Positions 1 through 64,000 of a DNA stretch of 64,000 nt are shown in pieces. The notes beneath the pieces were generated by a model, which worked only from the letters and a program-made list of their open reading frames with translations, searched no databases and had not been told where the DNA came from. Every line of letters starts with the position of its first letter. Within the stretch, counting starts at the first letter, position 1. Origin of the DNA: Aureispira anguillae (GTDB lineage Bacteria; Bacteroidota; Bacteroidia; Chitinophagales; Saprospiraceae); the NCBI RefSeq assembly GCF_026000115.1, contig NZ_AP026867.1, positions 279,501 through 343,500 of the forward strand, in the 5' to 3' direction. Both the position numbers and the translations under genes were made by a program.

Positions 1-2138
1 ATATTATCGGTATAGTTACATTCCAAGATGGTGCTAATAGGTGGTGTGTAATTGGCTGGATCAAAAGCTGTAACGGTTGTCCCATCTGCATTGAGCATGA
101 TAAAGACAGTTGTTGGCAATCCATAAGTAGTTGTTAATGGAATCGTAACAGTATGACAAGAACCATTTTGCGGAAGATTAACCCCTAATGTTGCCGTACC
201 AATAATAGTAGGACTGGTACTGGTTGGGTCTCCTGAATAAATGGTAATGGGCATATCCATTGATAAGGTGTTGTCTCCTTCATTACAAACGTCAATGGTT
301 ATTGAATTACTTTCACAGTCCCAAGCTGGATTGGATAGAACAGCATTGGGCACTCTAAAAATAGTATCTGCATGCTGGTGCAAAAAACTATTAATTTGTC
401 CAGGGTAGGTAAATGCAGCTCCATTATCTGGCAAAGCATGGTTTTGTTGATGAGTAGGAATGGTTAAATCATCGTTGACATTGGCATAAAAATAAGCATG
501 CTGATTCCAAATACTACGAGTATCTGCCCAAGGGAAACTATTGGATTCAAATACGGTTACAACAGATTCATTTATACTAGTTCCTTCTTGACAAGAGCAA
601 ACAATTTCAGCTTGACCATCATTATCAACATCTGCAATTATTGGGTATTCTACAACTGTTCCTGATGTACAATGGTTACGGGCTACTTCTGTTAATGAAG
701 TTCCATTATATGTAAAAATGCGCAAATGGTTTTCATCTCTGTAGATAATTTCTTTTGTTCCATCATAATTGAAATCAAAAGCAGTGCAAGTGGTATTTCC
801 AGATTCGTCCGTTGTTACTGTAGAAGCTGTTACGGATAATGGATTTATTCCACTAGTATTAACCGTTTCCTCCAAAACCATAAAATTATAAGGAATAGTC
901 ACTACAATTTCTAAGGTGCCATCATTATCAAAATCAGTGACACTTGCTCGACTCATCCAACCCGTGCCCCCCAAGGGACCGCTTTCAGCTATAATAGCTT
1001 CTGTTCTTGGATTCCAAATGTATAAAAATGCGGAATTGTTTTTATTGGTAGAAACTACAATATCCAGTAAATTATCCCCATCCCAATCTACTACAGAAGT
1101 ATAACCATCTGGGTATGCTGTGTTTCCTGTTGTTGTATTAGCAATTTCACTGGCTGTAATCGTCCAAGGAGTACCTAAAATAGAACCACTAGGTGGAGTA
1201 GTTGTTGTGGGATCTACCTGATAAACCGTATTTCCTGCAATTAATTCTAATCCGTAAGAATAGTTAGGATCCGTACGATCGTCTATGTCAACAGCAACTA
1301 CTTGTTCTCCAAAATAATTATTATTCAAACCCGTACCTACCACCTGCCTAGGATAAGCTAGAAGTTCTAATTTAGTTCCTGTTGTTGCAGTGGGATTGTA
1401 TCTGAAAATTCCAAGACCATGAGAAATTTCTGGAGTACCATCTCCATCAAAATCATAGATACCACTGGTAGCTGTTCTATTGATTGAACGATAACCATTT
1501 TGCTGAAATTGGAAAGGGGTTCCTACCCCTTGTAGGTTATAAAATGCCAATAATGTTCCTGTTGAACTATAAACGCACAAATGAAAATGATTGCCAAAGC
1601 TTTGACGAACAATAATCTCAGCTTGCCCATCATTATCAAGATCTCCTATGGCAGGATAGGGGTCTGTGGTATAATAAGTTCCCAAAGTACCTAATGTAGT
1701 TCCATTAATTGAAGTTCCAGCACCATTCAACGCTACACTATGTGTTAAACTAGTAGCCCCATCTTTAAAAATGTGAACAGCGCCCTCTGTATTGGCAGCA
1801 ACATATTCAGTGATGCCATCATTATCAATATCGCCAACAACAGGAATTGTTGAAGCATAAATTAAATTGTTGGTAGTGCTTGATGTTCTACTTCTTTGAA
1901 TAGAAAATGTACCTGATGGAGTTGGGCTTATACAGGTTGCAGTAATGTCGCAAGGGTCATAAAATGTATTGTTACAAGCTGTATTTCCACAGCAATCGGG
2001 ATCGTAACAATCGATAAGACCATCGCCATCATCATCTATGCCATTACTGCAGTTTTCTTGTGCCCAAATGTGGGAAGAGAGGGTCATAAAGATGATGAAA
2101 AATAAATAAACCCTAGGGGCTTTAAAGTCGTTAATCAT
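1..2138 (-). CDS. Secreted FG-GAP/VCBS-repeat surface protein (C-terminus beyond the window)
   Basis: The reading frame is open from an ATG at 2136-2138 leftwards past base 1, giving about 712 residues without the C-terminus. The N-terminus is a hydrophobic signal sequence ending near 'IWAQE'. It is followed by a Cys/Asp motif, CSNGIDDDGDGLIDC, then DPDCC, which is common at the start of large extracellular proteins of Saprospiria. The body holds many blocks of the type D-x-D-N-D-G-x-x-E-I-V (for example DVDNDGQAEIV, DFDNDGTLEIV). These are calcium-binding loops of FG-GAP/VCBS beta-propeller blades. The last visible part resembles a CARDB-type beta-sandwich. Family knowledge suggests an exported adhesion or matrix protein, possibly with a type IX secretion tail that lies outside the window. 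The specific role is unknown. Confidence 0.85.
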   Translation of the reverse strand, partial: MINDFKAPRVYLFFIIFMTLSSHIWAQENCSNGIDDDGDGLIDCYDPDCCGNTACNNTFYDPCDITATCISPTPSGTFSIQRSRTSSTTNNLIYASTIPVVGDIDNDGITEYVAANTEGAVHIFKDGATSLTHSVALNGAGTSINGTTLGTLGTYYTTDPYPAIGDLDNDGQAEIIVRQSFGNHFHLCVYSSTGTLLAFYNLQGVGTPFQFQQNGYRSINRTATSGIYDFDGDGTPEISHGLGIFRYNPTATTGTKLELLAYPRQVVGTGLNNNYFGEQVVAVDIDDRTDPNYSYGLELIAGNTVYQVDPTTTTPPSGSILGTPWTITASEIANTTTGNTAYPDGYTSVVDWDGDNLLDIVVSTNKNNSAFLYIWNPRTEAIIAESGPLGGTGWMSRASVTDFDNDGTLEIVVTIPYNFMVLEETVNTSGINPLSVTASTVTTDESGNTTCTAFDFNYDGTKEIIYRDENHLRIFTYNGTSLTEVARNHCTSGTVVEYPIIADVDNDGQAEIVCSCQEGTSINESVVTVFESNSFPWADTRSIWNQHAYFYANVNDDLTIPTHQQNHALPDNGAAFTYPGQINSFLHQHADTIFRVPNAVLSNPAWDCESNSITIDVCNEGDNTLSMDMPITIYSGDPTSTSPTIIGTATLGVNLPQNGSCHTVTIPLTTTYGLPTTVFIMLNADGTTVTAFDPANYTPPISTILECNYTDN

Positions 2139-2316
2139 GGTTAAAATGTTTAGTCTAAATTAAGGAAATTAATATATTAAATTAATTGGTGATTTAAGGT
2201 TTAGGCATAGGTTGCTTGAAGATGAACTGGATAGGTTTATCTCTGGTAAAAATGCCTTGTTTTGATGAATTAGGTTATTAAAAGGTTAGACCTATAGATA
2301 TTGTTTTTTGTTATGA

Positions 2317-2348
2317 CAAAGTTAGATCTATTTAGATAAGGAATCAAG
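2317..2348 (-). promoter_or_regulatory. Candidate Bacteroidota promoter of the FG-GAP gene
   Basis: On the minus strand TAACTTTG (2317-2324) fits the TAnnTTTG -7 consensus. CTTG at 2345-2348, 20 bases upstream, is a weak -33 element. A start near 2310 would give a leader of about 170 bases. Confidence 0.4.
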
Positions 2349-2385
2349 TTAGGTTTTTGAATGGGACATTATTGGGAGTGAAATG

Positions 2386-2444
2386 CTCAATACGCTTATT
2401 GAGATGAACATCATAGAGGGGGAAGACTCAATATTCTTATTGAG
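2386..2444. repeat. Twin 18-bp palindromes
   Basis: Two nearly identical inverted repeats, CTCAATACGCTTATTGAG (2386-2403) and CTCAATATTCTTATTGAG (2427-2444), lie 41 bases apart. Each has 7-bp arms, CTCAATA/TATTGAG. The bases after each copy are also alike (atgaacatcat / aggaacattat), so the whole unit looks duplicated. They may be operators for a dimeric regulator or remnants of a short repeat. Confidence 0.55.
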
Positions 2445-2615
2445 AGGAACATTATTCTTGAACATTAGATTTTTTATAGAACGATTCCCCCAAGTTCATT
2501 GCTTTAATCCTATCTAGCAACCAACTTTTTTGCTATCTTTAGGAATCGAATCAAAGCAATAGTCGTACAAAAAAGCTTATTTGGCTCTAAATTATTGTGA
2601 ACAAAAATAGTACAG

Positions 2616-3893
2616 GTGGATACCTCTCAAAATATAAAACTAAAAACTAAAGAAGAGATTTTAGAAAGCAAGTTAACTTTGCAAAAGTTACAATTTAATC
2701 GTGTGCTCGAGATAACGCAAGCCATTAATAATAATATTGCTATTTCGGACTTGTTTAATTTATATAAGGGGTTATTGACTTGGGAAATGCGTGTAAAGAA
2801 GTTTGCACTCTATACTCGTCAAAAGGAGACCTGGATTTGTGTTACTTCAGCAGGGATTGAGGCTTGTGATTTAGAAGAAAATATAGAAGATTATTTACCG
2901 AATTACCACCGCCGTCAATCGGTTGACGAACCCAATCATCCTTTGTTGCAGCATTTTTCTATTGTACTTCCTGTTTATCACAAAGATTATGCAATTGCTT
3001 ACACTTTTTTGGGACCAGATGCCTTGAATGATTCTGAAAATCATGGTTATGATCCCATTACGCTTATTTCTGCAATTACAAATATTATAGCAGTAGCGAT
3101 AGAAAATAAACGTTTGTTTAAGCGACAATTGGATCAAGAACGCTTAAAGCGTGAAATGGAATTAGCGGTTCAGGTTCAAAATATGTTGATTCCAAGTGAG
3201 CTGCCGAATAATGAACAGTATGAGTTTGCTGGGATTTACCAACCTCATGAAGGAGTTGGGGGAGATTATTACGATTTTTTTGAGGTAGGAAGTGGTGAAG
3301 TTGCTTTTTGTATTGCCGATATTTCGGGCAAAGGAATTGCTGCGGCTTTATTGATGTCTAATTTTCAAGCCAATCTACAAACCTTAGTACATCGAAAATA
3401 TTTAAGCGTCAAAAAATTTACCAACCGACTAAACTCTTTGGTACTTAGAACAACAAAAGGGGATAAGTTTATTACCTTTTTTATTGCGAGGTACCACGTT
3501 CGAAAAAGACGCTTGCGCTATCTTTGTGCAGGACACAACCCGCCTTTTATGTATACCCAAGGCAAAATTCAACGCTTGGACAAAGGCTGTACTATTTTGG
3601 GGGCTTTTGCCAAAATTCCTTCCATTGAATTTGGAGAGATTTTTTTAGAAGATGATGCATTGTTTTTGTTGTATACAGATGGTCTTACCGATTTGCAAAA
3701 TGATAAAGATGAGTACTTTAACGATACTCATGTTGAGCAATTTATGAAAAAACATAATAGCTTGCCAGTTGGTGAGTTTAATGTTAAACTAATGGAAGAG
3801 GTGAATCGTTTTAAAGGCGAAAGGAGTTTTCCAGATGATATTTCTGTTCTAACTGGACGTTTGTTTGTTAATGGAAAAATGGAAAATGCTTAA
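2616..3893 (+). CDS. GAF-like/SpoIIE-type PP2C serine phosphatase
   Basis: The 425-residue protein has two parts. Residues about 20-160 look like a GAF-type sensor. Residues about 190-415 are a SpoIIE/RsbU PP2C phosphatase with the metal-binding motifs GVGGDYYDFF, DISGKGIAAALLMS, LLYTDGLTDL and FPDDISVL. Such enzymes dephosphorylate anti-anti-sigma (STAS) proteins or related regulators in the cytoplasm. No partner kinase or STAS gene is adjacent. The start is a GTG: an in-frame TGA lies at 2598-2600 and there is no ATG between it and residue 1. The function class is firm; the target is unknown. Confidence 0.88.
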   Translation: MDTSQNIKLKTKEEILESKLTLQKLQFNRVLEITQAINNNIAISDLFNLYKGLLTWEMRVKKFALYTRQKETWICVTSAGIEACDLEENIEDYLPNYHRRQSVDEPNHPLLQHFSIVLPVYHKDYAIAYTFLGPDALNDSENHGYDPITLISAITNIIAVAIENKRLFKRQLDQERLKREMELAVQVQNMLIPSELPNNEQYEFAGIYQPHEGVGGDYYDFFEVGSGEVAFCIADISGKGIAAALLMSNFQANLQTLVHRKYLSVKKFTNRLNSLVLRTTKGDKFITFFIARYHVRKRRLRYLCAGHNPPFMYTQGKIQRLDKGCTILGAFAKIPSIEFGEIFLEDDALFLLYTDGLTDLQNDKDEYFNDTHVEQFMKKHNSLPVGEFNVKLMEEVNRFKGERSFPDDISVLTGRLFVNGKMENA

Positions 3894-4135
3894 GGGAAGA
3901 TACTAAGCATGCCTAGCTTACCAATAAACGACTAATAGAACGGTATTTTTGTCGTATAGTGATAACAACTTTATAACATTTGATGCCATTATAACGCCTT
4001 AGAAGCCCTTAAATCCGACGTTTTGACAGTGTTGAGAACTTGGTTTACATTTTGATGTAGGATAAAGTGTTAGTAGAATGGTTCATCTGATTAAGCTACA
4101 GATAACTATTCTTATTGTTAACTTATTGACCAATT

Positions 4136-4402
4136 ATGACAACGATATTATTAATTGCTTTTACTTATCTTTTTTATCAATTATTAATCAAACCAGTTCT
4201 TAAGCCTACCACAGTTCCCAATATGAATTATCGTCAAATGGATGAGAATCAAAACTTGATGGATATGTGGCGTCATTTACAGCAATTTCAACAAGAGAAA
4301 AAAAATCGAACAGAAAGTGCTACTAGAGCCAACGCTACAAAAGGAACCGCTCAGAAAGAAGGATTCCAAGGTGGAGAGTATATTGATTATGAAGAATTAT
4401 AG
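4136..4402 (+). CDS. Small membrane-anchored protein, DUF4834-like
   Basis: The 88-residue protein has one N-terminal membrane segment (about residues 3-20), a hydrophilic middle rich in Gln, Lys and Thr, and the C-terminal signature GEYIDYEEL. That ending is characteristic of the DUF4834 family, which is found in Bacteroidota and has no known function. A strong bidirectional terminator follows. The family assignment rests on the length and the tail motif only. Confidence 0.65.
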   Translation: MTTILLIAFTYLFYQLLIKPVLKPTTVPNMNYRQMDENQNLMDMWRHLQQFQQEKKNRTESATRANATKGTAQKEGFQGGEYIDYEEL

Positions 4403-4444
4403 CGTTTATTGCAAAAAATAAATCGTCTTAGCCTAAAAAATAAC

Positions 4445-4487
4445 AGCGCCTTGTTCAATTGTATGGATTGAACAAGGCGCTATTTTT
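4445..4487. terminator. Bidirectional intrinsic terminator
   Basis: A 15-bp perfect stem (arms 4445-4459 and 4467-4481) with a 7-base loop has a T-rich tract on its right side. On its left side an A-run provides the U-tract for the opposite direction. It lies between the convergent DUF4834-like gene and the hydrolase gene and can serve both. Confidence 0.85.
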
Positions 4488-4498
4488 ATTAAATAGGC

Positions 4499-5350
4499 TT
4501 AAGCTTCTTGATTCAAAAAGGACAATAAATCATTACCAGAAATACTAGGAATTTCTTCCATGGGTAAATGCCCAACATTGGGGTAAATTTTAAGGATAGC
4601 GTTGGGCAACATTTTATAAAATAAATGGGCATGTGCAACACTGATCCAAGCATCTTCCTTGCCCCACATAATAAGCGTTTGTTGTTCAATTTTTCGCAAA
4701 AAATGAGTGTTGTCTTGGAAAGGAGCATTGACCAAATCTATAAAAGCTTTGCTATTGCCTTCTCTTGTAAATAAGTCAAAATAGCGGTCAACCAATTTTT
4801 GGTTGATTTTAGAAATATCATAATACACTTGCTTGACAAATTGCTCTAAGATAGATTTTCGGACAACGTATTTTAAAACACGACCAGCTAAAGGAGATTG
4901 GGCTAATTTAAAGGGCAGGGGCATACTTTCTTTATCAATAAAGCCCGCAGCATCTATCAATATAAGTTTTTTGATCCGTTTGGGGTAGCGATAGGTAAAT
5001 TCCCAAGCCAACCAGCCTCCTAATGAGCTGCCTGCAAGATGGCAATCTTGAAGGTTCAAAATATTCAGAAAGCGTTTTAAGACACGAATGTGATTACCAA
5101 TGGTATAATCGCCAGAACTATTGGGACCTGTTAAACCAAAGCCCATTAAGTCTAAGCTAATAACACGGTAATTTTTTTGAAGCAGGATAGACCATTCGTT
5201 AAAGGTTTGCAAAGAAGAAAAAGCGCCATGAAGCAATACAATAGGAGGGCCCTCACCTTCATCTCTATAATGTACCATCATGTCATCAATAACGACAAAA
5301 CGGGAATGATCGGTTGTATATTTGTAAATTAACTCTTTAAAGGTTGCCAC
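4499..5350 (-). CDS. Alpha/beta hydrolase
   Basis: The 283-residue protein shows the alpha/beta-hydrolase fold signatures: the oxyanion-hole HGAFSS (residues 41-46), the nucleophile elbow AGSSLGG with Ser109, an acid in WGKEDAW near residue 230, and the catalytic His in GHLPMEE near residue 260. There is no signal peptide, so it is cytoplasmic. Its length fits small esterases and C-C hydrolases of this superfamily. The substrate cannot be told from sequence. It is a monocistronic gene convergent with the DUF4834-like gene. Confidence 0.85.
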   Translation of the reverse strand: MATFKELIYKYTTDHSRFVVIDDMMVHYRDEGEGPPIVLLHGAFSSLQTFNEWSILLQKNYRVISLDLMGFGLTGPNSSGDYTIGNHIRVLKRFLNILNLQDCHLAGSSLGGWLAWEFTYRYPKRIKKLILIDAAGFIDKESMPLPFKLAQSPLAGRVLKYVVRKSILEQFVKQVYYDISKINQKLVDRYFDLFTREGNSKAFIDLVNAPFQDNTHFLRKIEQQTLIMWGKEDAWISVAHAHLFYKMLPNAILKIYPNVGHLPMEEIPSISGNDLLSFLNQEA

Positions 5351-5606
5351 GATAATTTGCTTTATAGGATAATGATTTTTAGGCTCTTTTTCTTACAAAA
5401 TAATGTACAATACTCGGTAGAATTAAACCAATAACTTTTACATTTGTTCCCCAATAATGGAAGACATAATACAACATATTTTTTGTTTCAACAACTTAAA
5501 TTGTTTTGTTTTAGGTGTTCCAACGATTCAAAGAGTAGCAGGAATGATAAATAATGATATGAAGGGCAATCCTGTACTATAAAAGAACTTAACCAAAGTA
5601 TAACTA

Positions 5607-6389
5607 ATGAAAGATACACTAAAAATTGTTTCTTATAATGTAAATGGAATCCGTGCCGCCATTAAAAAAGATTGGATTAACTGGGTGGCTGCCAACGATT
5701 TTGATATTATAGGAATACAAGAAACCAAGGCACAAGAGGAACAAGTCGATTTAATGGAATTAAAAGCACTTGGATTTGAGCATTTATATTGGCACTCTGC
5801 CGAAAAAAAAGGATATAGTGGTGTGACGATTTTCTCAAAAAGAAAGCCTGACAAGGTGGTTTTGGGAATGGGAGTAGAGCGTTTTGACAAAGAAGGGCGT
5901 GTTATTCGTGCGGATTTCGGCGATCTGACCGTGCTCAATTGTTATTTTCCTTCTGGAACTTCTGGGGATGTTCGTCAAGATGTTAAGTATGATTTTTTGG
6001 ATACCTTTTATGAGTGGATCAAAGAATTAAAGAAAGAACGCCCCAATTTGATTGTACAAGGGGATTATAATATTGCACACACCGAGCGAGACATTCACAA
6101 TCCTAAGAGCAATAAAAAAACTTCTGGTTTTTTGCCCGAAGAACGAGCTTGGATGACCAAATGGTTGTCTGAAGGGGGCTTTGTGGATGCTTTTCGCTAT
6201 CAAAATCCAGACCTAGAAAAATACAGCTGGTGGAGTTATAGAGCCAAAGCAAGAGCCAATAACAAGGGCTGGAGAATCGATTATCAATCGGTGACTGAGA
6301 ATTTAAAAGATAAAATTGTTCATACTGATTTATTGAATGATGCAGTGCATTCAGACCATTGCCCCTGTTTGCTAGAAATTAAGCTGTAA
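5607..6389 (+). CDS. xth: Exodeoxyribonuclease III
   Basis: The 260-residue protein belongs to the ExoIII/APE1 family. It cuts DNA 5' to abasic sites and degrades 3' ends in base-excision repair. Visible catalytic features are NVNGIR (residues 11-16), metal-binding Glu39 in IQET, QGDYNIAH with Asp153, and the final SDHCP with Asp250 and His251. The length is normal for the bacterial enzyme. The ATG is the first start in frame and matches the family N-terminus. It is monocistronic. Confidence 0.93.
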   Translation: MKDTLKIVSYNVNGIRAAIKKDWINWVAANDFDIIGIQETKAQEEQVDLMELKALGFEHLYWHSAEKKGYSGVTIFSKRKPDKVVLGMGVERFDKEGRVIRADFGDLTVLNCYFPSGTSGDVRQDVKYDFLDTFYEWIKELKKERPNLIVQGDYNIAHTERDIHNPKSNKKTSGFLPEERAWMTKWLSEGGFVDAFRYQNPDLEKYSWWSYRAKARANNKGWRIDYQSVTENLKDKIVHTDLLNDAVHSDHCPCLLEIKL

Positions 6390-6391
6390 GC

Positions 6392-6421
6392 TTTGAAAGT
6401 GTACTATTGTTTTTATATTTG
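6392..6421 (+). promoter_or_regulatory. Consensus Bacteroidota promoter of the lipoprotein-like gene
   Basis: TTTG (6392-6395), 18 bases of spacer, then TATATTTG (6414-6421) match the TTTG/TAnnTTTG housekeeping promoter of Bacteroidota. Transcription would start near 6428, about 107 bases before the ATG at 6535. Confidence 0.65.
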
Positions 6422-6534
6422 CAGGTGTTGAATATAATAAATAATTATTTGATTAATAACATGGTGATGCTATTTGAATGACGCAATAAGTTGGACCACT
6501 ACCATGTTGATTAAAGGGCAAAATCAAACTATAT

Positions 6535-7278
6535 ATGAAAGCACTAGTACACGCACTTTTTTTATTGATATTTTTATTGGGAATGGAGGCTTGCCAGACC
6601 ACCCAAAACTTGACGAAGCCTGCAACCGATCAAGTTATTTATAGTAAGGCTATTCAGGATGCTATGTATGCTACTCCAGCCAAGGTGTCTAATAATTTGG
6701 TCGAAATTAATAAAAATAATAAAGAGCTAGTTTGGAAGACCATTGAAGGCGAGGCTTATTTGCTGGTCGTTACTTGGAAACAGAATGTATCTTACTATGA
6801 ACCTTATTTGGATTCTTCTTTTTATAATACAGGAAATTATCCCATCTGGATTACGACTGCTCCTGAGTTGTTAAATCGGATGAAAGCCGAAAATGCGAGC
6901 AATGTAGATCGGAGATTAATTGAACTGTTGGGGTTGCCACCCAATGCTACTTATTCTTATTTTGTAGAATTTTGGGTGCGACCACAAGACCTTTTTCGCC
7001 CTTGCCCTGACCGAGAGATTTCGGATTCAAAATGCGAGGTTTGTTTTCCTGCGAATACCGACTCTGCTCATGTAAATTGGATTAACCAAAGTAGAATTGA
7101 TCGATATTATCCTTGCGAATTATACGATCAATACCCTTGGACTCAGTTAGGATATACCTACGATTGGAACCCCAAAAACAAATCTCATGTTGGATTGAGT
7201 GAGTTTGTTATTGGCAAGAATAAAAAAATTGTGGTACATAAAATTTATACCACAGAAGACTACCTAAAAAAAGAATAG
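6535..7278 (+). CDS. Putative secreted or lipoprotein, unknown function
   Basis: The 247-residue protein starts with a basic/hydrophobic leader of about 19 residues ending at Cys20 (LGMEAC), which could be a weak lipobox. The mature part has about ten aromatic-rich beta segments and a cluster of Cys residues (PCPD, SKCEVC, YPCEL) that may form disulfides or bind metal. I recognise no family. It has its own promoter. The next gene is convergent and begins only 3 bases after its stop. Confidence 0.6.
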   Translation: MKALVHALFLLIFLLGMEACQTTQNLTKPATDQVIYSKAIQDAMYATPAKVSNNLVEINKNNKELVWKTIEGEAYLLVVTWKQNVSYYEPYLDSSFYNTGNYPIWITTAPELLNRMKAENASNVDRRLIELLGLPPNATYSYFVEFWVRPQDLFRPCPDREISDSKCEVCFPANTDSAHVNWINQSRIDRYYPCELYDQYPWTQLGYTYDWNPKNKSHVGLSEFVIGKNKKIVVHKIYTTEDYLKKE

Positions 7279-7281
7279 AGG

Positions 7282-7689
7282 TTATTTTTTGATGAAGGTT
7301 TCAATTACTCGGATTGGCTTGCGATCTTCATCAATAGCAACAAAGGTAAAGATGCCTGTAATCGCTTTCATGCGACTCTCTTCATACATTTCTTCTAGAT
7401 AAATATCAACCTGAACTTTGATACTGGTATTTCCTACATAAACGACTTTGGCAACCAGTTCAATTAGTGTTCCAGCAGGGATAGAATGCTTAAAATGCAC
7501 TTGGTCAGAAGTAACGGTGACCATACGTTTTCTAGAAAAACGAGTAGCACAAATAAACGCTACTTCATCCATCATTTGTAATGCTGTGCCCCCAAAAAGG
7601 GTATTGTAGTGATTGGTTGTATTGGGAAGTACTGCCTTAAATATTCTTGTAACAGAATTGTCGATTTTGTCTTGAACCGTCATCGTCAT
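7282..7689 (-). CDS. Acyl-CoA thioesterase, hot-dog fold
   Basis: The 135-residue protein has the YciA/BACH-type hot-dog signature: NHYNTLFGG followed by a helix with MDEVAFICATRF, then the strand VHFKHSIPAG. Enzymes of this family hydrolyse acyl-CoA in the cytoplasm; the acyl specificity is not evident. Two ATGs, at 7689 and 7683, are possible starts. The downstream one removes only two residues. Confidence 0.85.
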   Translation of the reverse strand: MTMTVQDKIDNSVTRIFKAVLPNTTNHYNTLFGGTALQMMDEVAFICATRFSRKRMVTVTSDQVHFKHSIPAGTLIELVAKVVYVGNTSIKVQVDIYLEEMYEESRMKAITGIFTFVAIDEDRKPIRVIETFIKK

Positions 7690-7734
7690 AATTGATATAG
7701 AATTTGTACATCTACTTACTTAAAATAAAACAAA

Positions 7735-7944
7735 CTACCTTTCTTTCGAAGGCGGCACAAAACTACTCTTTTTTAAAGAAGAACCAATTTTTTGTAAGCA
7801 ACTTATGCACAAACAATCTTTATAAGTTTTTTCCAAAAGCGCAATAGCTGTTTTATCGAGTTGAACGCTAGAGCATTGACAGTTGGCAATGTCATTAGCA
7901 TTACAAATAAAAGTAGTTTGACAGTTAGAACATATTTTTTTCAT
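7735..7944 (-). CDS. Cysteine-rich CWC-type small protein
   Basis: The 69-residue protein carries paired cysteines: CSNC near the start, CNAND...CQC in the middle, and CLCISCL later. This matches the cysteine-rich CWC family, which is presumed to bind zinc. No function is known for the family. It lies between the thioesterase and LRR genes, all on the minus strand. Confidence 0.7.
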   Translation of the reverse strand: MKKICSNCQTTFICNANDIANCQCSSVQLDKTAIALLEKTYKDCLCISCLQKIGSSLKKSSFVPPSKER

Positions 7945-7980
7945 AGAAGTTGTTAAAAATCAACAGAGTGCTGTAAAAAT

Positions 7981-8032
7981 AAAAAATTAGATAATTGGCA
8001 GACGAAACAAAATGGATGATCTGCCAATTATC
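7981..8032 (-). terminator. Intrinsic terminator of the LRR gene
   Basis: A perfect 13-bp stem (arms 7990-8002 and 8020-8032) is followed on the minus strand by a T-rich tract. It lies about 70 bases after the LRR gene stop. Confidence 0.75.
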
Positions 8033-8100
8033 AAAACTAAAAACATCAGGTAATGAATAGCAGTAGAAGTGCTGACTGTTTATTCAACAACTGGTGCGTT

Positions 8101-9867
8101 TTATTCATAAATTATTTCAGTATTGGGTAATTCTTTTTTTAAGCGACTAACTTCATCTTCTTCAATGATCGCATTGGTTAAAGTAATTTTCTGAGTAAGC
8201 AAGGAAGGAATTTTCTCAGGCAAAGGAGCCAACTTACTACTGGTCAAATCCAGTTCTAATAACTTAATGGTCTCAATAGCTGTAAAAAGTGCATCAATTT
8301 CTAGTTCCATACAATTGGTTAAAGAGAGCTTTTCTAACTGCTTTAGTTGAGTTGTTGTTGCAGGGATGGTTTTTAAATCCGTTGAATTTAAACTTAAGAC
8401 CTTAAGATCCGTTAGTTTTCCAATGGATTCAACAAGTATTTCGATAGAATTTTTATCCAAGTTAAGATATTCTAACTGTTGGAGGTTACTAATGTCGTCA
8501 GGAATGGTATTAAGTTCAACTGCTGTTAAATTAAGAGCTTGCAATTTTGAGAAAGTAGCCAATGTATTCCAAAAAGAGGCGGTAGCTATTCCTTTATTTC
8601 CCGATAAATCAATGGTAGATAGTTGCGTACATTGAGCAAGTGCATCTGGAACCTGCGCAATGTTATTATAAGCTAATTGGAGTGTTTGTAAAGCCGTTAG
8701 TTGGTTGATAACGGGCATGATTTCTTCCCAATTTAATGCAGGGTTGTTTGATAAATCTAAATATTCTAAGGCAGTTAAAGCAGCCAGTCCTTTAGCTTTT
8801 AGATCACTAAGTTGAGCCCCATTTAAATCCAAGTAATTTAATGCTCTTAAACTGCCAATATTAAAGCCCAATTTGTTGATTTCATTCTTTCCTAAATCTA
8901 AAGTTTTTAGTTCTCTGAGTTGGCGAATAGTTTCTGGAAGATCGGTTAATTGATTGTTGTTTGCTTGTAGTGTTTGAAGCTCTGCCATATCTCCAATACC
9001 ACCAGGCAATGCAGTTATTTTGTTGTTGTTGATATTCCAATGTTGCAAACCTTCTAAAAGAGAAAAGGCTTCCGATATGGTTTGAATCTCATTGTTCTCC
9101 GCACGTAGTGTTTTCATACGGATGAGTTGAGTCATTCTATCGGGGAGTTCGGTAATTTTGTTGTTGGCAATATTTAGAGTTGAAATATAACGACAGTCCA
9201 TGACCTCTTTAGGAACTTCGGACAACTCATTAAAGGAAATGTCAATATGTCTTAGCGTTTTTATTGGTGCAATATTTTCAAAGGCACTTCTAAAATCCAA
9301 TTGAGGGTTGTAAGACAACCCAATATATCGGAGCATTGGCATTTTTGCGATGTTTTTAGGCAGTTGAACCAGCAAGTTTTTGCTTAGTTCTAGGTGCTTT
9401 AATGTCTTTAGGCTCTTAATGCTATTAGGAAGCACAATAATACTATTATTGCTTAGTTCTAATTTTGCTAAACTGGTGTTTTTAGAAAATAAGCCAAATA
9501 TTGAATTGATACTATTGGCACGAATGGCGCTGTTTAAATAAAGTTCTTTGAGCGCTTTAAAATCTTTAAAACTTTTAGGAAGCCCTTCTAAGATATTGTT
9601 GTCTAAATTTAAAATTTCTAACTTTTTTAAATTGGCAATTTCGTCTGGAAGTTCCTCTAACTTATTATTAGATAAGTTTAGTGTTTGCAAATTTAGACAT
9701 TGAAACAATTGAGCAGGAAGATTGCTTAGTGTTTGATTGCTTAAATCAACATGAATAACTTGATCTAATTGAAGCGTAGTATCTGATAAAGAGGTGTAAA
9801 TGGTATCATTTTGAGCATTCGATAGGACGGTAGATAATAGTAGTCCGATAAGTGCAATTATTCGCAT
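8101..9867 (-). CDS. Secreted leucine-rich-repeat protein
   Basis: The 588-residue protein has a signal peptide (residues 1-18, ending SNAQN) followed by about 20 leucine-rich repeats of 23-24 residues. The repeat pattern is LxxLxLxxNxLxxLPxxIxxL, for example LQTLNLSNNKLEELP. Such bacterial LRR solenoids bind proteins on the outside of the cell or in the periplasm. No catalytic domain and no C-terminal sorting domain are visible. It has its own promoter and terminator. Confidence 0.88.
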   Translation of the reverse strand: MRIIALIGLLLSTVLSNAQNDTIYTSLSDTTLQLDQVIHVDLSNQTLSNLPAQLFQCLNLQTLNLSNNKLEELPDEIANLKKLEILNLDNNILEGLPKSFKDFKALKELYLNSAIRANSINSIFGLFSKNTSLAKLELSNNSIIVLPNSIKSLKTLKHLELSKNLLVQLPKNIAKMPMLRYIGLSYNPQLDFRSAFENIAPIKTLRHIDISFNELSEVPKEVMDCRYISTLNIANNKITELPDRMTQLIRMKTLRAENNEIQTISEAFSLLEGLQHWNINNNKITALPGGIGDMAELQTLQANNNQLTDLPETIRQLRELKTLDLGKNEINKLGFNIGSLRALNYLDLNGAQLSDLKAKGLAALTALEYLDLSNNPALNWEEIMPVINQLTALQTLQLAYNNIAQVPDALAQCTQLSTIDLSGNKGIATASFWNTLATFSKLQALNLTAVELNTIPDDISNLQQLEYLNLDKNSIEILVESIGKLTDLKVLSLNSTDLKTIPATTTQLKQLEKLSLTNCMELEIDALFTAIETIKLLELDLTSSKLAPLPEKIPSLLTQKITLTNAIIEEDEVSRLKKELPNTEIIYE

Positions 9868-9922
9868 TTGGTAATCTTATTTTATGAAGTTGTTTAAAAA
9901 TGAGTACCCCCCGAAGGAGCAG

Positions 9923-9954
9923 CAAAGCTAATTTTTTCTATAATCAAGACCAAA
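9923..9954 (-). promoter_or_regulatory. Consensus promoter of the LRR gene
   Basis: On the minus strand TTTG (9951-9954), a 20-base spacer and TAGCTTTG (9923-9930) form a good Bacteroidota promoter. The start would lie near 9916, about 50 bases before the ATG. Confidence 0.6.
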
Positions 9955-10369
9955 GTCTTAGCTCTATTAACGGATGCGTAAAGGAAAAAGAGATGTTATT
10001 TAGGATATTAGCTCATTTTTAAGCAATTTCTATGTTAAATGGATTGATTTTGTAGTGTTGAAACCCCTTTTGTATAAAGGCTCTAGATGAAATTGCAAAT
10101 ATATTAAAAGTGTTGTATGGTTTTAGTTTTTTTTTACGTAAAAAAAGCGTTAATGTTCTGTGTTTTAAAAGCATTTAATCATTGATTATTTGTTGTAATA
10201 TTCCCTAATCAAAAAACTCACCAATTTTTTAGAGAACAGGTGTGTTGGTGTGCTTTTTTTGTGCCCTTTGGTTGACCAAAATAAAATCAAGAAAAAAAAA
10301 TTAGGGAACTTGTAACAAGCCTTAACATTCTTTTTTTACAAGGGCTTTCCAAAAATTGTTTGAATAGGT
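9955..10369. other. AT-rich intergenic region
   Basis: No ORF with coding character and no strong dyad is visible in this stretch between the divergent LRR and tsaB genes. It is rich in homopolymeric A and T runs. Confidence 0.5.
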
Positions 10370-10426
10370 TATCTTTGGCTGAAGATAAATAACTACACAA
10401 AACTAATGGCTGTAAATTTAGACTAG
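10370..10426 (+). promoter_or_regulatory. tsaB leader: -7 box and six-codon leader ORF
   Basis: TATCTTTG (10370-10377) matches the TAnnTTTG -7 box; no good -33 box is seen. An ATG at 10406 opens a six-codon ORF (MAVNLD) whose TAG stop (10424-10426) shares its last base with the GTG start of tsaB. This TAGTG arrangement would couple tsaB translation to the short leader ORF. Confidence 0.4.
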
Positions 10427-11124
10427 TGACAACAAAAATATTATTGATAGAAACAACTACTCGGAGTTGTTCAGTTTGTTTGAGTAAGAATGGAGAACCT
10501 TGGATTGTTCGGGAGACAAAAAGCCAATCGGGGCATGCCGAAAAGCTAACGCTCTTTATTCAAGAGGTTATGGATACGGCTTCTCTGCGTTTAGAAGACT
10601 TAGATGCAATTGCCATTAGTCAAGGACCTGGTTCGTATACAGGACTAAGGATTGGTGTTTCTACCGCTAAAGGGCTTTGTTATGCGTTGGACAAACCGAT
10701 GATTGCCGTAGATACTCTACAGGCTTTAGCATGGGGGGCAAGTAAGCAATTTGCTAAGCCCAATACAGCTTATGTCGCATTGATGGATGCTCGAAGAATG
10801 GATGCTTATGTTGGAATTTATGGTACAGAAATGGAAGCAATCAAATCTCCTTATTTTTGCACACTTACGCCAACCAGTTTTGATTTTTTGCTAGAACAAG
10901 AGGGCTTTAATCAGATTGTTTTTGTAGGGGACGCTACAGCAAAGTATCAAGGAATGGTTGCGCCTACTAATCGGCTGATTAGTTCAGTTGATTTGCCTTC
11001 TGCTAAGTATTTAGCCAACTTGGCGCAGCTAGCTTATGAGCAAGAGCAATTTGTTGATGTTGCTTATTTTGAGCCATTTTATCTTAAAAAGCCCAATATT
11101 ACAAAACCTAAACCTAAGTTTTAA
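10426..11124 (+). CDS. tsaB: tRNA threonylcarbamoyladenosine biosynthesis protein TsaB
   Basis: The 232-residue protein is an ASKHA-fold paralogue of TsaD. It supports TsaD in making t6A37 on ANN-decoding tRNAs. Visible motifs are the N-terminal ILLIETTTRSCSVCL and the family signature QGPGSYTGLRIGV with AKGL just after it. The length fits TsaB (about 220-240). The start is GTG, because the upstream ATG at 10406 terminates after six codons. lptG follows 13 bases downstream. Confidence 0.92.
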   Translation: MTTKILLIETTTRSCSVCLSKNGEPWIVRETKSQSGHAEKLTLFIQEVMDTASLRLEDLDAIAISQGPGSYTGLRIGVSTAKGLCYALDKPMIAVDTLQALAWGASKQFAKPNTAYVALMDARRMDAYVGIYGTEMEAIKSPYFCTLTPTSFDFLLEQEGFNQIVFVGDATAKYQGMVAPTNRLISSVDLPSAKYLANLAQLAYEQEQFVDVAYFEPFYLKKPNITKPKPKF

Positions 11125-11137
11125 CCCCCTGTTAGCA

Positions 11138-12238
11138 GTGAAAATATTAGACAAATACATACTAAAACGATATCTAGGAAGCTTTTTCTTTATTGTCATG
11201 TTATCTTCTATGTTGTCTGTTGTAATCGATGCAGCAGAGAAAATTAACGATTTTTTGGCAGAAGATGGACCTACTTTTTATCAAGTTGTATTTGAATATT
11301 ATCTCAATTTTATTCCATTTTTGAATAGCTTGATTTTTCCCTTGTATAACTTAATTGCAGTGGTATTTTTTACTTCAAGATTAGCCGCTAACTCAGAGTT
11401 TATTGCTATGATTGGAAATGGGGTGAATCACTATCGCTTGTTAGTTCCCTATCTTTTGGGGGCTTCAATAATTGCAGGCTTACATTTTTATGGCAATCAT
11501 AATTTAATACCAGAATCAAATAAAACGAGAACCCTATTTGAGAATACCTATATTTATAAGCATAATTTTGTAGGAAATACAGGAAATTTTCATGCAGCAG
11601 CTAGCCCTTATGAAGAGTTTTATTTGCAGGGATTTAATCGTTATGATAGTACTGGAAGTTTGTTTGCTTGGATCAAGCATGATAGTTCTCGATTGAAGCG
11701 AACTTCTGTTTGGACAGCAACAAAAATTCGTTTGTTAGAACCGCCCAATCATTGGCGTTTATCAGGGATAAAAAAACGAGAAAAAGTATCGGCATTTAAA
11801 GATGAGGTGATTACGATGCCACCTCAAGTGACTATTGATACAACAATTGGGTTATATGTAACCGACTTGATCAAAAGAGACAACCACAAGGACAATATGA
11901 CCACGGATGAATTAATTGTTTATATCAATAAGCAAAAGGCAAAAGGCATCGGGGGTACGCTGGTTTTTGAGGTCGAACGGTATCGAAGAAGTGCAGACCC
12001 CTTTTCTATTTTTATTCTAACCTTAATTGGTTTTTCAATTGCTTCTCGAAAAATGAGGGGAGGAATGGCTTGGCATTTGGTGGTAGGTTTTGGATTATCA
12101 GCTATTTATATTTTTATGACTAAGTTTTCCACCACTTTTTCTATCAATGGAGGTTTGTCGCCATTTGTTGGGGTTTGGGTGCCCAATTTCTTTTTTATGG
12201 GGGTTGCTATATGGATGCTTTTTAGAGCTCAAAAATAA
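11138..12238 (+). CDS. lptG: LptF/LptG-family lipopolysaccharide export permease
   Basis: The protein is 366 residues from a GTG at 11138. The reading frame extends upstream to 11036 inside tsaB, but the family N-terminus (VKILDKYILKRYLGSFF, compare 'MKxLDRYIIRxFL') places the start at the GTG. It has three transmembrane helices near the N-terminus, a periplasmic beta-jellyroll in the middle and three helices at the end, as in YjgP/YjgQ permeases. These form the inner-membrane LptB2FG complex that pushes LPS to the outer membrane. LptF and LptG are hard to tell apart here. Confidence 0.85.
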   Translation: MKILDKYILKRYLGSFFFIVMLSSMLSVVIDAAEKINDFLAEDGPTFYQVVFEYYLNFIPFLNSLIFPLYNLIAVVFFTSRLAANSEFIAMIGNGVNHYRLLVPYLLGASIIAGLHFYGNHNLIPESNKTRTLFENTYIYKHNFVGNTGNFHAAASPYEEFYLQGFNRYDSTGSLFAWIKHDSSRLKRTSVWTATKIRLLEPPNHWRLSGIKKREKVSAFKDEVITMPPQVTIDTTIGLYVTDLIKRDNHKDNMTTDELIVYINKQKAKGIGGTLVFEVERYRRSADPFSIFILTLIGFSIASRKMRGGMAWHLVVGFGLSAIYIFMTKFSTTFSINGGLSPFVGVWVPNFFFMGVAIWMLFRAQK

Positions 12239-12329
12239 TAACGCAAATAATTCAAATGGTAATTTATTATGTTATTACTGTTAAATCATGCCTCTACAGC
12301 TAGCAGAATATCATTGATTTATTAAAAAA

Positions 12330-12361
12330 TTAGCCATTAACAAATAAAAGTTGTACCTTTG
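12330..12361 (+). promoter_or_regulatory. Promoter of typA
   Basis: TACCTTTG (12354-12361) is an exact TAnnTTTG -7 element. TTAG at 12330-12333, with a 20-base spacer, is a weak -33 element. Transcription would start about 55 bases before the typA ATG. Confidence 0.6.
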
Positions 12362-12420
12362 CAGCGCTTTTAAGCAGCTTAGATCTTAAGTTGTATTTTT
12401 AATTAGATAACGAATAGAAA

Positions 12421-14229
12421 ATGGCCAATCAACCACTACGTAATATTGCTATTATTGCGCACGTAGACCATGGAAAGACTACTTTGGTAGACAAAATTTT
12501 GCACCAATGTCAACTTTTTAGAGAGAACGAAGAAGCTGGTGAATTAATTTTGGATAACAATGACCAAGAGCGTGAACGAGGTATCACGATTTTGGCCAAG
12601 AATGTATCGGTACAATATAAAGGTACCAAGATTAATATCATTGATACTCCTGGTCACGCCGATTTTGGTGGTGAGGTAGAGCGAGTATTGAATATGGCGG
12701 ATGGTGTTTTGCTTTTGGTAGATGCGTTTGAAGGTGCAATGCCTCAAACCCGTTATGTATTATCCAAAGCTTTAGCATTAGGTAAAACTGTTGTGGTGGT
12801 GGTCAATAAAGTAGATAAAGACAATTGCCGTCCTGATGAAGTTCAAGAAGAGGTATTTGAGTTGATGTTTAACTTGGATGCAACAGAAGAACAATTAGAA
12901 TTTAAAACAGTTTATGGCTCTGCCAAAATGGGATGGATGGGACCAGACTGGGAAACTCCTACCAACGATATTACGCATTTGCTAGATGTTGTGTTGGATG
13001 TAGTTCCTGCTCCAGAAGTAGTAGATGGGACGGTTCAGTTACAAATTACCAATATTGATTACTCTAAGTATATTGGTCGTATGGCAATGGGACGTGTTAC
13101 TCGTGGTTCTCTAAAAGTAAATCAGCCTATTTCTTTAGTGCGTAGAGATGGTTCTATTGACAAAACTCGAATCAAAACATTGTATGTGTTTGATGGATTG
13201 GGCAAAAAAGAAACAGATAGCGTAGAATGTGGTGATTTGTGTACAGTTGCTGGTATGGAGAAATTTGATATTGGTGATACGATTGCCGATGCAGAAAATC
13301 CTGAAGGATTAGCACCTATTTCTATTGACGAACCAACAATGAGCATGTTATTTACCATCAATGATTCTCCATTTTTTGGAAAAGAAGGTAAATATGTAAC
13401 TTCTCGTCACATTAGAGAGCGTTTGTTTAAGGAAACGGAGAAAAACTTGGCGTTGAAAATTGAAGAGACAGAATCTCCTGATGCTTATATGGTTTATGGG
13501 CGTGGTGTAATGCATTTGTCTGTTTTGATTGAAACAATGCGTCGTGAAGGCTATGAATTGCAAGTGGGTAAGCCACGTGTTATCATCAAAGAAATAGAGG
13601 GCAAAAAGCACGAGCCTGTTGAGTTGTTGTCTATTGATGTTCCTGAGAATTTTTCTGGTAAAGTGATTGAATTGGTATCTCAACGCAAAGGAGATATGAC
13701 AATTATGGAGCCTAAAGGAGATTTGATGCACCTAGAATTTAATATTCCATCTCGTGGTATTATTGGTCTGAGAACAATGATCTTAAATGGTACGGCTGGT
13801 GAGGCGGTAATGACTCATCGTTTCTTAGATTATGAGCCTTGGAAAGGTGAGATCGAAGGGCGTAGCAAGGGGGCTTTTATCGCTATGGAAAATGGAACTT
13901 CTATTCCTTATTCTATGGATAAATTGCAAGATCGTGGTAAATTCTTTATCCCTACTGGGGTAGATGTTTATGAAGGTCAAGTAATTGGAGAGCATAGTCG
14001 TGAAAATGATTTGGTCATCAACATTACTAAAACTAAGAAATTGACCAATATGCGTTCTTCTGGAGCTGATGATAAGGTGAAGTTGCCTCCTCCAGTTGTT
14101 TTCTCTTTGGAGCAAGCAATGGAATATATTGGCGAAGATGAATACGTAGAGGTAACTCCTGAGAATATTCGTATGCGTAAAATATTCTTGAAGGAACATG
14201 ACCGTAAAAGAATGGCTAAAAAAGACTAG
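12421..14229 (+). CDS. typA: Ribosome-binding GTPase TypA/BipA
   Basis: The 602-residue translational GTPase has G1 AHVDHGKTT (13-21), a switch I region with the RERGITI motif, G3 DTPGHADF and G4 NKVDKD. Domain II, EF-G-like domains III and V, and the BipA-specific C-terminal domain follow. The length is normal. It acts on the ribosome in 50S assembly and in stress and cold adaptation. It is monocistronic with its own promoter and terminator. Confidence 0.95.
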   Translation: MANQPLRNIAIIAHVDHGKTTLVDKILHQCQLFRENEEAGELILDNNDQERERGITILAKNVSVQYKGTKINIIDTPGHADFGGEVERVLNMADGVLLLVDAFEGAMPQTRYVLSKALALGKTVVVVVNKVDKDNCRPDEVQEEVFELMFNLDATEEQLEFKTVYGSAKMGWMGPDWETPTNDITHLLDVVLDVVPAPEVVDGTVQLQITNIDYSKYIGRMAMGRVTRGSLKVNQPISLVRRDGSIDKTRIKTLYVFDGLGKKETDSVECGDLCTVAGMEKFDIGDTIADAENPEGLAPISIDEPTMSMLFTINDSPFFGKEGKYVTSRHIRERLFKETEKNLALKIEETESPDAYMVYGRGVMHLSVLIETMRREGYELQVGKPRVIIKEIEGKKHEPVELLSIDVPENFSGKVIELVSQRKGDMTIMEPKGDLMHLEFNIPSRGIIGLRTMILNGTAGEAVMTHRFLDYEPWKGEIEGRSKGAFIAMENGTSIPYSMDKLQDRGKFFIPTGVDVYEGQVIGEHSRENDLVINITKTKKLTNMRSSGADDKVKLPPPVVFSLEQAMEYIGEDEYVEVTPENIRMRKIFLKEHDRKRMAKKD

Positions 14230-14284
14230 TTATAACTAATGATTATTGCTGAGTAGATGGCAATAATAAGCTATAAAATAGGAA

Positions 14285-14319
14285 AGCTATCTAAGAAAAT
14301 TCTTAGATGGCTTTTTTTT
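14285..14319 (+). terminator. Intrinsic terminator of typA
   Basis: A stem of about 12-13 bp (arms 14285-14297 and 14300-14312, with one G-T pair) is followed directly by eight T residues. Confidence 0.85.
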
Positions 14320-14765
14320 ATTGTATTAATAAACAATCTATTATAAAATAATTGTATTCGTTTTTTGATCTTATGTTAAAATTGATAGAAGCCTTAAATT
14401 TTTACTCAAAATTAGTAACAAAAAAGACAGATCTAGCATAGACTACTTGTATGATTTTATTAAAATATTGTTTGCTGTTATCTTCTTTTAGTCTTGTGAT
14501 AATTTCGGATTTTAGGTTTTGTTTAGAATAAATGACTTTAATGGAGAGAGAAAGTAAATTATTATATGTAAGTAATGGGGCAAAATTATTTATAGAATTT
14601 GCAGTAAAAGATTTTTGATATTAACAAGGCGAAAAACACAGTCATAGCCTTAGCTATGGCGAGTATTTTCAACACAGTTAAGATTAAAAAGATTGCTCGA
14701 ATAAACTATCAATAATTTAGATTCATTACTTAATAACATTAAAAACTAAATAACACTTAAATACC
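14320..14765. other. Intergenic region with a small dyad
   Basis: No gene is visible. A CATAGC/GCTATG dyad (14643-14658) sits inside a GC-richer block, about 14624-14680, embedded in very AT-rich DNA. This block may be a copy of a dispersed short repeat. Confidence 0.45.
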
Positions 14766-15515
14766 ATGAAACGTATAGGTCCCTCCTTCATTATCTTATT
14801 ACTTATCTTTTTTATCTCCCCCTTTATTTCAATTGCTCAAGGTAACTTTCAATGGGAAGGTAGATGGGAAGTTGTTGCCAGTGAATATTCGTTTTGTAAT
14901 ATTCATGTGGTTACCAGCTTGATTGAAAACCAGAGCCAACCAACTGCTATTTTGGAGGGCTTAATTCAAGGGAAGCCTTTTCGCATCAAATGTAATGTAA
15001 AGGAACTTCCTCAACGAAACTCTATTGTTTTTTATGAAGCTGTAGCAATGGATCAAGAAGCACAATATGCTTCCAATCAGCCGTTAATTATACTTGCTCT
15101 AAATAAAGCAGGCAGACAAGTTACGGTTAATCCTATTTGGATGCAGTTGGATATTACAAAAGAGGAACAAAATAAAACGTGCACCATAAGAAAAGTTGCT
15201 ATTCCTCGTTATAAAGGAACTTATACGGTTAACCAAGACGCTACCCAAATGGCATTAAAAATTGCTAAGGTTAAAAAAGCCAGTTTTGAGGCGACAATAA
15301 ATTCTAATAATACAGCAAAAATCGCCTGTGCTTGTGAATTACAAGCTAGGCATCTAGCAGTCTGTTACCCTGATCATGAAAAAGGTGTTTTTTATTTAGA
15401 TTTTAATGAGGAAGGGGTAAAGTTAATTCGAAATTATGATGAAAATATATACCAACCTAAAAAGCAAACAGAGGACAAAGAGTATTTAGTATTAAATACT
15501 ACATTTAAAAAGTAA
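14766..15515 (+). CDS. Secreted protein of unknown function
   Basis: The 249-residue protein has a clear signal peptide (MKRIGPSF, then a hydrophobic stretch, ending near SIAQG at residue 26). The mature part is rich in beta strands with scattered Cys (SFCNIH, IKCNV, TCTIR, ACACEL), which suggests a periplasmic or exported disulfide-bonded sandwich. I recognise no family. It is monocistronic with a strong terminator. Confidence 0.65.
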   Translation: MKRIGPSFIILLLIFFISPFISIAQGNFQWEGRWEVVASEYSFCNIHVVTSLIENQSQPTAILEGLIQGKPFRIKCNVKELPQRNSIVFYEAVAMDQEAQYASNQPLIILALNKAGRQVTVNPIWMQLDITKEEQNKTCTIRKVAIPRYKGTYTVNQDATQMALKIAKVKKASFEATINSNNTAKIACACELQARHLAVCYPDHEKGVFYLDFNEEGVKLIRNYDENIYQPKKQTEDKEYLVLNTTFKK

Positions 15516-15568
15516 CAGTTTAGAAATGAATAATTAAGCACTGTTACTTTGCTGTAAGATTAATTGGT

Positions 15569-15600
15569 AGTCGTTGATTAAAAAATCAACGACTTTTTTT
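15569..15600 (+). terminator. Intrinsic terminator
   Basis: A perfect 11-bp stem, AGTCGTTGATT/AATCAACGACT (arms 15569-15579 and 15584-15594), is followed by a run of T residues. It ends the secreted-protein transcript. Confidence 0.85.
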
Positions 15601-16134
15601 ATGAATGAAACTTAAAAAATGCTTTTTGAGGGCTAATAGGCTTCAAATTATAAGTTCACTTTGCTTCTATTTTTTACAAGATAGATGAATCACAACAGAT
15701 TATACTGGCAAGGAAGGAGAACGAGTGAATTTTGTTCTCATCAAGTTGTTTTTTTTTCGATTTGCAACTCAAATAAGTCAACGATTTTCTGTTTTTCCTT
15801 CCTTTTGGCAAGAATGTGCTATAAAAGGCAAGAAGAGTACCTTTTTTGGCAAGAATGAACAAATAAATGGCGAGAATACACCCTTATTTAGTTATAAAAT
15901 GTTAGACCTTTGTTATATCGAGATATTAAATAATAGAGGAGGAAAGATTAAAAGAATAATATTTAGTGAAGTGTATTACTTTAATATCAAAAAAAAAGAA
16001 TCAAACAAATTTATAATATGAAATGTAAACCATTTTAAAATAAATTTGAACAAAATAAAATCGACGTATTCGTTCAGTTCCCGAACAATATACAAGAATA
16101 ATGAAGTGTAGTGTAAATTTAGTTTTGTGATTAT
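15601..16134. other. Intergenic region without a convincing gene
   Basis: Short open frames exist on both strands but lack protein-like composition. The only structure I see is the phased GGCAAGAATG repeat at 15807-15878. Confidence 0.5.
15807..15878. repeat. Phased 20-21-bp degenerate repeat, four units
   Basis: GGCAAGAATG (15807), GGCAAGAAGA (15827), GGCAAGAATG (15848) and GGCGAGAATA (15869) recur every 20-21 bases, which is two helical turns. The spacers between them are AT-rich. Confidence 0.5.
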
Positions 16135-16157
16135 TGCCAGCTCTATTAGAGCTGGCA
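16135..16157. terminator. Strong hairpin, terminator-like
   Basis: TGCCAGCTCT (16135-16144) and AGAGCTGGCA (16148-16157) form a perfect 10-bp stem with a three-base loop. The following U-tract is poor, so a role in termination is uncertain. Confidence 0.45.
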
Positions 16158-16218
16158 TATCTATTTTAAGGGGGGAAGAATTGCAACAATTAGAAAGAAC
16201 AAAAAATGCCTTAGGCTG

Positions 16219-16249
16219 TTTTATTCGTAAATAAAATTGTATATTTTTG
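16219..16249 (+). promoter_or_regulatory. Candidate promoter of uvrC
   Basis: TATTTTTG (16242-16249) fits TAnnTTTG. TTTT at 16219-16222, with a 19-base spacer, is an imperfect -33 element. It lies 18 bases before the ATG. Confidence 0.45.
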
Positions 16250-16267
16250 ACAGACCATTGATATACT

Positions 16268-18115
16268 ATGACAAAAGACGATTACAATAAAATAGCGCCG
16301 AATTTCCCTACTCAACCAGGAGTTTATCGATTTATTGATAAGGATGATATTATCTTATATATAGGGAAAGCTAAGCATTTAAAGAAAAGAGTCTCTTCTT
16401 ATTTTGGGAACCGCAAAGATATGCGTAACAAAACCCGAATTATGGTGCGTAAATCTGTTCGAATAGAGTACACCATTGTAGATACAGAACAAGACGCATT
16501 ATTATTAGAGGCTACCTTAATTCAGAAGCATCAGCCTCGTTATAATGTGATGCTAAAATCTGGAAAGCCATATCCTTATATCTGTATCAAAAAAGAACGA
16601 TTCCCTAGGGTTTTTATCACTCGGCAAGTGTATAAAGATGGCTCAAAATATTTTGGTCCTTATGTCTCTCGGCATCGGATGAATACAATTGTGGAGCTGA
16701 TCAAAAATCTTTTTCAATTGCGTACTTGCAACTTAAATTTGTCAGAAAAAAATATCTTAGCTCAAAAGTTTAAACCCTGTTTAGAATATCATATTAAAAA
16801 TTGCTTGGCACCTTGTGTTGGATATGAAGAAGAGGAAGCATATAACGCCAAGGTAAGTCAGGTCGCTAATATACTGAAAGGACATTTTGCTTCTGTTAAG
16901 CGGTACCTGAAAGAAGAAATGCAAAAACATGCTGAGAATATGCAATTTGAGCGGGCGCAAGAAATAAAAGTGCAGTACGATGCCTTGGCAAATTATCAAG
17001 GAAAATCGACCGTTGTAAATCCTAGTATCAAAGATGTTGATGTTTTTAGCTTGGAGCAGGATGAAGAAATAGCTTATTTTAACTACTTAAAAGTAGTTGA
17101 TGGGGCTATTATCAATACATTTACCATGGAGTTGGACAAGAATCTGGATGACAATCAGACCGATTTATTAGTCTTTGCCATACAAACCTTGCGAGAAAAA
17201 TACCAGAGCATAGCGCCAGAAGTAATTGTTCCTATAGAAATACCAATGGTTTGGGAAGGAACAGTAATAACAATTCCCAAAATAGGAGATAAAAAGAAGC
17301 TGTTAGAACTTTCGGAAAAGAATTTAGCCTATTATGTTTTACAAAAGCGAAAACAGGCGGTTTCTAAGGCCAATAAACAATCAACGGCAGAGAAAGTCTT
17401 GGAGATTATGAAAAAAGATCTACAGATGCCTGTATTACCTTTGCATTTGGAGTGTTTTGATAATTCTAACCTTCAAGGCACGAATCCTGTTGCTTCAATG
17501 GTTTGTTTTAGGCATGGAAAACCTTCTAAACGAGAATATCGACATTATCACATCAAGACTGTAGAAGGACCAGATGATTTTGCTTCTATGGAGGAAATTG
17601 TCTATCGTCGATACAAACGATTGATGGAAGGAAAAAAGCCATTGCCACAATTGATTGTAATTGATGGAGGAAAAGGGCAATTAAGTGCCGCTGTAAAAAG
17701 CCTAAAAGCATTGGGAATTTATAAGCGAATGACCATTATTGGCATTGCTAAACGACTAGAGGAAATTTATTTTCCAGAAGATAGTGTTCCTCTGTTGCTA
17801 AGCAAAAAATCACCGACGCTAAAGGTAATTCAGCAAGCTAGAAATGAAGCGCATCGTTTTGCGATCGAGTTTCATCGTCTGATTCGTTCCAAAAAATATG
17901 TGTCTACTCAATTAACAGAGATAGAAGGAATTGGCAAAAAAACAGCCGAAAAACTTTTGCAGGAATTTGCTTCGGTTGAAAAAATTAAAGCCGCTAGCCA
18001 AGAAGAATTAGAAGCTTCTGTAGGGAAAGCTGCGACCAAAAAATTATTGCTACATTATAATTTGCCTTACCAAGAGCCCCCAAAGAAGCCTAAGAAAAAG
18101 AAAAAAGAAGAATAA
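16268..18115 (+). CDS. uvrC: Excinuclease ABC subunit C
   Basis: The 615-residue nucleotide-excision-repair nuclease makes both incisions around UvrB-marked lesions. The order is: GIY-YIG domain (PGVYRFIDKDD...LYIGKAKHLKKRVSSYF, about 17-45), UVR motif (about 215-235), RNase H-like domain (ECFDNSNLQGTNPVASMV, VIDGGKGQL) and a helix-hairpin-helix (IEGIGKKTAEKLL, about 555-570). A lysine-rich tail closes the protein. The length is normal. Confidence 0.95.
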   Translation: MTKDDYNKIAPNFPTQPGVYRFIDKDDIILYIGKAKHLKKRVSSYFGNRKDMRNKTRIMVRKSVRIEYTIVDTEQDALLLEATLIQKHQPRYNVMLKSGKPYPYICIKKERFPRVFITRQVYKDGSKYFGPYVSRHRMNTIVELIKNLFQLRTCNLNLSEKNILAQKFKPCLEYHIKNCLAPCVGYEEEEAYNAKVSQVANILKGHFASVKRYLKEEMQKHAENMQFERAQEIKVQYDALANYQGKSTVVNPSIKDVDVFSLEQDEEIAYFNYLKVVDGAIINTFTMELDKNLDDNQTDLLVFAIQTLREKYQSIAPEVIVPIEIPMVWEGTVITIPKIGDKKKLLELSEKNLAYYVLQKRKQAVSKANKQSTAEKVLEIMKKDLQMPVLPLHLECFDNSNLQGTNPVASMVCFRHGKPSKREYRHYHIKTVEGPDDFASMEEIVYRRYKRLMEGKKPLPQLIVIDGGKGQLSAAVKSLKALGIYKRMTIIGIAKRLEEIYFPEDSVPLLLSKKSPTLKVIQQARNEAHRFAIEFHRLIRSKKYVSTQLTEIEGIGKKTAEKLLQEFASVEKIKAASQEELEASVGKAATKKLLLHYNLPYQEPPKKPKKKKKEE

Positions 18116-19084
18116 ATTATAATTGATTATGATCTAGAATAGCTTCTCCAAGTTGTTTAACTAGGTGAACCTTTATATCTCCTGAGCCAGTAATTTTAGG
18201 GGCTTGGATACCTGTTCTATTAAAGATAGGGGTAGGGACTTTTAGGAGTAAAACAAATGTATTCGTCCTAGTATATTTGCTACTATTTTTGCAACGAAAC
18301 GTTTGACGATGAGCTTTCTTAGAATCATTTTCTAAGCATCGCATAACCCATTTTTAGAGTTTTTTTTGGTGGGCATATGGCTGATTGGGAACAAAGTACG
18401 CCGCAGAAAGCTGCTATTTTTCTGTAGGAAAAATAAGGTTTTCAGGTGTCTGAGCGAAGCGAGTTTCTGAAAGCCTAAGCTATCAAGAAGATACTTTGTC
18501 CAAGAAGTCATCCAGTCCTAGCGTTTTTGGTTCTTTTTGGGCAATGCAAAAAGAACAACAGGTATTGATTACCCTGCTTTTTGCTATTTTGCCTCTAAAA
18601 TGGGGCTAGATTAAAATTTTCAATATTCATTTCATTAAAAAGAAATAATTGTATTTGTTATTATAGCTTAATAAACAATTTTTTATAAAGCAACAAAACT
18701 GCTAAAATGTATTTTTGTTTTATTACTAAATCACCCTATAGGTAGCATGGAGTTAGGGCGAGGAGAGGGCTATTTATCAGAAAAGGTACCTAACATCCCT
18801 AAGATGCATTATCGGTACCTTTAATCATTTTCTGGGTTTGGTGGTGAAACCTTTTGGGAATAAAATCTTAAGGTTTAATCACTAAAATTGATACCCTTTA
18901 TGTGGTAAATTTATAGTTTGTAACCCCTGATTGATATAAAAGTAAAAAAGAATGTAAATTAAAACAAAAACAAAAAAAAGAATTTATCAGTAAAAAAACA
19001 ATGCTGATGTTTTGTTTTTAGTTGATTATTAGATTTTTATGAATTTGTGTTCTCAGTGAAAAAAGAGCAGATCATGAATGAAAT
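18116..19084. other. Long non-coding stretch with palindromic elements
   Basis: I see no convincing gene. A 75-codon minus-strand frame at 18117-18344 is doubtful. GC-richer DNA at 18360-18556 holds several dyads. Another dyad, AAAGGTACC/GGTACCTTT, lies at 18782-18822. The rest is AT-rich. Confidence 0.5.
18436..18556. repeat. REP-like palindromic DNA
   Basis: Two dyads lie close together. GGTTTTCAG (18438-18446) pairs with CTGAAAGCC (18467-18475) around a GAGCGAAGCGAG core. GTTCTTTTTG (18530-18539) pairs with CAAAAAGAAC (18547-18556). This looks like repetitive extragenic DNA rather than a gene; copies elsewhere cannot be checked here. Confidence 0.4.
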
Positions 19085-19750
19085 TTATTGACTAATAATC
19101 AAACCATCTTTGAGGCGAATCGTACGCTTAGTTTTTGCCGCAATATCTTCTTCATGGGTAACTAGCAACAATGTTTTTCCTTCATCATTAAAGGTTTTGA
19201 ACAAATCCATTACATCATAGGAGGTTTGAGTATCCAAAGCACCAGTAGGTTCATCCGCTAAGATGATTTTTGGCTCCGATATTAATGCTCGAGCAATTGC
19301 AACCCGTTGTTGTTGTCCACCTGATAATTCGCTAGGATGGTGATTGGCCCACTCTTTAAGCCCAACTTTATCCAGAAACTCAACCGCTTTGATTTGTCGT
19401 TCTTTTCTAGGTACTTTTTGGTAATAAAGAGGCAATGCAACATTCTCTGCTGCGGTCTTAAAAGGCAATAGATTAAAACCTTGGAATACAAAGCCAATCA
19501 ATTGATTTCGATACAATGCAGCCTGTTTTTGAGATAGATTTTTGATCAAAATACCATCTAAATGATATTCTCCAATCGTATAATCGTCTAAAATCCCCAT
19601 AATGTTCAATAGGGTTGATTTTCCAGAACCAGAAGAACCCATGATCGAAACAAATTCTCCTTGATCAATGAAAAGGTCAATCCCTTTTAGCACTTCAATT
19701 GAATTTTTACCAATTTTATACGATTTACGAATGTTTTTTAGCGATAGCAT
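19085..19750 (-). CDS. ABC transporter ATP-binding protein, MacB/LolD type
   Basis: The protein is 221 residues from the ATG at 19750. The frame extends 26 codons further, but that part covers a TTCG-type simple repeat and a promoter box, and the family starts at [14 protein letters not shown]. It has Walker [12 protein letters not shown], signature LSGGQQQR and Walker [13 protein letters not shown]. This MacB/LolD/FtsE-like class powers permeases that move lipoproteins or peptides across the envelope. No permease gene is adjacent. Confidence 0.88.
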
Positions 19751-19782
19751 TGAAATAAAAGTTATAACATGATAAGAGTGCG

Positions 19783-19790
19783 CAAATATA
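19783..19790 (-). promoter_or_regulatory. -7 box for the ABC ATPase gene
   Basis: TATATTTG on the minus strand fits the -7 consensus and lies 33 bases before the chosen ATG. It supports the shorter start. No well-spaced -33 box is seen. Confidence 0.4.
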
Positions 19791-19864
19791 CTATTCGTAA
19801 TTCGCAATTCGTAATTCAACTTCAACAATAAAAGTAAGGGAAAGGTTAAAGATTTTTGTGCGTA

Positions 19865-20800
19865 TTATTTCCACTCTACTATTTGTCCTCGATCTTTTTG
19901 TAACATATGTGTAGGAATACTTTCTTTGATTTGCTGTTCTAATAATTGGAGCAACTTTATTTTTGCATAATTACGGACATAAACAAAACTAACTTCCCTT
20001 AAGGGGATGGGAGCTTGAATAGAACGTACATTTTGCGGACTATGAAGGGTTGCTAATTCTGGCAGCAACGTAAACCCTCCTTCTTTGTCTACCAATCGTT
20101 GCAAACCCTCTAGCGACCCTCCTTCGTATTCAAAGGGTAAGTTTCCATTGGATAACCCATTTTGCTGCGAGGTACAGAGATTGATGACCTGACTTCTAAA
20201 ACAATGCCCTTGGCTAAGCATCCAAAGATTTTCATGATTTAGTAAATCTAAAGGAATGCTGTTGTTTTGGGCAAAGGAATGTTCAGGGTGAACATAGAGT
20301 TGAATTTCTTCATAAAATAAAGGATGCTCATAGAGCATTTCATCCTTGAGTGGAGTGACCAATAACCCAACATCTAATAAATCATTTTTTAAATCGCTAA
20401 TGATTTGATCGGTTGTTCGTTCTTTGATTTGCAAATTGACTTGGGGATATTTGCGGATAAAGTTTCCTACAAAAAAGGGCAATAGATAAGGAGCAATCGT
20501 TGGTAAAATACCAATACGTAATTGTCCTGATATATCATTTTGAAAATCAGCGACCAATTGACCTAATCGTTGGTGCTCTCGCAAAATAACACGAGCCTGA
20601 CGAATGATTTCTTGTCCAATGGGAGTTGGGGCAATCGGTTGTTTGCTACGATCAAAAATTAGAACGCCTAACAATTCTTCGGCTTTTTTTATTTGGGCAC
20701 TTAGAGTAGGTTGGGTGACAAAGCATTTTTGGGCTGCTAAACCAAAATGCCGCTCCCTATCTACGGCAACAATATATTCTAGTTGTGTTATCGTTGGCAT
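19865..20800 (-). CDS. oxyR: Hydrogen-peroxide sensor OxyR (LysR family)
   Basis: The 311-residue protein has a LysR winged helix-turn-helix (residues 1-60, with TQPTLSAQIKKAEELLG) and a periplasmic-binding-type sensor domain. The two redox cysteines of OxyR are present and spaced as in E. coli: Cys200 and Cys209 in GHCFRSQVINLC. Family knowledge: peroxide oxidises the pair to a disulfide and switches on antioxidant genes. It is divergent from ahpC, the classic OxyR target. Together these make the assignment strong. Confidence 0.93.
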   Translation of the reverse strand: MPTITQLEYIVAVDRERHFGLAAQKCFVTQPTLSAQIKKAEELLGVLIFDRSKQPIAPTPIGQEIIRQARVILREHQRLGQLVADFQNDISGQLRIGILPTIAPYLLPFFVGNFIRKYPQVNLQIKERTTDQIISDLKNDLLDVGLLVTPLKDEMLYEHPLFYEEIQLYVHPEHSFAQNNSIPLDLLNHENLWMLSQGHCFRSQVINLCTSQQNGLSNGNLPFEYEGGSLEGLQRLVDKEGGFTLLPELATLHSPQNVRSIQAPIPLREVSFVYVRNYAKIKLLQLLEQQIKESIPTHMLQKDRGQIVEWK

Positions 20801-21078
20801 TATAATTTTCTATTTACTGATAGACGAATTCAATTTGTTTTTGTTCTAAACTGTTCTTAACTTTGCGGTGTTCTTAAGAAAGAGTTTTATAGTTCTTGTC
20901 GTTTTTAATTAACGGTTGTTTTTTTAGATTCATTATTTATTATCAATAAACTAACCATAGAAGTTGTTGAATGACTAGAACTAGAATACATAGATACTAA
21001 ATAATAATTTAACCATACCTATAATTTTTTGTTCAGTAAGTTGAACAATGAATTATTTTAACCAAAAAAATATAAACA
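20801..21078. promoter_or_regulatory. oxyR-ahpC divergent control region
   Basis: For ahpC, TTTG (20834-20837), 20 bases and TAACTTTG (20858-20865) form a promoter, implying a leader of about 205 bases. TGTTCTTAA-like repeats lie at 20842, 20852 and 20869 around the -7 box, with a weaker copy (TAGTTCTTG) near 20890. TTCTTAAGAA (20871-20880) is a perfect palindrome. TTGTTCA/TGAACAA (21029-21048) forms a dyad 30 bases before the ahpC ATG. CTAT-N6-ATAG (20810-20823) lies just before the oxyR start. Some of these are likely OxyR sites. Confidence 0.5.
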
Positions 21079-21627
21079 ATGGCTTTATTAACTGTAGGAA
21101 GCGAGTTTCCCCAATTTTCAAAAACGGCTGTAGTTTCTCTTGAAAAAGGAAAAGAATTCGAAACATTAACGAATACTTTTAACAACGATAATGGACAATG
21201 GACAGTAATGTTCTGGTGGCCTAAAGATTTTACGTTTGTTTGCCCAACAGAAATTGCAGAGTTTAATGCAGCTTACGAGGAGTTCCGTGATAGAGATACT
21301 ACTTTGATTGGCGCTTCTACGGATTCTGAATTTGTACATGCTGCTTGGAGAAGAGATCACGATGATTTGCGTGGTTTGAAATTTCCTATGTTAGCGGATA
21401 CTTCTAAATCTCTAGCTGAAGATTTAGGTATTTTGGAAGCAAACGAAAAGATTGCTTACCGTGCAACGTTCATCGTTGATCCTCAAAATATCGTACGTTG
21501 GGTATCTGTTTATGACTTGAGCGTAGGTCGTAACGTAGACGAAGTAATCCGTGTATTGGATGCTTTGCAAACCGATGAATTATGCCCATGTAACTGGCAA
21601 AAAGGTGAAGAAACATTAGTTGTATAA
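21079..21627 (+). CDS. ahpC: Peroxiredoxin AhpC
   Basis: The 182-residue peroxiredoxin has the peroxidatic Cys55 in FTFVCPTE and C-terminal Cys169 and Cys171 in DELCPCNWQKGEE. That tail resembles the three-cysteine AhpC of mycobacteria, which is reduced through AhpD rather than AhpF. The neighbour downstream is indeed AhpD. It reduces hydrogen peroxide, organic peroxides and peroxynitrite in the cytoplasm. It is divergent from oxyR and followed by a terminator. Confidence 0.93.
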   Translation: MALLTVGSEFPQFSKTAVVSLEKGKEFETLTNTFNNDNGQWTVMFWWPKDFTFVCPTEIAEFNAAYEEFRDRDTTLIGASTDSEFVHAAWRRDHDDLRGLKFPMLADTSKSLAEDLGILEANEKIAYRATFIVDPQNIVRWVSVYDLSVGRNVDEVIRVLDALQTDELCPCNWQKGEETLVV

Positions 21628-21651
21628 TTAATGTATACTTCTTAGTTGAAT

Positions 21652-21694
21652 AAAGCTCTTTTTGTGTTCTTGAAATACAGAAAGAGCTTTTTTA
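21652..21694 (+). terminator. Intrinsic terminator of ahpC
   Basis: AAAGCTCTTT (21652-21661) pairs with AAAGAGCTTT (21681-21690), followed by T residues. It separates ahpC from ahpD and may allow partial read-through. Confidence 0.7.
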
Positions 21695-21708
21695 TTTTAT
21701 GTTGCTTG

Positions 21709-21720
21709 TGTTCTTGAACA
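21709..21720. promoter_or_regulatory. TGTTC-N2-GAACA dyad before ahpD
   Basis: TGTTCTTGAACA lies 54 bases before the ahpD ATG. It uses the same TGTTC half-site that recurs upstream of ahpC, which suggests a shared regulator. Confidence 0.35.
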
Positions 21721-21773
21721 AATCTGATAATTTCAAGATAGAATTAAGTACACAAAACTAATACTTATAAAAA

Positions 21774-22349
21774 ATGTTAGCAGAAACAAAAAATGATTTG
21801 TTGGCAGATTTGGGTTTGGAAGATCTGCAAAATGAAACAATAGATGCTTTGGTGGCGGGAGATTCTCGATACTTAAAAGATTTGCGTATGAATCTTAGTG
21901 GCATGAAGCGTGTCAAGGAATTAAATGCAAAAGAACAAGCCTTGATTGCAGTAGCCATTGCCAACAATTACAATAATAAAATCGTACAAAAGGCTTTTGC
22001 GGCGAAGGCAGAGGAAGCAGGAGCTACCTCAGCAGAAATTGCAGAAGCATTAGCTTGTGCTTCTTTGTTGAGTGCCAATAATGTATTGTATCGTTTTCGC
22101 CACTTTATGGGAAGAGATAGTTATGATAAAATGCCAGCGGGCTTGCGCATGAATATTATGTCGAGTCCTGTTATGGGGAAAGAATTTTTTGAGTTGATGA
22201 GCACTGCGGTTTCTGCGGTGAATGGTTGCGAGCGTTGCATCCAATCTCACGAAGCTTCTTTGTTACAAATGGGAACCAGCGAAAAAAGAGTTTGGGCAGC
22301 AATTCGTTTGTCAGCAATTATCACCAGCTTATGTAAGGTTGTTTATTAA
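21774..22349 (+). CDS. ahpD: Alkyl hydroperoxidase AhpD
   Basis: The 191-residue protein belongs to the carboxymuconolactone decarboxylase/AhpD family. The catalytic motif is complete: Cys152-x2-Cys155-x3-His159 in GCERCIQSHE. AhpD passes electrons to AhpC (in mycobacteria via lipoamide and dihydrolipoamide acyltransferase) and has weak peroxidase activity itself. Its place after ahpC fits this role. The predominantly helical sequence and length are normal. Confidence 0.9.
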   Translation: MLAETKNDLLADLGLEDLQNETIDALVAGDSRYLKDLRMNLSGMKRVKELNAKEQALIAVAIANNYNNKIVQKAFAAKAEEAGATSAEIAEALACASLLSANNVLYRFRHFMGRDSYDKMPAGLRMNIMSSPVMGKEFFELMSTAVSAVNGCERCIQSHEASLLQMGTSEKRVWAAIRLSAIITSLCKVVY

Positions 22350-22378
22350 ACACCCTCTTAGCTACTCTAACAAACAAA

Positions 22379-22450
22379 ACAGTCAATTTGAGGACAAAAA
22401 AGGCAGTTGTTTAGGACTACTTTTTAAGCTTCAAATTGACTGTTTTTATA
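22379..22450 (+). terminator. Terminator-like hairpin after ahpD
   Basis: Perfect 13-base arms (22379-22391 and 22431-22443) enclose a 39-base loop, with T residues after the right arm. It lies before the convergent thioredoxin-like gene. Confidence 0.6.
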
Positions 22451-22491
22451 AATAGAGAGCGGAATGCTCTAAATAGTTGGTATGCTTACTA

Positions 22492-23001
22492 CTATTCAGC
22501 AGCTTTTGCGATTTCGTGCTCCAATTCTTCTTCATCACCAGGCTTATAACCTGTGTGCTTATAGATAACATTGCCTTTGGCATCTAATAGCAAGGTGTAA
22601 GGGCAAGAATTAAAACCTAAAGCTTGGTAAGCACTGTTATCAGGATTGCAAAGAATATCATACTCCCAACCTTTGGTATCTACTACACCTTTTACTTTTG
22701 GCTTGGTACGAGAGTTGTCCATACTTACTGCAATAAACTCAATATCATAATCATCCTTCCAAGCATCAAGATAATCATTGTTAATATTATCTAATTCTTC
22801 TTTACAGGGTTTGCACCAAGTTGCCCAGAAATTAACAACCGTAATTTTTCCTTTTTCGGCAACATAATCTTTCAATTTGACCTTTTTACCACTCAATGTC
22901 TCCATCGTTAGAGAAGCAGGTAAGCTTTTTTGAGCAAAAGTTGAAGTCGAAGCTACTAATAGTAAAACTAAACTAGCTAATAAGAGTTTTGAACATTTCA
23001 T
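22492..23001 (-). CDS. TlpA-like thiol-disulfide protein
   Basis: The protein is 169 residues from the ATG at 23001, which gives a classic signal peptide (MKCSKLLLASL, ending STFAQK). The frame extends 7 codons further to 23022. The mature part is a thioredoxin fold with the active site WATWCKPC and a cis-Pro region (SCPYTLLLD), typical of TlpA/ResA proteins. These reduce or exchange disulfides in the periplasm. It is divergent from the DUF6029 gene, a pairing that may be functional. Confidence 0.85.
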   Translation of the reverse strand: MKCSKLLLASLVLLLVASTSTFAQKSLPASLTMETLSGKKVKLKDYVAEKGKITVVNFWATWCKPCKEELDNINNDYLDAWKDDYDIEFIAVSMDNSRTKPKVKGVVDTKGWEYDILCNPDNSAYQALGFNSCPYTLLLDAKGNVIYKHTGYKPGDEEELEHEIAKAAE

Positions 23002-23549
23002 AGTAGAGATATTATTTAACAAGGATATTTATGAATTAATAACATAACAATTGCTTCTTATTCAATTGCTGTGCCAAGTTAATAAATAAAATTTAATTCT
23101 TTGTAATATGGTTATTAATAAATGAAAATATCTTCATATCTTGAACTGCACAAGTTTTATTTTAAAGTATCGCAATTTTAAAAAAGCTTGATTCCTTCTA
23201 ACTATTTTTGCAGAAGCAGTAAAAAAAATTACCTTGCATGGTAGACGTTATGACAAACGAATAGATATGGCAGAAAATTTATTTTTTTGTTTTGTTTTGT
23301 AAAAAAAAATCCCCCTTCTAAAGGGGAGTGATTTTAAAGCCTCAACAGATAAAAAACGTTAACTTTCTCCCTATAAACTCCATTATAGAATGAACTTCGT
23401 TTATTTATGCGATTGCTGCATAGTCCACGATAATATCTAGTGCTAGCAGTACAACTTACTATTAATGTATTATCCTTATATAACTTAACCAATACCTTAT
23501 TAATAAATGGCATTTGGTTTTTTTACCTAAAAACGCAAAACTTCGAATT
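23002..23549. other. Divergent intergenic region
   Basis: No gene is visible between the TlpA-like gene and the DUF6029 gene. CCCCTT (23312-23317) and AAGGGG (23321-23326) form a short hairpin. Its minus-strand reading is followed by a run of T residues, so it looks like a minus-strand terminator although no gene precedes it. Two CAATTGCT copies lie near 23050-23070. Confidence 0.45.
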
Positions 23550-25214
23550 ATGAGGCTTAGAATAATTCAATCATGGCTATTGATGCTTGGTCTTCTTGCA
23601 ACAAATGCATCAGCTCAAGATGGCAACACTAGTAAATTTGGAACCTTAACAGGAGATTTTGAAACTCAAAATAGTTTCTTTATCCGAGATTCTGTTATTG
23701 GTGCAGCCAATACTCCCCAATATGATCGTCAGAAGTTTGGAACGAATAATTGGCTAACCTTAAATTATAGCGTTATGGGCTTTGATATAGGCATTCGTTT
23801 TGATGCCTATTACAATTCGAATTTGATTGATCCTTTGGATTCGTATTCTGCCTTAGGTTTAGGGCGTTGGCATATTCGAAAAGAAGTTTTTGGTCTAGAT
23901 ATAACAGCAGGTTATTTTTACGATCAAATTGGAAATGGAACTATTTTTAGAGCCTATAATGAGCGTTATTTACCCATTGATAATGCCTTGGTAGGGGGAA
24001 GATTGATTTATAAAATAAATGAAAATTGGCAAGCAAAGGTTTTTGCTGGTCAGCAAAAAAAGGTAGAAAAGCAAATTAATTTGTTTGAAAACTATCAGCC
24101 AATTATTGCTGGTGCGGCAATCGACGGTTTTATTTCGATCGGAAAAGAGGATAACCAAGTTACCTTAACTCCTGGAGCAGGTGCTATTCGCCGTACTTTA
24201 GATGATGCAAGCATGAACCAAATTGCTACTGATATTGGTTCTTATGCGCCAGAAGATGCCTTTGTTCCTAAGTATACCACTTATGCATTTTCGGCTTACA
24301 ATACCTTAACTTGGAAAGGATTAACTTGGTATGTTGAAGGTGCTTATAAAACTGCTGAGGCTGTTAATGCATTGAGTCCTAAGGGAATTTTAGAAAATAA
24401 AGCAGGAACCAATATTTTTACAACGTTATCCTATTCTATGAAAGGATTTTCTATTTTGGGGCAATACAAAAGAACGGATCATTTTATCTTCCGTACTTCT
24501 CCATTGCAAAGCTTAAATAGAGGATTGATTGCATTTTTGCCACCAATGGCTCGTCAAAATACCTATCGTTTATCTGCTCGTTATAATGCTGCTACTCAGG
24601 ACGTAGGAGAACAAGCAGCTCAGTTGGATATTACAGTGGTTCCAATCAAGAAAAAATTGACCTTGAATCTAAATTTGTCAAACATTATGACCTTAGATTC
24701 CATTGAGGGAAAAACAGGTGATGAGGCTTATTTATTGTATCGAGAAGCCAACCTAAATGCTTTATGGAAAATCAATAAAAAAATGAAATTGATTGCTGGG
24801 TTCCAATTTCAGCAATACAACCAAGAGCGTTACGAACAAAAACCTGGTGTACCAATTGTTACTACATTGGTTCCTTATGCAGAGTTTAGATTGCGCATGA
24901 AGAAAAGAAAATCGTTGCGGATAGAATTATCTTATATGCATACAGAAGAGGATTATGGTTCATGGGCTTTTGCCTTGGCAGAATTTAACATCAAAGATTT
25001 TTCTTTTTGGGCTTCTGCAATGATTAATACTGTGCCCAAAAAATACGAACAAGTAGAGGTGTTCTATGAGTTTGGAGCCAACTATACCCACAAAAGCAAT
25101 AAGTTTGAAATTGGCTATAAACGTCAAGTAGAAGGGATTGTTTGTACAGGAGGAGTTTGCCGTTACCAGCCTGCTTTTAATGGGGTACAATTTAATGTTA
25201 TTTCTTCCTTCTAA
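23550..25214 (+). CDS. Outer-membrane beta-barrel protein, DUF6029-like
   Basis: The protein is 554 residues from the ATG at 23550. The frame extends 12 codons upstream to a TTG at 23514, but the ATG begins a proper signal peptide (MRLRIIQSW, ending NASAQDG). The mature protein alternates hydrophobic and polar residues with many aromatic residues (for example FGLDITAGYFYDQIGNG), as in a beta-barrel. It ends in FNVISSF with a terminal Phe, as outer-membrane proteins do. The pattern matches DUF6029 proteins of Bacteroidota. The function is unknown. Confidence 0.75.
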   Translation: MRLRIIQSWLLMLGLLATNASAQDGNTSKFGTLTGDFETQNSFFIRDSVIGAANTPQYDRQKFGTNNWLTLNYSVMGFDIGIRFDAYYNSNLIDPLDSYSALGLGRWHIRKEVFGLDITAGYFYDQIGNGTIFRAYNERYLPIDNALVGGRLIYKINENWQAKVFAGQQKKVEKQINLFENYQPIIAGAAIDGFISIGKEDNQVTLTPGAGAIRRTLDDASMNQIATDIGSYAPEDAFVPKYTTYAFSAYNTLTWKGLTWYVEGAYKTAEAVNALSPKGILENKAGTNIFTTLSYSMKGFSILGQYKRTDHFIFRTSPLQSLNRGLIAFLPPMARQNTYRLSARYNAATQDVGEQAAQLDITVVPIKKKLTLNLNLSNIMTLDSIEGKTGDEAYLLYREANLNALWKINKKMKLIAGFQFQQYNQERYEQKPGVPIVTTLVPYAEFRLRMKKRKSLRIELSYMHTEEDYGSWAFALAEFNIKDFSFWASAMINTVPKKYEQVEVFYEFGANYTHKSNKFEIGYKRQVEGIVCTGGVCRYQPAFNGVQFNVISSF

Positions 25215-25240
25215 AAGAGGGATCTATCGATTAAACATAG

Positions 25241-25275
25241 GAGAGGGCGGTCAGAATTTTTCTGACCGCCCTCTC
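25241..25275. terminator. Strong hairpin between convergent genes
   Basis: A perfect 15-bp GC-rich stem (arms 25241-25255 and 25261-25275) with a 5-base loop lies between the DUF6029 and M20 genes. The U-tract is weak, but its strength and position suggest a bidirectional terminator. Confidence 0.65.
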
Positions 25276-25306
25276 GTCGTTAAAAGCTTTGTGTTGTTAC
25301 GATGTT

Positions 25307-26479
25307 TTATAAGGCTTGAATCGCCAACCAAGCCATTAAACCAGCTCCAACTTCCAAACATTGCTCATTGACATCAAAATTAGGTGTGTGTAGCCCTGTT
25401 CCATTTGGATTTTGTACGCCTAAACGATAAAAACAAGCGGGAATTTCTTGCGAATAAAAAGCAAAATCTTCTCCTCCCATTCTAGCGGGCAAATCAACTA
25501 CATTCTCAGCTCCTAGGTAGGCTTCCATTTGTTGACGAGTTTGCGAGGTCAGTTGCGTTTCATTTTTTAGATAAGGATAACCTTTGATAATATTAAAATC
25601 ACAACTTCCCCCCATGCTTTTACAGATGAGCTGCGCCATCTCTTTTAATTTATCGTGGGCTTGAGCACGCCATGTTTCATCAAAAGTACGTAGGGTGCCC
25701 AAGATTTTTACTTCATTAGGGATAATATTAGTCGCTCCGCCTTCAGAATAAATTTTTCCAAAGGTGAGAACAGTTGGCATCAAAGGATCTGCATGTCTAC
25801 TGACCAGTTGTTGCAGTTGAACAATCAACTGGGAAGCCATCAAGATCGTATCCACGCATTGATGGGGACGAGCCCCATGTCCGCCTTTCCCTCGAACGGT
25901 GACATGAATTTCATCCGCAGAAGCCATAAAAAGCCCCGATTTGATTCCTATTTTCCCAACCTCCAGCAAAGGTTCTACATGTTGCCCTAGAATGGCACTA
26001 GGGCTAGGATTTTTTAATACGCCTTCTTGAATCAGTATAGATGCCCCTCCTGGCAATTTTTCTTCTCCAGGTTGAAAAATTAACTTAATTGTCCCCTGCC
26101 ATTCTGCTCTGAGCGCTTGTAGGATTTGTGCTGCTCCCAACAAACAAGTGGTATGGACATCGTGACCACAGGCGTGCATGATGCCTTCGTTTTTGGATTT
26201 GTAGCTTGTTTCATTGGTTTCTTGAATTGGCAAGGCATCCATGTCTGCTCGTAATGCCAAGACTTTTTGGCTAGGATTGGTTCCTTTTATAATGCCAATG
26301 ACTCCTGTCTGAGCCATGATTTGTGTTTCAATTCCCCAACTGTCTAATTTTTCTTTTACAAATTGACAAGTTTGATGTTCTTGGAAGGATAATTCTGGAT
26401 ATTGATGTAGGTGTCTTCTATAAGAAATTAAGTGGGGGGAATTTTTTTTTGCGAGTTCTTGAACTTTTTTTTTGAGCAT
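25307..26479 (-). CDS. M20-family amidohydrolase
   Basis: The 390-residue protein is an M20D-type amidohydrolase (hippurate hydrolase, IAA-amino-acid hydrolase or N-acyl-aminoacylase group). Visible metal-site motifs are ACGHDVHTT, the catalytic pair in FQPGEEKLPGGA, GQHVEP, and the terminal His in GTGLHTPNFD. A dimerisation domain lies in the middle (GKGGHGARPHQ). It is cytoplasmic, hydrolysing N-acyl amino acids; the substrate is not evident. The length is normal. Confidence 0.9.
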   Translation of the reverse strand: MLKKKVQELAKKNSPHLISYRRHLHQYPELSFQEHQTCQFVKEKLDSWGIETQIMAQTGVIGIIKGTNPSQKVLALRADMDALPIQETNETSYKSKNEGIMHACGHDVHTTCLLGAAQILQALRAEWQGTIKLIFQPGEEKLPGGASILIQEGVLKNPSPSAILGQHVEPLLEVGKIGIKSGLFMASADEIHVTVRGKGGHGARPHQCVDTILMASQLIVQLQQLVSRHADPLMPTVLTFGKIYSEGGATNIIPNEVKILGTLRTFDETWRAQAHDKLKEMAQLICKSMGGSCDFNIIKGYPYLKNETQLTSQTRQQMEAYLGAENVVDLPARMGGEDFAFYSQEIPACFYRLGVQNPNGTGLHTPNFDVNEQCLEVGAGLMAWLAIQAL

Positions 26480-26577
26480 GTGGTTTTTACTATTGATTGC
26501 TAATTAGTGCAGTATGAAAAAATAGAATTACAAGGATAAATCTTTTTGAATAAAAAGTAATTTTTTTTTGCTAGAAA

Positions 26578-26609
26578 TTTTTGAATTCTAAAACTTTGCC
26601 CTATATTTG
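26578..26609 (+). promoter_or_regulatory. Consensus promoter of the tRNA cluster
   Basis: TTTTTG (26578-26583), 18 bases, then TATATTTG (26602-26609) match the Bacteroidota promoter. The -7 box ends 10 bases before the tRNA-Ser gene. Confidence 0.7.
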
Positions 26610-26619
26610 CATCGCACTA

Positions 26620-26711
26620 GGAGGGATGGGTGAGTGGCTGAAACCACCAGTTTGCTAAACTGGCGTACTCTTAACGGGGTACCGCGGGTTCGAATCCCGC
26701 TCTCTCCGCCA
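26620..26711 (+). tRNA. tRNA-Ser(GCU)
   Basis: The acceptor GGAGGGA pairs with TCTCTCC. The anticodon loop TTTGCTAA gives anticodon GCT. A long variable arm (about 17 bases) marks a class II tRNA, and GGTTCGAATCC is the T-arm. The 3' CCA is encoded. Confidence 0.95.
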
Positions 26712-26758
26712 TTTTTTTTGACTGCATTTTTAAGTTTTTTACTTAAAAAATATACGTT

Positions 26759-26836
26759 CGGGGTTTGGCGCAGTCCGGTTAGCGCACCTGCTTTGGGAGC
26801 AGGGGGCCGCAGGTTCGAATCCTGCAACCCCGACCA
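26759..26836 (+). tRNA. tRNA-Pro(UGG), copy 1
   Basis: The acceptor CGGGGTT pairs with AACCCCG. The loop TTTGGGA gives anticodon TGG, and GGTTCGAATCC is the T-arm. The CCA end is encoded at 26834-26836. Confidence 0.95.
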
Positions 26837-26915
26837 CTTTTAAACAATTCGTTAGTTTTCTAATGGATTGTTTTTTTTTCGACCTTCATAGCATTTTTTA
26901 TTACAATGCATTATT

Positions 26916-26990
26916 CGGGGTTTGGCGCAGTCCGGTTAGCGCACCTGCTTTGGGAGCAGGGGGCCGCAGGTTCGAATCCTGCAACCCCGA
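26916..26990 (+). tRNA. tRNA-Pro(UGG), copy 2
   Basis: All 75 bases are identical to copy 1 (26759-26833). It differs in the 3' end: CTA follows the discriminator, so CCA is not encoded and must be added by the CCA-adding enzyme. Confidence 0.93.
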
Positions 26991-27002
26991 CTACGAAAAT
27001 TC

Positions 27003-27048
27003 ACGGCATAAATCGTTATTAATTAACGGTTTACGCCGTTTCGTTTTT
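27003..27048 (+). terminator. Terminator of the tRNA cluster
   Basis: A long, slightly imperfect stem (arms 27003-27018 and 27024-27039) is followed by TTCGTTTTT. Confidence 0.7.
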
Positions 27049-27472
27049 ATGGACTTTGGCTTTCGATTTAGAAATAGTTTGAACATAGTTAAAACAAAAA
27101 TCTATCAATCGAAATCCAGGTTTTTTGAGTTCAGATTATGAAGAAAAATTTCATGGATTTTCTCTCCGAAAATTTTTTTAAAAAAGTTTTACGAGGAAAA
27201 TAAAAAATGTGCTGGCACAGGTGGGATTTTGCTCATATCTAACTGATTTTCATAAGAATTAAATGGGACACCTCTTGACTATATGCTTCTGGTCACATAC
27301 TGTCCGTCCGTCCACTTTTGGTATCAAATGCCTGATTTTGAGCCAATTTTAGTCGGGGTTCAGGGAAATGTGACGAAACATTTTGTAACATTTTAAACTT
27401 ATGAAAAATGAAATTATTAGAAGCTTTAGAAATTGCCTTTGAAATAAAAGCCCAAGAGTGCCGACATGAAAC
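27049..27472. other. tRNA-to-IS junction with a gene remnant
   Basis: There is no complete gene. An ATG at 27408 opens a frame of 21 codons (MKLLEALEIAFEIKAQEC and on) that runs into the IS left end at 27473. It could be the 5' remnant of a disrupted plus-strand gene, though this is weak evidence. GTCC is repeated three times near 27302-27313. Confidence 0.35.
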
Positions 27473-27542
27473 TGTAGGCATCCCAAGAGAAGCAACCGTT
27501 AGTTAAGAGAAAAAATATTATATTAGATAAAAACTAACGAAA

Positions 27543-27836
27543 ATGAAGAGGAGTAAATTTAGCACAGCTCAAAAAGCAAAGATATTAGCAGAGCATGACG
27601 GCGGAAAAAGTGTAACGGATTTATGCCGTCAATACCAAATTAGTGCAGCTACGTTGTATAAATGGAAAAAGGACTATGAAGATAGTCAAGATGAAGATAA
27701 ACGAAGAATAAAGGAATTAGAGGCAGAAAATGTTCGTTTAAAAAAGATGTATGCTAATTTAAGTATCGATCATGAGATACTTCAAGAAGGTTATGCAATG
27801 GTAAAAAAGTTCCAAGCCCAAAAGAACAAGAAATGA
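27543..27836 (+). CDS. IS3-family transposase OrfA
   Basis: The 97-residue protein has a helix-turn-helix (FSTAQKAKILAEHDGGKS, then LCRQYQISAATLYKWKK) and a leucine-zipper-like coiled coil (residues about 55-90). It binds the IS ends. A canonical slippery site A_AAA_AAG lies in frame at 27803-27809. The -1 frame is open from there into orfB, so a fused OrfAB transposase can be made by programmed frameshifting. Its stop overlaps the orfB ATG (ATGA, 27833-27836). Confidence 0.9.
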   Translation: MKRSKFSTAQKAKILAEHDGGKSVTDLCRQYQISAATLYKWKKDYEDSQDEDKRRIKELEAENVRLKKMYANLSIDHEILQEGYAMVKKFQAQKNKK

Positions 27837-28669
27837 TATTGGATTGCTTGTCAAAAGAATACAGCATTCGTCGTACTTGTGTTGTTTTGGGCTTACGCCG
27901 TCAGACATATTATAGTCGTAAATCAGGTCATCGCCCAGAAGAAAAGGATGAAGAAATAGTGGATTTACTACATCAGTTAACAAAACGTTTTGTATCATGG
28001 GGCTTTTGGAAAATTTATCACTATTTGAGAAATCAAGGCTATGCCTATAATCATAAGAGAATTTATCGTATATGGTGTATAGAGGGTTTAAATTTACGTT
28101 TACCGCCCAAACGCAAGAGGATTTATCGAAAATATCAACAACTTTTGGCTCCTAAAGAAGTCAACAAAGGTTGGGCTATGGATTTTCTAAGTGATTGGGT
28201 TGTTAGCCCAACTAATCATCGTATACGAATTATCAATATTATGGATGAAGGTTCTCGCCGAGCCTTATGGACAGAAGCTCATCATAATATTTCAGCTAAA
28301 AAGCTAATAGAGGTTTTGGAGAAAGTGATAGAATATCGTGGAAAACCATCTTATATTCGTTGTGACAATGGTCCTGAGTTTATTTCAGAAAAGCTCAAAT
28401 TGTGGGCAAATAAACATGATATTGAATTGAAATTCATCCAACCAGGAAAGCCATCTCAGAATGGTTTGATTGAGCGTTTGAATAAAACATTGAGAGCCGA
28501 ATGTTTGAACTTATGCTGGTTTCAATCTCTAGAAGAATTAAATGAAGAAATACAGGTTTGGAGTCAGATTTATAATCTAGAACGACCTCATAAGAACTTA
28601 GGTAATATTACCCCAGATTCTTTTGAGATTCTAAATCAGAAACTCTACTTTTTAGCGGTTGCTGCTTAG
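27833..28669 (+). CDS. IS3-family transposase OrfB (DDE integrase core)
   Basis: The 278-residue retroviral-integrase-type catalytic domain has the DDE triad visible in WAMDFLSDW, RCDNGPEF and NGLIERLNKTLR. It ends with the HKNLGNITPDSFEIL region common to IS3 transposases. It is read either from its own ATG or as a frameshift fusion with OrfA. It appears intact, so the element may still be mobile. Confidence 0.92.
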   Translation: MILDCLSKEYSIRRTCVVLGLRRQTYYSRKSGHRPEEKDEEIVDLLHQLTKRFVSWGFWKIYHYLRNQGYAYNHKRIYRIWCIEGLNLRLPPKRKRIYRKYQQLLAPKEVNKGWAMDFLSDWVVSPTNHRIRIINIMDEGSRRALWTEAHHNISAKKLIEVLEKVIEYRGKPSYIRCDNGPEFISEKLKLWANKHDIELKFIQPGKPSQNGLIERLNKTLRAECLNLCWFQSLEELNEEIQVWSQIYNLERPHKNLGNITPDSFEILNQKLYFLAVAA

Positions 28670-28676
28670 GGGAAGC

Positions 28677-28919
28677 CTACACTTTCTCTAACTCATCATT
28701 CCAAACTTGTTCAAAATCATCAATTATACAATTATTGTTAACATAACTCTCTATTACGTTATGGATTACAGTACCTAAAAAGGAAAATTTATTGAAAGCT
28801 TTTTTTTCTATGGCTTTAGGTTTTTGGATTAATGTATTGTAATATCTTAACTTACAGCTTTCAATAAAATTTATTTTGCTAGGACTCAGCTTCTCTATTT
28901 GAGGGTAGTTATTTTTCAT
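28677..28919 (-). pseudogene. 5' remnant of a RecB/Cas4-like PD-(D/E)XK nuclease gene cut by the IS
   Basis: Only the first 79 codons remain. The stop codon TAG is supplied by the IS terminal repeat. The remnant has the typical N-terminus of RecB/AddB/Cas4-type nucleases: LSPSKINFIESCKLRYYNTL followed by FLGTVIHNVIESYV. The catalytic acidic residues and the Lys would lie in the missing part. It starts 3 bases after the helicase gene stop, so it was the last gene of the methyltransferase-helicase operon and probably its nuclease. The missing part is not visible left of the IS. Confidence 0.75.
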
Positions 28920-28922
28920 TTA

Positions 28923-31900
28923 TCATAGTGTTCTGAGCCATTTGAAAAATTCATGGTAAGACCAGGACATTCTCCTATATAAGTTAAAAGTATCTGCAAA
29001 GAATATTCGCTCAGATGATTCACACTCCATAATAATTTCGGAGAGAGAGTTATCTTCAGGATAATGCCCCCCAACATAATTCCAGAAAGGATGAACAACA
29101 ACTATATTAATATCTCTATATTTTATAAAAGGAATTCCTTTATGAACTTTCAAGTTAGTTTTGTCTGCTAATATTTGTTTGTCTATTGAGTTAGCAAAAT
29201 CAATAGATAGCTGTAATGCAAATTCAGACCAATCAGCAATATCTATATACGACCAATCGTTATCTAACCCAACAATATAATTTCTATTGCTTAGAACTCT
29301 TATTAAGGAAATCCCTAGTCGCCAATCTAATATTCCATGATAATTTAGATTTCTATAATTTTGTAAATCTTTATAACAAGAAGATTTACATTGTTTTGCA
29401 TGTTGTTCGTTTATAAAGCTTTTTGCAAACCGATGCTCTTCTTTGGGATTTAGACACATATCAAAAAAGAATTCTAAATTGTCAAATAAATACTCCACAA
29501 ATCCAGAGCCATTTGGCAACTCATCCGAAAGAATTATTTTTCCTACACTTCTCTCTGTCTCATCTTCAAGAACATGTTCAGTTATTGCTGCAAGTTCAAT
29601 TTCTTCTGGAGATACATCTCTATCATCAGCAAGACATCGTTGAAGCAAAAATGCAGCAGAATGATATGCTCCTTTTGCACTAACTTTTTTGCCAGAATTT
29701 TTTGTATGGAATGGATTGATGTCTAATTCATATCTTAGTTCAAGTGGAAATAATCTAAATATATTTGTTGTTTTTCTAGCTCCAAGAGAAATAGCAGGAA
29801 GTCCCTCTGTTTCATCTGAAGACATTATTATTGATTTTATATTAGGATTTTTAACAGCTTCATTGAATCCATATCCTAATTTAGAGTTCAAATCTAAATC
29901 AATCATTTGGTTTCTTAATGTTGCTCCTTTTTCTTCAATAGAAGTTGTTTTCAACCTAAATCCTTCATCCCCATTAGTATTTAATCTCCATGTGTAATCT
30001 GTTCCAGAAAAAGTAGCTTTAGACATACCTATTGTTTTGATTCTGTCATTTTCATTTTTTATTGATTGTGAAAATAGTAAAGGCTTTGAAGTGTTTATCT
30101 CTTGGTCAACTTCCCTATCTTGAGGTTTACCTGAGTAGTCGGTTCTAAAACCATTAGGAATAACAACAAGATGAAAAGTTTGAGAAGTATTATCTACAGG
30201 CTTACTTGGCTCCATTTCACCTGGATTATATTTTACCGTATCAATAATATTGTTTTGGGTGTTCTTAATTATCCACGTTGCATCTATGTATGCATCATCA
30301 TCAAATAGCTTCGCCTCCATTGAGTTTGTAGCGAAATTGTAAGAAATTTCTGAAATACGGGGAGTTAAACCAACACTAGTATAGATTCTCTTGTCTTTTG
30401 TCTTTTGCCCCCCTGGTGCAAAATCAAAGATAGCTCTATCCAGAGGCCTATCAATTGTCTTAGCTATAAATGTTCGTGTTTGAGGATCTATCTTTTCAAA
30501 GCCAAGAATCATACTTCTAATTCCTGTAGGCATTCCTGACATTGGCAGTAAACCTAGTTCTGCCATAACTTGAGCTAAATCGCCACTATTATAATTTAAT
30601 CCGATGTCCTCAAACTTATCTTTAAATTCTTGAAGTAGCCAATTTTTGAATTCAAGTGAATTATAGTTTACATATAGAATTTTATCTACAAATAAATTCT
30701 GACTTAAAGACTTAAATAAGTTAATCCAATGTTTCTCATCTTCTAACCAAGTGAAAAGATTATTTAAATTATCTTGGCTACTGAAAAAATCCTCAATCTT
30801 ACCGAATTCTCCATGAACACTACCATCTAATGAATCAATAATGACTTCAGAAAAATATTTTCTAAAAATACCTTTTATAGCCATTCTATAAAGAATTTGA
30901 GGCTGAGATTGACTCAAAAATGGAACTGGAGAAAGATCACCTGTCATTCTTTCAGGATTATTAAAGAAATATTCATCATGATTTCTACCACGACAATATG
31001 TTAAAGCTATATTAAATGCTTGTCCAGCACGACCTGCCCTACCGACTCTTTGCTGATAGTTGAATCTCATAGGAGACATATTTCCTTGATAGACAGCTTG
31101 AAGTGACCCAATGTCAACACCAACTTCTAATGTTGTTGTTACACTTAAGAGATCAATTTCATCAACAATTTTATTCTTTCCTGTAATAATACCTTTGAAA
31201 AGTCTCTGTCTTTCAAGTTGATTATCAGTTTGACCTGTCAATTCCTCACATCTCATTCTAATAGAATCATCTATTTTTGCGAATTGTTGTGCATAGAAGT
31301 TTTCAAGTTTTATCTGGAGAGCTGTAGTTTGACTTGAGTTTGTTAATCTACTATTGCAACTTTTGCAAATGCCACCCGAATTGTGAAGGTGTACCGTCCT
31401 ACAATCTGGACATAAATAGGCAGTATCACTATCTTCTGTAAACCGAATCCGAAGGTTTGAAAGATTAAGTTTTCCATCTCGATGCTTAAAAGTACTTGTA
31501 ATATTCTCCCAAATATGATTCCCTAAATTCTCAGAATCTACCCCATTATGCTCAGCTACATTTTCAATATATCTTCTGAGAGGTGCTATTTCGGTGAACC
31601 CTCTTACAAGCTTATGATCAAATTGAGATGGGTTATATCTGAAATTATCTCCTAATATTCTACAAGAAGAGTTTAAAATATTTAGATATAGTTCACTAGT
31701 AAGACCACTTACTGGAGAAGGTATTGAAGATGTTATCATTACTTGAGCTATACCAGAAGATTCAATACTATAAAATAATCTACCAAATAAAAAACGTCCA
31801 ATTTCTGAAAGTATTTGCTCCCGAACAAAGTTTATTAGAATGTCTTCTTCCCCTATGTTTTTGACAAATTCTCGATTGAAATCGGGGGTGTTAGAGTCCC

Positions 31901-34859
31901 AATTAAAGCAGTTTTTCCAAAACTCTGTTTTATCATAATAAGATTCTCCAGCAGTTCTGACTGTTAATCTATTGTTTGATGCACTAGGACCGGCAGGGTT
32001 TATTCCTTTCTTTACAAGACCCCATATTATGTTATCAATAAGACTTTGAATACTTAATGATTTATTGCGAACATCAGAAATAAGTCTTTTTTGTTCATTT
32101 GTTGCTGCATCTGCCTTATTTAATATTAATGATTGATATATGCTAGTGCCTGTCTTGGGATCAAGTTTCTTCTTTAATTCTATTGCCTCGGTTTCAGCTC
32201 CGGCTTCGAATTTGGAGACTAGCTGATAGGCGATTATGATATTTGCTCGTTCTTTAACTAAAAGTTCTTTTATAATTTCATTGTAATTCTCTTTTTCTAT
32301 ATCATTTGCAAAACGTGCTGACTCTTCTCGTGAATCAGAAAACGCAACAAGTTTTCTTGGCTTTTCTTTAGATTCAGGAATAGCCTTAAATAATTCTTTA
32401 GCTAGTACCTGATTAGTTTTTCCAAAACCAGTCCTAAAACCTCTTAGTGGTGATTTCCTATTTCTTCTTCTAGAATAGTCTGCTGCACAATTAGGGCATA
32501 CTGAAGGAAGAGCTGTTCCTGTCTCTGTAGAAAGGTTACTTCCTGAATTAGGAGTATAATATAATCCAGCGACTCTATCTAAACCTGAATTGAAATATAG
32601 GTGTCCATCTTTAATTCCAAGAAAACGTTTTTGCCAAGATCCTTCACTAAGTAAGTCATTTACGATGCTACTATCTATACTTTTGGGCCAGAATACTCCA
32701 TAGTCATATTCAGATCTTGATTCTACTCTAGCTGATTGCGATTTTTCTGGTATTTTTTCTATTTCTGGAGGAGTGCTAATTAATGCCCCAAGAAAAGATT
32801 CATTTACATCTGTATGGTTTGCTATTTTAGTTCCACCAATCATTGTTGTACCACAGCATTCACAGTATAAAGCTTCAAAAATTCTTTTATCGTTTTTTGC
32901 GAGAGAACTTTCTTTATAGAAATTATCAAATGGGTTTTCTTCAGCATTCAACGATACATTTGAATTATCTTTTAATGTAACCCATAACCCTTCTATATTT
33001 CTAACAAAGAAGTGAAGTCTAAATCTAGGGAGCTTGCATTTCCAATCTTTATCATTATTATAACTTGCTAACTCCTTTTTATAGACATCTAATAATCCTC
33101 TTACAATTAAGAGTCCCTTAATAGCATTTTTCAGAGTTTTATCATCATGGTTACCGAATACTTTTCTCGCAATTGATTTAAACTCAGAATTGTTATCAAT
33201 TGAACTAATATTAAATGTAGGAAAAGGTCGAAACCTTAATGGAGAAGAGTCGTCATCTTTATATTCAAAAGCATAGACCATTTTAGATATTAAGCATTCG
33301 TTTTGATTAACTTCATGTAAAAATTGAAGAATATTAGTACCATTCTTAGTCTCTACTTCAGAATTTATAAACGCTGATATCTTTGTGGTAAACTCTTCCT
33401 CAGATAAATATAAGAACTCATTACTCTTAAATCCGATTCTGGAAAAGAAATCTACTTCTATTGATTCATCATTAATTCTTCTTGGGATGATATTCTTTCC
33501 TTCAATAACTTCCATGTTCTCTTCAAGACCAAAGAAACCTTTTAAAAAAGCTTGACTATATTCAAACTCTTCAGTTCCGTCTTGTCCATCTAATGAAGCT
33601 GATGAGGCGAGAAGCCTTATTTTATTAGAATTTGGATTAATCCCCAATCTTGAATAAAGTAACCGAATTAGATAGGATATTTCTGTCCCTTCTGTTCCTC
33701 TATACAAATGAAGTTCATCAATAACAATATGAAAAATACGTTCTTTACGTTCTCTATTTCTTTCTTCATCTGTCAAGTTTTCAATATCCCATTCAGTTTC
33801 TGCTTCTAACCATAGCTTAGTCTCATCAAGCATTCCAGACTCAACTTCCCTCATTAGAAGTATACTAAGCATGGAAAAGTTAGTAATGAGAATATCGGGA
33901 GGTGTTTGATGCATATCAAACCTTGACCTCATTTCTGCACCATCTAGACGTTGAAAATTTGAAGCTATTTCTACTTTATCCTTTTCATTCAGAGTAGTGT
34001 CACTTTCAAGATAATCAGTTATCTCATTAAAAGTACTTGCGATGTTGGTCAGGCTTTTATTTAACTGATTCCATTTAAAAGTGTTTCTTTCTATTCCATT
34101 ATCTCCTACTTTGTGTAATTTACCAGAAACAGGAGTAGAACTATTATATCTGCCAAAGAAGAGTCTATGACCATTTAATACTTGACTGCAATATTCTCTT
34201 ACTGGATTACTATCAAGTGATTGTCTTAATCTAGTCATTTGATCTTCCACTAATGCATTCATTGGATAAACAATAAGTGCTTTTATAGCATTAGGCCTAC
34301 TTTCATTATTTCTTTGCAGAACCCTGTTTGATAATCTAGACTCATTATCCCCAATTAACTCAATACCTGTTCCTTTGCCTATTCCTTTTGTATGAGGACC
34401 ATCAATATTTACGCCACTTGAAGTTCCTTTGTATTTTATTAAATCCTTCAGTAAGTATGCGACTAAAGGAAGTAAAAATGACTCGGTCTTACCTGAACCT
34501 GTTCCAGATGTAATAACACAGTTTTTTCCAGCAAGAGCCTCCCTCAACATTTTGTCTTGATGTGCATATAGAGGATAATCGCCTGTAAAAAGACCTCTTT
34601 TGACAAATTCTTTGAAAATTCTAACTTCCTCTTTAGAAAAACCAGATAAATCATCTACTGTAAGCTCGTCAATTTTTTTGGGGCCGGATTGGTACTCGAG
34701 CAAAAGTTCAATCCATGGTTGTCTGTAGATAGAACCATCTGTTTCTAAAAGCTCTAATCTTTTTTCTTCGAATTCCTCATATCGAGTACCAAAAGCAGTT
34801 TTAACATAAGATATATAGCCTTGTATTACTTTTTCAAATACACCTATTGGGTTTATCAT
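28923..34859 (-). CDS. Giant DEAD/DEAH helicase with C-terminal DUF1998, DruE/DISARM-like
   Basis: The 1978-residue SF2 helicase has Walker A TSGTGSGKT (117-125), a DEAH-type box IVIDELHLYRG, motif III-like SSASLDG and motif VI QRVGRAGRAG. Two Cys clusters (CECC, CPNC) and a later CPDC...CKSC may bind zinc. The C-terminus has the DUF1998 signature: scattered Cys, SCYKDLQNYRN and LDWRLGI. Family knowledge: DUF1998 helicases occur in Druantia (DruE) and in DISARM (as DrmA plus DrmB). Its ATG overlaps the stop of the 1037-aa gene by 4 bases. I infer a DNA translocase of a defence system. Confidence 0.82.
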   Translation of the reverse strand: MINPIGVFEKVIQGYISYVKTAFGTRYEEFEEKRLELLETDGSIYRQPWIELLLEYQSGPKKIDELTVDDLSGFSKEEVRIFKEFVKRGLFTGDYPLYAHQDKMLREALAGKNCVITSGTGSGKTESFLLPLVAYLLKDLIKYKGTSSGVNIDGPHTKGIGKGTGIELIGDNESRLSNRVLQRNNESRPNAIKALIVYPMNALVEDQMTRLRQSLDSNPVREYCSQVLNGHRLFFGRYNSSTPVSGKLHKVGDNGIERNTFKWNQLNKSLTNIASTFNEITDYLESDTTLNEKDKVEIASNFQRLDGAEMRSRFDMHQTPPDILITNFSMLSILLMREVESGMLDETKLWLEAETEWDIENLTDEERNRERKERIFHIVIDELHLYRGTEGTEISYLIRLLYSRLGINPNSNKIRLLASSASLDGQDGTEEFEYSQAFLKGFFGLEENMEVIEGKNIIPRRINDESIEVDFFSRIGFKSNEFLYLSEEEFTTKISAFINSEVETKNGTNILQFLHEVNQNECLISKMVYAFEYKDDDSSPLRFRPFPTFNISSIDNNSEFKSIARKVFGNHDDKTLKNAIKGLLIVRGLLDVYKKELASYNNDKDWKCKLPRFRLHFFVRNIEGLWVTLKDNSNVSLNAEENPFDNFYKESSLAKNDKRIFEALYCECCGTTMIGGTKIANHTDVNESFLGALISTPPEIEKIPEKSQSARVESRSEYDYGVFWPKSIDSSIVNDLLSEGSWQKRFLGIKDGHLYFNSGLDRVAGLYYTPNSGSNLSTETGTALPSVCPNCAADYSRRRNRKSPLRGFRTGFGKTNQVLAKELFKAIPESKEKPRKLVAFSDSREESARFANDIEKENYNEIIKELLVKERANIIIAYQLVSKFEAGAETEAIELKKKLDPKTGTSIYQSLILNKADAATNEQKRLISDVRNKSLSIQSLIDNIIWGLVKKGINPAGPSASNNRLTVRTAGESYYDKTEFWKNCFNWDSNTPDFNREFVKNIGEEDILINFVREQILSEIGRFLFGRLFYSIESSGIAQVMITSSIPSPVSGLTSELYLNILNSSCRILGDNFRYNPSQFDHKLVRGFTEIAPLRRYIENVAEHNGVDSENLGNHIWENITSTFKHRDGKLNLSNLRIRFTEDSDTAYLCPDCRTVHLHNSGGICKSCNSRLTNSSQTTALQIKLENFYAQQFAKIDDSIRMRCEELTGQTDNQLERQRLFKGIITGKNKIVDEIDLLSVTTTLEVGVDIGSLQAVYQGNMSPMRFNYQQRVGRAGRAGQAFNIALTYCRGRNHDEYFFNNPERMTGDLSPVPFLSQSQPQILYRMAIKGIFRKYFSEVIIDSLDGSVHGEFGKIEDFFSSQDNLNNLFTWLEDEKHWINLFKSLSQNLFVDKILYVNYNSLEFKNWLLQEFKDKFEDIGLNYNSGDLAQVMAELGLLPMSGMPTGIRSMILGFEKIDPQTRTFIAKTIDRPLDRAIFDFAPGGQKTKDKRIYTSVGLTPRISEISYNFATNSMEAKLFDDDAYIDATWIIKNTQNNIIDTVKYNPGEMEPSKPVDNTSQTFHLVVIPNGFRTDYSGKPQDREVDQEINTSKPLLFSQSIKNENDRIKTIGMSKATFSGTDYTWRLNTNGDEGFRLKTTSIEEKGATLRNQMIDLDLNSKLGYGFNEAVKNPNIKSIIMSSDETEGLPAISLGARKTTNIFRLFPLELRYELDINPFHTKNSGKKVSAKGAYHSAAFLLQRCLADDRDVSPEEIELAAITEHVLEDETERSVGKIILSDELPNGSGFVEYLFDNLEFFFDMCLNPKEEHRFAKSFINEQHAKQCKSSCYKDLQNYRNLNYHGILDWRLGISLIRVLSNRNYIVGLDNDWSYIDIADWSEFALQLSIDFANSIDKQILADKTNLKVHKGIPFIKYRDINIVVVHPFWNYVGGHYPEDNSLSEIIMECESSERIFFADTFNLYRRMSWSYHEFFKWLRTL

Positions 34860-37800
34860 AGTGTCAATATTTTTTGATTTAATTTTTCTTCGATTACTTT
34901 GATTATCTTTAAAGGAATATTTCTATATACTCTAAATGGGGTATTCTGAGTTTTTTGCATTTCAGGTATTTCTGCATTAATTAGAATTAATCCACGTTCA
35001 ATCCAAAATGGTAAGCCAAGGAAAAATGGAACGAGCAAGTCATATTCGTCATTTTTTTCTATTTTTTGCTTAAATAGAATAGTTTTATTCAAATCAAGGA
35101 CTGAGAAAATTCCCAAATATAACTCGTTCAATAATCTAACTTGATTATTAACCTTTATAATGTGTGTCATTGAATTATCTCTAAACCCTTCATATCGGAC
35201 AACAGATAAATCAGGTAAGGTTTCAACTTCTTTTGTAGTATCTATCCATTTTAGGCTATTCGTATCAAACACTCTTTTTCTATGGTGGTCAGTACTATAC
35301 TTTGGATTTTTATGAATATCTTTTAGAAATTCTTTTACGGTTCTTTGTGTATACAAACATGCTAATTGATATACTGCAAAAGTAGGATTTAGAGGGTGTT
35401 CAATATCATTAACAAAATCAATTTGCATTGTTTTTTTAAGCGAGAGAAACTTTGAAAGCTCACCATCATTATCTTGCAAAATAAATTTTGTTGGATATAA
35501 ATCTTCTTTATAATTCGAATGTTTTTCTTCAATTAACTGGATGGAAATCTTTTCACACTCTTGCTTTAATTGATTAATAAAACTGGAAGTTCTATGACCA
35601 CATAAGTATCCCCTTAATCCAACTGTAGTACGTACAAAAAGTATTGCTGTGGGATTAACTTTAATACACTCTCCATAATCTTGAAAATTTATATAGCCAA
35701 GATGTCTCCAATGATCCATTATTCTTTTACTATATCTTAGAGATAATTCAGAATCAAGTTCTCGTAATAATTTTGGAAAATCATAAGTAGAAACACTTTG
35801 GTTTTGTGCAATAAATTGTAATAAGATATCTCCTTGAGATAACTGCCATGTTGATGCATTTAGTAGAGCAAGAGTATTTCCTTTTTTCTTAGGATTAAAA
35901 AGGCGAAATAGATTCATGTGCCATTGATTAAACTTAGACACATCAAATTTCTTATAAAAATCACAGGGAATATCTAAAATATCATTATCTCCTCTCTTCA
36001 ATTCAATACAATTTTTACCTTCTTGATCCTTTAGATATGGTAGCGAAATATTTTTGGCTTCTCCAGATAAATTGCCAAAATATAAATTGTACCTAGATTT
36101 AATTTTCCCCCCTTCTTCTTTAATTTGAAATTGCCCTTCATATTCAAAAGTGTTAGGTATACGATATAGATGATCGGAGTTTTCTATGTGAATTAGCGTA
36201 CAAAGTTTTTCTTTAGTTTTGGGATTAATTGCTATTATCTGAGGAGATGAATTTGGGCCAATGTATCTAAAAATTGGATTAAACTCTTTAAATATACATT
36301 TCCTTCTATCTCCAGTAAATACCGAAATCAAATCAATCTTACCTTCAATTTTACTGTATGGATTATATATATTGTATATTTCATCAAATTGAGCTTCTTC
36401 AAGTCCACTAAATTTTAGAGCAAAATGGTTAGTGTTGAGAAGTTCATGCTCGTTACACTTAATTGTTGAAGAAATATTAATATTATCAAGAGTATCTCTA
36501 TCTATTATTAGAATGAATGAGGTGTCATTACTTGGGAATTCAGCTTCTCTCCATTCATTAAATTCATGGTTCTTTGTTAACCAATAAACATTCTTATTAG
36601 TCATGTATCTTTGAGTCCCACTTTTAATCAAAAGTCCCTCTGATAAATCTACATCCAAGAACAATTTATTAGATGTATTAGTACTATCTAGAGAAATGTT
36701 GTATTCAAAATCAGCATATTCCAGAATGGTTTCCTCAAGATTTTCGCTTAAAGCTCTAAAATAAAATTCAGAAATCGGGTCATTAGGCCAACTAGGGAGT
36801 CTATCTATACATAATCGAAGAGGAATGGGAGGTGTTCTAAATTCAGCTTTTTCACTTGACAAAGTTTTCGCAGTATAGTGTTGTCTACAGTAACTATTTA
36901 GAAATTTAACAATGGAAATTTGAAGAGGACCTTCCTCCGTTAGATATTTCAAAATTAATTGCGATTTTTTTAATTTATTTGGATGTTTTCCAAAAAACGT
37001 ACACCATTCAGTCTTTGAAATAACTTTCCCGACAATAAATCCATCATCAATCAATAAATCAATAATTCTAGAGAACTGACTAGAATTAAAGAGAGAATGA
37101 CGCTCAATTCTTGAAACATATTTTCTATTAGAGTTATTGGGGTTATGTCTAATAAAATAACCTAAGCTTCCCTTTTTGAATTGGCAAGACCATTCTTCTA
37201 GATTTTCCCATATTGGTTCTAATTTACTTTTTGATATTCCGGAATTTATTTTTGACCATTTATCACCTAAAACCGAGTTCCCAAAATGATTGATTCGTTT
37301 ATATACATTTGCAATAGTTAAATTGTCACTTTCATCTTCTGCTAAAGCATATATTATAAATATAATAAAGCCGAAATATTCTGGGATGGGTTTCCTTACC
37401 ACTCTCTCTCCAAGCTTTCTAGGAAGGGAATTATTATATAGCTGTTCAAGCTTTGAAAAGAAGTTAAGAGCACCTATCTCTTTAGATATAGCATTAATAA
37501 AATCTTCAACAGAATATTGAAAATTACTTATTTCTTGAAACAGTTCATCGGAAGTTGGGAAACAACCTATTTCTTGATTAGCTAGATGTTCATTAAAAAA
37601 GTGATTTACAAGGGATTTATTCCAATCTTTATACTTAAAGACTGGTTCTTCTTGTTCAGTTTCTTTGGATGTCTTTTTTAATTCAAATTCATTCCAAACT
37701 TCTTTTGTCAGCTTATTCATGTTACCATGACTGTAAATTCCAGATCGTTCTAAATTCCTAAACATCAAAGTTTGTGCTTCTGTTGAGCGTACGGTACGAC

Positions 37801-37960
37801 CTAAACGACTCGCCAATTTTTGTATAGCAGGATTATGTTCATGTAACCCGACTCCATTTAGTTCTTTGTAAAGCTTATATACTAGAATTATCTCATCCTT
37901 TGTCCAACGAACACCAGACTTTAGATTTTTTTCGCCCCCTTTTACTCTTTTATAAGCCAT
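34856..37960 (-). CDS. 1037-aa-class partner of the DUF1998 helicase, DruH-like by position
   Basis: The protein is about 1034 residues from the ATG at 37960; an upstream TTG adds three. The N-terminus (WTKDEIILVYKLYKELN, then NPAIQKLASRLGRTVRS) looks like the small helical DNA-binding domain often found before HNH and related endonucleases. The remaining 900 residues match nothing I recognise. It overlaps the methyltransferase gene by 11 bases and the helicase by 4, so the three are translationally coupled. By size and place next to a DUF1998 helicase it recalls DruH of Druantia type III; this is inference. Confidence 0.65.
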   Translation of the reverse strand: MAYKRVKGGEKNLKSGVRWTKDEIILVYKLYKELNGVGLHEHNPAIQKLASRLGRTVRSTEAQTLMFRNLERSGIYSHGNMNKLTKEVWNEFELKKTSKETEQEEPVFKYKDWNKSLVNHFFNEHLANQEIGCFPTSDELFQEISNFQYSVEDFINAISKEIGALNFFSKLEQLYNNSLPRKLGERVVRKPIPEYFGFIIFIIYALAEDESDNLTIANVYKRINHFGNSVLGDKWSKINSGISKSKLEPIWENLEEWSCQFKKGSLGYFIRHNPNNSNRKYVSRIERHSLFNSSQFSRIIDLLIDDGFIVGKVISKTEWCTFFGKHPNKLKKSQLILKYLTEEGPLQISIVKFLNSYCRQHYTAKTLSSEKAEFRTPPIPLRLCIDRLPSWPNDPISEFYFRALSENLEETILEYADFEYNISLDSTNTSNKLFLDVDLSEGLLIKSGTQRYMTNKNVYWLTKNHEFNEWREAEFPSNDTSFILIIDRDTLDNINISSTIKCNEHELLNTNHFALKFSGLEEAQFDEIYNIYNPYSKIEGKIDLISVFTGDRRKCIFKEFNPIFRYIGPNSSPQIIAINPKTKEKLCTLIHIENSDHLYRIPNTFEYEGQFQIKEEGGKIKSRYNLYFGNLSGEAKNISLPYLKDQEGKNCIELKRGDNDILDIPCDFYKKFDVSKFNQWHMNLFRLFNPKKKGNTLALLNASTWQLSQGDILLQFIAQNQSVSTYDFPKLLRELDSELSLRYSKRIMDHWRHLGYINFQDYGECIKVNPTAILFVRTTVGLRGYLCGHRTSSFINQLKQECEKISIQLIEEKHSNYKEDLYPTKFILQDNDGELSKFLSLKKTMQIDFVNDIEHPLNPTFAVYQLACLYTQRTVKEFLKDIHKNPKYSTDHHRKRVFDTNSLKWIDTTKEVETLPDLSVVRYEGFRDNSMTHIIKVNNQVRLLNELYLGIFSVLDLNKTILFKQKIEKNDEYDLLVPFFLGLPFWIERGLILINAEIPEMQKTQNTPFRVYRNIPLKIIKVIEEKLNQKILTL

Positions 37961-39509
37961 TCGTCTCAATTTTATTTAAAAGTGAATTTATATGGCTACC
38001 TATTTCATAGGCTAACTTTGGCGGAACTGCATTACCTACCTGAGTATATTGAGGTACTTCAAAGCTTCTGTTCTCACCACCTGTAGTTTCTTTTGACTTA
38101 AAGATGAACCAATCTGGAAAACTTTGAATCCTTGCCATTTCTCGGACAGTAAGAACTCGATTTTCGAATATAGAATAGTGGCAAATATCATCAGGAATAG
38201 TAAGTTGTGCAGGTGATGGCAATGTCTGTACAAGGGCCCTTTGAGAGTGTTTCTTAGTTAAAGAGACATCTCTAATGAATTTTTGAAAACTCATTAAAGA
38301 ACTAAACAATGAACCAAAGTTTTTAATTGTTGATTTTAACTCATTGTATAGTTTTTTTATATCATCATTAGCAATTACTAAATTATCTTTTTTCTTTTCT
38401 AAAATAGATTCTTTTAATCCATTTGCATGGTTTAGAATCTGATAAAACAAAAATCTTTTTTTTATTTTATCTGTGTGATTTCTATAATTATGATTATGTA
38501 TTTTATCAAGGGAGCTAAAATTAGATTTAAAAAGTTCGTTGATGGAGTTAACATAACTAGATTTTTTACCACACTTAACATTTATTAAATCATCAATAGC
38601 ATCCTTAACAGATATCCAAGTCTCTTTATTAAAAGTAGTAGGCTTAGGTAAAATATATCCATCAAATAATTCTGTGTTTTTTTCAATATCATAGTAATCT
38701 AAGTCCATGAGATTTAATTTGTCAAAATCAGAGTGGACTTTTGAATAAAAAGATGCAACTTTTAGAAGTATCTTATTTTCAGGGTATTTTTCAAGGACTT
38801 TATAAAAAATATCTTCTCGAAAGGCAACCATTATATATCTGGGCCTATTCTGTGCAATACCATAATATTTAGAATTTAGTAGCATACACACAGGTGCAAA
38901 ACCTTTCTGGGCGAAAGCTTTTGCAACTTCAAACCAGGCATAATATTTTTTCTTGCCATCACGAAATGCAGATAAAATCCCTTTAACATTTTCTAATAAA
39001 ACTACTTTAGGTTTAATTATTTCACAAATTTCTGCAAAATCTAATGGTAATCTATTTTTATAGTTTTCTAATTCTCTTTTTCCTGCAAGACTAAAACTCT
39101 GACATGGAGGGCCTCCAGAAACTAAATCTAATTCTCCTTCATAAGGATTGTTAATATTGTACTCAATTAATTTATTTCTTAAATGTCTTACATCTCCAAC
39201 TAATAAGCTTCCTGATAAGTCGCTTAAATCTTTTTCGAATATTAATTCACAGTTTTCATCTTCGTTATGTGATAATAAGTTTTCTCGGAGCCTTTTTTCG
39301 TAAGATTTTTTAGGATATCGTGAGTGAACCCACTTTACCTTTTCATTAGGTTTGGTTATATCTATATCTAATAGATTAGATGCAAAAGTATTACTAGCCA
39401 TTGGTGAAACTTCATTAGCAAACAGTAGCTCAAAACCTGCGGCTTCCATACCTACTGCCATCCCTCCACAACCTGCAAATAATTCAATATGTTTTCTGTT
39501 TTTTGTCAA
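37950..39509 (-). CDS. DNA (cytosine-5-)-methyltransferase
   Basis: The 519-residue C5 methyltransferase has motif I LFAGCGGMAVGMEAAGF (10-26), the catalytic PCQ with Cys136 in SGGPPCQSFSLAGKRE, ENVKGILS (173-180), QNRPRYIMVAFR, and the terminal QVGNAVPPKLAYEIG. All core motifs are present, so it should be active. The target recognition region (about 250-420) is long. It heads the operon with the DUF1998 helicase, so it likely marks host DNA as self. Type II Druantia and class 2 DISARM also carry such enzymes. Confidence 0.92.
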   Translation of the reverse strand: MTKNRKHIELFAGCGGMAVGMEAAGFELLFANEVSPMASNTFASNLLDIDITKPNEKVKWVHSRYPKKSYEKRLRENLLSHNEDENCELIFEKDLSDLSGSLLVGDVRHLRNKLIEYNINNPYEGELDLVSGGPPCQSFSLAGKRELENYKNRLPLDFAEICEIIKPKVVLLENVKGILSAFRDGKKKYYAWFEVAKAFAQKGFAPVCMLLNSKYYGIAQNRPRYIMVAFREDIFYKVLEKYPENKILLKVASFYSKVHSDFDKLNLMDLDYYDIEKNTELFDGYILPKPTTFNKETWISVKDAIDDLINVKCGKKSSYVNSINELFKSNFSSLDKIHNHNYRNHTDKIKKRFLFYQILNHANGLKESILEKKKDNLVIANDDIKKLYNELKSTIKNFGSLFSSLMSFQKFIRDVSLTKKHSQRALVQTLPSPAQLTIPDDICHYSIFENRVLTVREMARIQSFPDWFIFKSKETTGGENRSFEVPQYTQVGNAVPPKLAYEIGSHINSLLNKIETNGL

Positions 39510-40057
39510 TTTATTGCAATTAATTATATGTGAATAGTTTAATAACGGATTATATCATAAGAATAGCCTAATTATGTTTCCATTCTTATTTGTAAAAAAT
39601 TCCTTTCTCTATTTATAGAGTTAAAAAATAAAGAAGCAAAGCATATACATTATAAGTAATTGCTATGTTATATGTACATTAATGCTATTGTCTTTAAGGA
39701 GTGATAAGTATAACGTTTACCCTCCTTCTAAATATAGTAAAAATAAAGAATAGTCGAAAAAACTAATTATCAATTTTAGTAATGCTTTGAAGTAGAAAAT
39801 ATAATCATATATGATTCATAAAAAGTAAAACATTCACTTTTAGATGAAAAAAATCTTGCTTGTTTTAGGATGTTATATAGATGTAGATTAGAACAGTATT
39901 CCTCTTTTAAAATCGTGTATAATTATTCCTACAAATTGAGGATTAATTTTGAGGAAATAGAAACACAAAATTATGGTTTAGCCTGAATTAGATGAGTTAT
40001 AACATTTTGGAAAGGGGGGCTTCAATCTAATTATAGTTTAGGCTGTATTTGAAAGTT
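39510..40057. other. AT-rich intergenic region with an imperfect 24-bp direct repeat
   Basis: No gene is visible. AATTATGGTTTAGCCTGAATTAGA (39969-39992) recurs at 40029-40052 with about 20 of 24 bases identical. Parts also pair as an inverted repeat (AATTAGAT with ATCTAATT, AGCCT with AGGCT), which could serve as a terminator for the minus-strand genes to the right. The promoter of the methyltransferase operon must lie in the left part; no clear box is seen. Confidence 0.45.
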
Positions 40058-40852
40058 CTAGTAATATTCTAAATTATCAAGATCTTCTCGTGCTATTGCA
40101 ACAATGTTAGATAATGTCATTTTATAGTTAACCGTATCCCAAAATGTGTTCTTTGCTTCTTTCTTCTCCATTTCAGGAATAAGATCTGCAACAACCTGAT
40201 ATACTTGATCTTTTACTTCTGTGACTATGTTAACGGGAAGGATACCAAGAGCATTTTCTCTGTAAACATCCATTAGACGAATAGCATAAAAAGAACAAAC
40301 ATCTATTATCTCACCAACATAGACTATATTAGGTCTTTTCTTACGTTCTAGACTTTGCAAATAAGCAATAACATCTTTACGAAATCCTTCAGTTAAATCA
40401 TCTAGAGTATGATACTCATTTTCTGTTCTTATATATGTGGGAATTAATGGGTTCTTTTCATTTGATTTTAGATATTTGATATCACTATCCCTATCAAGTA
40501 AGTGTAATGTTATCTCATCAATACCAGCAGAAGAATGTTTTATCGTAATTCCAAAATCCTCAAAGTTATTTCCAAAAATATCTGGACCGCAACCTCGAAG
40601 TTCAGTGGAATACAATTCAGCTTTAATAACTTTCATTAATTTTGGAGCCATCTGAACATTATTCCTCCATATTGGGTGAGGTCCATCAAGATTAAAGATG
40701 GTTACAGAATATCGATTACTACTTGCGGATTCAATTTTAATCGCTCTTCTAGCTCCATTTGCATGTAGACTTGTTGTACATATTCCAGACTCATACCTTA
40801 AGTGATCATAGGAATGGAAGTAAAAATCATTAATTATTATTTTAGGTATCAT
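40058..40852 (-). CDS. Uncharacterised protein (264 aa)
   Basis: I recognise no family. The first 130 residues look like a beta-rich sandwich with a FxLDGPHPIW motif. The C-terminal 120 residues are helical with a coiled-coil tendency. No membrane segment or signal is visible. It is the last of four minus-strand genes (42806 to 40058) spaced 33-68 bases apart, so it is probably co-transcribed with them. The unbroken frame, protein-like composition and tight spacing support it being real. Confidence 0.65.
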   Translation of the reverse strand: MIPKIIINDFYFHSYDHLRYESGICTTSLHANGARRAIKIESASSNRYSVTIFNLDGPHPIWRNNVQMAPKLMKVIKAELYSTELRGCGPDIFGNNFEDFGITIKHSSAGIDEITLHLLDRDSDIKYLKSNEKNPLIPTYIRTENEYHTLDDLTEGFRKDVIAYLQSLERKKRPNIVYVGEIIDVCSFYAIRLMDVYRENALGILPVNIVTEVKDQVYQVVADLIPEMEKKEAKNTFWDTVNYKMTLSNIVAIAREDLDNLEYY

Positions 40853-40885
40853 TAGATAAGTTGTTTTATTATAAGGAAATTTGAA

Positions 40886-41524
40886 CTACAATCGCTTAAA
40901 TGCAGAGAGTAAGCTTTTCTCATGAAACTCATTAAATAGGCTTTCATAGCCAACAATTGGATTAATAGTTCCTTGTTGTTTTATAAGATAAGCTGCTATT
41001 GGACCATTTATATTGTAACTATCATCTAAGAAAAATTGAGGGAACCCTTCATTGGCCATCCATATCTCACACGAAAGCCCATTCGCTTTGAATACAGCAT
41101 CTTCATATCTTTGAGCATGAGATACTGCTACATTAGAAAATGCTGCAATAATTGCATTTTCAATGATAGATAATTTATTTATTTCAATTTGAGGTGAAAC
41201 CATCCTGGTTTTAATCAAGAAATCTAGTTCTTTTTCAAATTCATATAGGACAGTCAATTCTACTTCTTGTTTCTTCCCAATGTGGAAAAAACCTATGGGC
41301 TTAAAAAGTGTTATATAAGATTGATTATCACCAACACCTGTATATGTAGGCATTGTTACAAGAAGCTCAAAATTAATTGTATTAGCACCAGTAAGAAATA
41401 ACCTATAATCCATCTCTGAATTATCTACAGGAACTATTTCTTGTTTTGATCTAAATTGCTTTGTTACATCTTGAAGGACTTTGGTGTCTAGCAACGCTGC
41501 AACCATTTCTTGTTTAGGAGTCAT
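40886..41524 (-). CDS. Uncharacterised protein (212 aa)
   Basis: This is a soluble protein with mixed beta and helical segments and no motif I can name. A run FELLVTMPTYTGVGDNQS and a later helix AIIAAFSNVAVSHAQRYED are the most distinctive parts. It is the third gene of the four-gene minus-strand unit, 33 bases before the 264-aa gene and 68 bases after the TPR gene. Confidence 0.65.
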   Translation of the reverse strand: MTPKQEMVAALLDTKVLQDVTKQFRSKQEIVPVDNSEMDYRLFLTGANTINFELLVTMPTYTGVGDNQSYITLFKPIGFFHIGKKQEVELTVLYEFEKELDFLIKTRMVSPQIEINKLSIIENAIIAAFSNVAVSHAQRYEDAVFKANGLSCEIWMANEGFPQFFLDDSYNINGPIAAYLIKQQGTINPIVGYESLFNEFHEKSLLSAFKRL

Positions 41525-41592
41525 GTTTAAGATTTTTATGATAAAAGAATGGGGATTTTGATATTTTTATTTGTTGTTGGAAATTAGCTGAG

Positions 41593-42309
41593 TTACAACA
41601 AGCCCATTTGTTTTAAAGCTGAAATAGCATTCCTATTTCCCAACTGTGCAGATATTTTTAGATATTTCATTGCTTCATCTTCTTGTCCTGCTTTATTAAA
41701 TATCTGAGCTAAAAGCATATATGGGTTTGAGTAGTTTTGATCATAGCTTAGTGATTTTTTACAATCCTCAAGACTTTCATTTAGGTTATTCATATTGAAT
41801 AAGAGACTTCCTCTGTTTACATACATTTTCTTAAAAGTTACCCCTAATAGCACTCCCATATCCATACCTTCTTGATCGGGGTTGAGTTGACTGTTGGGAT
41901 GGTTGGATTTTAAGTCAATTGCATAAGAAAAGAATTCATATCCTTTCTGGTTGTTACCTAAACTTAAGTAACAAAAGCCTATTTGATGATACAGAGCATA
42001 AACATCTATGTCACTTTCAGAATAACCTATTGCTGTTTGATAATCTTCAATAGCTTGATTATAATTTGCTGAAGTTTCATATAGGTTGGCTCTAAAAGCG
42101 TAATGTTTCCAATCGTTTATATCAGCTTTTTTAATTGTATTATTAATGTTGTTGAGAGCAGATGTAAGATTATTTGAGTTATAATCTGCAATTGCAGATT
42201 GATAATCTTTTAGGTAATTTGATTTTAATCCTTTAAATAAATTACCAAATGTTCTCTTTTTTGTGTTTTTAGGTTTCTTACACCCAAAAGCCTCTTCATA
42301 TAATTCCAT
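41593..42309 (-). CDS. TPR-repeat protein (238 aa)
   Basis: At least four tetratricopeptide repeats are visible, for example YAFRANLYETSANYNQAIED, YALYHQIGFCYLSLGNNQKG and YMLLAQIFNKAGQEDEA. The end resembles a Sel1-like unit (LKISAQLGNRNAISALKQ). There is no signal peptide. TPRs mediate protein contacts, so it may scaffold its operon partners. It is related in style to the TPR gene at 56274-57437. It is the second gene of the four-gene unit. Confidence 0.8.
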   Translation of the reverse strand: MELYEEAFGCKKPKNTKKRTFGNLFKGLKSNYLKDYQSAIADYNSNNLTSALNNINNTIKKADINDWKHYAFRANLYETSANYNQAIEDYQTAIGYSESDIDVYALYHQIGFCYLSLGNNQKGYEFFSYAIDLKSNHPNSQLNPDQEGMDMGVLLGVTFKKMYVNRGSLLFNMNNLNESLEDCKKSLSYDQNYSNPYMLLAQIFNKAGQEDEAMKYLKISAQLGNRNAISALKQMGLL

Positions 42310-42344
42310 AAGTTTTGGTTTTATTATTTAGTATTCTTTTTATA

Positions 42345-42806
42345 TTAAACTGAAATCATTGCATAAGTGTAAATGCTATCTTCATTCCAGGTTGATATTA
42401 CAAAATCTTTAAATCCTAATGTAAAAAGAGTTGAGACTAATCGGCTAACCTTTGAATCTTGAATTATTCTACCAACCCAATTATTGATTGAGGTTAAATC
42501 ATGAATTAGATTAGTTTTAATAATAAAAACCTCTTTATTGTCCCCTTCAATGGATATTTCATATAAAGTATTATCGTCAAATTCAAAGAATTTTACAATG
42601 AATTCATTAACTAAGGATTCTTTAAATCGATTGTAATAGTTTACTCTAGGATACGCTTCTGTAGATGCTTGAGCATCAATCCCAAGAAGATTTAAGGCAT
42701 TAATTATACCCACTCCAGTTCCTTCAGAACCAAGTTTCCCTCTTTTAAAGTTATTAGAATACTTTTTAGCAATTAAGGCCTTTTGAATTTTCTCATCTCG
42801 ATTCAT
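42345..42806 (-). CDS. Uncharacterised protein (153 aa)
   Basis: This is a small soluble protein with a basic N-terminus, a beta-rich middle and no recognised motif. It is the first gene of the four-gene minus-strand unit. Its start lies 185 bases from the divergent GHKL ATPase gene, so the two transcription units may share regulation. Confidence 0.6.
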   Translation of the reverse strand: MNRDEKIQKALIAKKYSNNFKRGKLGSEGTGVGIINALNLLGIDAQASTEAYPRVNYYNRFKESLVNEFIVKFFEFDDNTLYEISIEGDNKEVFIIKTNLIHDLTSINNWVGRIIQDSKVSRLVSTLFTLGFKDFVISTWNEDSIYTYAMISV

Positions 42807-42948
42807 AATAGTTCTTACTTTTTATTGATTGAACATTGATGCCAACGTGGATTTCAAGATAAAACAATAATTGCTAAAATCTAAATATATTGTTCTTTCA
42901 AATTTTCTATTTTCCCATCACATCTTGTATATTAGAGGTGATCCTAAA

Positions 42949-42968
42949 GTACCCCTTAAAAAGGGTAC
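42949..42968. promoter_or_regulatory. Hairpin in the leader of the GHKL ATPase operon
   Basis: GTACCC (42949-42954) and GGGTAC (42963-42968) form a dyad 23 bases before the ATG at 42992. It could be an operator or a translation-control hairpin. Confidence 0.4.
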
Positions 42969-42991
42969 CATTATAATCCCCTTATACTATT

Positions 42992-45900
42992 ATGGAAATT
43001 AATCACCTTTACCAAACTATTACTAACGAAGAGCTTAGTGAGTTCATGAAAAAGAGGAGAAAAGATTATCTTGATGATCCTCTTCTAATGATAGAAAATT
43101 ATAATACAGAAATTTCAAACACTTCTGAATATTTTGGCCGTCAGTTGCTCGAAATGATTCAGAATGCGAATGATGAATGTGATACAACAAAAGCCAAAAA
43201 GGTATTGATTAAGTTAGATAAGGATAGTCTTATCATTGCTAATAATGGAAATCCTTTTTCAAGAGGAGGTGTTGAGTCTTTATTATATTCTAATCTGAGC
43301 CCCAAGGTAAAAGAAGAAAATAAGGTAGGTCAAAAAGGTCTTGGTTTTCGATCTGTATTAAATTGGTCGGAAGAAATATATATAGCAAGTTATAATCTCC
43401 ATATTCGTTTTTCTAAAACTCACGCTGAAGATTTTCTAAAAGGAATGATTCGTGATAAACCTCAAATTAGAAAAACGATATCCAGTAAAACCAATGTCGA
43501 GTACCCCATTTCTATTCTAAGATGTCCTTTGGTTGAAGACAAAAAAAACTTAAAAAAATTACCTCAGTATGATACTGTAATTGAACTTAAATTAAAAGAG
43601 GATAGTTACCAAGATATTATCGATCAGATAAACAAGGAGATTATTCCTGAAATCCTTGTATTTCTTCATAAACTAGAAGAAATTGAAGTTCAAAGTCCAG
43701 AGCATAACTTTATACTTTCTAAGAAGATAGAACCAGACAAAATAATTGTAACTAAAAGTGATAGATTTTATTCACAAGAAAAATTAGAATCTTCTGTCTG
43801 GTTTCTTCTTGAGGAAAAAGGACAAATAAAAAGTGGTAACCAAACTAAGAATTATGAACTAAAGATAGCTTATAATCCTAACCAAGTGCCAAAGGTTCAG
43901 AAACTATTCTCATATTTTAGAACAGAGGTAGATTTTCCATACCCTGTCTTAGCACATGGAACGTTTGAGTTAAGTGCAAATAGAAATGTCTTAAAAGAGA
44001 ATCAAGATGGCTTCAATAAACTACTGCTAGATAAGCTAGCTTCTTTGCTAGTAAAGTGTGCCTTTAAAATTACGAAAAATGGGGGATGCAATTATGCTCC
44101 TCTAAAGTTAGTTATTCCTTCAATTGGGCAGCACTCGAGTCTAAATACAGATAAATGGAACTTTCATCAGTTACTAAATAATCATATAAAAGAAATCGCT
44201 ATTTTCCCAACGGTAACTGGCGTTTATATAAGACTTAGTGATGCCCCAAAGTTCTATTTAAATAACATTGAGCATTTAATTCCAAAGGATAAAATATATG
44301 AGTTTAAAAACTTATTGCAGTATATAGATGATAAAGGTATTCAAGACTATCTACAAAGATATGGTCAAGAACTTAGATATACAGATAGTGAGCTTACAAA
44401 AAAAATAAATCTATTAATCGAAACTGATTCATTAGAAACAAATCAAAGGGTAGAATGGATTTACTATTTATGTTCAAAGACTTCTAATTTTTATAGCTCT
44501 CAATTTCCTGTTTTGCCCAACTTACTACTAAATTCAGAAGGAATTCCTATTAAAACAGGAGATGAAATTATTCTTCCATCAGATGAAAAGGTTTACACCC
44601 TACCTCAAGGAGTAAATTTTCAATTTATACAAAAGAACCTGTATTTAAGATTAAAAGGGCGTTTTGACAAAGGAGGAACACGCCAAATGGTCGAAAATTT
44701 AAAATTGTATAAAGCTATTGAATATGCGGCAAATGTTGTGATTCAAAAAATAATATCTAATCTAAAAAGTACTATAGATTTAAAGGAAAAACCTATAAAA
44801 GATACAATCTCTATCCTCCACTCAACACTTTATGAAATATATAGAAACCAACCTGAAGATTATAAATTCCCTAGTACAACATCACCTTATTTAATAACTA
44901 GAGAGGGGAATTTAAAACCAGCTAATCAACTCTATTTTTGGAAAGAGTATCAAGGGGGAGAAATAATGGAAGGGTTAATGTTTGAATTAGACTTTGATGT
45001 ATTTGTCGGAACTTTAAATCAAAATGGGTTAGAGAGTAAATTTAAGTCTCCCCTTGAGGCTCATTCATACTTTTCCTGGTTAGGAGTAACACATACCCCA
45101 AGAAAAGTAAATTATATAATTAGGGCACCCAAATTTAGGAATGATGATTACTTAAATTATGCAATCAGAAGTTTAAAATTTCCATATATAGTCTCCTATA
45201 ATAGTGAAAACTATACTCTTCAAGATCTTTCAGACTGTAATACATTTCACGCTAATCTTCTGTGGTATGAATATTTTGATGAAATAATAAATAGTGCAGA
45301 TATTGAATATATATTAGCTTGGTTAATTCATGATAGAGAACTTCATAATAGTATATCCTTTGATACAGAAAGCACTACTTCCTATTTAAAGTTTTATCCA
45401 TATAAAGCTAAGTATAGCAGGGGGGTACAATATTCTGATATAAAATCCTATATACGTTACAAGTTACAATCATGTGAATTCATACCAGTTGGGAATAACA
45501 AGAAAGTGAAACCAGAGGAGTGTTTAATGGAAATAGGGAACTTAGCTCCATTAATTAATTCACCAATAATAGATTTTAATGCTGAAGTTTTTAAAAGTAA
45601 CAAAATAGAGAAAAATCATATTTTATTTATTCTTAAAAGTTTAGGGATAAAAGAGGATTTAAAAGACTTGTCTTTGAATAACATATATCGTTATTTAAAC
45701 CTTCACTCTAAGTGCTTTAATAAAGATAGGAGAAATATCCAAAGTTTCTACATGCTAGTTCTTGAGGCGACTAAGAATTATTTATTGGAAGATTATGAAG
45801 ATTCTGAAGAACGAAAGATATACTTAGAAGAGGGGGTAATCTTAGTTTCCCAAAATGGGCTTACAGATTATGCCTCTATCAATGAGGCTACTTATGTTAA

Positions 45901-47824
45901 TAATCCCAATTTTAGTACAGACTTACTTAACAAACTAAAAATTGCTAAACTACCATCGAGAGCAGGTAATAAGAGAATTCAAACTCTTTTCGGTATCCAA
46001 CCCTTGGATTACATAAAGTTCCATGTGAATCAAGTATATAGTTCAAATCAAAAATTGAATAAAGAATTTGTAGAAGAACTAAATGATATTAAACCATTCT
46101 TATTTACATATCGATTCAATAAAGGTTTGAAGAAGACACAAATTAATGATGAGTTATCTTCTCTTAAATCACTAAAGGTTATAACATGCTATGATTTAGA
46201 TGTTGTTTATAAATTAAATGATAAGGAACATCAACTAGAGTTAAAAGAGTATGAATATATTCAGGATGAATCTTCTAAAGTTTATTATATAAAAATAAAT
46301 AGGAGCTACTCTAGTTATTATGATTTGAAAAAAAATTTTAGATTCAAAGAGACTGTTTCAGATATTATATGTGGTGCACTGAAAGTTAGCGAGAATAGAA
46401 AAGACTTTAAAGAATTACTTGGAGAAGAAGCTAGTACCTGGGCTCTTATTCTAACGAGGGAATTTCTCAATTATAATGAGTTAGAGAAAGAAATAGCAGA
46501 AAAATTTGATGGTGCTCTAACAAGTGAACAACGTTTCTGGAAAATAATTTTTGAAGTAACTAAGAAAGAATACAACTCTCAAGATTTGATAAGTTTTGAT
46601 GCTATTTATAAAAGGTTAGAAATATCTTTGAGTAAAGATCAGTTTCTACACTTTTATAGACAGATTGATTATCAGAATTTATCTGCTTTCGAAAATATAG
46701 CACCTTTTCAATGCTTATTTAAGGCACTAAGTATTGATGTGCAAGATTTTAATTTAGCAGGTTATAAAAGCTTGAATGTTGAAGACTATTGGCGAAATCG
46801 AATGAGATCTTTCCATCAAGATTTTATATTAAGATATTCTACTTTCTTATATACTCAGGGAGATTCACATTCATTTTTAGAGAACAGGAATACCCTAAAA
46901 GAATTTAATAGATTCCAATATGAAAATTCATTCTTTTTTGATGTTGAGGAGCACCATAGGCAAGTATTATGTAATACTTTCTTAGATTTATCATATGATA
47001 AAATTCTATCTACAAAGGCAATTGATTTAGAAAGCATATTCCATGAAAATTTAACCTCTTTTAAAGCTCAACTAAAAAAGGAAGGCTACTTTGATAATAA
47101 GCTTTTTCATGAAAAGATGAGAAATAATAATTTTAAAGATGCAATATATTTCAATGAGATAATAGACTTAATAGAAGAGTTTCGGTTGTTACATAATCAG
47201 AATCAGAACGAAAGTAATGGTAGTAATGTAAATATAGGAGGAGAGCAAATTTCATTTGATGATACTAATATTGAAAGCCTGATGACCGCTATAGAGGCAA
47301 ATGTTAAAACAGGAAAGATAAAAATAACGGATTATGCTCCAGAGAAAGTGGAAACTTCTGCTACTACAGGAAAAAAGACAGGAAAACAAACCTCTAACAG
47401 CAATCAAAATAAAAATAGACCAGAAGATATAGGGTTTATTGGAGAAAAGTATGCCTATGAACTACTTAAACAGAAGTATGATAAGGTTACTTGGGTTTCT
47501 GAATACGCCTTAAAGGCAGGTTGTTCATATGGAACTGATGGGTTAGGTTATGACTTTGAATGTGTACAAGGTAATGAGACAAGATTTGTAGAAGTAAAAA
47601 GTTCAGTAACATCTAGTTGTTCTTTCTATATAAGTAAGAATGAGGTTAATACAGGGCATACTCATGAAAGAATATATGATATTCTTGTAATAACAGATTT
47701 GTTATCTGATAATATAAATTGTAAGTATCTTAAAAATATATTTGAATATGAGAACAATGAAAGTTTTTTAACGAATAGTAAATTCCTTGTTGAAAATGAT
47801 ACTTATAGAATTAGGTTTAAGTAA
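42992..47824 (+). CDS. GHKL (Hsp90/sacsin-like) ATPase with C-terminal DUF3883
   Basis: The 1610-residue protein has an N-terminal Bergerat ATPase fold: E54 and N58 in EMIQNANDE, the G1 box ANNGNPF (84-90, with Asn in place of the usual Asp) and G2 GQKGLGFRS (113-121). This resembles sacsin and Hsp90 N-domains. The middle 1300 residues are unrecognised. The C-terminus (about 1475-1600) is a DUF3883 domain with GEKYAYELL, GYDFE and FVEVKSS, a PD-(D/E)XK-like D...E-x-K arrangement. Such proteins occur in bacterial defence loci. It leads a five-gene operon. Confidence 0.8.
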   Translation: MEINHLYQTITNEELSEFMKKRRKDYLDDPLLMIENYNTEISNTSEYFGRQLLEMIQNANDECDTTKAKKVLIKLDKDSLIIANNGNPFSRGGVESLLYSNLSPKVKEENKVGQKGLGFRSVLNWSEEIYIASYNLHIRFSKTHAEDFLKGMIRDKPQIRKTISSKTNVEYPISILRCPLVEDKKNLKKLPQYDTVIELKLKEDSYQDIIDQINKEIIPEILVFLHKLEEIEVQSPEHNFILSKKIEPDKIIVTKSDRFYSQEKLESSVWFLLEEKGQIKSGNQTKNYELKIAYNPNQVPKVQKLFSYFRTEVDFPYPVLAHGTFELSANRNVLKENQDGFNKLLLDKLASLLVKCAFKITKNGGCNYAPLKLVIPSIGQHSSLNTDKWNFHQLLNNHIKEIAIFPTVTGVYIRLSDAPKFYLNNIEHLIPKDKIYEFKNLLQYIDDKGIQDYLQRYGQELRYTDSELTKKINLLIETDSLETNQRVEWIYYLCSKTSNFYSSQFPVLPNLLLNSEGIPIKTGDEIILPSDEKVYTLPQGVNFQFIQKNLYLRLKGRFDKGGTRQMVENLKLYKAIEYAANVVIQKIISNLKSTIDLKEKPIKDTISILHSTLYEIYRNQPEDYKFPSTTSPYLITREGNLKPANQLYFWKEYQGGEIMEGLMFELDFDVFVGTLNQNGLESKFKSPLEAHSYFSWLGVTHTPRKVNYIIRAPKFRNDDYLNYAIRSLKFPYIVSYNSENYTLQDLSDCNTFHANLLWYEYFDEIINSADIEYILAWLIHDRELHNSISFDTESTTSYLKFYPYKAKYSRGVQYSDIKSYIRYKLQSCEFIPVGNNKKVKPEECLMEIGNLAPLINSPIIDFNAEVFKSNKIEKNHILFILKSLGIKEDLKDLSLNNIYRYLNLHSKCFNKDRRNIQSFYMLVLEATKNYLLEDYEDSEERKIYLEEGVILVSQNGLTDYASINEATYVNNPNFSTDLLNKLKIAKLPSRAGNKRIQTLFGIQPLDYIKFHVNQVYSSNQKLNKEFVEELNDIKPFLFTYRFNKGLKKTQINDELSSLKSLKVITCYDLDVVYKLNDKEHQLELKEYEYIQDESSKVYYIKINRSYSSYYDLKKNFRFKETVSDIICGALKVSENRKDFKELLGEEASTWALILTREFLNYNELEKEIAEKFDGALTSEQRFWKIIFEVTKKEYNSQDLISFDAIYKRLEISLSKDQFLHFYRQIDYQNLSAFENIAPFQCLFKALSIDVQDFNLAGYKSLNVEDYWRNRMRSFHQDFILRYSTFLYTQGDSHSFLENRNTLKEFNRFQYENSFFFDVEEHHRQVLCNTFLDLSYDKILSTKAIDLESIFHENLTSFKAQLKKEGYFDNKLFHEKMRNNNFKDAIYFNEIIDLIEEFRLLHNQNQNESNGSNVNIGGEQISFDDTNIESLMTAIEANVKTGKIKITDYAPEKVETSATTGKKTGKQTSNSNQNKNRPEDIGFIGEKYAYELLKQKYDKVTWVSEYALKAGCSYGTDGLGYDFECVQGNETRFVEVKSSVTSSCSFYISKNEVNTGHTHERIYDILVITDLLSDNINCKYLKNIFEYENNESFLTNSKFLVENDTYRIRFK

Positions 47825-47865
47825 GCCTTTTATGAAATTATTTATATCTAATGTGTATTTTATTA

Positions 47866-47886
47866 CTGTACACATAGAGTGTACAG
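47866..47886. promoter_or_regulatory. Perfect palindrome just before the SF1 helicase gene
   Basis: CTGTACAC (47866-47873) and GTGTACAG (47879-47886) flank ATAGA. It ends 3 bases before the ATG at 47890, so it would either bind a dimeric repressor or hide the ribosome site in a hairpin. Confidence 0.5.
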
Positions 47887-47889
47887 CTG

Positions 47890-50800
47890 ATGTTTTTCTT
47901 TGTTCTAACAAGGAAAGAAGACACACAAATAATTGTTTGTCTAGTTAATAGAACCCCTAAAGATATGTATTACGAAGAGGATCTTGGATTTGGAAAGAAA
48001 ACTATTAATGTTGTTATCAGATTTGATAACAAGGCTGTCTCTTGGTTGCAAAAAGAGTCAAGATACTCGTTTGAAGATTTAAAAAGATTTTTAAATGACT
48101 CTCATATAGAGTGTTTCTTTAAGAAAAAGAATGAAGACGAACACTATATTATTATTCCGATTACTTCAGAAAATATTAATTTGAAGTTGACCTTAAAATG
48201 GTTGCCTAAAACTCATGATTATAAGGTTGTGCTCTCAAAAAAGACGAAACTAGTCGTTGAAGAGTTTAATACTAACCTAAATGATTCATATACGTTAGCT
48301 AGGTTGTGTAGTTATGAATTGGTAGGGTTTAATGATAACCCTTTTCCTAGCAAAGAATTTGCTGAGCTTCATAAGGAAATTTGCAATCTAGAAATATCTC
48401 CAAAGGCATATGTTGAAAATCAAAGAGATATTTGGACAAAATGGATTGAAGCTCAGGAGTTAATCTTAAGTAATAATTCTACCCCATTCAGTGTAAAAAA
48501 ATATTATCCACTACTTCCTATAAAGGGAAAAGATGGAAATATATTCAGATATCAATTTCAGGTTGATTTAGTAAAAGAGGAGAATCCTGAATATAAAGAA
48601 TTAGAAAAAGAGTTGCGTAAACAGCTAGGCTTGGACATAAAAGTAGATGGAGATACAGGAGAAACTCATATGAGGTTGAAGGATATATACAAAGGACTTG
48701 ATGTATTAATAAATCGAGCTCCTTTTTGTGAAACATACTCCAGAAAAGAAAAATTATTATGCCTTTTTAAGCTTAAGCCAATTTTTGTTTATAAAAAGAT
48801 TGAAGCTTTATTAAATGATCTTGGGAGAAAAGTTAAAGTTTGGCAGGGAGATAAATCAGGTTTAATTGAAATCTACTCAAAGAACAATAGAACAGTAAAT
48901 GTCCCCAAGAGTATCATAAAAAAATATTCTTTGAAGAGAGAAGCTTTTATTGGGCGGATATTTATTGTTGATAGCAATGGGTTGAAGATTGAAGACTCGA
49001 TTCCTTCTCCAATAAAAACAAACAATTATAATAGAATTAAAGACCAATATAATTCTTTGAAAAAAGTATTGTTCAATAAACGTGAAAAAGAAATAGAAGC
49101 AGGAGCAAATAGCATTCATTTTCAAATTAGAGAGGTTTATTCTTTTGTTCAAAATTCAGAAGAAAATGAATTTGATGATTTATTTTGGCAAGATTTAAAA
49201 CAAGATTTGTTTGGCTTAGGGTTTGACTCAGATGATGTTAGGCTAAATTCAGAGAAAAGAATAATTGCATTTAATTTCATTGATTTCGATGAACTTGAAG
49301 ATAAAATTGAAAAAATAAAAGGGTTAAATAAATTCTATCCTGATAGGGATCCACTAGCAGAAGATTTTGAATTTAGAGTAAAAATCGATTTACTAGCGAA
49401 GAAAAATAAAAAGCAATTATTTGATGAAAAGCTAAAATTCCTTCATGGCACAGAGTTCTATATTGAAAGAGTAAATAAGAAAGGAAAAATAGAGAGACCC
49501 TCAATCGGTATTTTGAACTATTATCAATCTTCGATGTCTTCCTTGCTATTTGCAATTCCTTTAAGAACAAAAAAGGATTTAAAGCAAGTAAAAAAATTAA
49601 AAAAATATCTAGAGGAGGATTCAACAATTATTACAGAGGTTTATCCTAACCTGAGGGGAGATGAGGTTAAAATTGGTTGGCTAAATGAAGCAATGGCTAA
49701 AATCAATACGCCACAGGACCAAATGAATAAGAAGCCTGTGAATACTAAGTTAGGAGAATTTATTTTTGACTCATCTAAGGCGGAGGAGATTTACAAAGAT
49801 CTTTCAACTGATTCAGAGGAATGGAAGCAACTAGTGAAGCATGAATTGTTACAACTTAATGATTCCCAAAGAAAAGCTGTTTTGTCAGCGTTATACGCAA
49901 GAGATTTAGCTCTTCTCCAAGGACCTCCAGGAACAGGGAAAACAACGGTTATTGCTGAAATGATTTGGCAAATGATTAGAGTTAACCAAAAGCAAAAGGT
50001 TCTATTGACTTCAGAAACTAATTTAGCCGTGGATAATGCACTAGTAAAACTGTTAAATGGAAATCATACTTTGGTTAAACCCTTACGATTTGGGAAAGTA
50101 GCAAAACTAGAAAATGAAGGTAAGAAGTACTCCTTTGATAGAATCATGAAATGGATTGATAAGGATTATGGAGAAACAAATTTAGAAGATGAAGAAGAGA
50201 ATGAAGAAGAATCTTACCTTGACTCACTTGGGGAGCTGGATTTAGAAGACGAAGAGGAGGTAGATGAGAATCATGCAGATAATGCCGTTCAGATTTGGAT
50301 GAATAGAATAGCATCAAATGCACAAATCCAAAATCCAAAATATTCTGAAATTATAAAGGATTGGGTCACAGATATGGCCATGCCTGAAACAGAGATGAAG
50401 GAACTTTTCAAAGATAAGTATATTAAACATGCTAATGTCGTAGGTAGTACAAGTAGTTCAGCAGGTAGTATCACTTTTGCATGTGAATATCAAAAACTAT
50501 TTAATCCAGATAAAAAAGTAGAACTATCATATTACGATAGAGTTTTAGAAGAGAGAGTAATTGAGGAAGAGTGTATTGGAAAGCTTTACAAAAGAATTAA
50601 GAATGTACAAGAGAGGTATGAGGATTTTGATGGAAGATTTAAAGGAGTCAATAATATTTTAGAAAGGTTTATCCCTCTAGAGTTCGATATAGTTATTACA
50701 GATGAAGCAAGTAAAGCTACCCCTCCTGAATTGCTACTTCCCATGTGTTTTGGAAAGAAAAATGTAATCATCGGAGATCATAAACAGTTGCCTCCAATGC

Positions 50801-51729
50801 TACATGAAAAGAGTTTTGAAGAGACATTATTGGCCCTAGAATCAGAAGAGGCTAAAGAATTAGCCGAAGAAATAGATAAAGACTTTGTTGGGATTTCTCA
50901 ATTCGAAAGGTTAATTACTCATCCTAAAGTATCTCCCTCTATTAAGAGTTCATTTAATTTGCAATATAGGATGCATCCTCAAATTAATAAAGTAATTAAG
51001 CAGTTTTATTCTGATTCAGAGGAAGGACTAGAACCTGCTCCTCAGTTACTTGAGCATGCTGACGATGCAAATCTGAATAATCCATTTTCCAGACATCATG
51101 GGTTATATTACAAAGGATTTATTACTCCTTTTCAACATGTTATTTGGGTGGATGTAGATGCTCCTGAGCAGGAAAGTGGTACATCAAGAGTTAATGAGAC
51201 CGAAGTAGAAGCGATTAAGTTAGTTCTAAAAATGCTTAGAAATTCAAATGGTTTTGACGAATATATGAACCATTGGAGTACTGATAAGAAAGAGGATCAA
51301 GAAATAGGTCTGATTACTTTTTATGGGCATCAAGTCAAAAAACTTAAAGAAGCTGCTAAATATGCGAGAGAGGAGTTAAAAATCCCTATACGACTCAATA
51401 CAGTTGATAAGTTCCAAGGGATGGAGCGGAATATTATTATTGTATCAACTGTGAGAAGTAATAAGTTAAAACTAGATTCTGGAAAAGAGGTAAGGAACTC
51501 AGATATAGGATTTGCTAAATCTCCAAAGAGATTAAATGTGGCTCTATCAAGAGCCAGAAGGCTTTTGATTATTGTAGGAAATAAAGATTTTTTTAAAAGT
51601 TATATTGATACAGAAGGGAATGCCATATATAGAAATGTGATTAATGTGATTGAGTCAGAGCAAAAGACTCAAAATGAACAATCAATAATTAAATACGAAG
51701 ATTTAGTGAAGCTCGATAGTAATGATTAA
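47890..51729 (+). CDS. SF1 helicase (Upf1/Dna2-like) with long N-terminal extension
   Basis: The 1279-residue protein has the superfamily 1B helicase core in the C-terminal half. It shows Walker A LLQGPPGTGKTT (about 676-690), motif II DEASKATP (about 938), motif III GDHKQLPP, motif IV NLQYRMHP, motif V VDKFQGMERNIIIVS and motif VI NVALSRARR. A very acidic insert lies at about 765-795. The first 650 residues are unrecognised. The next gene overlaps its end by 8 bases. An alternative ATG at 47965 is possible. I infer a nucleic-acid motor of the five-gene system. Confidence 0.85.
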   Translation: MFFFVLTRKEDTQIIVCLVNRTPKDMYYEEDLGFGKKTINVVIRFDNKAVSWLQKESRYSFEDLKRFLNDSHIECFFKKKNEDEHYIIIPITSENINLKLTLKWLPKTHDYKVVLSKKTKLVVEEFNTNLNDSYTLARLCSYELVGFNDNPFPSKEFAELHKEICNLEISPKAYVENQRDIWTKWIEAQELILSNNSTPFSVKKYYPLLPIKGKDGNIFRYQFQVDLVKEENPEYKELEKELRKQLGLDIKVDGDTGETHMRLKDIYKGLDVLINRAPFCETYSRKEKLLCLFKLKPIFVYKKIEALLNDLGRKVKVWQGDKSGLIEIYSKNNRTVNVPKSIIKKYSLKREAFIGRIFIVDSNGLKIEDSIPSPIKTNNYNRIKDQYNSLKKVLFNKREKEIEAGANSIHFQIREVYSFVQNSEENEFDDLFWQDLKQDLFGLGFDSDDVRLNSEKRIIAFNFIDFDELEDKIEKIKGLNKFYPDRDPLAEDFEFRVKIDLLAKKNKKQLFDEKLKFLHGTEFYIERVNKKGKIERPSIGILNYYQSSMSSLLFAIPLRTKKDLKQVKKLKKYLEEDSTIITEVYPNLRGDEVKIGWLNEAMAKINTPQDQMNKKPVNTKLGEFIFDSSKAEEIYKDLSTDSEEWKQLVKHELLQLNDSQRKAVLSALYARDLALLQGPPGTGKTTVIAEMIWQMIRVNQKQKVLLTSETNLAVDNALVKLLNGNHTLVKPLRFGKVAKLENEGKKYSFDRIMKWIDKDYGETNLEDEEENEEESYLDSLGELDLEDEEEVDENHADNAVQIWMNRIASNAQIQNPKYSEIIKDWVTDMAMPETEMKELFKDKYIKHANVVGSTSSSAGSITFACEYQKLFNPDKKVELSYYDRVLEERVIEEECIGKLYKRIKNVQERYEDFDGRFKGVNNILERFIPLEFDIVITDEASKATPPELLLPMCFGKKNVIIGDHKQLPPMLHEKSFEETLLALESEEAKELAEEIDKDFVGISQFERLITHPKVSPSIKSSFNLQYRMHPQINKVIKQFYSDSEEGLEPAPQLLEHADDANLNNPFSRHHGLYYKGFITPFQHVIWVDVDAPEQESGTSRVNETEVEAIKLVLKMLRNSNGFDEYMNHWSTDKKEDQEIGLITFYGHQVKKLKEAAKYAREELKIPIRLNTVDKFQGMERNIIIVSTVRSNKLKLDSGKEVRNSDIGFAKSPKRLNVALSRARRLLIIVGNKDFFKSYIDTEGNAIYRNVINVIESEQKTQNEQSIIKYEDLVKLDSND

Positions 51730-53995
51730 TGATTTAGAATATAACATCCTTAAAGCGATTAGAACGCATAAGCAAGTCACAGAGGTCTATCTTGGCTTTC
51801 TAGAATTTTCATGGGAATTTTCACTTGCAGAGTATTCCGCAACGTGTATTGAAGCAATTGATCTATCCTTGTTAGATAAAGCAATTTGTGGATTGTTACA
51901 AGTGGAAGATTCTTTGAGTCTTGAAAAAATTGGAAATATTCTAGGTTTTAATGTTGAGGATAAACCCAATGAAAAAAAGTATAAAGATTTAGCAGAATAT
52001 GAGCTTCTTAGAGAAGGGATTCAACATCTTTGTGATTTTGAAATGATAGAATGTAATGATATTCATTTTTCTGAATGTAGAATAACTCAAACAGGGAGAG
52101 AATATGCAGGTAAAAAGAAAAAGTTTAGAACAATAGAAGAGAAAGTGTTTTCATTATTCTTTGATGTTGAAGGGGGAATACATAAAAATGCCAAAAAACT
52201 ATTTGGTAATAAGTTAGGTAGTTCTGTAGAAGTACCATTATCAGATTCGATTGATTATGAGGACGAGGCTTTTGTTAAGTCCTTTGCAACACATCAAATA
52301 CCTGGCATTTATGATTTAGAAAAAATGAATTCATTCAAAGATTTAGAATTGAAAAAAGTGAATTCATATCAAACTGAATTAATTGCAACATTCTTGTATT
52401 CTATCGAAAATAAGCAAATTAGGCTAGTTGTGTATAATCCCTCTACTCAAGAAGTTGATAAAGGCTTTACTAATTTGTTTACAGAGTCACCTGAGTTAAA
52501 GAAAGAACTAATATCAGACTTTTGGCGAAATTCCTCAAAACTAAATACTTTGTCAAGGTATAAGGAAACACCTAAAATGTGGAGGGATAATATACTTTCT
52601 ATAAATAAGAAACTCAATTTATTAGTAGAGAAAAAAAATATAAAAGGGGCAAAAAAAGCTTTAAATCAATTTAGGTTATCTGAGAATTTCAGTCAATATA
52701 AACTCTTTTGCTTCTGGCTTCCTAAGGTGATAGAGTTAGCAAAAGGTGAGGTTTACTTGTCATTAAAGAGCTATGATAGGAAAGCTATTTTATTAGTAAA
52801 AGAAGTAATTCAAAAGATATCTGACAAGGATAAATTTTTATTCATTGATTTAGAGGTTGATAAGGATAATCCATACTTGATTGAAGAAGTATTGGATTTA
52901 AAAGAGACAGCTAATTCGACAAATAATTCATATGTGTTATTTGCTGATGAAGTAGAGTGCTTTCAATTAATTTGTGATGTTGGAGGAAAACGAAGGGTTT
53001 ATTCAGAAGAGAACTATAGAATAGAGTTAATGGTAGAAAGCAAAAAAAACTATTTTGATCTGTTATTTGTCTTAAAAACAGAAACATCAATTGATGATTT
53101 AACAGATGAGATTAATGAAATTAAAAATGATTTTGCAGAAGAAAGTGTATCAAATATAATAAGCGATATTCAGGAATATATGGATGATTATTCTCCTTCG
53201 GAGGAAAATGATTTGAAAGATTATAAACTTCTAGAATCTTGTACTAATAAAACAATTCCCTTTGCGAAGCTTGACAATTATACTAAATTAATCGAAGAAG
53301 TAGAAGTGAGAAAAGCTAGTTTATTGGAAGATGTAAAAACTATTCGAAGAGAAATCTTAAAACAAAAAATAAAAGATTTTCAATCCTTTTCTGCCTCATC
53401 ATATAGAGATTGTCAAAACTTTAGGAATCAAATTGAAACATTTAAGTTAGATTGTTTGGACTCCGAACTTTCATTGTTTGAAGAATTAGATAACTTAATA
53501 ACTAAGCAAGAGTTTAGTTTTAAGTTGATTGAACATAAAAACACTATAATTATCTGTTATGATATATTCTTAAATGATGCTCAAATTCTCCAAAAAGTAT
53601 ATGCCAAAGATAAAGTTGTATTGTCATCAAATATTTTTAAGAGATTAGAAAGTTGGTCAGAACTTCCAGAGTATAAAACCATTGTTCCTAGAGCATTAAG
53701 TGAAATTCAGAACTTTCAAAAAAAGAAGAGAATAACGTTGAATCAAGGTAAAAAAGAAGTTTTGGAAAATAAATTTAAGACTTCACCTTTTTCTGAAATA
53801 CTATCAATGGGAAGGGTATATTCTGACCGAAGTGAAAACCCTATTATTTTAACAAATCACCCTAAACTAATAGAAGAAGCTAGATTGCTTGGCTTAAATA
53901 CTATTTCTGAAAAAGCATTTAATGATATTATCAGTTTGAAAAATAAACTAGGTAAATCTAAATCTAGAAATAAATTTAAAAAGAATAAAAACTAA
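51722..53995 (+). CDS. Winged-helix protein with a PIN-like C-terminus
   Basis: The 757-residue protein opens with a helix-turn-helix-like region (about 50-140, ending ITQTGREYAG). Long coiled-coil segments occupy about 480-600. The last 150 residues resemble a PIN nuclease domain: IIICYDIFLND, then KVVLSSNIFKRLESW, then NPIILTNHPKLIEEARLLG. The Asp usual at the 'TNDPKL' position is His, so the metal site may be incomplete or the match may be structural only. The start overlaps the helicase gene by 8 bases. The PIN call is my inference. Confidence 0.6.
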   Translation: MINDLEYNILKAIRTHKQVTEVYLGFLEFSWEFSLAEYSATCIEAIDLSLLDKAICGLLQVEDSLSLEKIGNILGFNVEDKPNEKKYKDLAEYELLREGIQHLCDFEMIECNDIHFSECRITQTGREYAGKKKKFRTIEEKVFSLFFDVEGGIHKNAKKLFGNKLGSSVEVPLSDSIDYEDEAFVKSFATHQIPGIYDLEKMNSFKDLELKKVNSYQTELIATFLYSIENKQIRLVVYNPSTQEVDKGFTNLFTESPELKKELISDFWRNSSKLNTLSRYKETPKMWRDNILSINKKLNLLVEKKNIKGAKKALNQFRLSENFSQYKLFCFWLPKVIELAKGEVYLSLKSYDRKAILLVKEVIQKISDKDKFLFIDLEVDKDNPYLIEEVLDLKETANSTNNSYVLFADEVECFQLICDVGGKRRVYSEENYRIELMVESKKNYFDLLFVLKTETSIDDLTDEINEIKNDFAEESVSNIISDIQEYMDDYSPSEENDLKDYKLLESCTNKTIPFAKLDNYTKLIEEVEVRKASLLEDVKTIRREILKQKIKDFQSFSASSYRDCQNFRNQIETFKLDCLDSELSLFEELDNLITKQEFSFKLIEHKNTIIICYDIFLNDAQILQKVYAKDKVVLSSNIFKRLESWSELPEYKTIVPRALSEIQNFQKKKRITLNQGKKEVLENKFKTSPFSEILSMGRVYSDRSENPIILTNHPKLIEEARLLGLNTISEKAFNDIISLKNKLGKSKSRNKFKKNKN

Positions 53996-54000
53996 ATACT

Positions 54001-54636
54001 ATGTCTTGTTTTGAATCCTCAACATTTTTGAAGAATCCAGAAATCATGAATCAAGATTTTTTAATACAAGCTTGTGAACAGTTAGGCTGGAAATATAAGG
54101 TGAAGGATGGTGTCCTTAAAGTTTATAATGCAAAACAGGGGGCTCATTTGCATGGAGAGCCTGCATTAATTGTAAAGAATAATACAATTACTCACAATAG
54201 TTTTTACATGAAGAATGGGAAAGAACTCGTTGCTCAACTTCAATCAGAGTTCTATCAAATAAATGTATCATATGCAAAGGAAACTATTATTTCCGAGTTT
54301 GAATCTGTAGGGTTTATGCTTAAGAATGATAATGATTTTGAACCAAATGAGAAAGAGGTCGATAGTTTTTTTATGGTGGCATACTCAAAGTTAGAGAATG
54401 AAGATGAGCCATATGTAGAAATTAGATTTACGATATTGTATGATGGAACAATTGTATCGGATTCTAATTATATTCCATCAGACATACACGAGTTGGCAGA
54501 TGAAGCGATGGAGAAAATAGACGAGGCTTTTGGCAGTAAAAGAAGAGAAGGAGAAGAGATTATACGAAAAGAGGTCCCTATTGAATATCAACATAAATCC
54601 TATTGTACAAATAATAAAATAAAAGCTAAAAACTAA
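54001..54636 (+). CDS. DUF1257 (Ycf35-like) / DUF2997-like fusion
   Basis: In this 211-residue protein, residues about 1-125 follow the DUF1257 pattern (MSCFESSTF, then ACEQLGWKYKV). Residues about 140-180 (VEIRFTILYDGTIVSDS, then ELADEAMEKIDEAFG) resemble the small DUF2997 protein. These two families are usually separate genes beside a Ycf46-like AAA ATPase, which is exactly the next gene here. The ATG 5 bases after the previous stop is chosen because it restores the MSxF start of the family. The biochemical role is unknown. Confidence 0.65.
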   Translation: MSCFESSTFLKNPEIMNQDFLIQACEQLGWKYKVKDGVLKVYNAKQGAHLHGEPALIVKNNTITHNSFYMKNGKELVAQLQSEFYQINVSYAKETIISEFESVGFMLKNDNDFEPNEKEVDSFFMVAYSKLENEDEPYVEIRFTILYDGTIVSDSNYIPSDIHELADEAMEKIDEAFGSKRREGEEIIRKEVPIEYQHKSYCTNNKIKAKN

Positions 54637-54646
54637 AATTTATATT

Positions 54647-56272
54647 ATGCAGAAAGAATTTTTAGAATTAGAGAATATGCTCGATGCTAGATATCCTATA
54701 GTATATTTAGCATCCCCCGAATATAGTAGGATAGTTCAGACTGTTAGACGTATTGCTTTTCAAAAAAATTATGTATTCCATACGTGGGATATTGCAGCAG
54801 GACTTCAAACTCATACCAGAAAGTTGAATACAACTGATTTAGGTGATGTAATCAAGCATCCTGACCATAAAACAACTAAAAGTCCTGATGGGCTTTTAGA
54901 AGAAATATTGAAAGGGAAAGAAGAATTTCTAAATAAAAAAGAAATCTTCTTATTAGAGGACGCACATAAATATTTTAACAGGGGAGATAAATTTGTTGTA
55001 CTACTTAGAAAACTGACACATTTTCTTAAGAAATATAACAAGCATATTTTATTGTTGTCTCCGTTTAGTAAATTACCTGTAGAAATAGAAAAATATATAA
55101 CTGTGGTAAATATTCCTCTACCAGATAAGAATGATTTAGAAACGAGGTTAGATGCAGTTAATCGTGGTGCCCCTGAAATCAATCCTGATCTAAAGAAGAT
55201 GATTTTGGACGCAGCTGCTGGGTTAACTGACACAGAAGCTGACCTAGCTTTTCGCTTGGCAAAAGTAAAAACAGGATTAAATAGTAAGGATGCAATTAAA
55301 GCTATTATTAGAGAAAAAGAACAAATAATAAAGAAGAGTGGTATCCTTGATTACTATCATGTAAATGAAAAAATGAATACTAGTGTAGGAGGCTTAGATA
55401 GGTTAAAAGAATGGTTGACACTGAGAAAAAAATCTTTCGAGAGAAAGGCAAAAAAATTCGGACTTACTGAGCCCAAAGGTATTTTATTACTAGGTGTTCC
55501 AGGAACTGGAAAAAGCTTAACCGCAAAGAGTATTTCCCAAGAATGGAATCAGCCTTTACTTAAGCTGGATATTGGACGTGTTTTTCAAGCTGAGGTAGGA
55601 AGCAGTGAAAACAATATTCGAAATGCAATAGCAACAGCTGAAGCAGTTGCCCCATGTATTCTTTGGATTGATGAAATCGAAAAAGGTTTAAGTGTAGGAG
55701 GTGGTGAGAAGGATGGTGGGACTAACTCTAGAGTCTTTTCGACGATTCTTACATGGATGCAAGAAAAAACAAAAGCAGTTTTTGTTGTGGCTACAGCAAA
55801 TAATATCAGCAATTTGCCACCTGAACTTCTTAGAAAAGGACGTTTTGATGAAATTTTCTTTGTTGACTTGCCTACAAAAAAAGAACGGGAAGATATATTT
55901 AGAATACATCTTAAGAAATATAATCAGGAAAAAGCAATAACTAATTTTGAATCTATTTTAGAGTCAACAGTCCACTTTAATGGAGCTGAAATAGCAGAAG
56001 CTGTTAAAGAAGCTATGTTTATAGCTTATCTAGAAGATTCGGAAAATCCTGAAATTAGTTCAGCTCATTTACTACAAGCAATCAAAGCTACAGTTCCATT
56101 AGCTAAAACTATGAGAACAAAAATTAATAAACTTAGAGAATGGGCTAAGACTAGAGCTAGATTTGCAAGTTCAGATAAAAATAATGAAGATTTACCTCTA
56201 CTTCTAAATGATGATAAAAGTAAAGAGGAAGATACTAGAACACAAAGGGAAATTCAAGAAGATATATTTTAG
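54647..56272 (+). CDS. Ycf46-like AAA+ ATPase
   Basis: The 541-residue protein has the Ycf46-type N-terminal domain (ARYPIVYLASPE, HTWDIAAGLQ), followed by a AAA+ module with Walker A GVPGTGKS (283-290), Walker B LWIDEIEKG (339-347), sensor 1 VATANN and an arginine finger region LLRKGRFDEIF. Such ATPases pair with DUF1257/DUF2997 proteins, as in the gene 10 bases upstream. It probably remodels or loads other members of the operon. It is the last gene of the five-gene unit. Confidence 0.85.
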   Translation: MQKEFLELENMLDARYPIVYLASPEYSRIVQTVRRIAFQKNYVFHTWDIAAGLQTHTRKLNTTDLGDVIKHPDHKTTKSPDGLLEEILKGKEEFLNKKEIFLLEDAHKYFNRGDKFVVLLRKLTHFLKKYNKHILLLSPFSKLPVEIEKYITVVNIPLPDKNDLETRLDAVNRGAPEINPDLKKMILDAAAGLTDTEADLAFRLAKVKTGLNSKDAIKAIIREKEQIIKKSGILDYYHVNEKMNTSVGGLDRLKEWLTLRKKSFERKAKKFGLTEPKGILLLGVPGTGKSLTAKSISQEWNQPLLKLDIGRVFQAEVGSSENNIRNAIATAEAVAPCILWIDEIEKGLSVGGGEKDGGTNSRVFSTILTWMQEKTKAVFVVATANNISNLPPELLRKGRFDEIFFVDLPTKKEREDIFRIHLKKYNQEKAITNFESILESTVHFNGAEIAEAVKEAMFIAYLEDSENPEISSAHLLQAIKATVPLAKTMRTKINKLREWAKTRARFASSDKNNEDLPLLLNDDKSKEEDTRTQREIQEDIF

Positions 56273-56273
56273 T

Positions 56274-57437
56274 TTAGCTATATTTTTGTGCTAAATAGTA
56301 ATCTTGTTGTGCTCCAGTGATATCACCAATTTCTTCTTTTGCTTTTGCACGCATTTTGTATGCTAAGGCAAAGGAAGGAAGGAGCTGAATAGCTTTATTA
56401 TAATCGACTATTGCTTTATGAGTAAAGTTGACTTTTAAGAGAAGAGAGCCTCTGTTACAATATAGGGTTGGATCATTAGGAGCTAATTCTATACCTTTGT
56501 TATAATCTTTCATGGCTTCTTGGTATTTGTTTAAATCATCATATAAGGCTCCTCGGTCTCTATAAACATCAGAGAAGTTAGGATCAACTATTAATGCCTG
56601 TGAATAATAAAACTCAGCTTCTGAAAAATCTTGGAAAAAATACATTTCTAATCCTTGCTTATAATAATTATATGCTTTTTTATTTTGAGTACTAGTAGCC
56701 TTCATTGGAGAATTGTCAATATGATGCTGAAGGTTGTATTGGCTTATGATATTTTTAGCTGGCTGTGCACCAAGATTAGCAGCATCCTTAAGACCTTCAA
56801 TACCCATGTAGAACAAATTGTAATCACTTTCTTCAGCACCTATTTTCCACATTAATACCCCTTTTAAATAATATGCATTGGGATAATCAATATTATGATG
56901 AATTGCTCTATTACAAGCTCTAATTGCACCAACAACATCTCTTGAATTTGCTAAGCAAACCCCTAAGTTATTGTATGAAGATTCAATGTTGCTAAATATA
57001 TAGTTTGCTCGTTTTACACGAGGTATTGAATTTTTGTATTGTTTCCAACATTCAATGGATTTTTTATAATAATTAATAGCTTCTGGATATTTTTTTAAAG
57101 CCTCATAACATACACCCAATTTGAAATAACCATTATGTCTATCAGGAAAATAAGAACAGTATTTTTCAAAATCACTAATTGCCTTTGTTAATTCACCTAA
57201 ATCCTCATATACAGAGCCTCTTACATAATATATGTTTCCTCCATCGGGGTACTCATAGAGAGCGAATTTGCAATTACGTAAAGTTTCTTTCAATGACTCA
57301 TCTCGATAACTAATAACAATCTCATATTCTGTTTTTTCATATCCCTTTTGCATGACAGGAATGAAAAGATCTTCAATTGAATATTCTTGCCTAACTCCCA
57401 TTGGGCTTGGACGGAAAAATGAATCAAAATAACTCAT
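56274..57437 (-). CDS. TPR-repeat protein (387 aa)
   Basis: The protein has about eight TPRs across its length, such as YFKLGVCYEALKKYPEAINY, VYRDRGALYDDLNKYQEAMKD and LYCNRGSLLLKVNFTHKAI. The first 60 residues are unique. There is no signal peptide. It is convergent with the AAA ATPase gene, with one base between the stops, and divergent from the reverse transcriptase gene. Its role could be scaffolding for either neighbouring system. Confidence 0.8.
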   Translation of the reverse strand: MSYFDSFFRPSPMGVRQEYSIEDLFIPVMQKGYEKTEYEIVISYRDESLKETLRNCKFALYEYPDGGNIYYVRGSVYEDLGELTKAISDFEKYCSYFPDRHNGYFKLGVCYEALKKYPEAINYYKKSIECWKQYKNSIPRVKRANYIFSNIESSYNNLGVCLANSRDVVGAIRACNRAIHHNIDYPNAYYLKGVLMWKIGAEESDYNLFYMGIEGLKDAANLGAQPAKNIISQYNLQHHIDNSPMKATSTQNKKAYNYYKQGLEMYFFQDFSEAEFYYSQALIVDPNFSDVYRDRGALYDDLNKYQEAMKDYNKGIELAPNDPTLYCNRGSLLLKVNFTHKAIVDYNKAIQLLPSFALAYKMRAKAKEEIGDITGAQQDYYLAQKYS

Positions 57438-57622
57438 AATAGGTTATGTGAAATTAAATAAAGTTACTTTCTCTGAAAAGATAAACAATAATTGGCTAAA
57501 GAACAAAAACTTCAAACCTAACAATTATGGAGAATAAACAACTTTTTATCTATTATTCTTTATCTTTAAGAAATATTGACCTATAGTGTCACCATTCTAT
57601 AATTAGAATCTAATCTACCAAA

Positions 57623-59359
57623 ATGGTACTGGAAAAATATTTTAATTGTGATAATCTGAAATTAGCTTGGGAGCGAATGTTACGATGGTCTGATAGTACT
57701 ATTAAGGACCACTGGGGGATAAGTGTTTTTGAGGCAAATTTGGATGATAATTTAGGAAGACTATCTAATAAGCTAATAAATAACCAATATGAGCCAATTA
57801 GACCTCAGAAATTCTATGTCCCAAAATCATCTGGGACGCAAAGAACAAAGACTATCCTTATGATTGAAGATGCGATTGTCTATCAGGCAATTGTCAATAT
57901 AATAGCATATGAGAATTATGATAAAATTGAGGAGTTTTACCTTTGTGTTTTTGGAAATGTATTAAATGAAGAAGTAAAGTTTGGAGAAAATTTAATTTCT
58001 AATAAAAGTGATCTAAAAAGTCCCCCTAGTTATTTTTTTTATAAGCCATATTTAAATTTATATAACGAGTTTTCAAACTTCGTTAATGGAGTAATCCTTG
58101 ATGATGAAGTTAACTATAAATTAGAGACTGATATTACAGGTTTTTTTGATAGTATACCTCATTTTAGTCTTCTTGAAAAATTGAATAAAGATTATTTCGT
58201 AGAGGAAGACATCTTAGAACTGTTATCCCTTTTACTTAATTGTTGGTCTGGAACAAAATCTAATATGACAATCGGGGTAGGTATTCCTCAAGGTCCAGGT
58301 CCTTCCCATTTTTTAGCAAATATTCTTCTGTATGATTTAGATGAATACTTTATGGAGAAGATGAATTTTGATGAAACTATCTACTATTGTAGATATATGG
58401 ACGATATACGAATATATAGTTCTGATACAAGAGAGCTAAGAGATTGTTTAATGTATTTAGATACGTACTTAAAAGGTTTTGCTTTATCAATTAATTCTAG
58501 CAAAACGAGTATAAGAGAGATTGTTGATCGAAAAAATGATGACTCGATAATTGACTTTCACGTAGATTATAAAGCTACGGATATGGAGGTGTCTAAATTT
58601 TTAAAAAAGTTGTATGAGGAACACAATTTAACATCAGAGTTTTATTTTAAAGAAAATAAAAGCAGTAGTAATCTTACTGAAAATGAGTCTGCAAAAGAAC
58701 TTAAACAGGTTGAAGGAAAGGAGAATGTTATTAAGTTTTGGAAGGATGAAATTAATGATGTTGAAGATATTTTGCTTAATTCTTTTGAGAATAAAGATGG
58801 TAGCCTTTCTATTCCCTTAACTAACGTCACATCAGATCGATTCTTTGTGAACTTGAGTTATCGATATAGAATAGCAATACGTAGTATAAAAGAACAAGAT
58901 GCTGATATAGAAGAAATAGATTATTCTAAAACTTCAAATTACTGGTTGTTCTTGATTAAAGAATATCCTTGGCGAGCTAATTATTTCTGTCTTGTCTTGA
59001 ATGAGTTTCCTTCACTTCCTGAACTTAAACAGCATCTAATTTCTCTTGTGGAGGAGTTTGAAGCTTATGAATGGATCACCCATCATTTATTTCTTACCTT
59101 AAGTATTAAACAGGTATTTACTGATGACGAATTAAAGTCCCTGCTCTATACATTTGGTCATCTAACAGATTACGCCAAACTTGGCTTATACAAATTACTA
59201 ATAGCTAAGCTTGAAAGTGATGATGTTGATGAATTAATTGATGTATCAATAAAGAAAGAGCCCAATGCGTATTTGAGAAAAACTTTAATGAGGATTTATA
59301 TGGATCGTAAAAGAGGAAAATTAGAATTGGAACCCATGCTTAATTCTTTTGGTTTATGA
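57623..59359 (+). CDS. Reverse transcriptase of the Abi/DRT kind
   Basis: The 578-residue protein has RT motifs in order: the N-terminal YEPIRPQKFYVPKSSG and EDAIVYQAIVN, motif A TDITGFFDSIPH, motif B GIPQGPGPSHFLANILL and the catalytic motif C YMDD (258-261) in CRYMDDIRIYS. It lacks group II intron maturase and endonuclease domains. The C-terminal half is helical, like the repeat domain of Abi/UG reverse transcriptases. It starts an ATGA-coupled cassette with a HEPN and an HD protein, so I infer an antiphage defence RT. No retron-type msr/msd could be identified upstream. Confidence 0.85.
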   Translation: MVLEKYFNCDNLKLAWERMLRWSDSTIKDHWGISVFEANLDDNLGRLSNKLINNQYEPIRPQKFYVPKSSGTQRTKTILMIEDAIVYQAIVNIIAYENYDKIEEFYLCVFGNVLNEEVKFGENLISNKSDLKSPPSYFFYKPYLNLYNEFSNFVNGVILDDEVNYKLETDITGFFDSIPHFSLLEKLNKDYFVEEDILELLSLLLNCWSGTKSNMTIGVGIPQGPGPSHFLANILLYDLDEYFMEKMNFDETIYYCRYMDDIRIYSSDTRELRDCLMYLDTYLKGFALSINSSKTSIREIVDRKNDDSIIDFHVDYKATDMEVSKFLKKLYEEHNLTSEFYFKENKSSSNLTENESAKELKQVEGKENVIKFWKDEINDVEDILLNSFENKDGSLSIPLTNVTSDRFFVNLSYRYRIAIRSIKEQDADIEEIDYSKTSNYWLFLIKEYPWRANYFCLVLNEFPSLPELKQHLISLVEEFEAYEWITHHLFLTLSIKQVFTDDELKSLLYTFGHLTDYAKLGLYKLLIAKLESDDVDELIDVSIKKEPNAYLRKTLMRIYMDRKRGKLELEPMLNSFGL

Positions 59360-60003
59360 GTTATAAAAATAATAGACAACTAAGTTTTATCTCTAGCTAT
59401 GATGAAGGAATGTCGGAACTAGAAAAGACTCATTTAGATAAGCTTATATCAGAGTTGTACAACTTAGAGGAGTATTTAGAATATTTATATTCTGATATAT
59501 TAAATGTTAATGATTTAGGATTCTCTTTCAAGTCAAGTATACATCCTAATGTATATGACTATTCTAATGAAATGGCTGAAATATGTGTTAGAATAAAGTA
59601 TAAGTGCTCTCAACTGGAACATCATGAAGCTATGGGATGGATTACCCATGCTTTACTTTGTTTTGATAATCTTATTTTTTTCTACATAAATGATTGTTTA
59701 GAAGAAACAGTTAATAAGATTCCAAAACAATCTTTAGAGAGAGATAATTATACCCATTTGAATGAAAAAGGAGATCCCTATAATATAATAGGAACCTATT
59801 TTGAATCTATTTATCAGTATAGATCAAAATTGGTCCATCCATATTTTATAGATGATAATGGTAGAAAGAGTCACAAACCCATCTCTAAATCTACTAAAAG
59901 ACACTACATTAAATTGACCGTTGAGTTATTCTTAAAAGAAGCTTTAGGTGTATTATTAACCAAGTATAAAGAACATTTTCAAATCACAACACCAACTACA
60001 TAA
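59356..60003 (+). CDS. HEPN-like protein (predicted RNase)
   Basis: The 215-residue helical protein has the HEPN RNase motif R-x4-H at Arg156 and His161 (YRSKLVHPYF), preceded by a conserved-looking helix AMGWITHALLCFDN. Family knowledge: HEPN domains with this motif form dimeric RNases in many abortive-infection systems; AbiA carries one fused to a reverse transcriptase. Here it is a separate gene. Its ATG overlaps the RT stop (ATGA), and its stop overlaps the HD gene start (TAATG), so all three are coupled. The HEPN call rests on the motif and helical content. Confidence 0.65.
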   Translation: MSYKNNRQLSFISSYDEGMSELEKTHLDKLISELYNLEEYLEYLYSDILNVNDLGFSFKSSIHPNVYDYSNEMAEICVRIKYKCSQLEHHEAMGWITHALLCFDNLIFFYINDCLEETVNKIPKQSLERDNYTHLNEKGDPYNIIGTYFESIYQYRSKLVHPYFIDDNGRKSHKPISKSTKRHYIKLTVELFLKEALGVLLTKYKEHFQITTPTT

Positions 60004-60656
60004 TGAAATTATCTTCTCCATTTTCAGTTATATCTATAATCGAAAAAATAGATAGTTCTTTTATCGCTTTATATAATCGTCAAATCAGGCATTACAAACT
60101 GAGAGAGCATACTTTTCTGGTGTTAAGTGAGTTTTTCAAGTATTTTGGTCATTTGGATTTAAGCTTATTTGACGACAAAGAGGGTAATTGGTTTAAATAT
60201 TTACTCGCATTGCATGATATTGGCAAACCTATGGCAATGAATGAGAAAGGATTCGCAACAAAAAAGAAATACATTGTAACGAAGAAATTGATTACGAAAC
60301 TTTCTGTCTCTCTTGGCATTAAGAAGCAATTACCAATAATTTTAGCGTTAGTAGAACATGATAGTTTAGGGAAGTATTTCCAAGGAAAGTCTAATCTAGA
60401 CAAAACAATTCAGACTTTAGCGAATCAAGCAGAACAAGCTGGTTTAGGTATTAGTGATTACTTCAGATATAAGTTTTTATACTATCAATGTGACTTGGCT
60501 TCTTATACAGAAGATGCAGGAGGTCAACCTTTTTTAGAACATTTATTTATCTATGAAGACGGTAGAAATAAAAAAACTACTAAATCAAACAGTCAGTTTT
60601 GTTTTTGTACAGAATATACTCAAAAGTTGAATGTGTTAGTAAAAAGGATAATTTAA
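60003..60656 (+). CDS. HD-domain phosphohydrolase-like protein
   Basis: The 217-residue protein shows HD-superfamily metal ligands in order: His36 (REHTFLV), His71-Asp72 (LLALHDIGKP), His119 (LVEHDSLG) and Asp164 (YQCDLAS). HD proteins hydrolyse phosphoesters such as nucleotides, dNTPs or cyclic nucleotides. It is the last gene of the RT-HEPN-HD cassette. Its stop overlaps that of the convergent DarT-like gene by 4 bases. I infer that it processes the RT product, depletes nucleotides or controls the HEPN protein; none of these is shown. Confidence 0.75.
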   Translation: MKLSSPFSVISIIEKIDSSFIALYNRQIRHYKLREHTFLVLSEFFKYFGHLDLSLFDDKEGNWFKYLLALHDIGKPMAMNEKGFATKKKYIVTKKLITKLSVSLGIKKQLPIILALVEHDSLGKYFQGKSNLDKTIQTLANQAEQAGLGISDYFRYKFLYYQCDLASYTEDAGGQPFLEHLFIYEDGRNKKTTKSNSQFCFCTEYTQKLNVLVKRII

Positions 60657-61825
60657 TTTGGAATTACAAATATTTCAGGGTTAAGTGCTATTTTGATACC
60701 CAAGTGATTGGGAAATAACTCTATAACCTTTTGAAGTAATTTCTCATCCTTTAAATAAATCTCATCTACATAATACATTGGAATTTTTTCATCAACAAGT
60801 ACTTCAGAACATCTATATTTTTTTATTTTATCAGTATCTATCAAAACGGGTTGTCTCAACACTCGCCAGTTTAATTTTTTCAAATCCTTTGTTGAGCTAA
60901 AGAACTTAGCTCCATCCCATGCTGCATTACCATTAGAAAAGAATGCAGTATCGTCAATTATTATATCAGGATTAACTCTTAAGAAAACTAAATCATCCCA
61001 TACCTCTTTATTTTTTAATGATTTTAGCATGGGGTTTTGTGGGTTGATGTATAAGGGAACCAAGTCGTGAATATTTCTATCTATTGATTTAACATATCGA
61101 TTCCTTTTCAAATTAACCTCTTGATTCGAAATATCTTCTGTTATATGATTGTTGTTATGTGCTTTCTTATGTGATAATAGACCTAGTTTTAAAATAGAAC
61201 TTAGGTTTTTATAACTCGTCATATGAAACAATCCATTGAATGGTAGCTTTGCTCTATATACTTCTGGAAGTTTATCCCTTTCTGAGAGGATAAATCTATC
61301 ACCATTTGACTCAATAAATTGATGGATTTCTTGATTAATTTCTTTAATCTTATTTGTGTATTTATCAAGTTTTGGATCTGGCTTATTTGTAGGAGGTAGT
61401 AAATTGATAAGTTTGTTTGAGAGGTATTTATGAATTGATGAATATAAATATTTATAGAATCGTATAACCTTGTAGAGCATATTGTTATAAAGCTCATCTA
61501 GTTCAAGAATTTCTGAATTTGAAAATTTAATGGTTAGATGTAAGTTGGAGTTCAAATAATCTTTAGGGATCCTATTCACTTTTGAAAGAGCAATACTAGA
61601 ATTATGAATTCTTTTAATTTCAAATGAGATATGTTTTTGAGTTAATTCATGACTAAATATTTTCTTGTATAATTTATTGATTGAAACCTCAGGAGAAATT
61701 CCTGTATCTGAGTTAATAAATAACAAAAATCTTCTCACACTTATAAGTTGCGTCTTTAAGTAGTTACACAACTTTAGGTAATCATTATCATTATAGTATT
61801 CGAGAAAATGGATGCTATTATTCAT
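60653..61825 (-). CDS. DarT-like ADP-ribosyltransferase with N-terminal extension
   Basis: Residues about 195-390 of this 390-residue protein match DarT (DUF4433): GLFHMTSYKNLSSILKLGL with His201, NQEVNLKRNRY, LVPLYINPQNPMLK, FFSNGNAAWD, LNWRVLRQPV, and SEVLVDEKIPMYYV with the catalytic Glu341. DarT toxins ADP-ribosylate thymidine on single-stranded DNA. The first 190 residues are an extension not usual in DarT. It is coupled by an 8-base overlap to an upstream gene that is not a recognisable macro-domain DarG. The domain call is good; the substrate is inferred. Confidence 0.75.
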   Translation of the reverse strand: MNNSIHFLEYYNDNDYLKLCNYLKTQLISVRRFLLFINSDTGISPEVSINKLYKKIFSHELTQKHISFEIKRIHNSSIALSKVNRIPKDYLNSNLHLTIKFSNSEILELDELYNNMLYKVIRFYKYLYSSIHKYLSNKLINLLPPTNKPDPKLDKYTNKIKEINQEIHQFIESNGDRFILSERDKLPEVYRAKLPFNGLFHMTSYKNLSSILKLGLLSHKKAHNNNHITEDISNQEVNLKRNRYVKSIDRNIHDLVPLYINPQNPMLKSLKNKEVWDDLVFLRVNPDIIIDDTAFFSNGNAAWDGAKFFSSTKDLKKLNWRVLRQPVLIDTDKIKKYRCSEVLVDEKIPMYYVDEIYLKDEKLLQKVIELFPNHLGIKIALNPEIFVIPN

Positions 61826-62468
61826 AGTACTCTATCGCTAATTTTCTGTTAGGCAGCTCTAATGTAAAGAACTCAACCTCATTAAATAAATCTAGTTTAA
61901 TATGGAATAAATAATCTGGGTCATAGCCTTCATAGGTCAAAATGTTCTCTTTATTTGTAAGGAGTTTCCCTTTTTTGGGAGAAAGAGAAGGTTCAATACT
62001 TACTAGAACTTCCTCTTTATTTTCTCCAATAAATTGAACAACAACGATCCTTGCAACTTCATCTTCAGAGGTAATGGTTCCATTTTCAATTCTTTTATGT
62101 GAGTTAGAATAGAATTTCAGAGTTTCAGAGCTTTTTTCATCAATATGAATCCCATGCTTTTCATAAAAGTATGTTCTAAGAAAGTCCCACATACCATCCC
62201 ATGCTAGGTTGTTTTGAATTGACGTCATTAATATGATTCCATCAACCTCTCTAAATTGTTGAAAAATTCGAATAGATGCATCGATAAATAGTTTTGCATC
62301 TTGTAAATGTTGACCATAGAACAAGTCCTTCTTTTGTTCTTTGAGGATGTAAAGACATGCATTATTTATAACATCAGCCTGTGCATTTGCTACTGTTATT
62401 TCAGGAGACCTCTTAGATAACCTTGTTATTGATTCAATCAATATATCACAAGCTTTGTTAATATCCAT
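61818..62468 (-). CDS. Unknown partner of the DarT-like protein
   Basis: The protein is 216 residues from the ATG at 62468, chosen because AAGGAAG lies just upstream; the frame extends 11 codons to 62501. I recognise no family. The N-terminal half is helical (with DLFYGQHLQDAKLFIDAS) and the C-terminal half is beta-rich. No macro-domain motif is visible. Its end overlaps the DarT-like gene by 8 bases, so it is the obvious candidate for antitoxin or regulator, by position only. Confidence 0.65.
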   Translation of the reverse strand: MDINKACDILIESITRLSKRSPEITVANAQADVINNACLYILKEQKKDLFYGQHLQDAKLFIDASIRIFQQFREVDGIILMTSIQNNLAWDGMWDFLRTYFYEKHGIHIDEKSSETLKFYSNSHKRIENGTITSEDEVARIVVVQFIGENKEEVLVSIEPSLSPKKGKLLTNKENILTYEGYDPDYLFHIKLDLFNEVEFFTLELPNRKLAIEYYE

Positions 62469-62524
62469 ATTCTTCCTTAATTTTAAAAGATTAAAAATCA
62501 TATGGAATATAATAATAATTTAAG

Positions 62525-63523
62525 TTGGATACAAAAGAAGGATATAAAGATTTAATAAGAAAGTTAGAAGAACGTGAGCTAAAGTTCAAAGTGGAAAGAA
62601 ACTTTGCTGGACTCATAAATGTTTGTGAGCAAATGTTAGAGATGGACAGTAGTTTATTTATCAAAAAAAAATTTATTCCATTAAAAGCTTATTGTCTAGC
62701 TAGGTTAGGAAAAAAAGAGAAAGGAGCAAAGACTTTTCATAGTGGTAGTGAGTATTGGTATTATACAGATAGAAATTTTGAATATAGAGCCTGGGATATA
62801 ATTTCTTTGTTTGTTAATGCGGACCCAATTGATTTTTCATATTTGGAATTTAACACTCTTATAAGTTGGTTGAAGTCTATTGAGACTTCTTCCTTGGTGC
62901 AAAATATCGTATTTGATTTTGAAGACATTGTGGGGGAAATTGATTTACCATCTGTTTCTGATGTGGATAAAGTAAATATAGAGTTTTCAGAAAAGCTATT
63001 AAAACTTACTTTTTCTGGAATGTTAAGATGGCCTGACGAAAAAATTTATTACGATAAATCAAAGAATAAGATATTAATACACTATAAAGATCATTTTCTT
63101 GATTTGCATGAAAAAGACCAATTTGAAGAAAATAAGAAACTAGCAAAGAAAGTAGGACATTTTGCCCCCCAAGAGATTGTGGATAAAGAAGTTCATTTTT
63201 TAATACCAAGGTTGTTAATGTTAGATTTTAGTCAAGTTCTTAAGAAAAATATGCCATCAATAAAATTAAAAGTTGATGAGGTAAGCAATTATTTGCATAA
63301 AAGACTTCTTACAAATAATCCTGATGTAGAGATTTTTGATGTGTGTCTAACAGAGGATAGTTTTCCCCGATTTTATAAAAAACTATTTAGCCTATTTGAA
63401 GATGAAGATCTAGATTACATGGAGGAAGATTTATTTAAAGCTATAATAGATACAAAACATGAAATTGCAAAAAAATGGCTGATAAAAGTAAACTCAAAAG
63501 CTAATGTTGATAATTTAATTTAG
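62525..63523 (+). CDS. Uncharacterised protein (332 aa)
   Basis: I recognise no family. The N-terminus (about 1-95) is helical, with a TPR-like pair around GLINVCEQMLEMD and AYCLARLGKKEKGAK. The rest is mixed. The open frame starts at a TTG. The nearby ATG at 62502 is in another frame and stops after 17 codons, so either TTG is the true start, the gene starts at a later ATG, or a small frameshift has occurred near 62525. Its stop overlaps that of the convergent gene by 3 bases. Confidence 0.6.
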   Translation: MDTKEGYKDLIRKLEERELKFKVERNFAGLINVCEQMLEMDSSLFIKKKFIPLKAYCLARLGKKEKGAKTFHSGSEYWYYTDRNFEYRAWDIISLFVNADPIDFSYLEFNTLISWLKSIETSSLVQNIVFDFEDIVGEIDLPSVSDVDKVNIEFSEKLLKLTFSGMLRWPDEKIYYDKSKNKILIHYKDHFLDLHEKDQFEENKKLAKKVGHFAPQEIVDKEVHFLIPRLLMLDFSQVLKKNMPSIKLKVDEVSNYLHKRLLTNNPDVEIFDVCLTEDSFPRFYKKLFSLFEDEDLDYMEEDLFKAIIDTKHEIAKKWLIKVNSKANVDNLI

Positions 63524-64000
63524 TCAACAAAGAAGCAAAGATGGAGATATTTGATATCATCAATTTCATCACAAAGAGTATCTATATCATCAATTAATCT
63601 GATTTTTGAGTTATTGGGAGGTCGATCAGTGATTCTTGAAATATGAATACTAGCATCCTCTGTATACTGTTCTGTATATGAAATAATATCTTCATAAGTC
63701 TTAAGAGAGGAATAGTATTCGTCTCGTTCAAATTGAGTTAGTGGACTAGCCATTGCAGCAAAGCTCATAAATTTTTTTATAGATGCCCAATAATCAGTAG
63801 GAAGGATTATTTTATATACGGTATCAACAGGAACTACAAAATAACAAATCCAAGAGTATTGGGAACCATCCATTTGACCACAAGCTCTTGTGTATTCAAA
63901 TTCCTGAGAATTATAACATCCAAAAGTATTAACCTTTGTATTGAATTCTAATGCTATTTGCGTTGATAGTTTGCTTGTGAATTCAATGAGTTTATTTTTT
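63520..64000 (-). CDS. Uncharacterised protein, 5' part beyond the window
   Basis: The frame is open from its stop at 63520 to the right edge with no in-frame stop, giving at least 159 residues. The first ATG inside the window (63873) is therefore probably not the start. The visible part contains FGCYNSQEFEYTRACGQ and WICYFVVPVDT, then an acidic helical end (LIDDIDTLCDEIDDI). No family is recognised. Confidence 0.6.
   Translation of the reverse strand, partial: KNKLIEFTSKLSTQIALEFNTKVNTFGCYNSQEFEYTRACGQMDGSQYSWICYFVVPVDTVYKIILPTDYWASIKKFMSFAAMASPLTQFERDEYYSSLKTYEDIISYTEQYTEDASIHISRITDRPPNNSKIRLIDDIDTLCDEIDDIKYLHLCFFVD

Follow-up and report, generated by a model that had tools for sequence, protein, structure and literature searches.

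A helicase–effector gene pair beside a Ycf46-like AAA+ ATPase gene in a candidate Bacteroidota defence module

Described systems and the layout of the locus

Cyanobacteria and the plastids of algae have conserved relatives of Ycf35 and Ycf46, and we know of no role assigned to this group. Among immune systems, a COG1112 helicase and a PLD nuclease encoded in separate genes, together with a kinase domain, constitute Mokosh as described in PMC11672841. A general pattern of UPF1-like helicases followed by wHTH–nuclease effectors (CnuH–CnuE) is reported in PMC11090510, where the winged helix of CnuE is fused to exchangeable nucleases, including PLD, and inactivated nuclease domains are sometimes retained; the main text of that paper mentions neither Ycf46, DUF1257 nor "PIN domain". 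YprA-like and GajB-like helicases are given in PMC12458937 as the last two genes of ARMADA type II, whose operon also holds BrxHII- and PglX-like genes, and its main text likewise names no Ycf46, DUF1257 or PIN domain. A DUF2997–ycf35–fed7 cluster is recorded in cyanobacteria (PMC4284462). Among the open-licence matches listed for DUF1257, DUF2997 and Ycf46, no defence system built on these families was found.

The locus lies in the window, the whole 64,000-nucleotide stretch of Aureispira anguillae DNA that was analysed, and comprises five plus-strand open reading frames, A to E, with gaps of 65, −8, 5 and 10 bases (Table 1). This arrangement had been given in a preliminary description made from the DNA letters, and its coordinates agree exactly with the list of open reading frames. 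Our best reading of genes B to E is a Mokosh/CnuHE-like helicase–effector pair together with a Ycf35/Ycf46-type module that was not found described in defence systems.

Table 1. Genes, domains and neighbouring features of the locus (window positions)
Feature	Position	Strand	Description
Druantia-like cassette	28923-39509	-	neighbour, outside the module; DruE 1497 bits, DruF/DruL-like weak, DruM/MTase_II
Gene A	42992-47824	+	1610 aa; TmtA-type: sacsin-like GHKL ATPase with C-terminal DUF3883/NOV_C
DUF3883/NOV_C domain of A	47441-47710	+	restriction-nuclease-like E...D...EVK motif kept
Terminator-like hairpin	47866-47886	+	CTGTACAC-5-GTGTACAG, then T-rich DNA; between A and B
Gene B	47890-51729	+	1279 aa; UPF1/IGHMBP2-like SF1 helicase
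Gene C	51722-53995	+	757 aa; effector-type: winged-helix, PLD-like, helical linker, PIN-fold
PLD-like domain of C	52688-53086	+	about residues 323-455, boundaries inferred from model
PIN-fold domain of C	53537-53926	+	about residues 606-735
Gene D	54001-54636	+	211 aa; two-part, weakly DUF1257 (Ycf35)-DUF2997-like
Gene E	54647-56272	+	541 aa; Ycf46-like AAA+ ATPase
Reverse transcriptase, RT_UG19-like	57623-59359	+	neighbour; 364 bits

Domain composition of the five genes

Gene A matched the PADLOC TmtA model PDLC03964 over its full length (1139 bits, residues 8–1610); we take TmtA to be the Tiamat protein. The initial assignment as a GHKL ATPase with DUF3883 was borne out by a sacsin-type ATP-binding domain (NCBIfam P_loop_sacsin) and a NOV_C/DUF3883 domain (Pfam, residues 1484–1573, E 5e-11); a table in PMC3710099 lists DUF3883 as a novel REase domain. 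Read by eye, the nuclease motif of DUF3883 is kept in window A and in loci L034, L036 and L037, takes the form DVK in L038, and is absent from the TmtA-like protein of L008.

Gene B is an SF1 helicase, as had been proposed: Pfam returned AAA_11/AAA_12 (E 2e-42), the SF1 motifs are intact, and 260 residues separate Walker A from the DEAS motif. The PADLOC models for MkoA scored 350 bits (PDLC03920) and 303 bits (PDLC03921), and the IGHMBP2 family model scored 203 bits, under that model's cut-off. No kinase family was found among the Pfam matches of B at E values up to 1. Unlike B, the MkoA protein of L046, a locus from the window's genus, has an N-terminus that matches PD-T4-6 models.

From its sequence and predicted fold, gene C looks like the effector of the module, with a nuclease swapped between clades (PIN or PLD). 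In its AlphaFold model (pLDDT 83.9, pTM 0.55), Foldseek related the winged-helix (wHTH) part to TrmBL2 (E 5.7e-4), the PLD-like domain to SauUSI (E 1.0e-3) and NgoAVII (E 2.5e-3), and the PIN-fold domain to 3ix7 (E 1.2e-3) and SMG6 (E 2.2e-3); the C family profile, run against solved structures, retrieved nothing at E below 0.029. The earlier winged-helix/PIN-like call thus stands as to fold but lacks a Pfam match of its own in window C, PIN_4 being matched in 10 of 17 family members, all of them other than the window copy. The two nuclease motifs are distributed reciprocally: in ten relatives the PIN motif is intact and the PLD motif absent (10/10), a count that is not independent because L006, L010 and L011 are near identical, and in six further relatives the PLD motif is intact and PIN is missing (6/6). 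The PLD-type C of L020 matched the Mokosh MkoB-like PLD protein (E 4e-7). By eye, the PLD clade also has an IF2_N-like start, which did not appear in Pfam matches.

Window C has neither motif, alone among the 17 family members. The motif table records HxK and GSxN as absent from its PLD-like domain, and in the family alignment all four acidic PIN motif positions are replaced relative to the ten intact relatives (DTN to CYD, E to R, D to F and D to H). With the latter lost, the "two putative nucleases" first proposed need correcting, and DUF3883 of gene A is the only intact-looking nuclease motif left. Since both sites of C are without motif residues, the window copy may act purely by binding, may rely on a nuclease in trans or may have ceased to cut; the nuclease may have been lost or be supplied in trans, perhaps by A.

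Gene D had been described as a DUF1257–DUF2997 fusion, which could not be established. The window protein matched neither Pfam model (PF06868, PF11211), the DUF1257 model found nothing in the whole window genome, and DUF1257 matched 3 of 17 D family members, at best with E 0.038. Comparison by hhalign was weak for DUF1257 and, for four annotated DUF2997 proteins, gave a probability of 20% (E 0.0011) over just 16 columns. For the D model (pLDDT 79.2), Foldseek returned nothing from the viral and PDB libraries at an E value of 0.001 or lower, and the D family profile retrieved no solved structure. Proven membership of DUF1257 is rejected, there being no match in the window copy or its genome; what speaks for a weak resemblance to a DUF1257 (Ycf35)–DUF2997 fusion is gene context, from the plasmid relatives of E and the cyanobacterial cluster, which favours this reading. 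Five records of these plasmid relatives were inspected: three carry DUF1257 and DUF2997 nearby and a fourth DUF2997 alone, and the fifth (Treponema, L030) has neither annotated beside it.

The identification of gene E as a Ycf46-like AAA ATPase, Ycf46 being the name we take to apply to AAA+ proteins of this type, was confirmed by full-length similarity that includes the N-terminal part and by intact Walker motifs. Its AAA domain was recognized by Pfam (E 6.5e-31), residues 8–509 align at 45% identity with a plasmid AAA ATPase (tblastn), and residues 7–508 align at 43% with a Geminocystis AAA ATPase that has DUF1257/DUF2997 neighbours. The "two motors" of the preliminary description, the SF1 helicase B and the AAA+ protein E, are accordingly both present.

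Distribution and surroundings of the B–C–D–E unit

Loci encoding D were retrieved with two peptide patterns, so divergent loci will have been missed and the restriction to Bacteroidota may be partly an effect of the search. Among 16 such loci on genome contigs of other species, all from Bacteroidota, the order B–C–D–E is kept in 15 (including L013, where B is cut by the contig end), and L019 has D without the rest of the unit. That 15/16 loci show these neighbours in an unchanged order points to a grouping beyond chance. A segment of 8728 bp is 99.7% identical between Lutibacter citreus (L010) and a Lacinutrix (L011); it starts some 400 bp ahead of B and ends some 220 bp past E, and the DNA upstream of it differs between the two. 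The match between L010 and L006 spans 8385 bp at 95.4%, and in L006 direct repeats of roughly 340 bp, for which an integron-like reading was considered, bracket B–C–D–E. Relative to the flavobacterial loci, the window proteins are 57–61% (D) and 68–69% (E) identical. Of 396 genomes in the window's order, just the window's own has D, and C occurs in 5 of 395 genomes of the phylum, the window's included and three of the five partial. C had no match in plasmids or phages, and D none in plasmids or viral contigs. At the level of sequence, B–C–D–E is a conserved unit that moves independently.

The expected co-occurrence of all five genes elsewhere held for four, and failed for gene A. TmtA is absent beside all 12 B–C–D–E relatives for which the upstream sequence extends to 1 kb or more, and D and E are absent from 7/7 other TmtA loci. 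Within the window, homologues of B start at about residue 26 of the annotated protein, so the start of B is probably 47965 and the A–B gap about 140 bases. The hairpin in this gap (1 found versus a mean of 0.0, sd 0.2, in 50 shuffles) was also picked up as a palindrome, and a Bacteroidetes-type promoter scan of the gap gave a sole 5/6 match, inside the end of A, at a background of 1.9 per kb. The A-less relatives and D/E-less TmtA loci led us to reject the five-gene operon as a single system, and gene A is probably a separate neighbouring TmtA-type system.

PADLOC matches on both sides support the setting first noted, between Druantia-like and reverse-transcriptase cassettes. Flank proteins match defence models in 9 of 16 B–C–D–E relatives, in a scan of 17 proteins picked by eye that covered these 9 loci and no control region. 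The genes immediately after B–C–D–E in L016 and L018 encode two helicases, one YprA/DruE-like and the other GajB-like. An undescribed antiphage or anti-plasmid system had been suggested; no single named system that we could find matched B–C–D–E, which is probably anti-phage, and the suggestion does not extend to A, which matches the TmtA model.

Proposed function and alternative explanations

On balance, we think it moderately probable that B–C–D–E is a self-contained, horizontally moving Bacteroidota defence module in front of which a separate TmtA-type gene lies by chance. We infer its function, substrate and couplings as follows. The UPF1-like helicase B would engage foreign nucleic acid, with RNA or single strands the likelier targets, and would bring in the nuclease of C by physical contact through the winged-helix part of C, with PIN serving in one clade and PLD in another. 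D and E, physically coupled, would form an adaptor and an AAA+ remodelling motor by which the helicase–nuclease complex is loaded, activated or stripped.

A quite improbable alternative is that the five window genes act together, the PIN of C having decayed and a TmtA having then been recruited upstream, whose DUF3883 nuclease would now make the cut under the guidance of B–E. The window alone combines a TmtA gene in front with the loss of both C sites, and the DUF3883 motif of A is intact. L008 offers a mirror image, with its motif-less TmtA-like protein directly 5' of an SF1 helicase that carries an intact PIN as a fusion, and in L046 a single run of genes encodes TmtA together with MkoA, MkoB, a type IIG enzyme and a YprA-like helicase. 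However, this reading rests on one locus, and it faces the 0/12 and 0/7 co-occurrence counts and the hairpin and roughly 140 bases that part A from B. Very improbable, in our estimation, is its furthest extension: that the Ycf35/Ycf46-type pair serves as control motor in an immune complex whose other parts are a UPF1-like helicase and an exchangeable nuclease, and that the window complex traded its dead PIN for the TmtA DUF3883 to become a true five-part system.

Rather unlikely is a divergent Mokosh or CoCoNuT-type helicase–effector system in which D–E is a dispensable extra. The MkoA score of B and the MkoB-like match of the PLD region in L020 are in its favour, as are helicase and downstream effector pairs without D–E (L009, L040 and L042), but D–E accompany C in 15/15 loci, B has no kinase domain, the open reading frames read showed no McrBC-like neighbour, and the PLD motif is absent in window C, with PIN in ten relatives instead. 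We also find it doubtful that the window copy is a decaying, functionless remnant that linkage has preserved in a defence island: the four acidic PIN positions are lost, and the occurrence of D in one genome of the order is consistent with a recent single acquisition, yet all five frames are intact, as are the helicase and AAA motifs, and D and E retain the identity to flavobacterial relatives given above.

The self-contained four-gene module would join two threads, the Ycf46/Ycf35 group on one side and, on the other, immune systems built on a helicase–effector pair, such as Mokosh and CnuHE. A unit with one nuclease at a time makes effector exchange on a fixed sensing core testable, and the module would offer a tractable bacterial assay for the action of a Ycf46-type AAA+ motor. 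It also corrects the five-gene reading, which would have merged two systems.

Among described systems, Mokosh type I resembles the unit in that B falls in the MkoA helicase group (COG1112-type SF1) and PLD-type C relatives match an MkoB-like PLD protein. In contrast to Mokosh, B has no serine/threonine kinase domain, the catalytic PLD motif is present in 6/17 C members and absent from the window's, ten relatives carry PIN, and D and E are no part of the system as described in PMC11672841. CnuH–CnuE of CoCoNuT, as presented in PMC11090510, likewise pairs a UPF1-like SF1 helicase with a winged-helix effector bearing an exchangeable nuclease. CnuH carries a large insertion after Walker A, where B has 260 residues up to DEAS, and beside CnuE, window C shows the wHTH match and the PIN and PLD folds but not the catalytic residues. 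CoCoNuT types II and III differ in having McrB/McrC (CnuB/CnuC) where the unit has D and a Ycf46-like AAA+ protein, and no McrB-type GTPase or McrC homologue was found in the five genes or, by PADLOC, in 9 flanking window proteins. The two helicases following B–C–D–E in L016 and L018 are those of ARMADA type II (PMC12458937), but no BrxHII-like gene was seen in the available DNA of either locus, a PglX-like/type IIG gene was seen upstream in L016 only, and the YprA-like DruE of the window is on the opposite strand, in the Druantia-like cassette. Likeness to Tiamat/TmtA covers A alone, B–C–D–E being no part of it. With the Ycf46/Ycf35/DUF2997 sets of plastids, cyanobacteria and plasmids, the unit shares E, which is related over its full length to AAA ATPases from plasmids, and it differs from them in that D appears as a single protein of 211 residues, tightly linked with a helicase and a nuclease-type effector.

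Gene layout and surroundings

The five-gene plus-strand run with gaps of -8 to 65 bases that had been described was confirmed at the level of open reading frames (intergenic distances: A-B 65, B-C -8, C-D 5 and D-E 10 bases) in a genome of 7.8 Mb on three contigs. Because homologues of B, a UPF1/IGHMBP2-type SF1 helicase, start near residue 26 of its ORF, translation of B probably begins at 47965, and a terminator-like hairpin (one found; shuffles mean 0.0) lies between A and this start. On either side of A-E, minus-strand genes encode repeat-rich proteins that look like TPR proteins by eye, the downstream one ending one base past E. A tRNA cluster ahead of the window's defence-rich stretch could mark the edge of an island.

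Features of the window and of the loci compared with it
Sequence	Feature	Position	Strand
Window	tRNA cluster (one tRNA-Ser, two tRNA-Pro)	26620-26991	
Window	TPR-looking gene	41593-42309	-
Window	A (ORF)	42992-47824	+
Window	Hairpin	47866-47886	
Window	B (ORF)	47890-51729	+
Window	C (ORF)	51722-53995	+
Window	D (ORF)	54001-54636	+
Window	E (ORF)	54647-56272	+
Window	TPR-looking gene	56274-57437	-
L006	Repeats (~340 bp)	6650-7000; 15319-15669	
L008	TmtA-like/helicase-PIN genes	12163-19012	
L009	Related-helicase locus	6001-16464	
L040	Related-helicase locus	7762-16060	
L016	B-C-D-E relative, helicase pair	12323-20643	
L018	B-C-D-E relative, helicase pair	10544-18870	
L037	TmtA-like gene, apparent type I operon	4810-15962	
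L046	MkoA to YprA-like helicase	221-19901	

A PADLOC scan recovered both neighbouring cassettes of the preliminary description, the Druantia-like one (minus strand) and, after A-E, an RT_UG19-like gene. Around relatives of B-C-D-E, PADLOC matches were obtained for 16 of 17 flank proteins picked by eye at 9 of 16 loci, an uncontrolled sample that offers support rather than measured enrichment. The matches comprise type IIG enzymes (L006, L016), PDC-S73 (L011), methyltransferases and a DUF262-type Orf5 protein (L012), a weak PDC-S26 (L014), DruE-like and GajB-like helicases (L016, L018), REase_II (L017), short Argonaute and its partner (L023), and a weak helicase match (L025).

Recurrence and movement of B-C-D-E

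Searching genome contigs with the D alignment retrieved 16 loci, all titled Bacteroidota, and at 15 of these D is preceded by C and B and followed by E in conserved order (the L013 contig contains only the end of B); L019 carries D without B, C or E. One further genome, G226 (L006), has the identical set and brings the 15 to 16 relatives; the G218 locus is that of L025. No A was found in the 16 relatives (tblastn, E up to 0.1, L006 and L010-L025), an absence informative for the 12 with at least 1 kb of sequence upstream of B. Conversely, neither D nor E is present at seven other TmtA loci, including L008 and the Hymenobacter plasmid L034. Co-occurrence in order thus held for four genes but not for A, and the claim of a single five-gene system was not supported.

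Comparison of L010 (Lutibacter) with L011 (Lacinutrix) revealed 8728 bp in common at 99.7%, from ~400 bp before B to ~220 bp after E, with unlike DNA upstream of the block; the L010 contig stops shortly after it. Between L010 and L006 the common block is 8385 bp (95.4%). B-C-D-E of L006 is enclosed exactly by direct repeats of 244 and 93 nt (94% and 91%) lying 8669 bp apart. These alignments show B-C-D-E moving on its own. A 115-nt piece of the L006 repeat has 20 matches in G226, several clustered a few kb apart in a manner resembling a cassette array.

A matches PADLOC TmtA model PDLC03964 over residues 8-1610 (1139 bits), combining a sacsin-type ATP-binding domain with a C-terminal NOV_C/DUF3883. 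Counting its own genome, TmtA relatives occur in 4 of 395 phylum genomes (E 1e-20) and 3 of 396 order genomes (E 1e-30). L046, from another genome of the window's genus, carries a same-strand series of genes in the order MkoA, MkoB, type IIG enzyme, TmtA, YprA-like helicase, and in L037 a TmtA-like gene lies within an apparent type I restriction operon (by eye).

Predicted functions of B, C, D and E

The winged-helix/PIN-like call for C was borne out at the level of fold and family, but the PIN motif residues of the window copy are replaced (CYD stands at DTN, R at E, and F and H at the two later acids). Window C has no Pfam match at E below 0.1 and lacks the PLD motif. Across a 17-member alignment, PIN_4 matches ten members (best E 1.7e-22), all keeping DTN, E, D and D and none having HxK or GSxN; six others (L020-L025) keep HYK and GS[YF]N with no PIN whatever. 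These counts overstate independence, since the ten include a nearly identical trio (L006, L010, L011). The AlphaFold model of window C (pLDDT 83.9, pTM 0.55) matches TrmBL2 (E 5.7e-4), the PLD enzymes SauUSI (E 1.0e-3) and NgoAVII (E 2.5e-3), and the PIN structures 3ix7 (E 1.2e-3) and SMG6 (E 2.2e-3); only the top two listed matches, both TrmBL2, reach E 0.001 or better. On these motif columns and structure matches, C is read as a predicted wHTH, PLD-like, helical and PIN architecture, with a single putatively live nuclease in each clade and none discernible in the window copy.

D, to which Pfam-type searches of the window copy and family members assigned no clear family, is likely a DUF1257-DUF2997 fusion, as had been proposed, judging by gene neighbourhoods. 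The AAA+ ATPase E has full-length relatives on plasmids, and three of five inspected records (L031, L033, L035) carry annotated DUF1257 and DUF2997 genes nearby; L032, whose stretch begins at the record start, carries DUF2997, and the Treponema plasmid L030 has neither annotated. Passages of PMC4284462 describe a cyanobacterial DUF2997-ycf35(DUF1257)-fed7 cluster. Direct tests were weak or negative: DUF1257 matched 3 of 17 D members (best E 0.038) and nothing in the window's own genome, and hhalign gave weak alignments to DUF1257 (E 0.018, 25 columns) and DUF2997 (E 0.0011, 16 columns).

In PMC11090510, helicases of the UPF1 type stand ahead of winged-helix proteins whose nucleases are exchangeable; helicase-nuclease coupling and action on RNA are proposed there, a plan that B and C appear to fit. 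B would sense or track along foreign nucleic acid, C would couple helicase to nuclease and cut, and D-E would load or strip the B-C complex; the UPF1-like helicase and PIN suggest an RNA target. For the window copy, cutting must either be supplied from elsewhere or have been lost. Were A's DUF3883 the supplier, the window would hold a five-part system: its E...D...EVK motif is retained (read by eye), and L008 offers a mirror case, a motif-less TmtA-like gene overlapping an SF1 helicase-PIN fusion gene with intact PIN motif. This is improbable, however, as two loci, the window and L008, are insufficient to establish the link. We favor B-C-D-E as a mobile module with A as a separate neighbor.

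Comparison with known systems

The closest PADLOC model for B is MkoA (350 bits); C proteins of the PLD type show similarity to an MkoB-like protein of Mokosh (E 4e-7). L009 and L040 encode related helicases, then very large, mutually related proteins (one annotated DarT-like), followed in L009 by a macro-domain-looking protein (by eye). At L016 and L018, a YprA/DruE-like helicase lies within 40 bases after E and precedes a GajB-like helicase, an arrangement like the terminal pair of ARMADA type II operons in passages of PMC12458937; L016 also has a type IIG/PglX-like gene ahead of B-C-D-E.

Among the literature matches listed, none describes a defence system based on DUF1257, DUF2997 or Ycf46, and the main texts of PMC11090510 and PMC12458937 mention none of the three. 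As the preliminary description had supposed, A-E match no single named system among those compared: window B-C-D-E differs from Mokosh in having neither kinase nor PLD motif, from CoCoNuT in lacking McrBC, and from ARMADA in gene content, and of the five genes A alone fits TmtA. B-C-D-E would be a variant joining the known helicase-effector plan with D-E.
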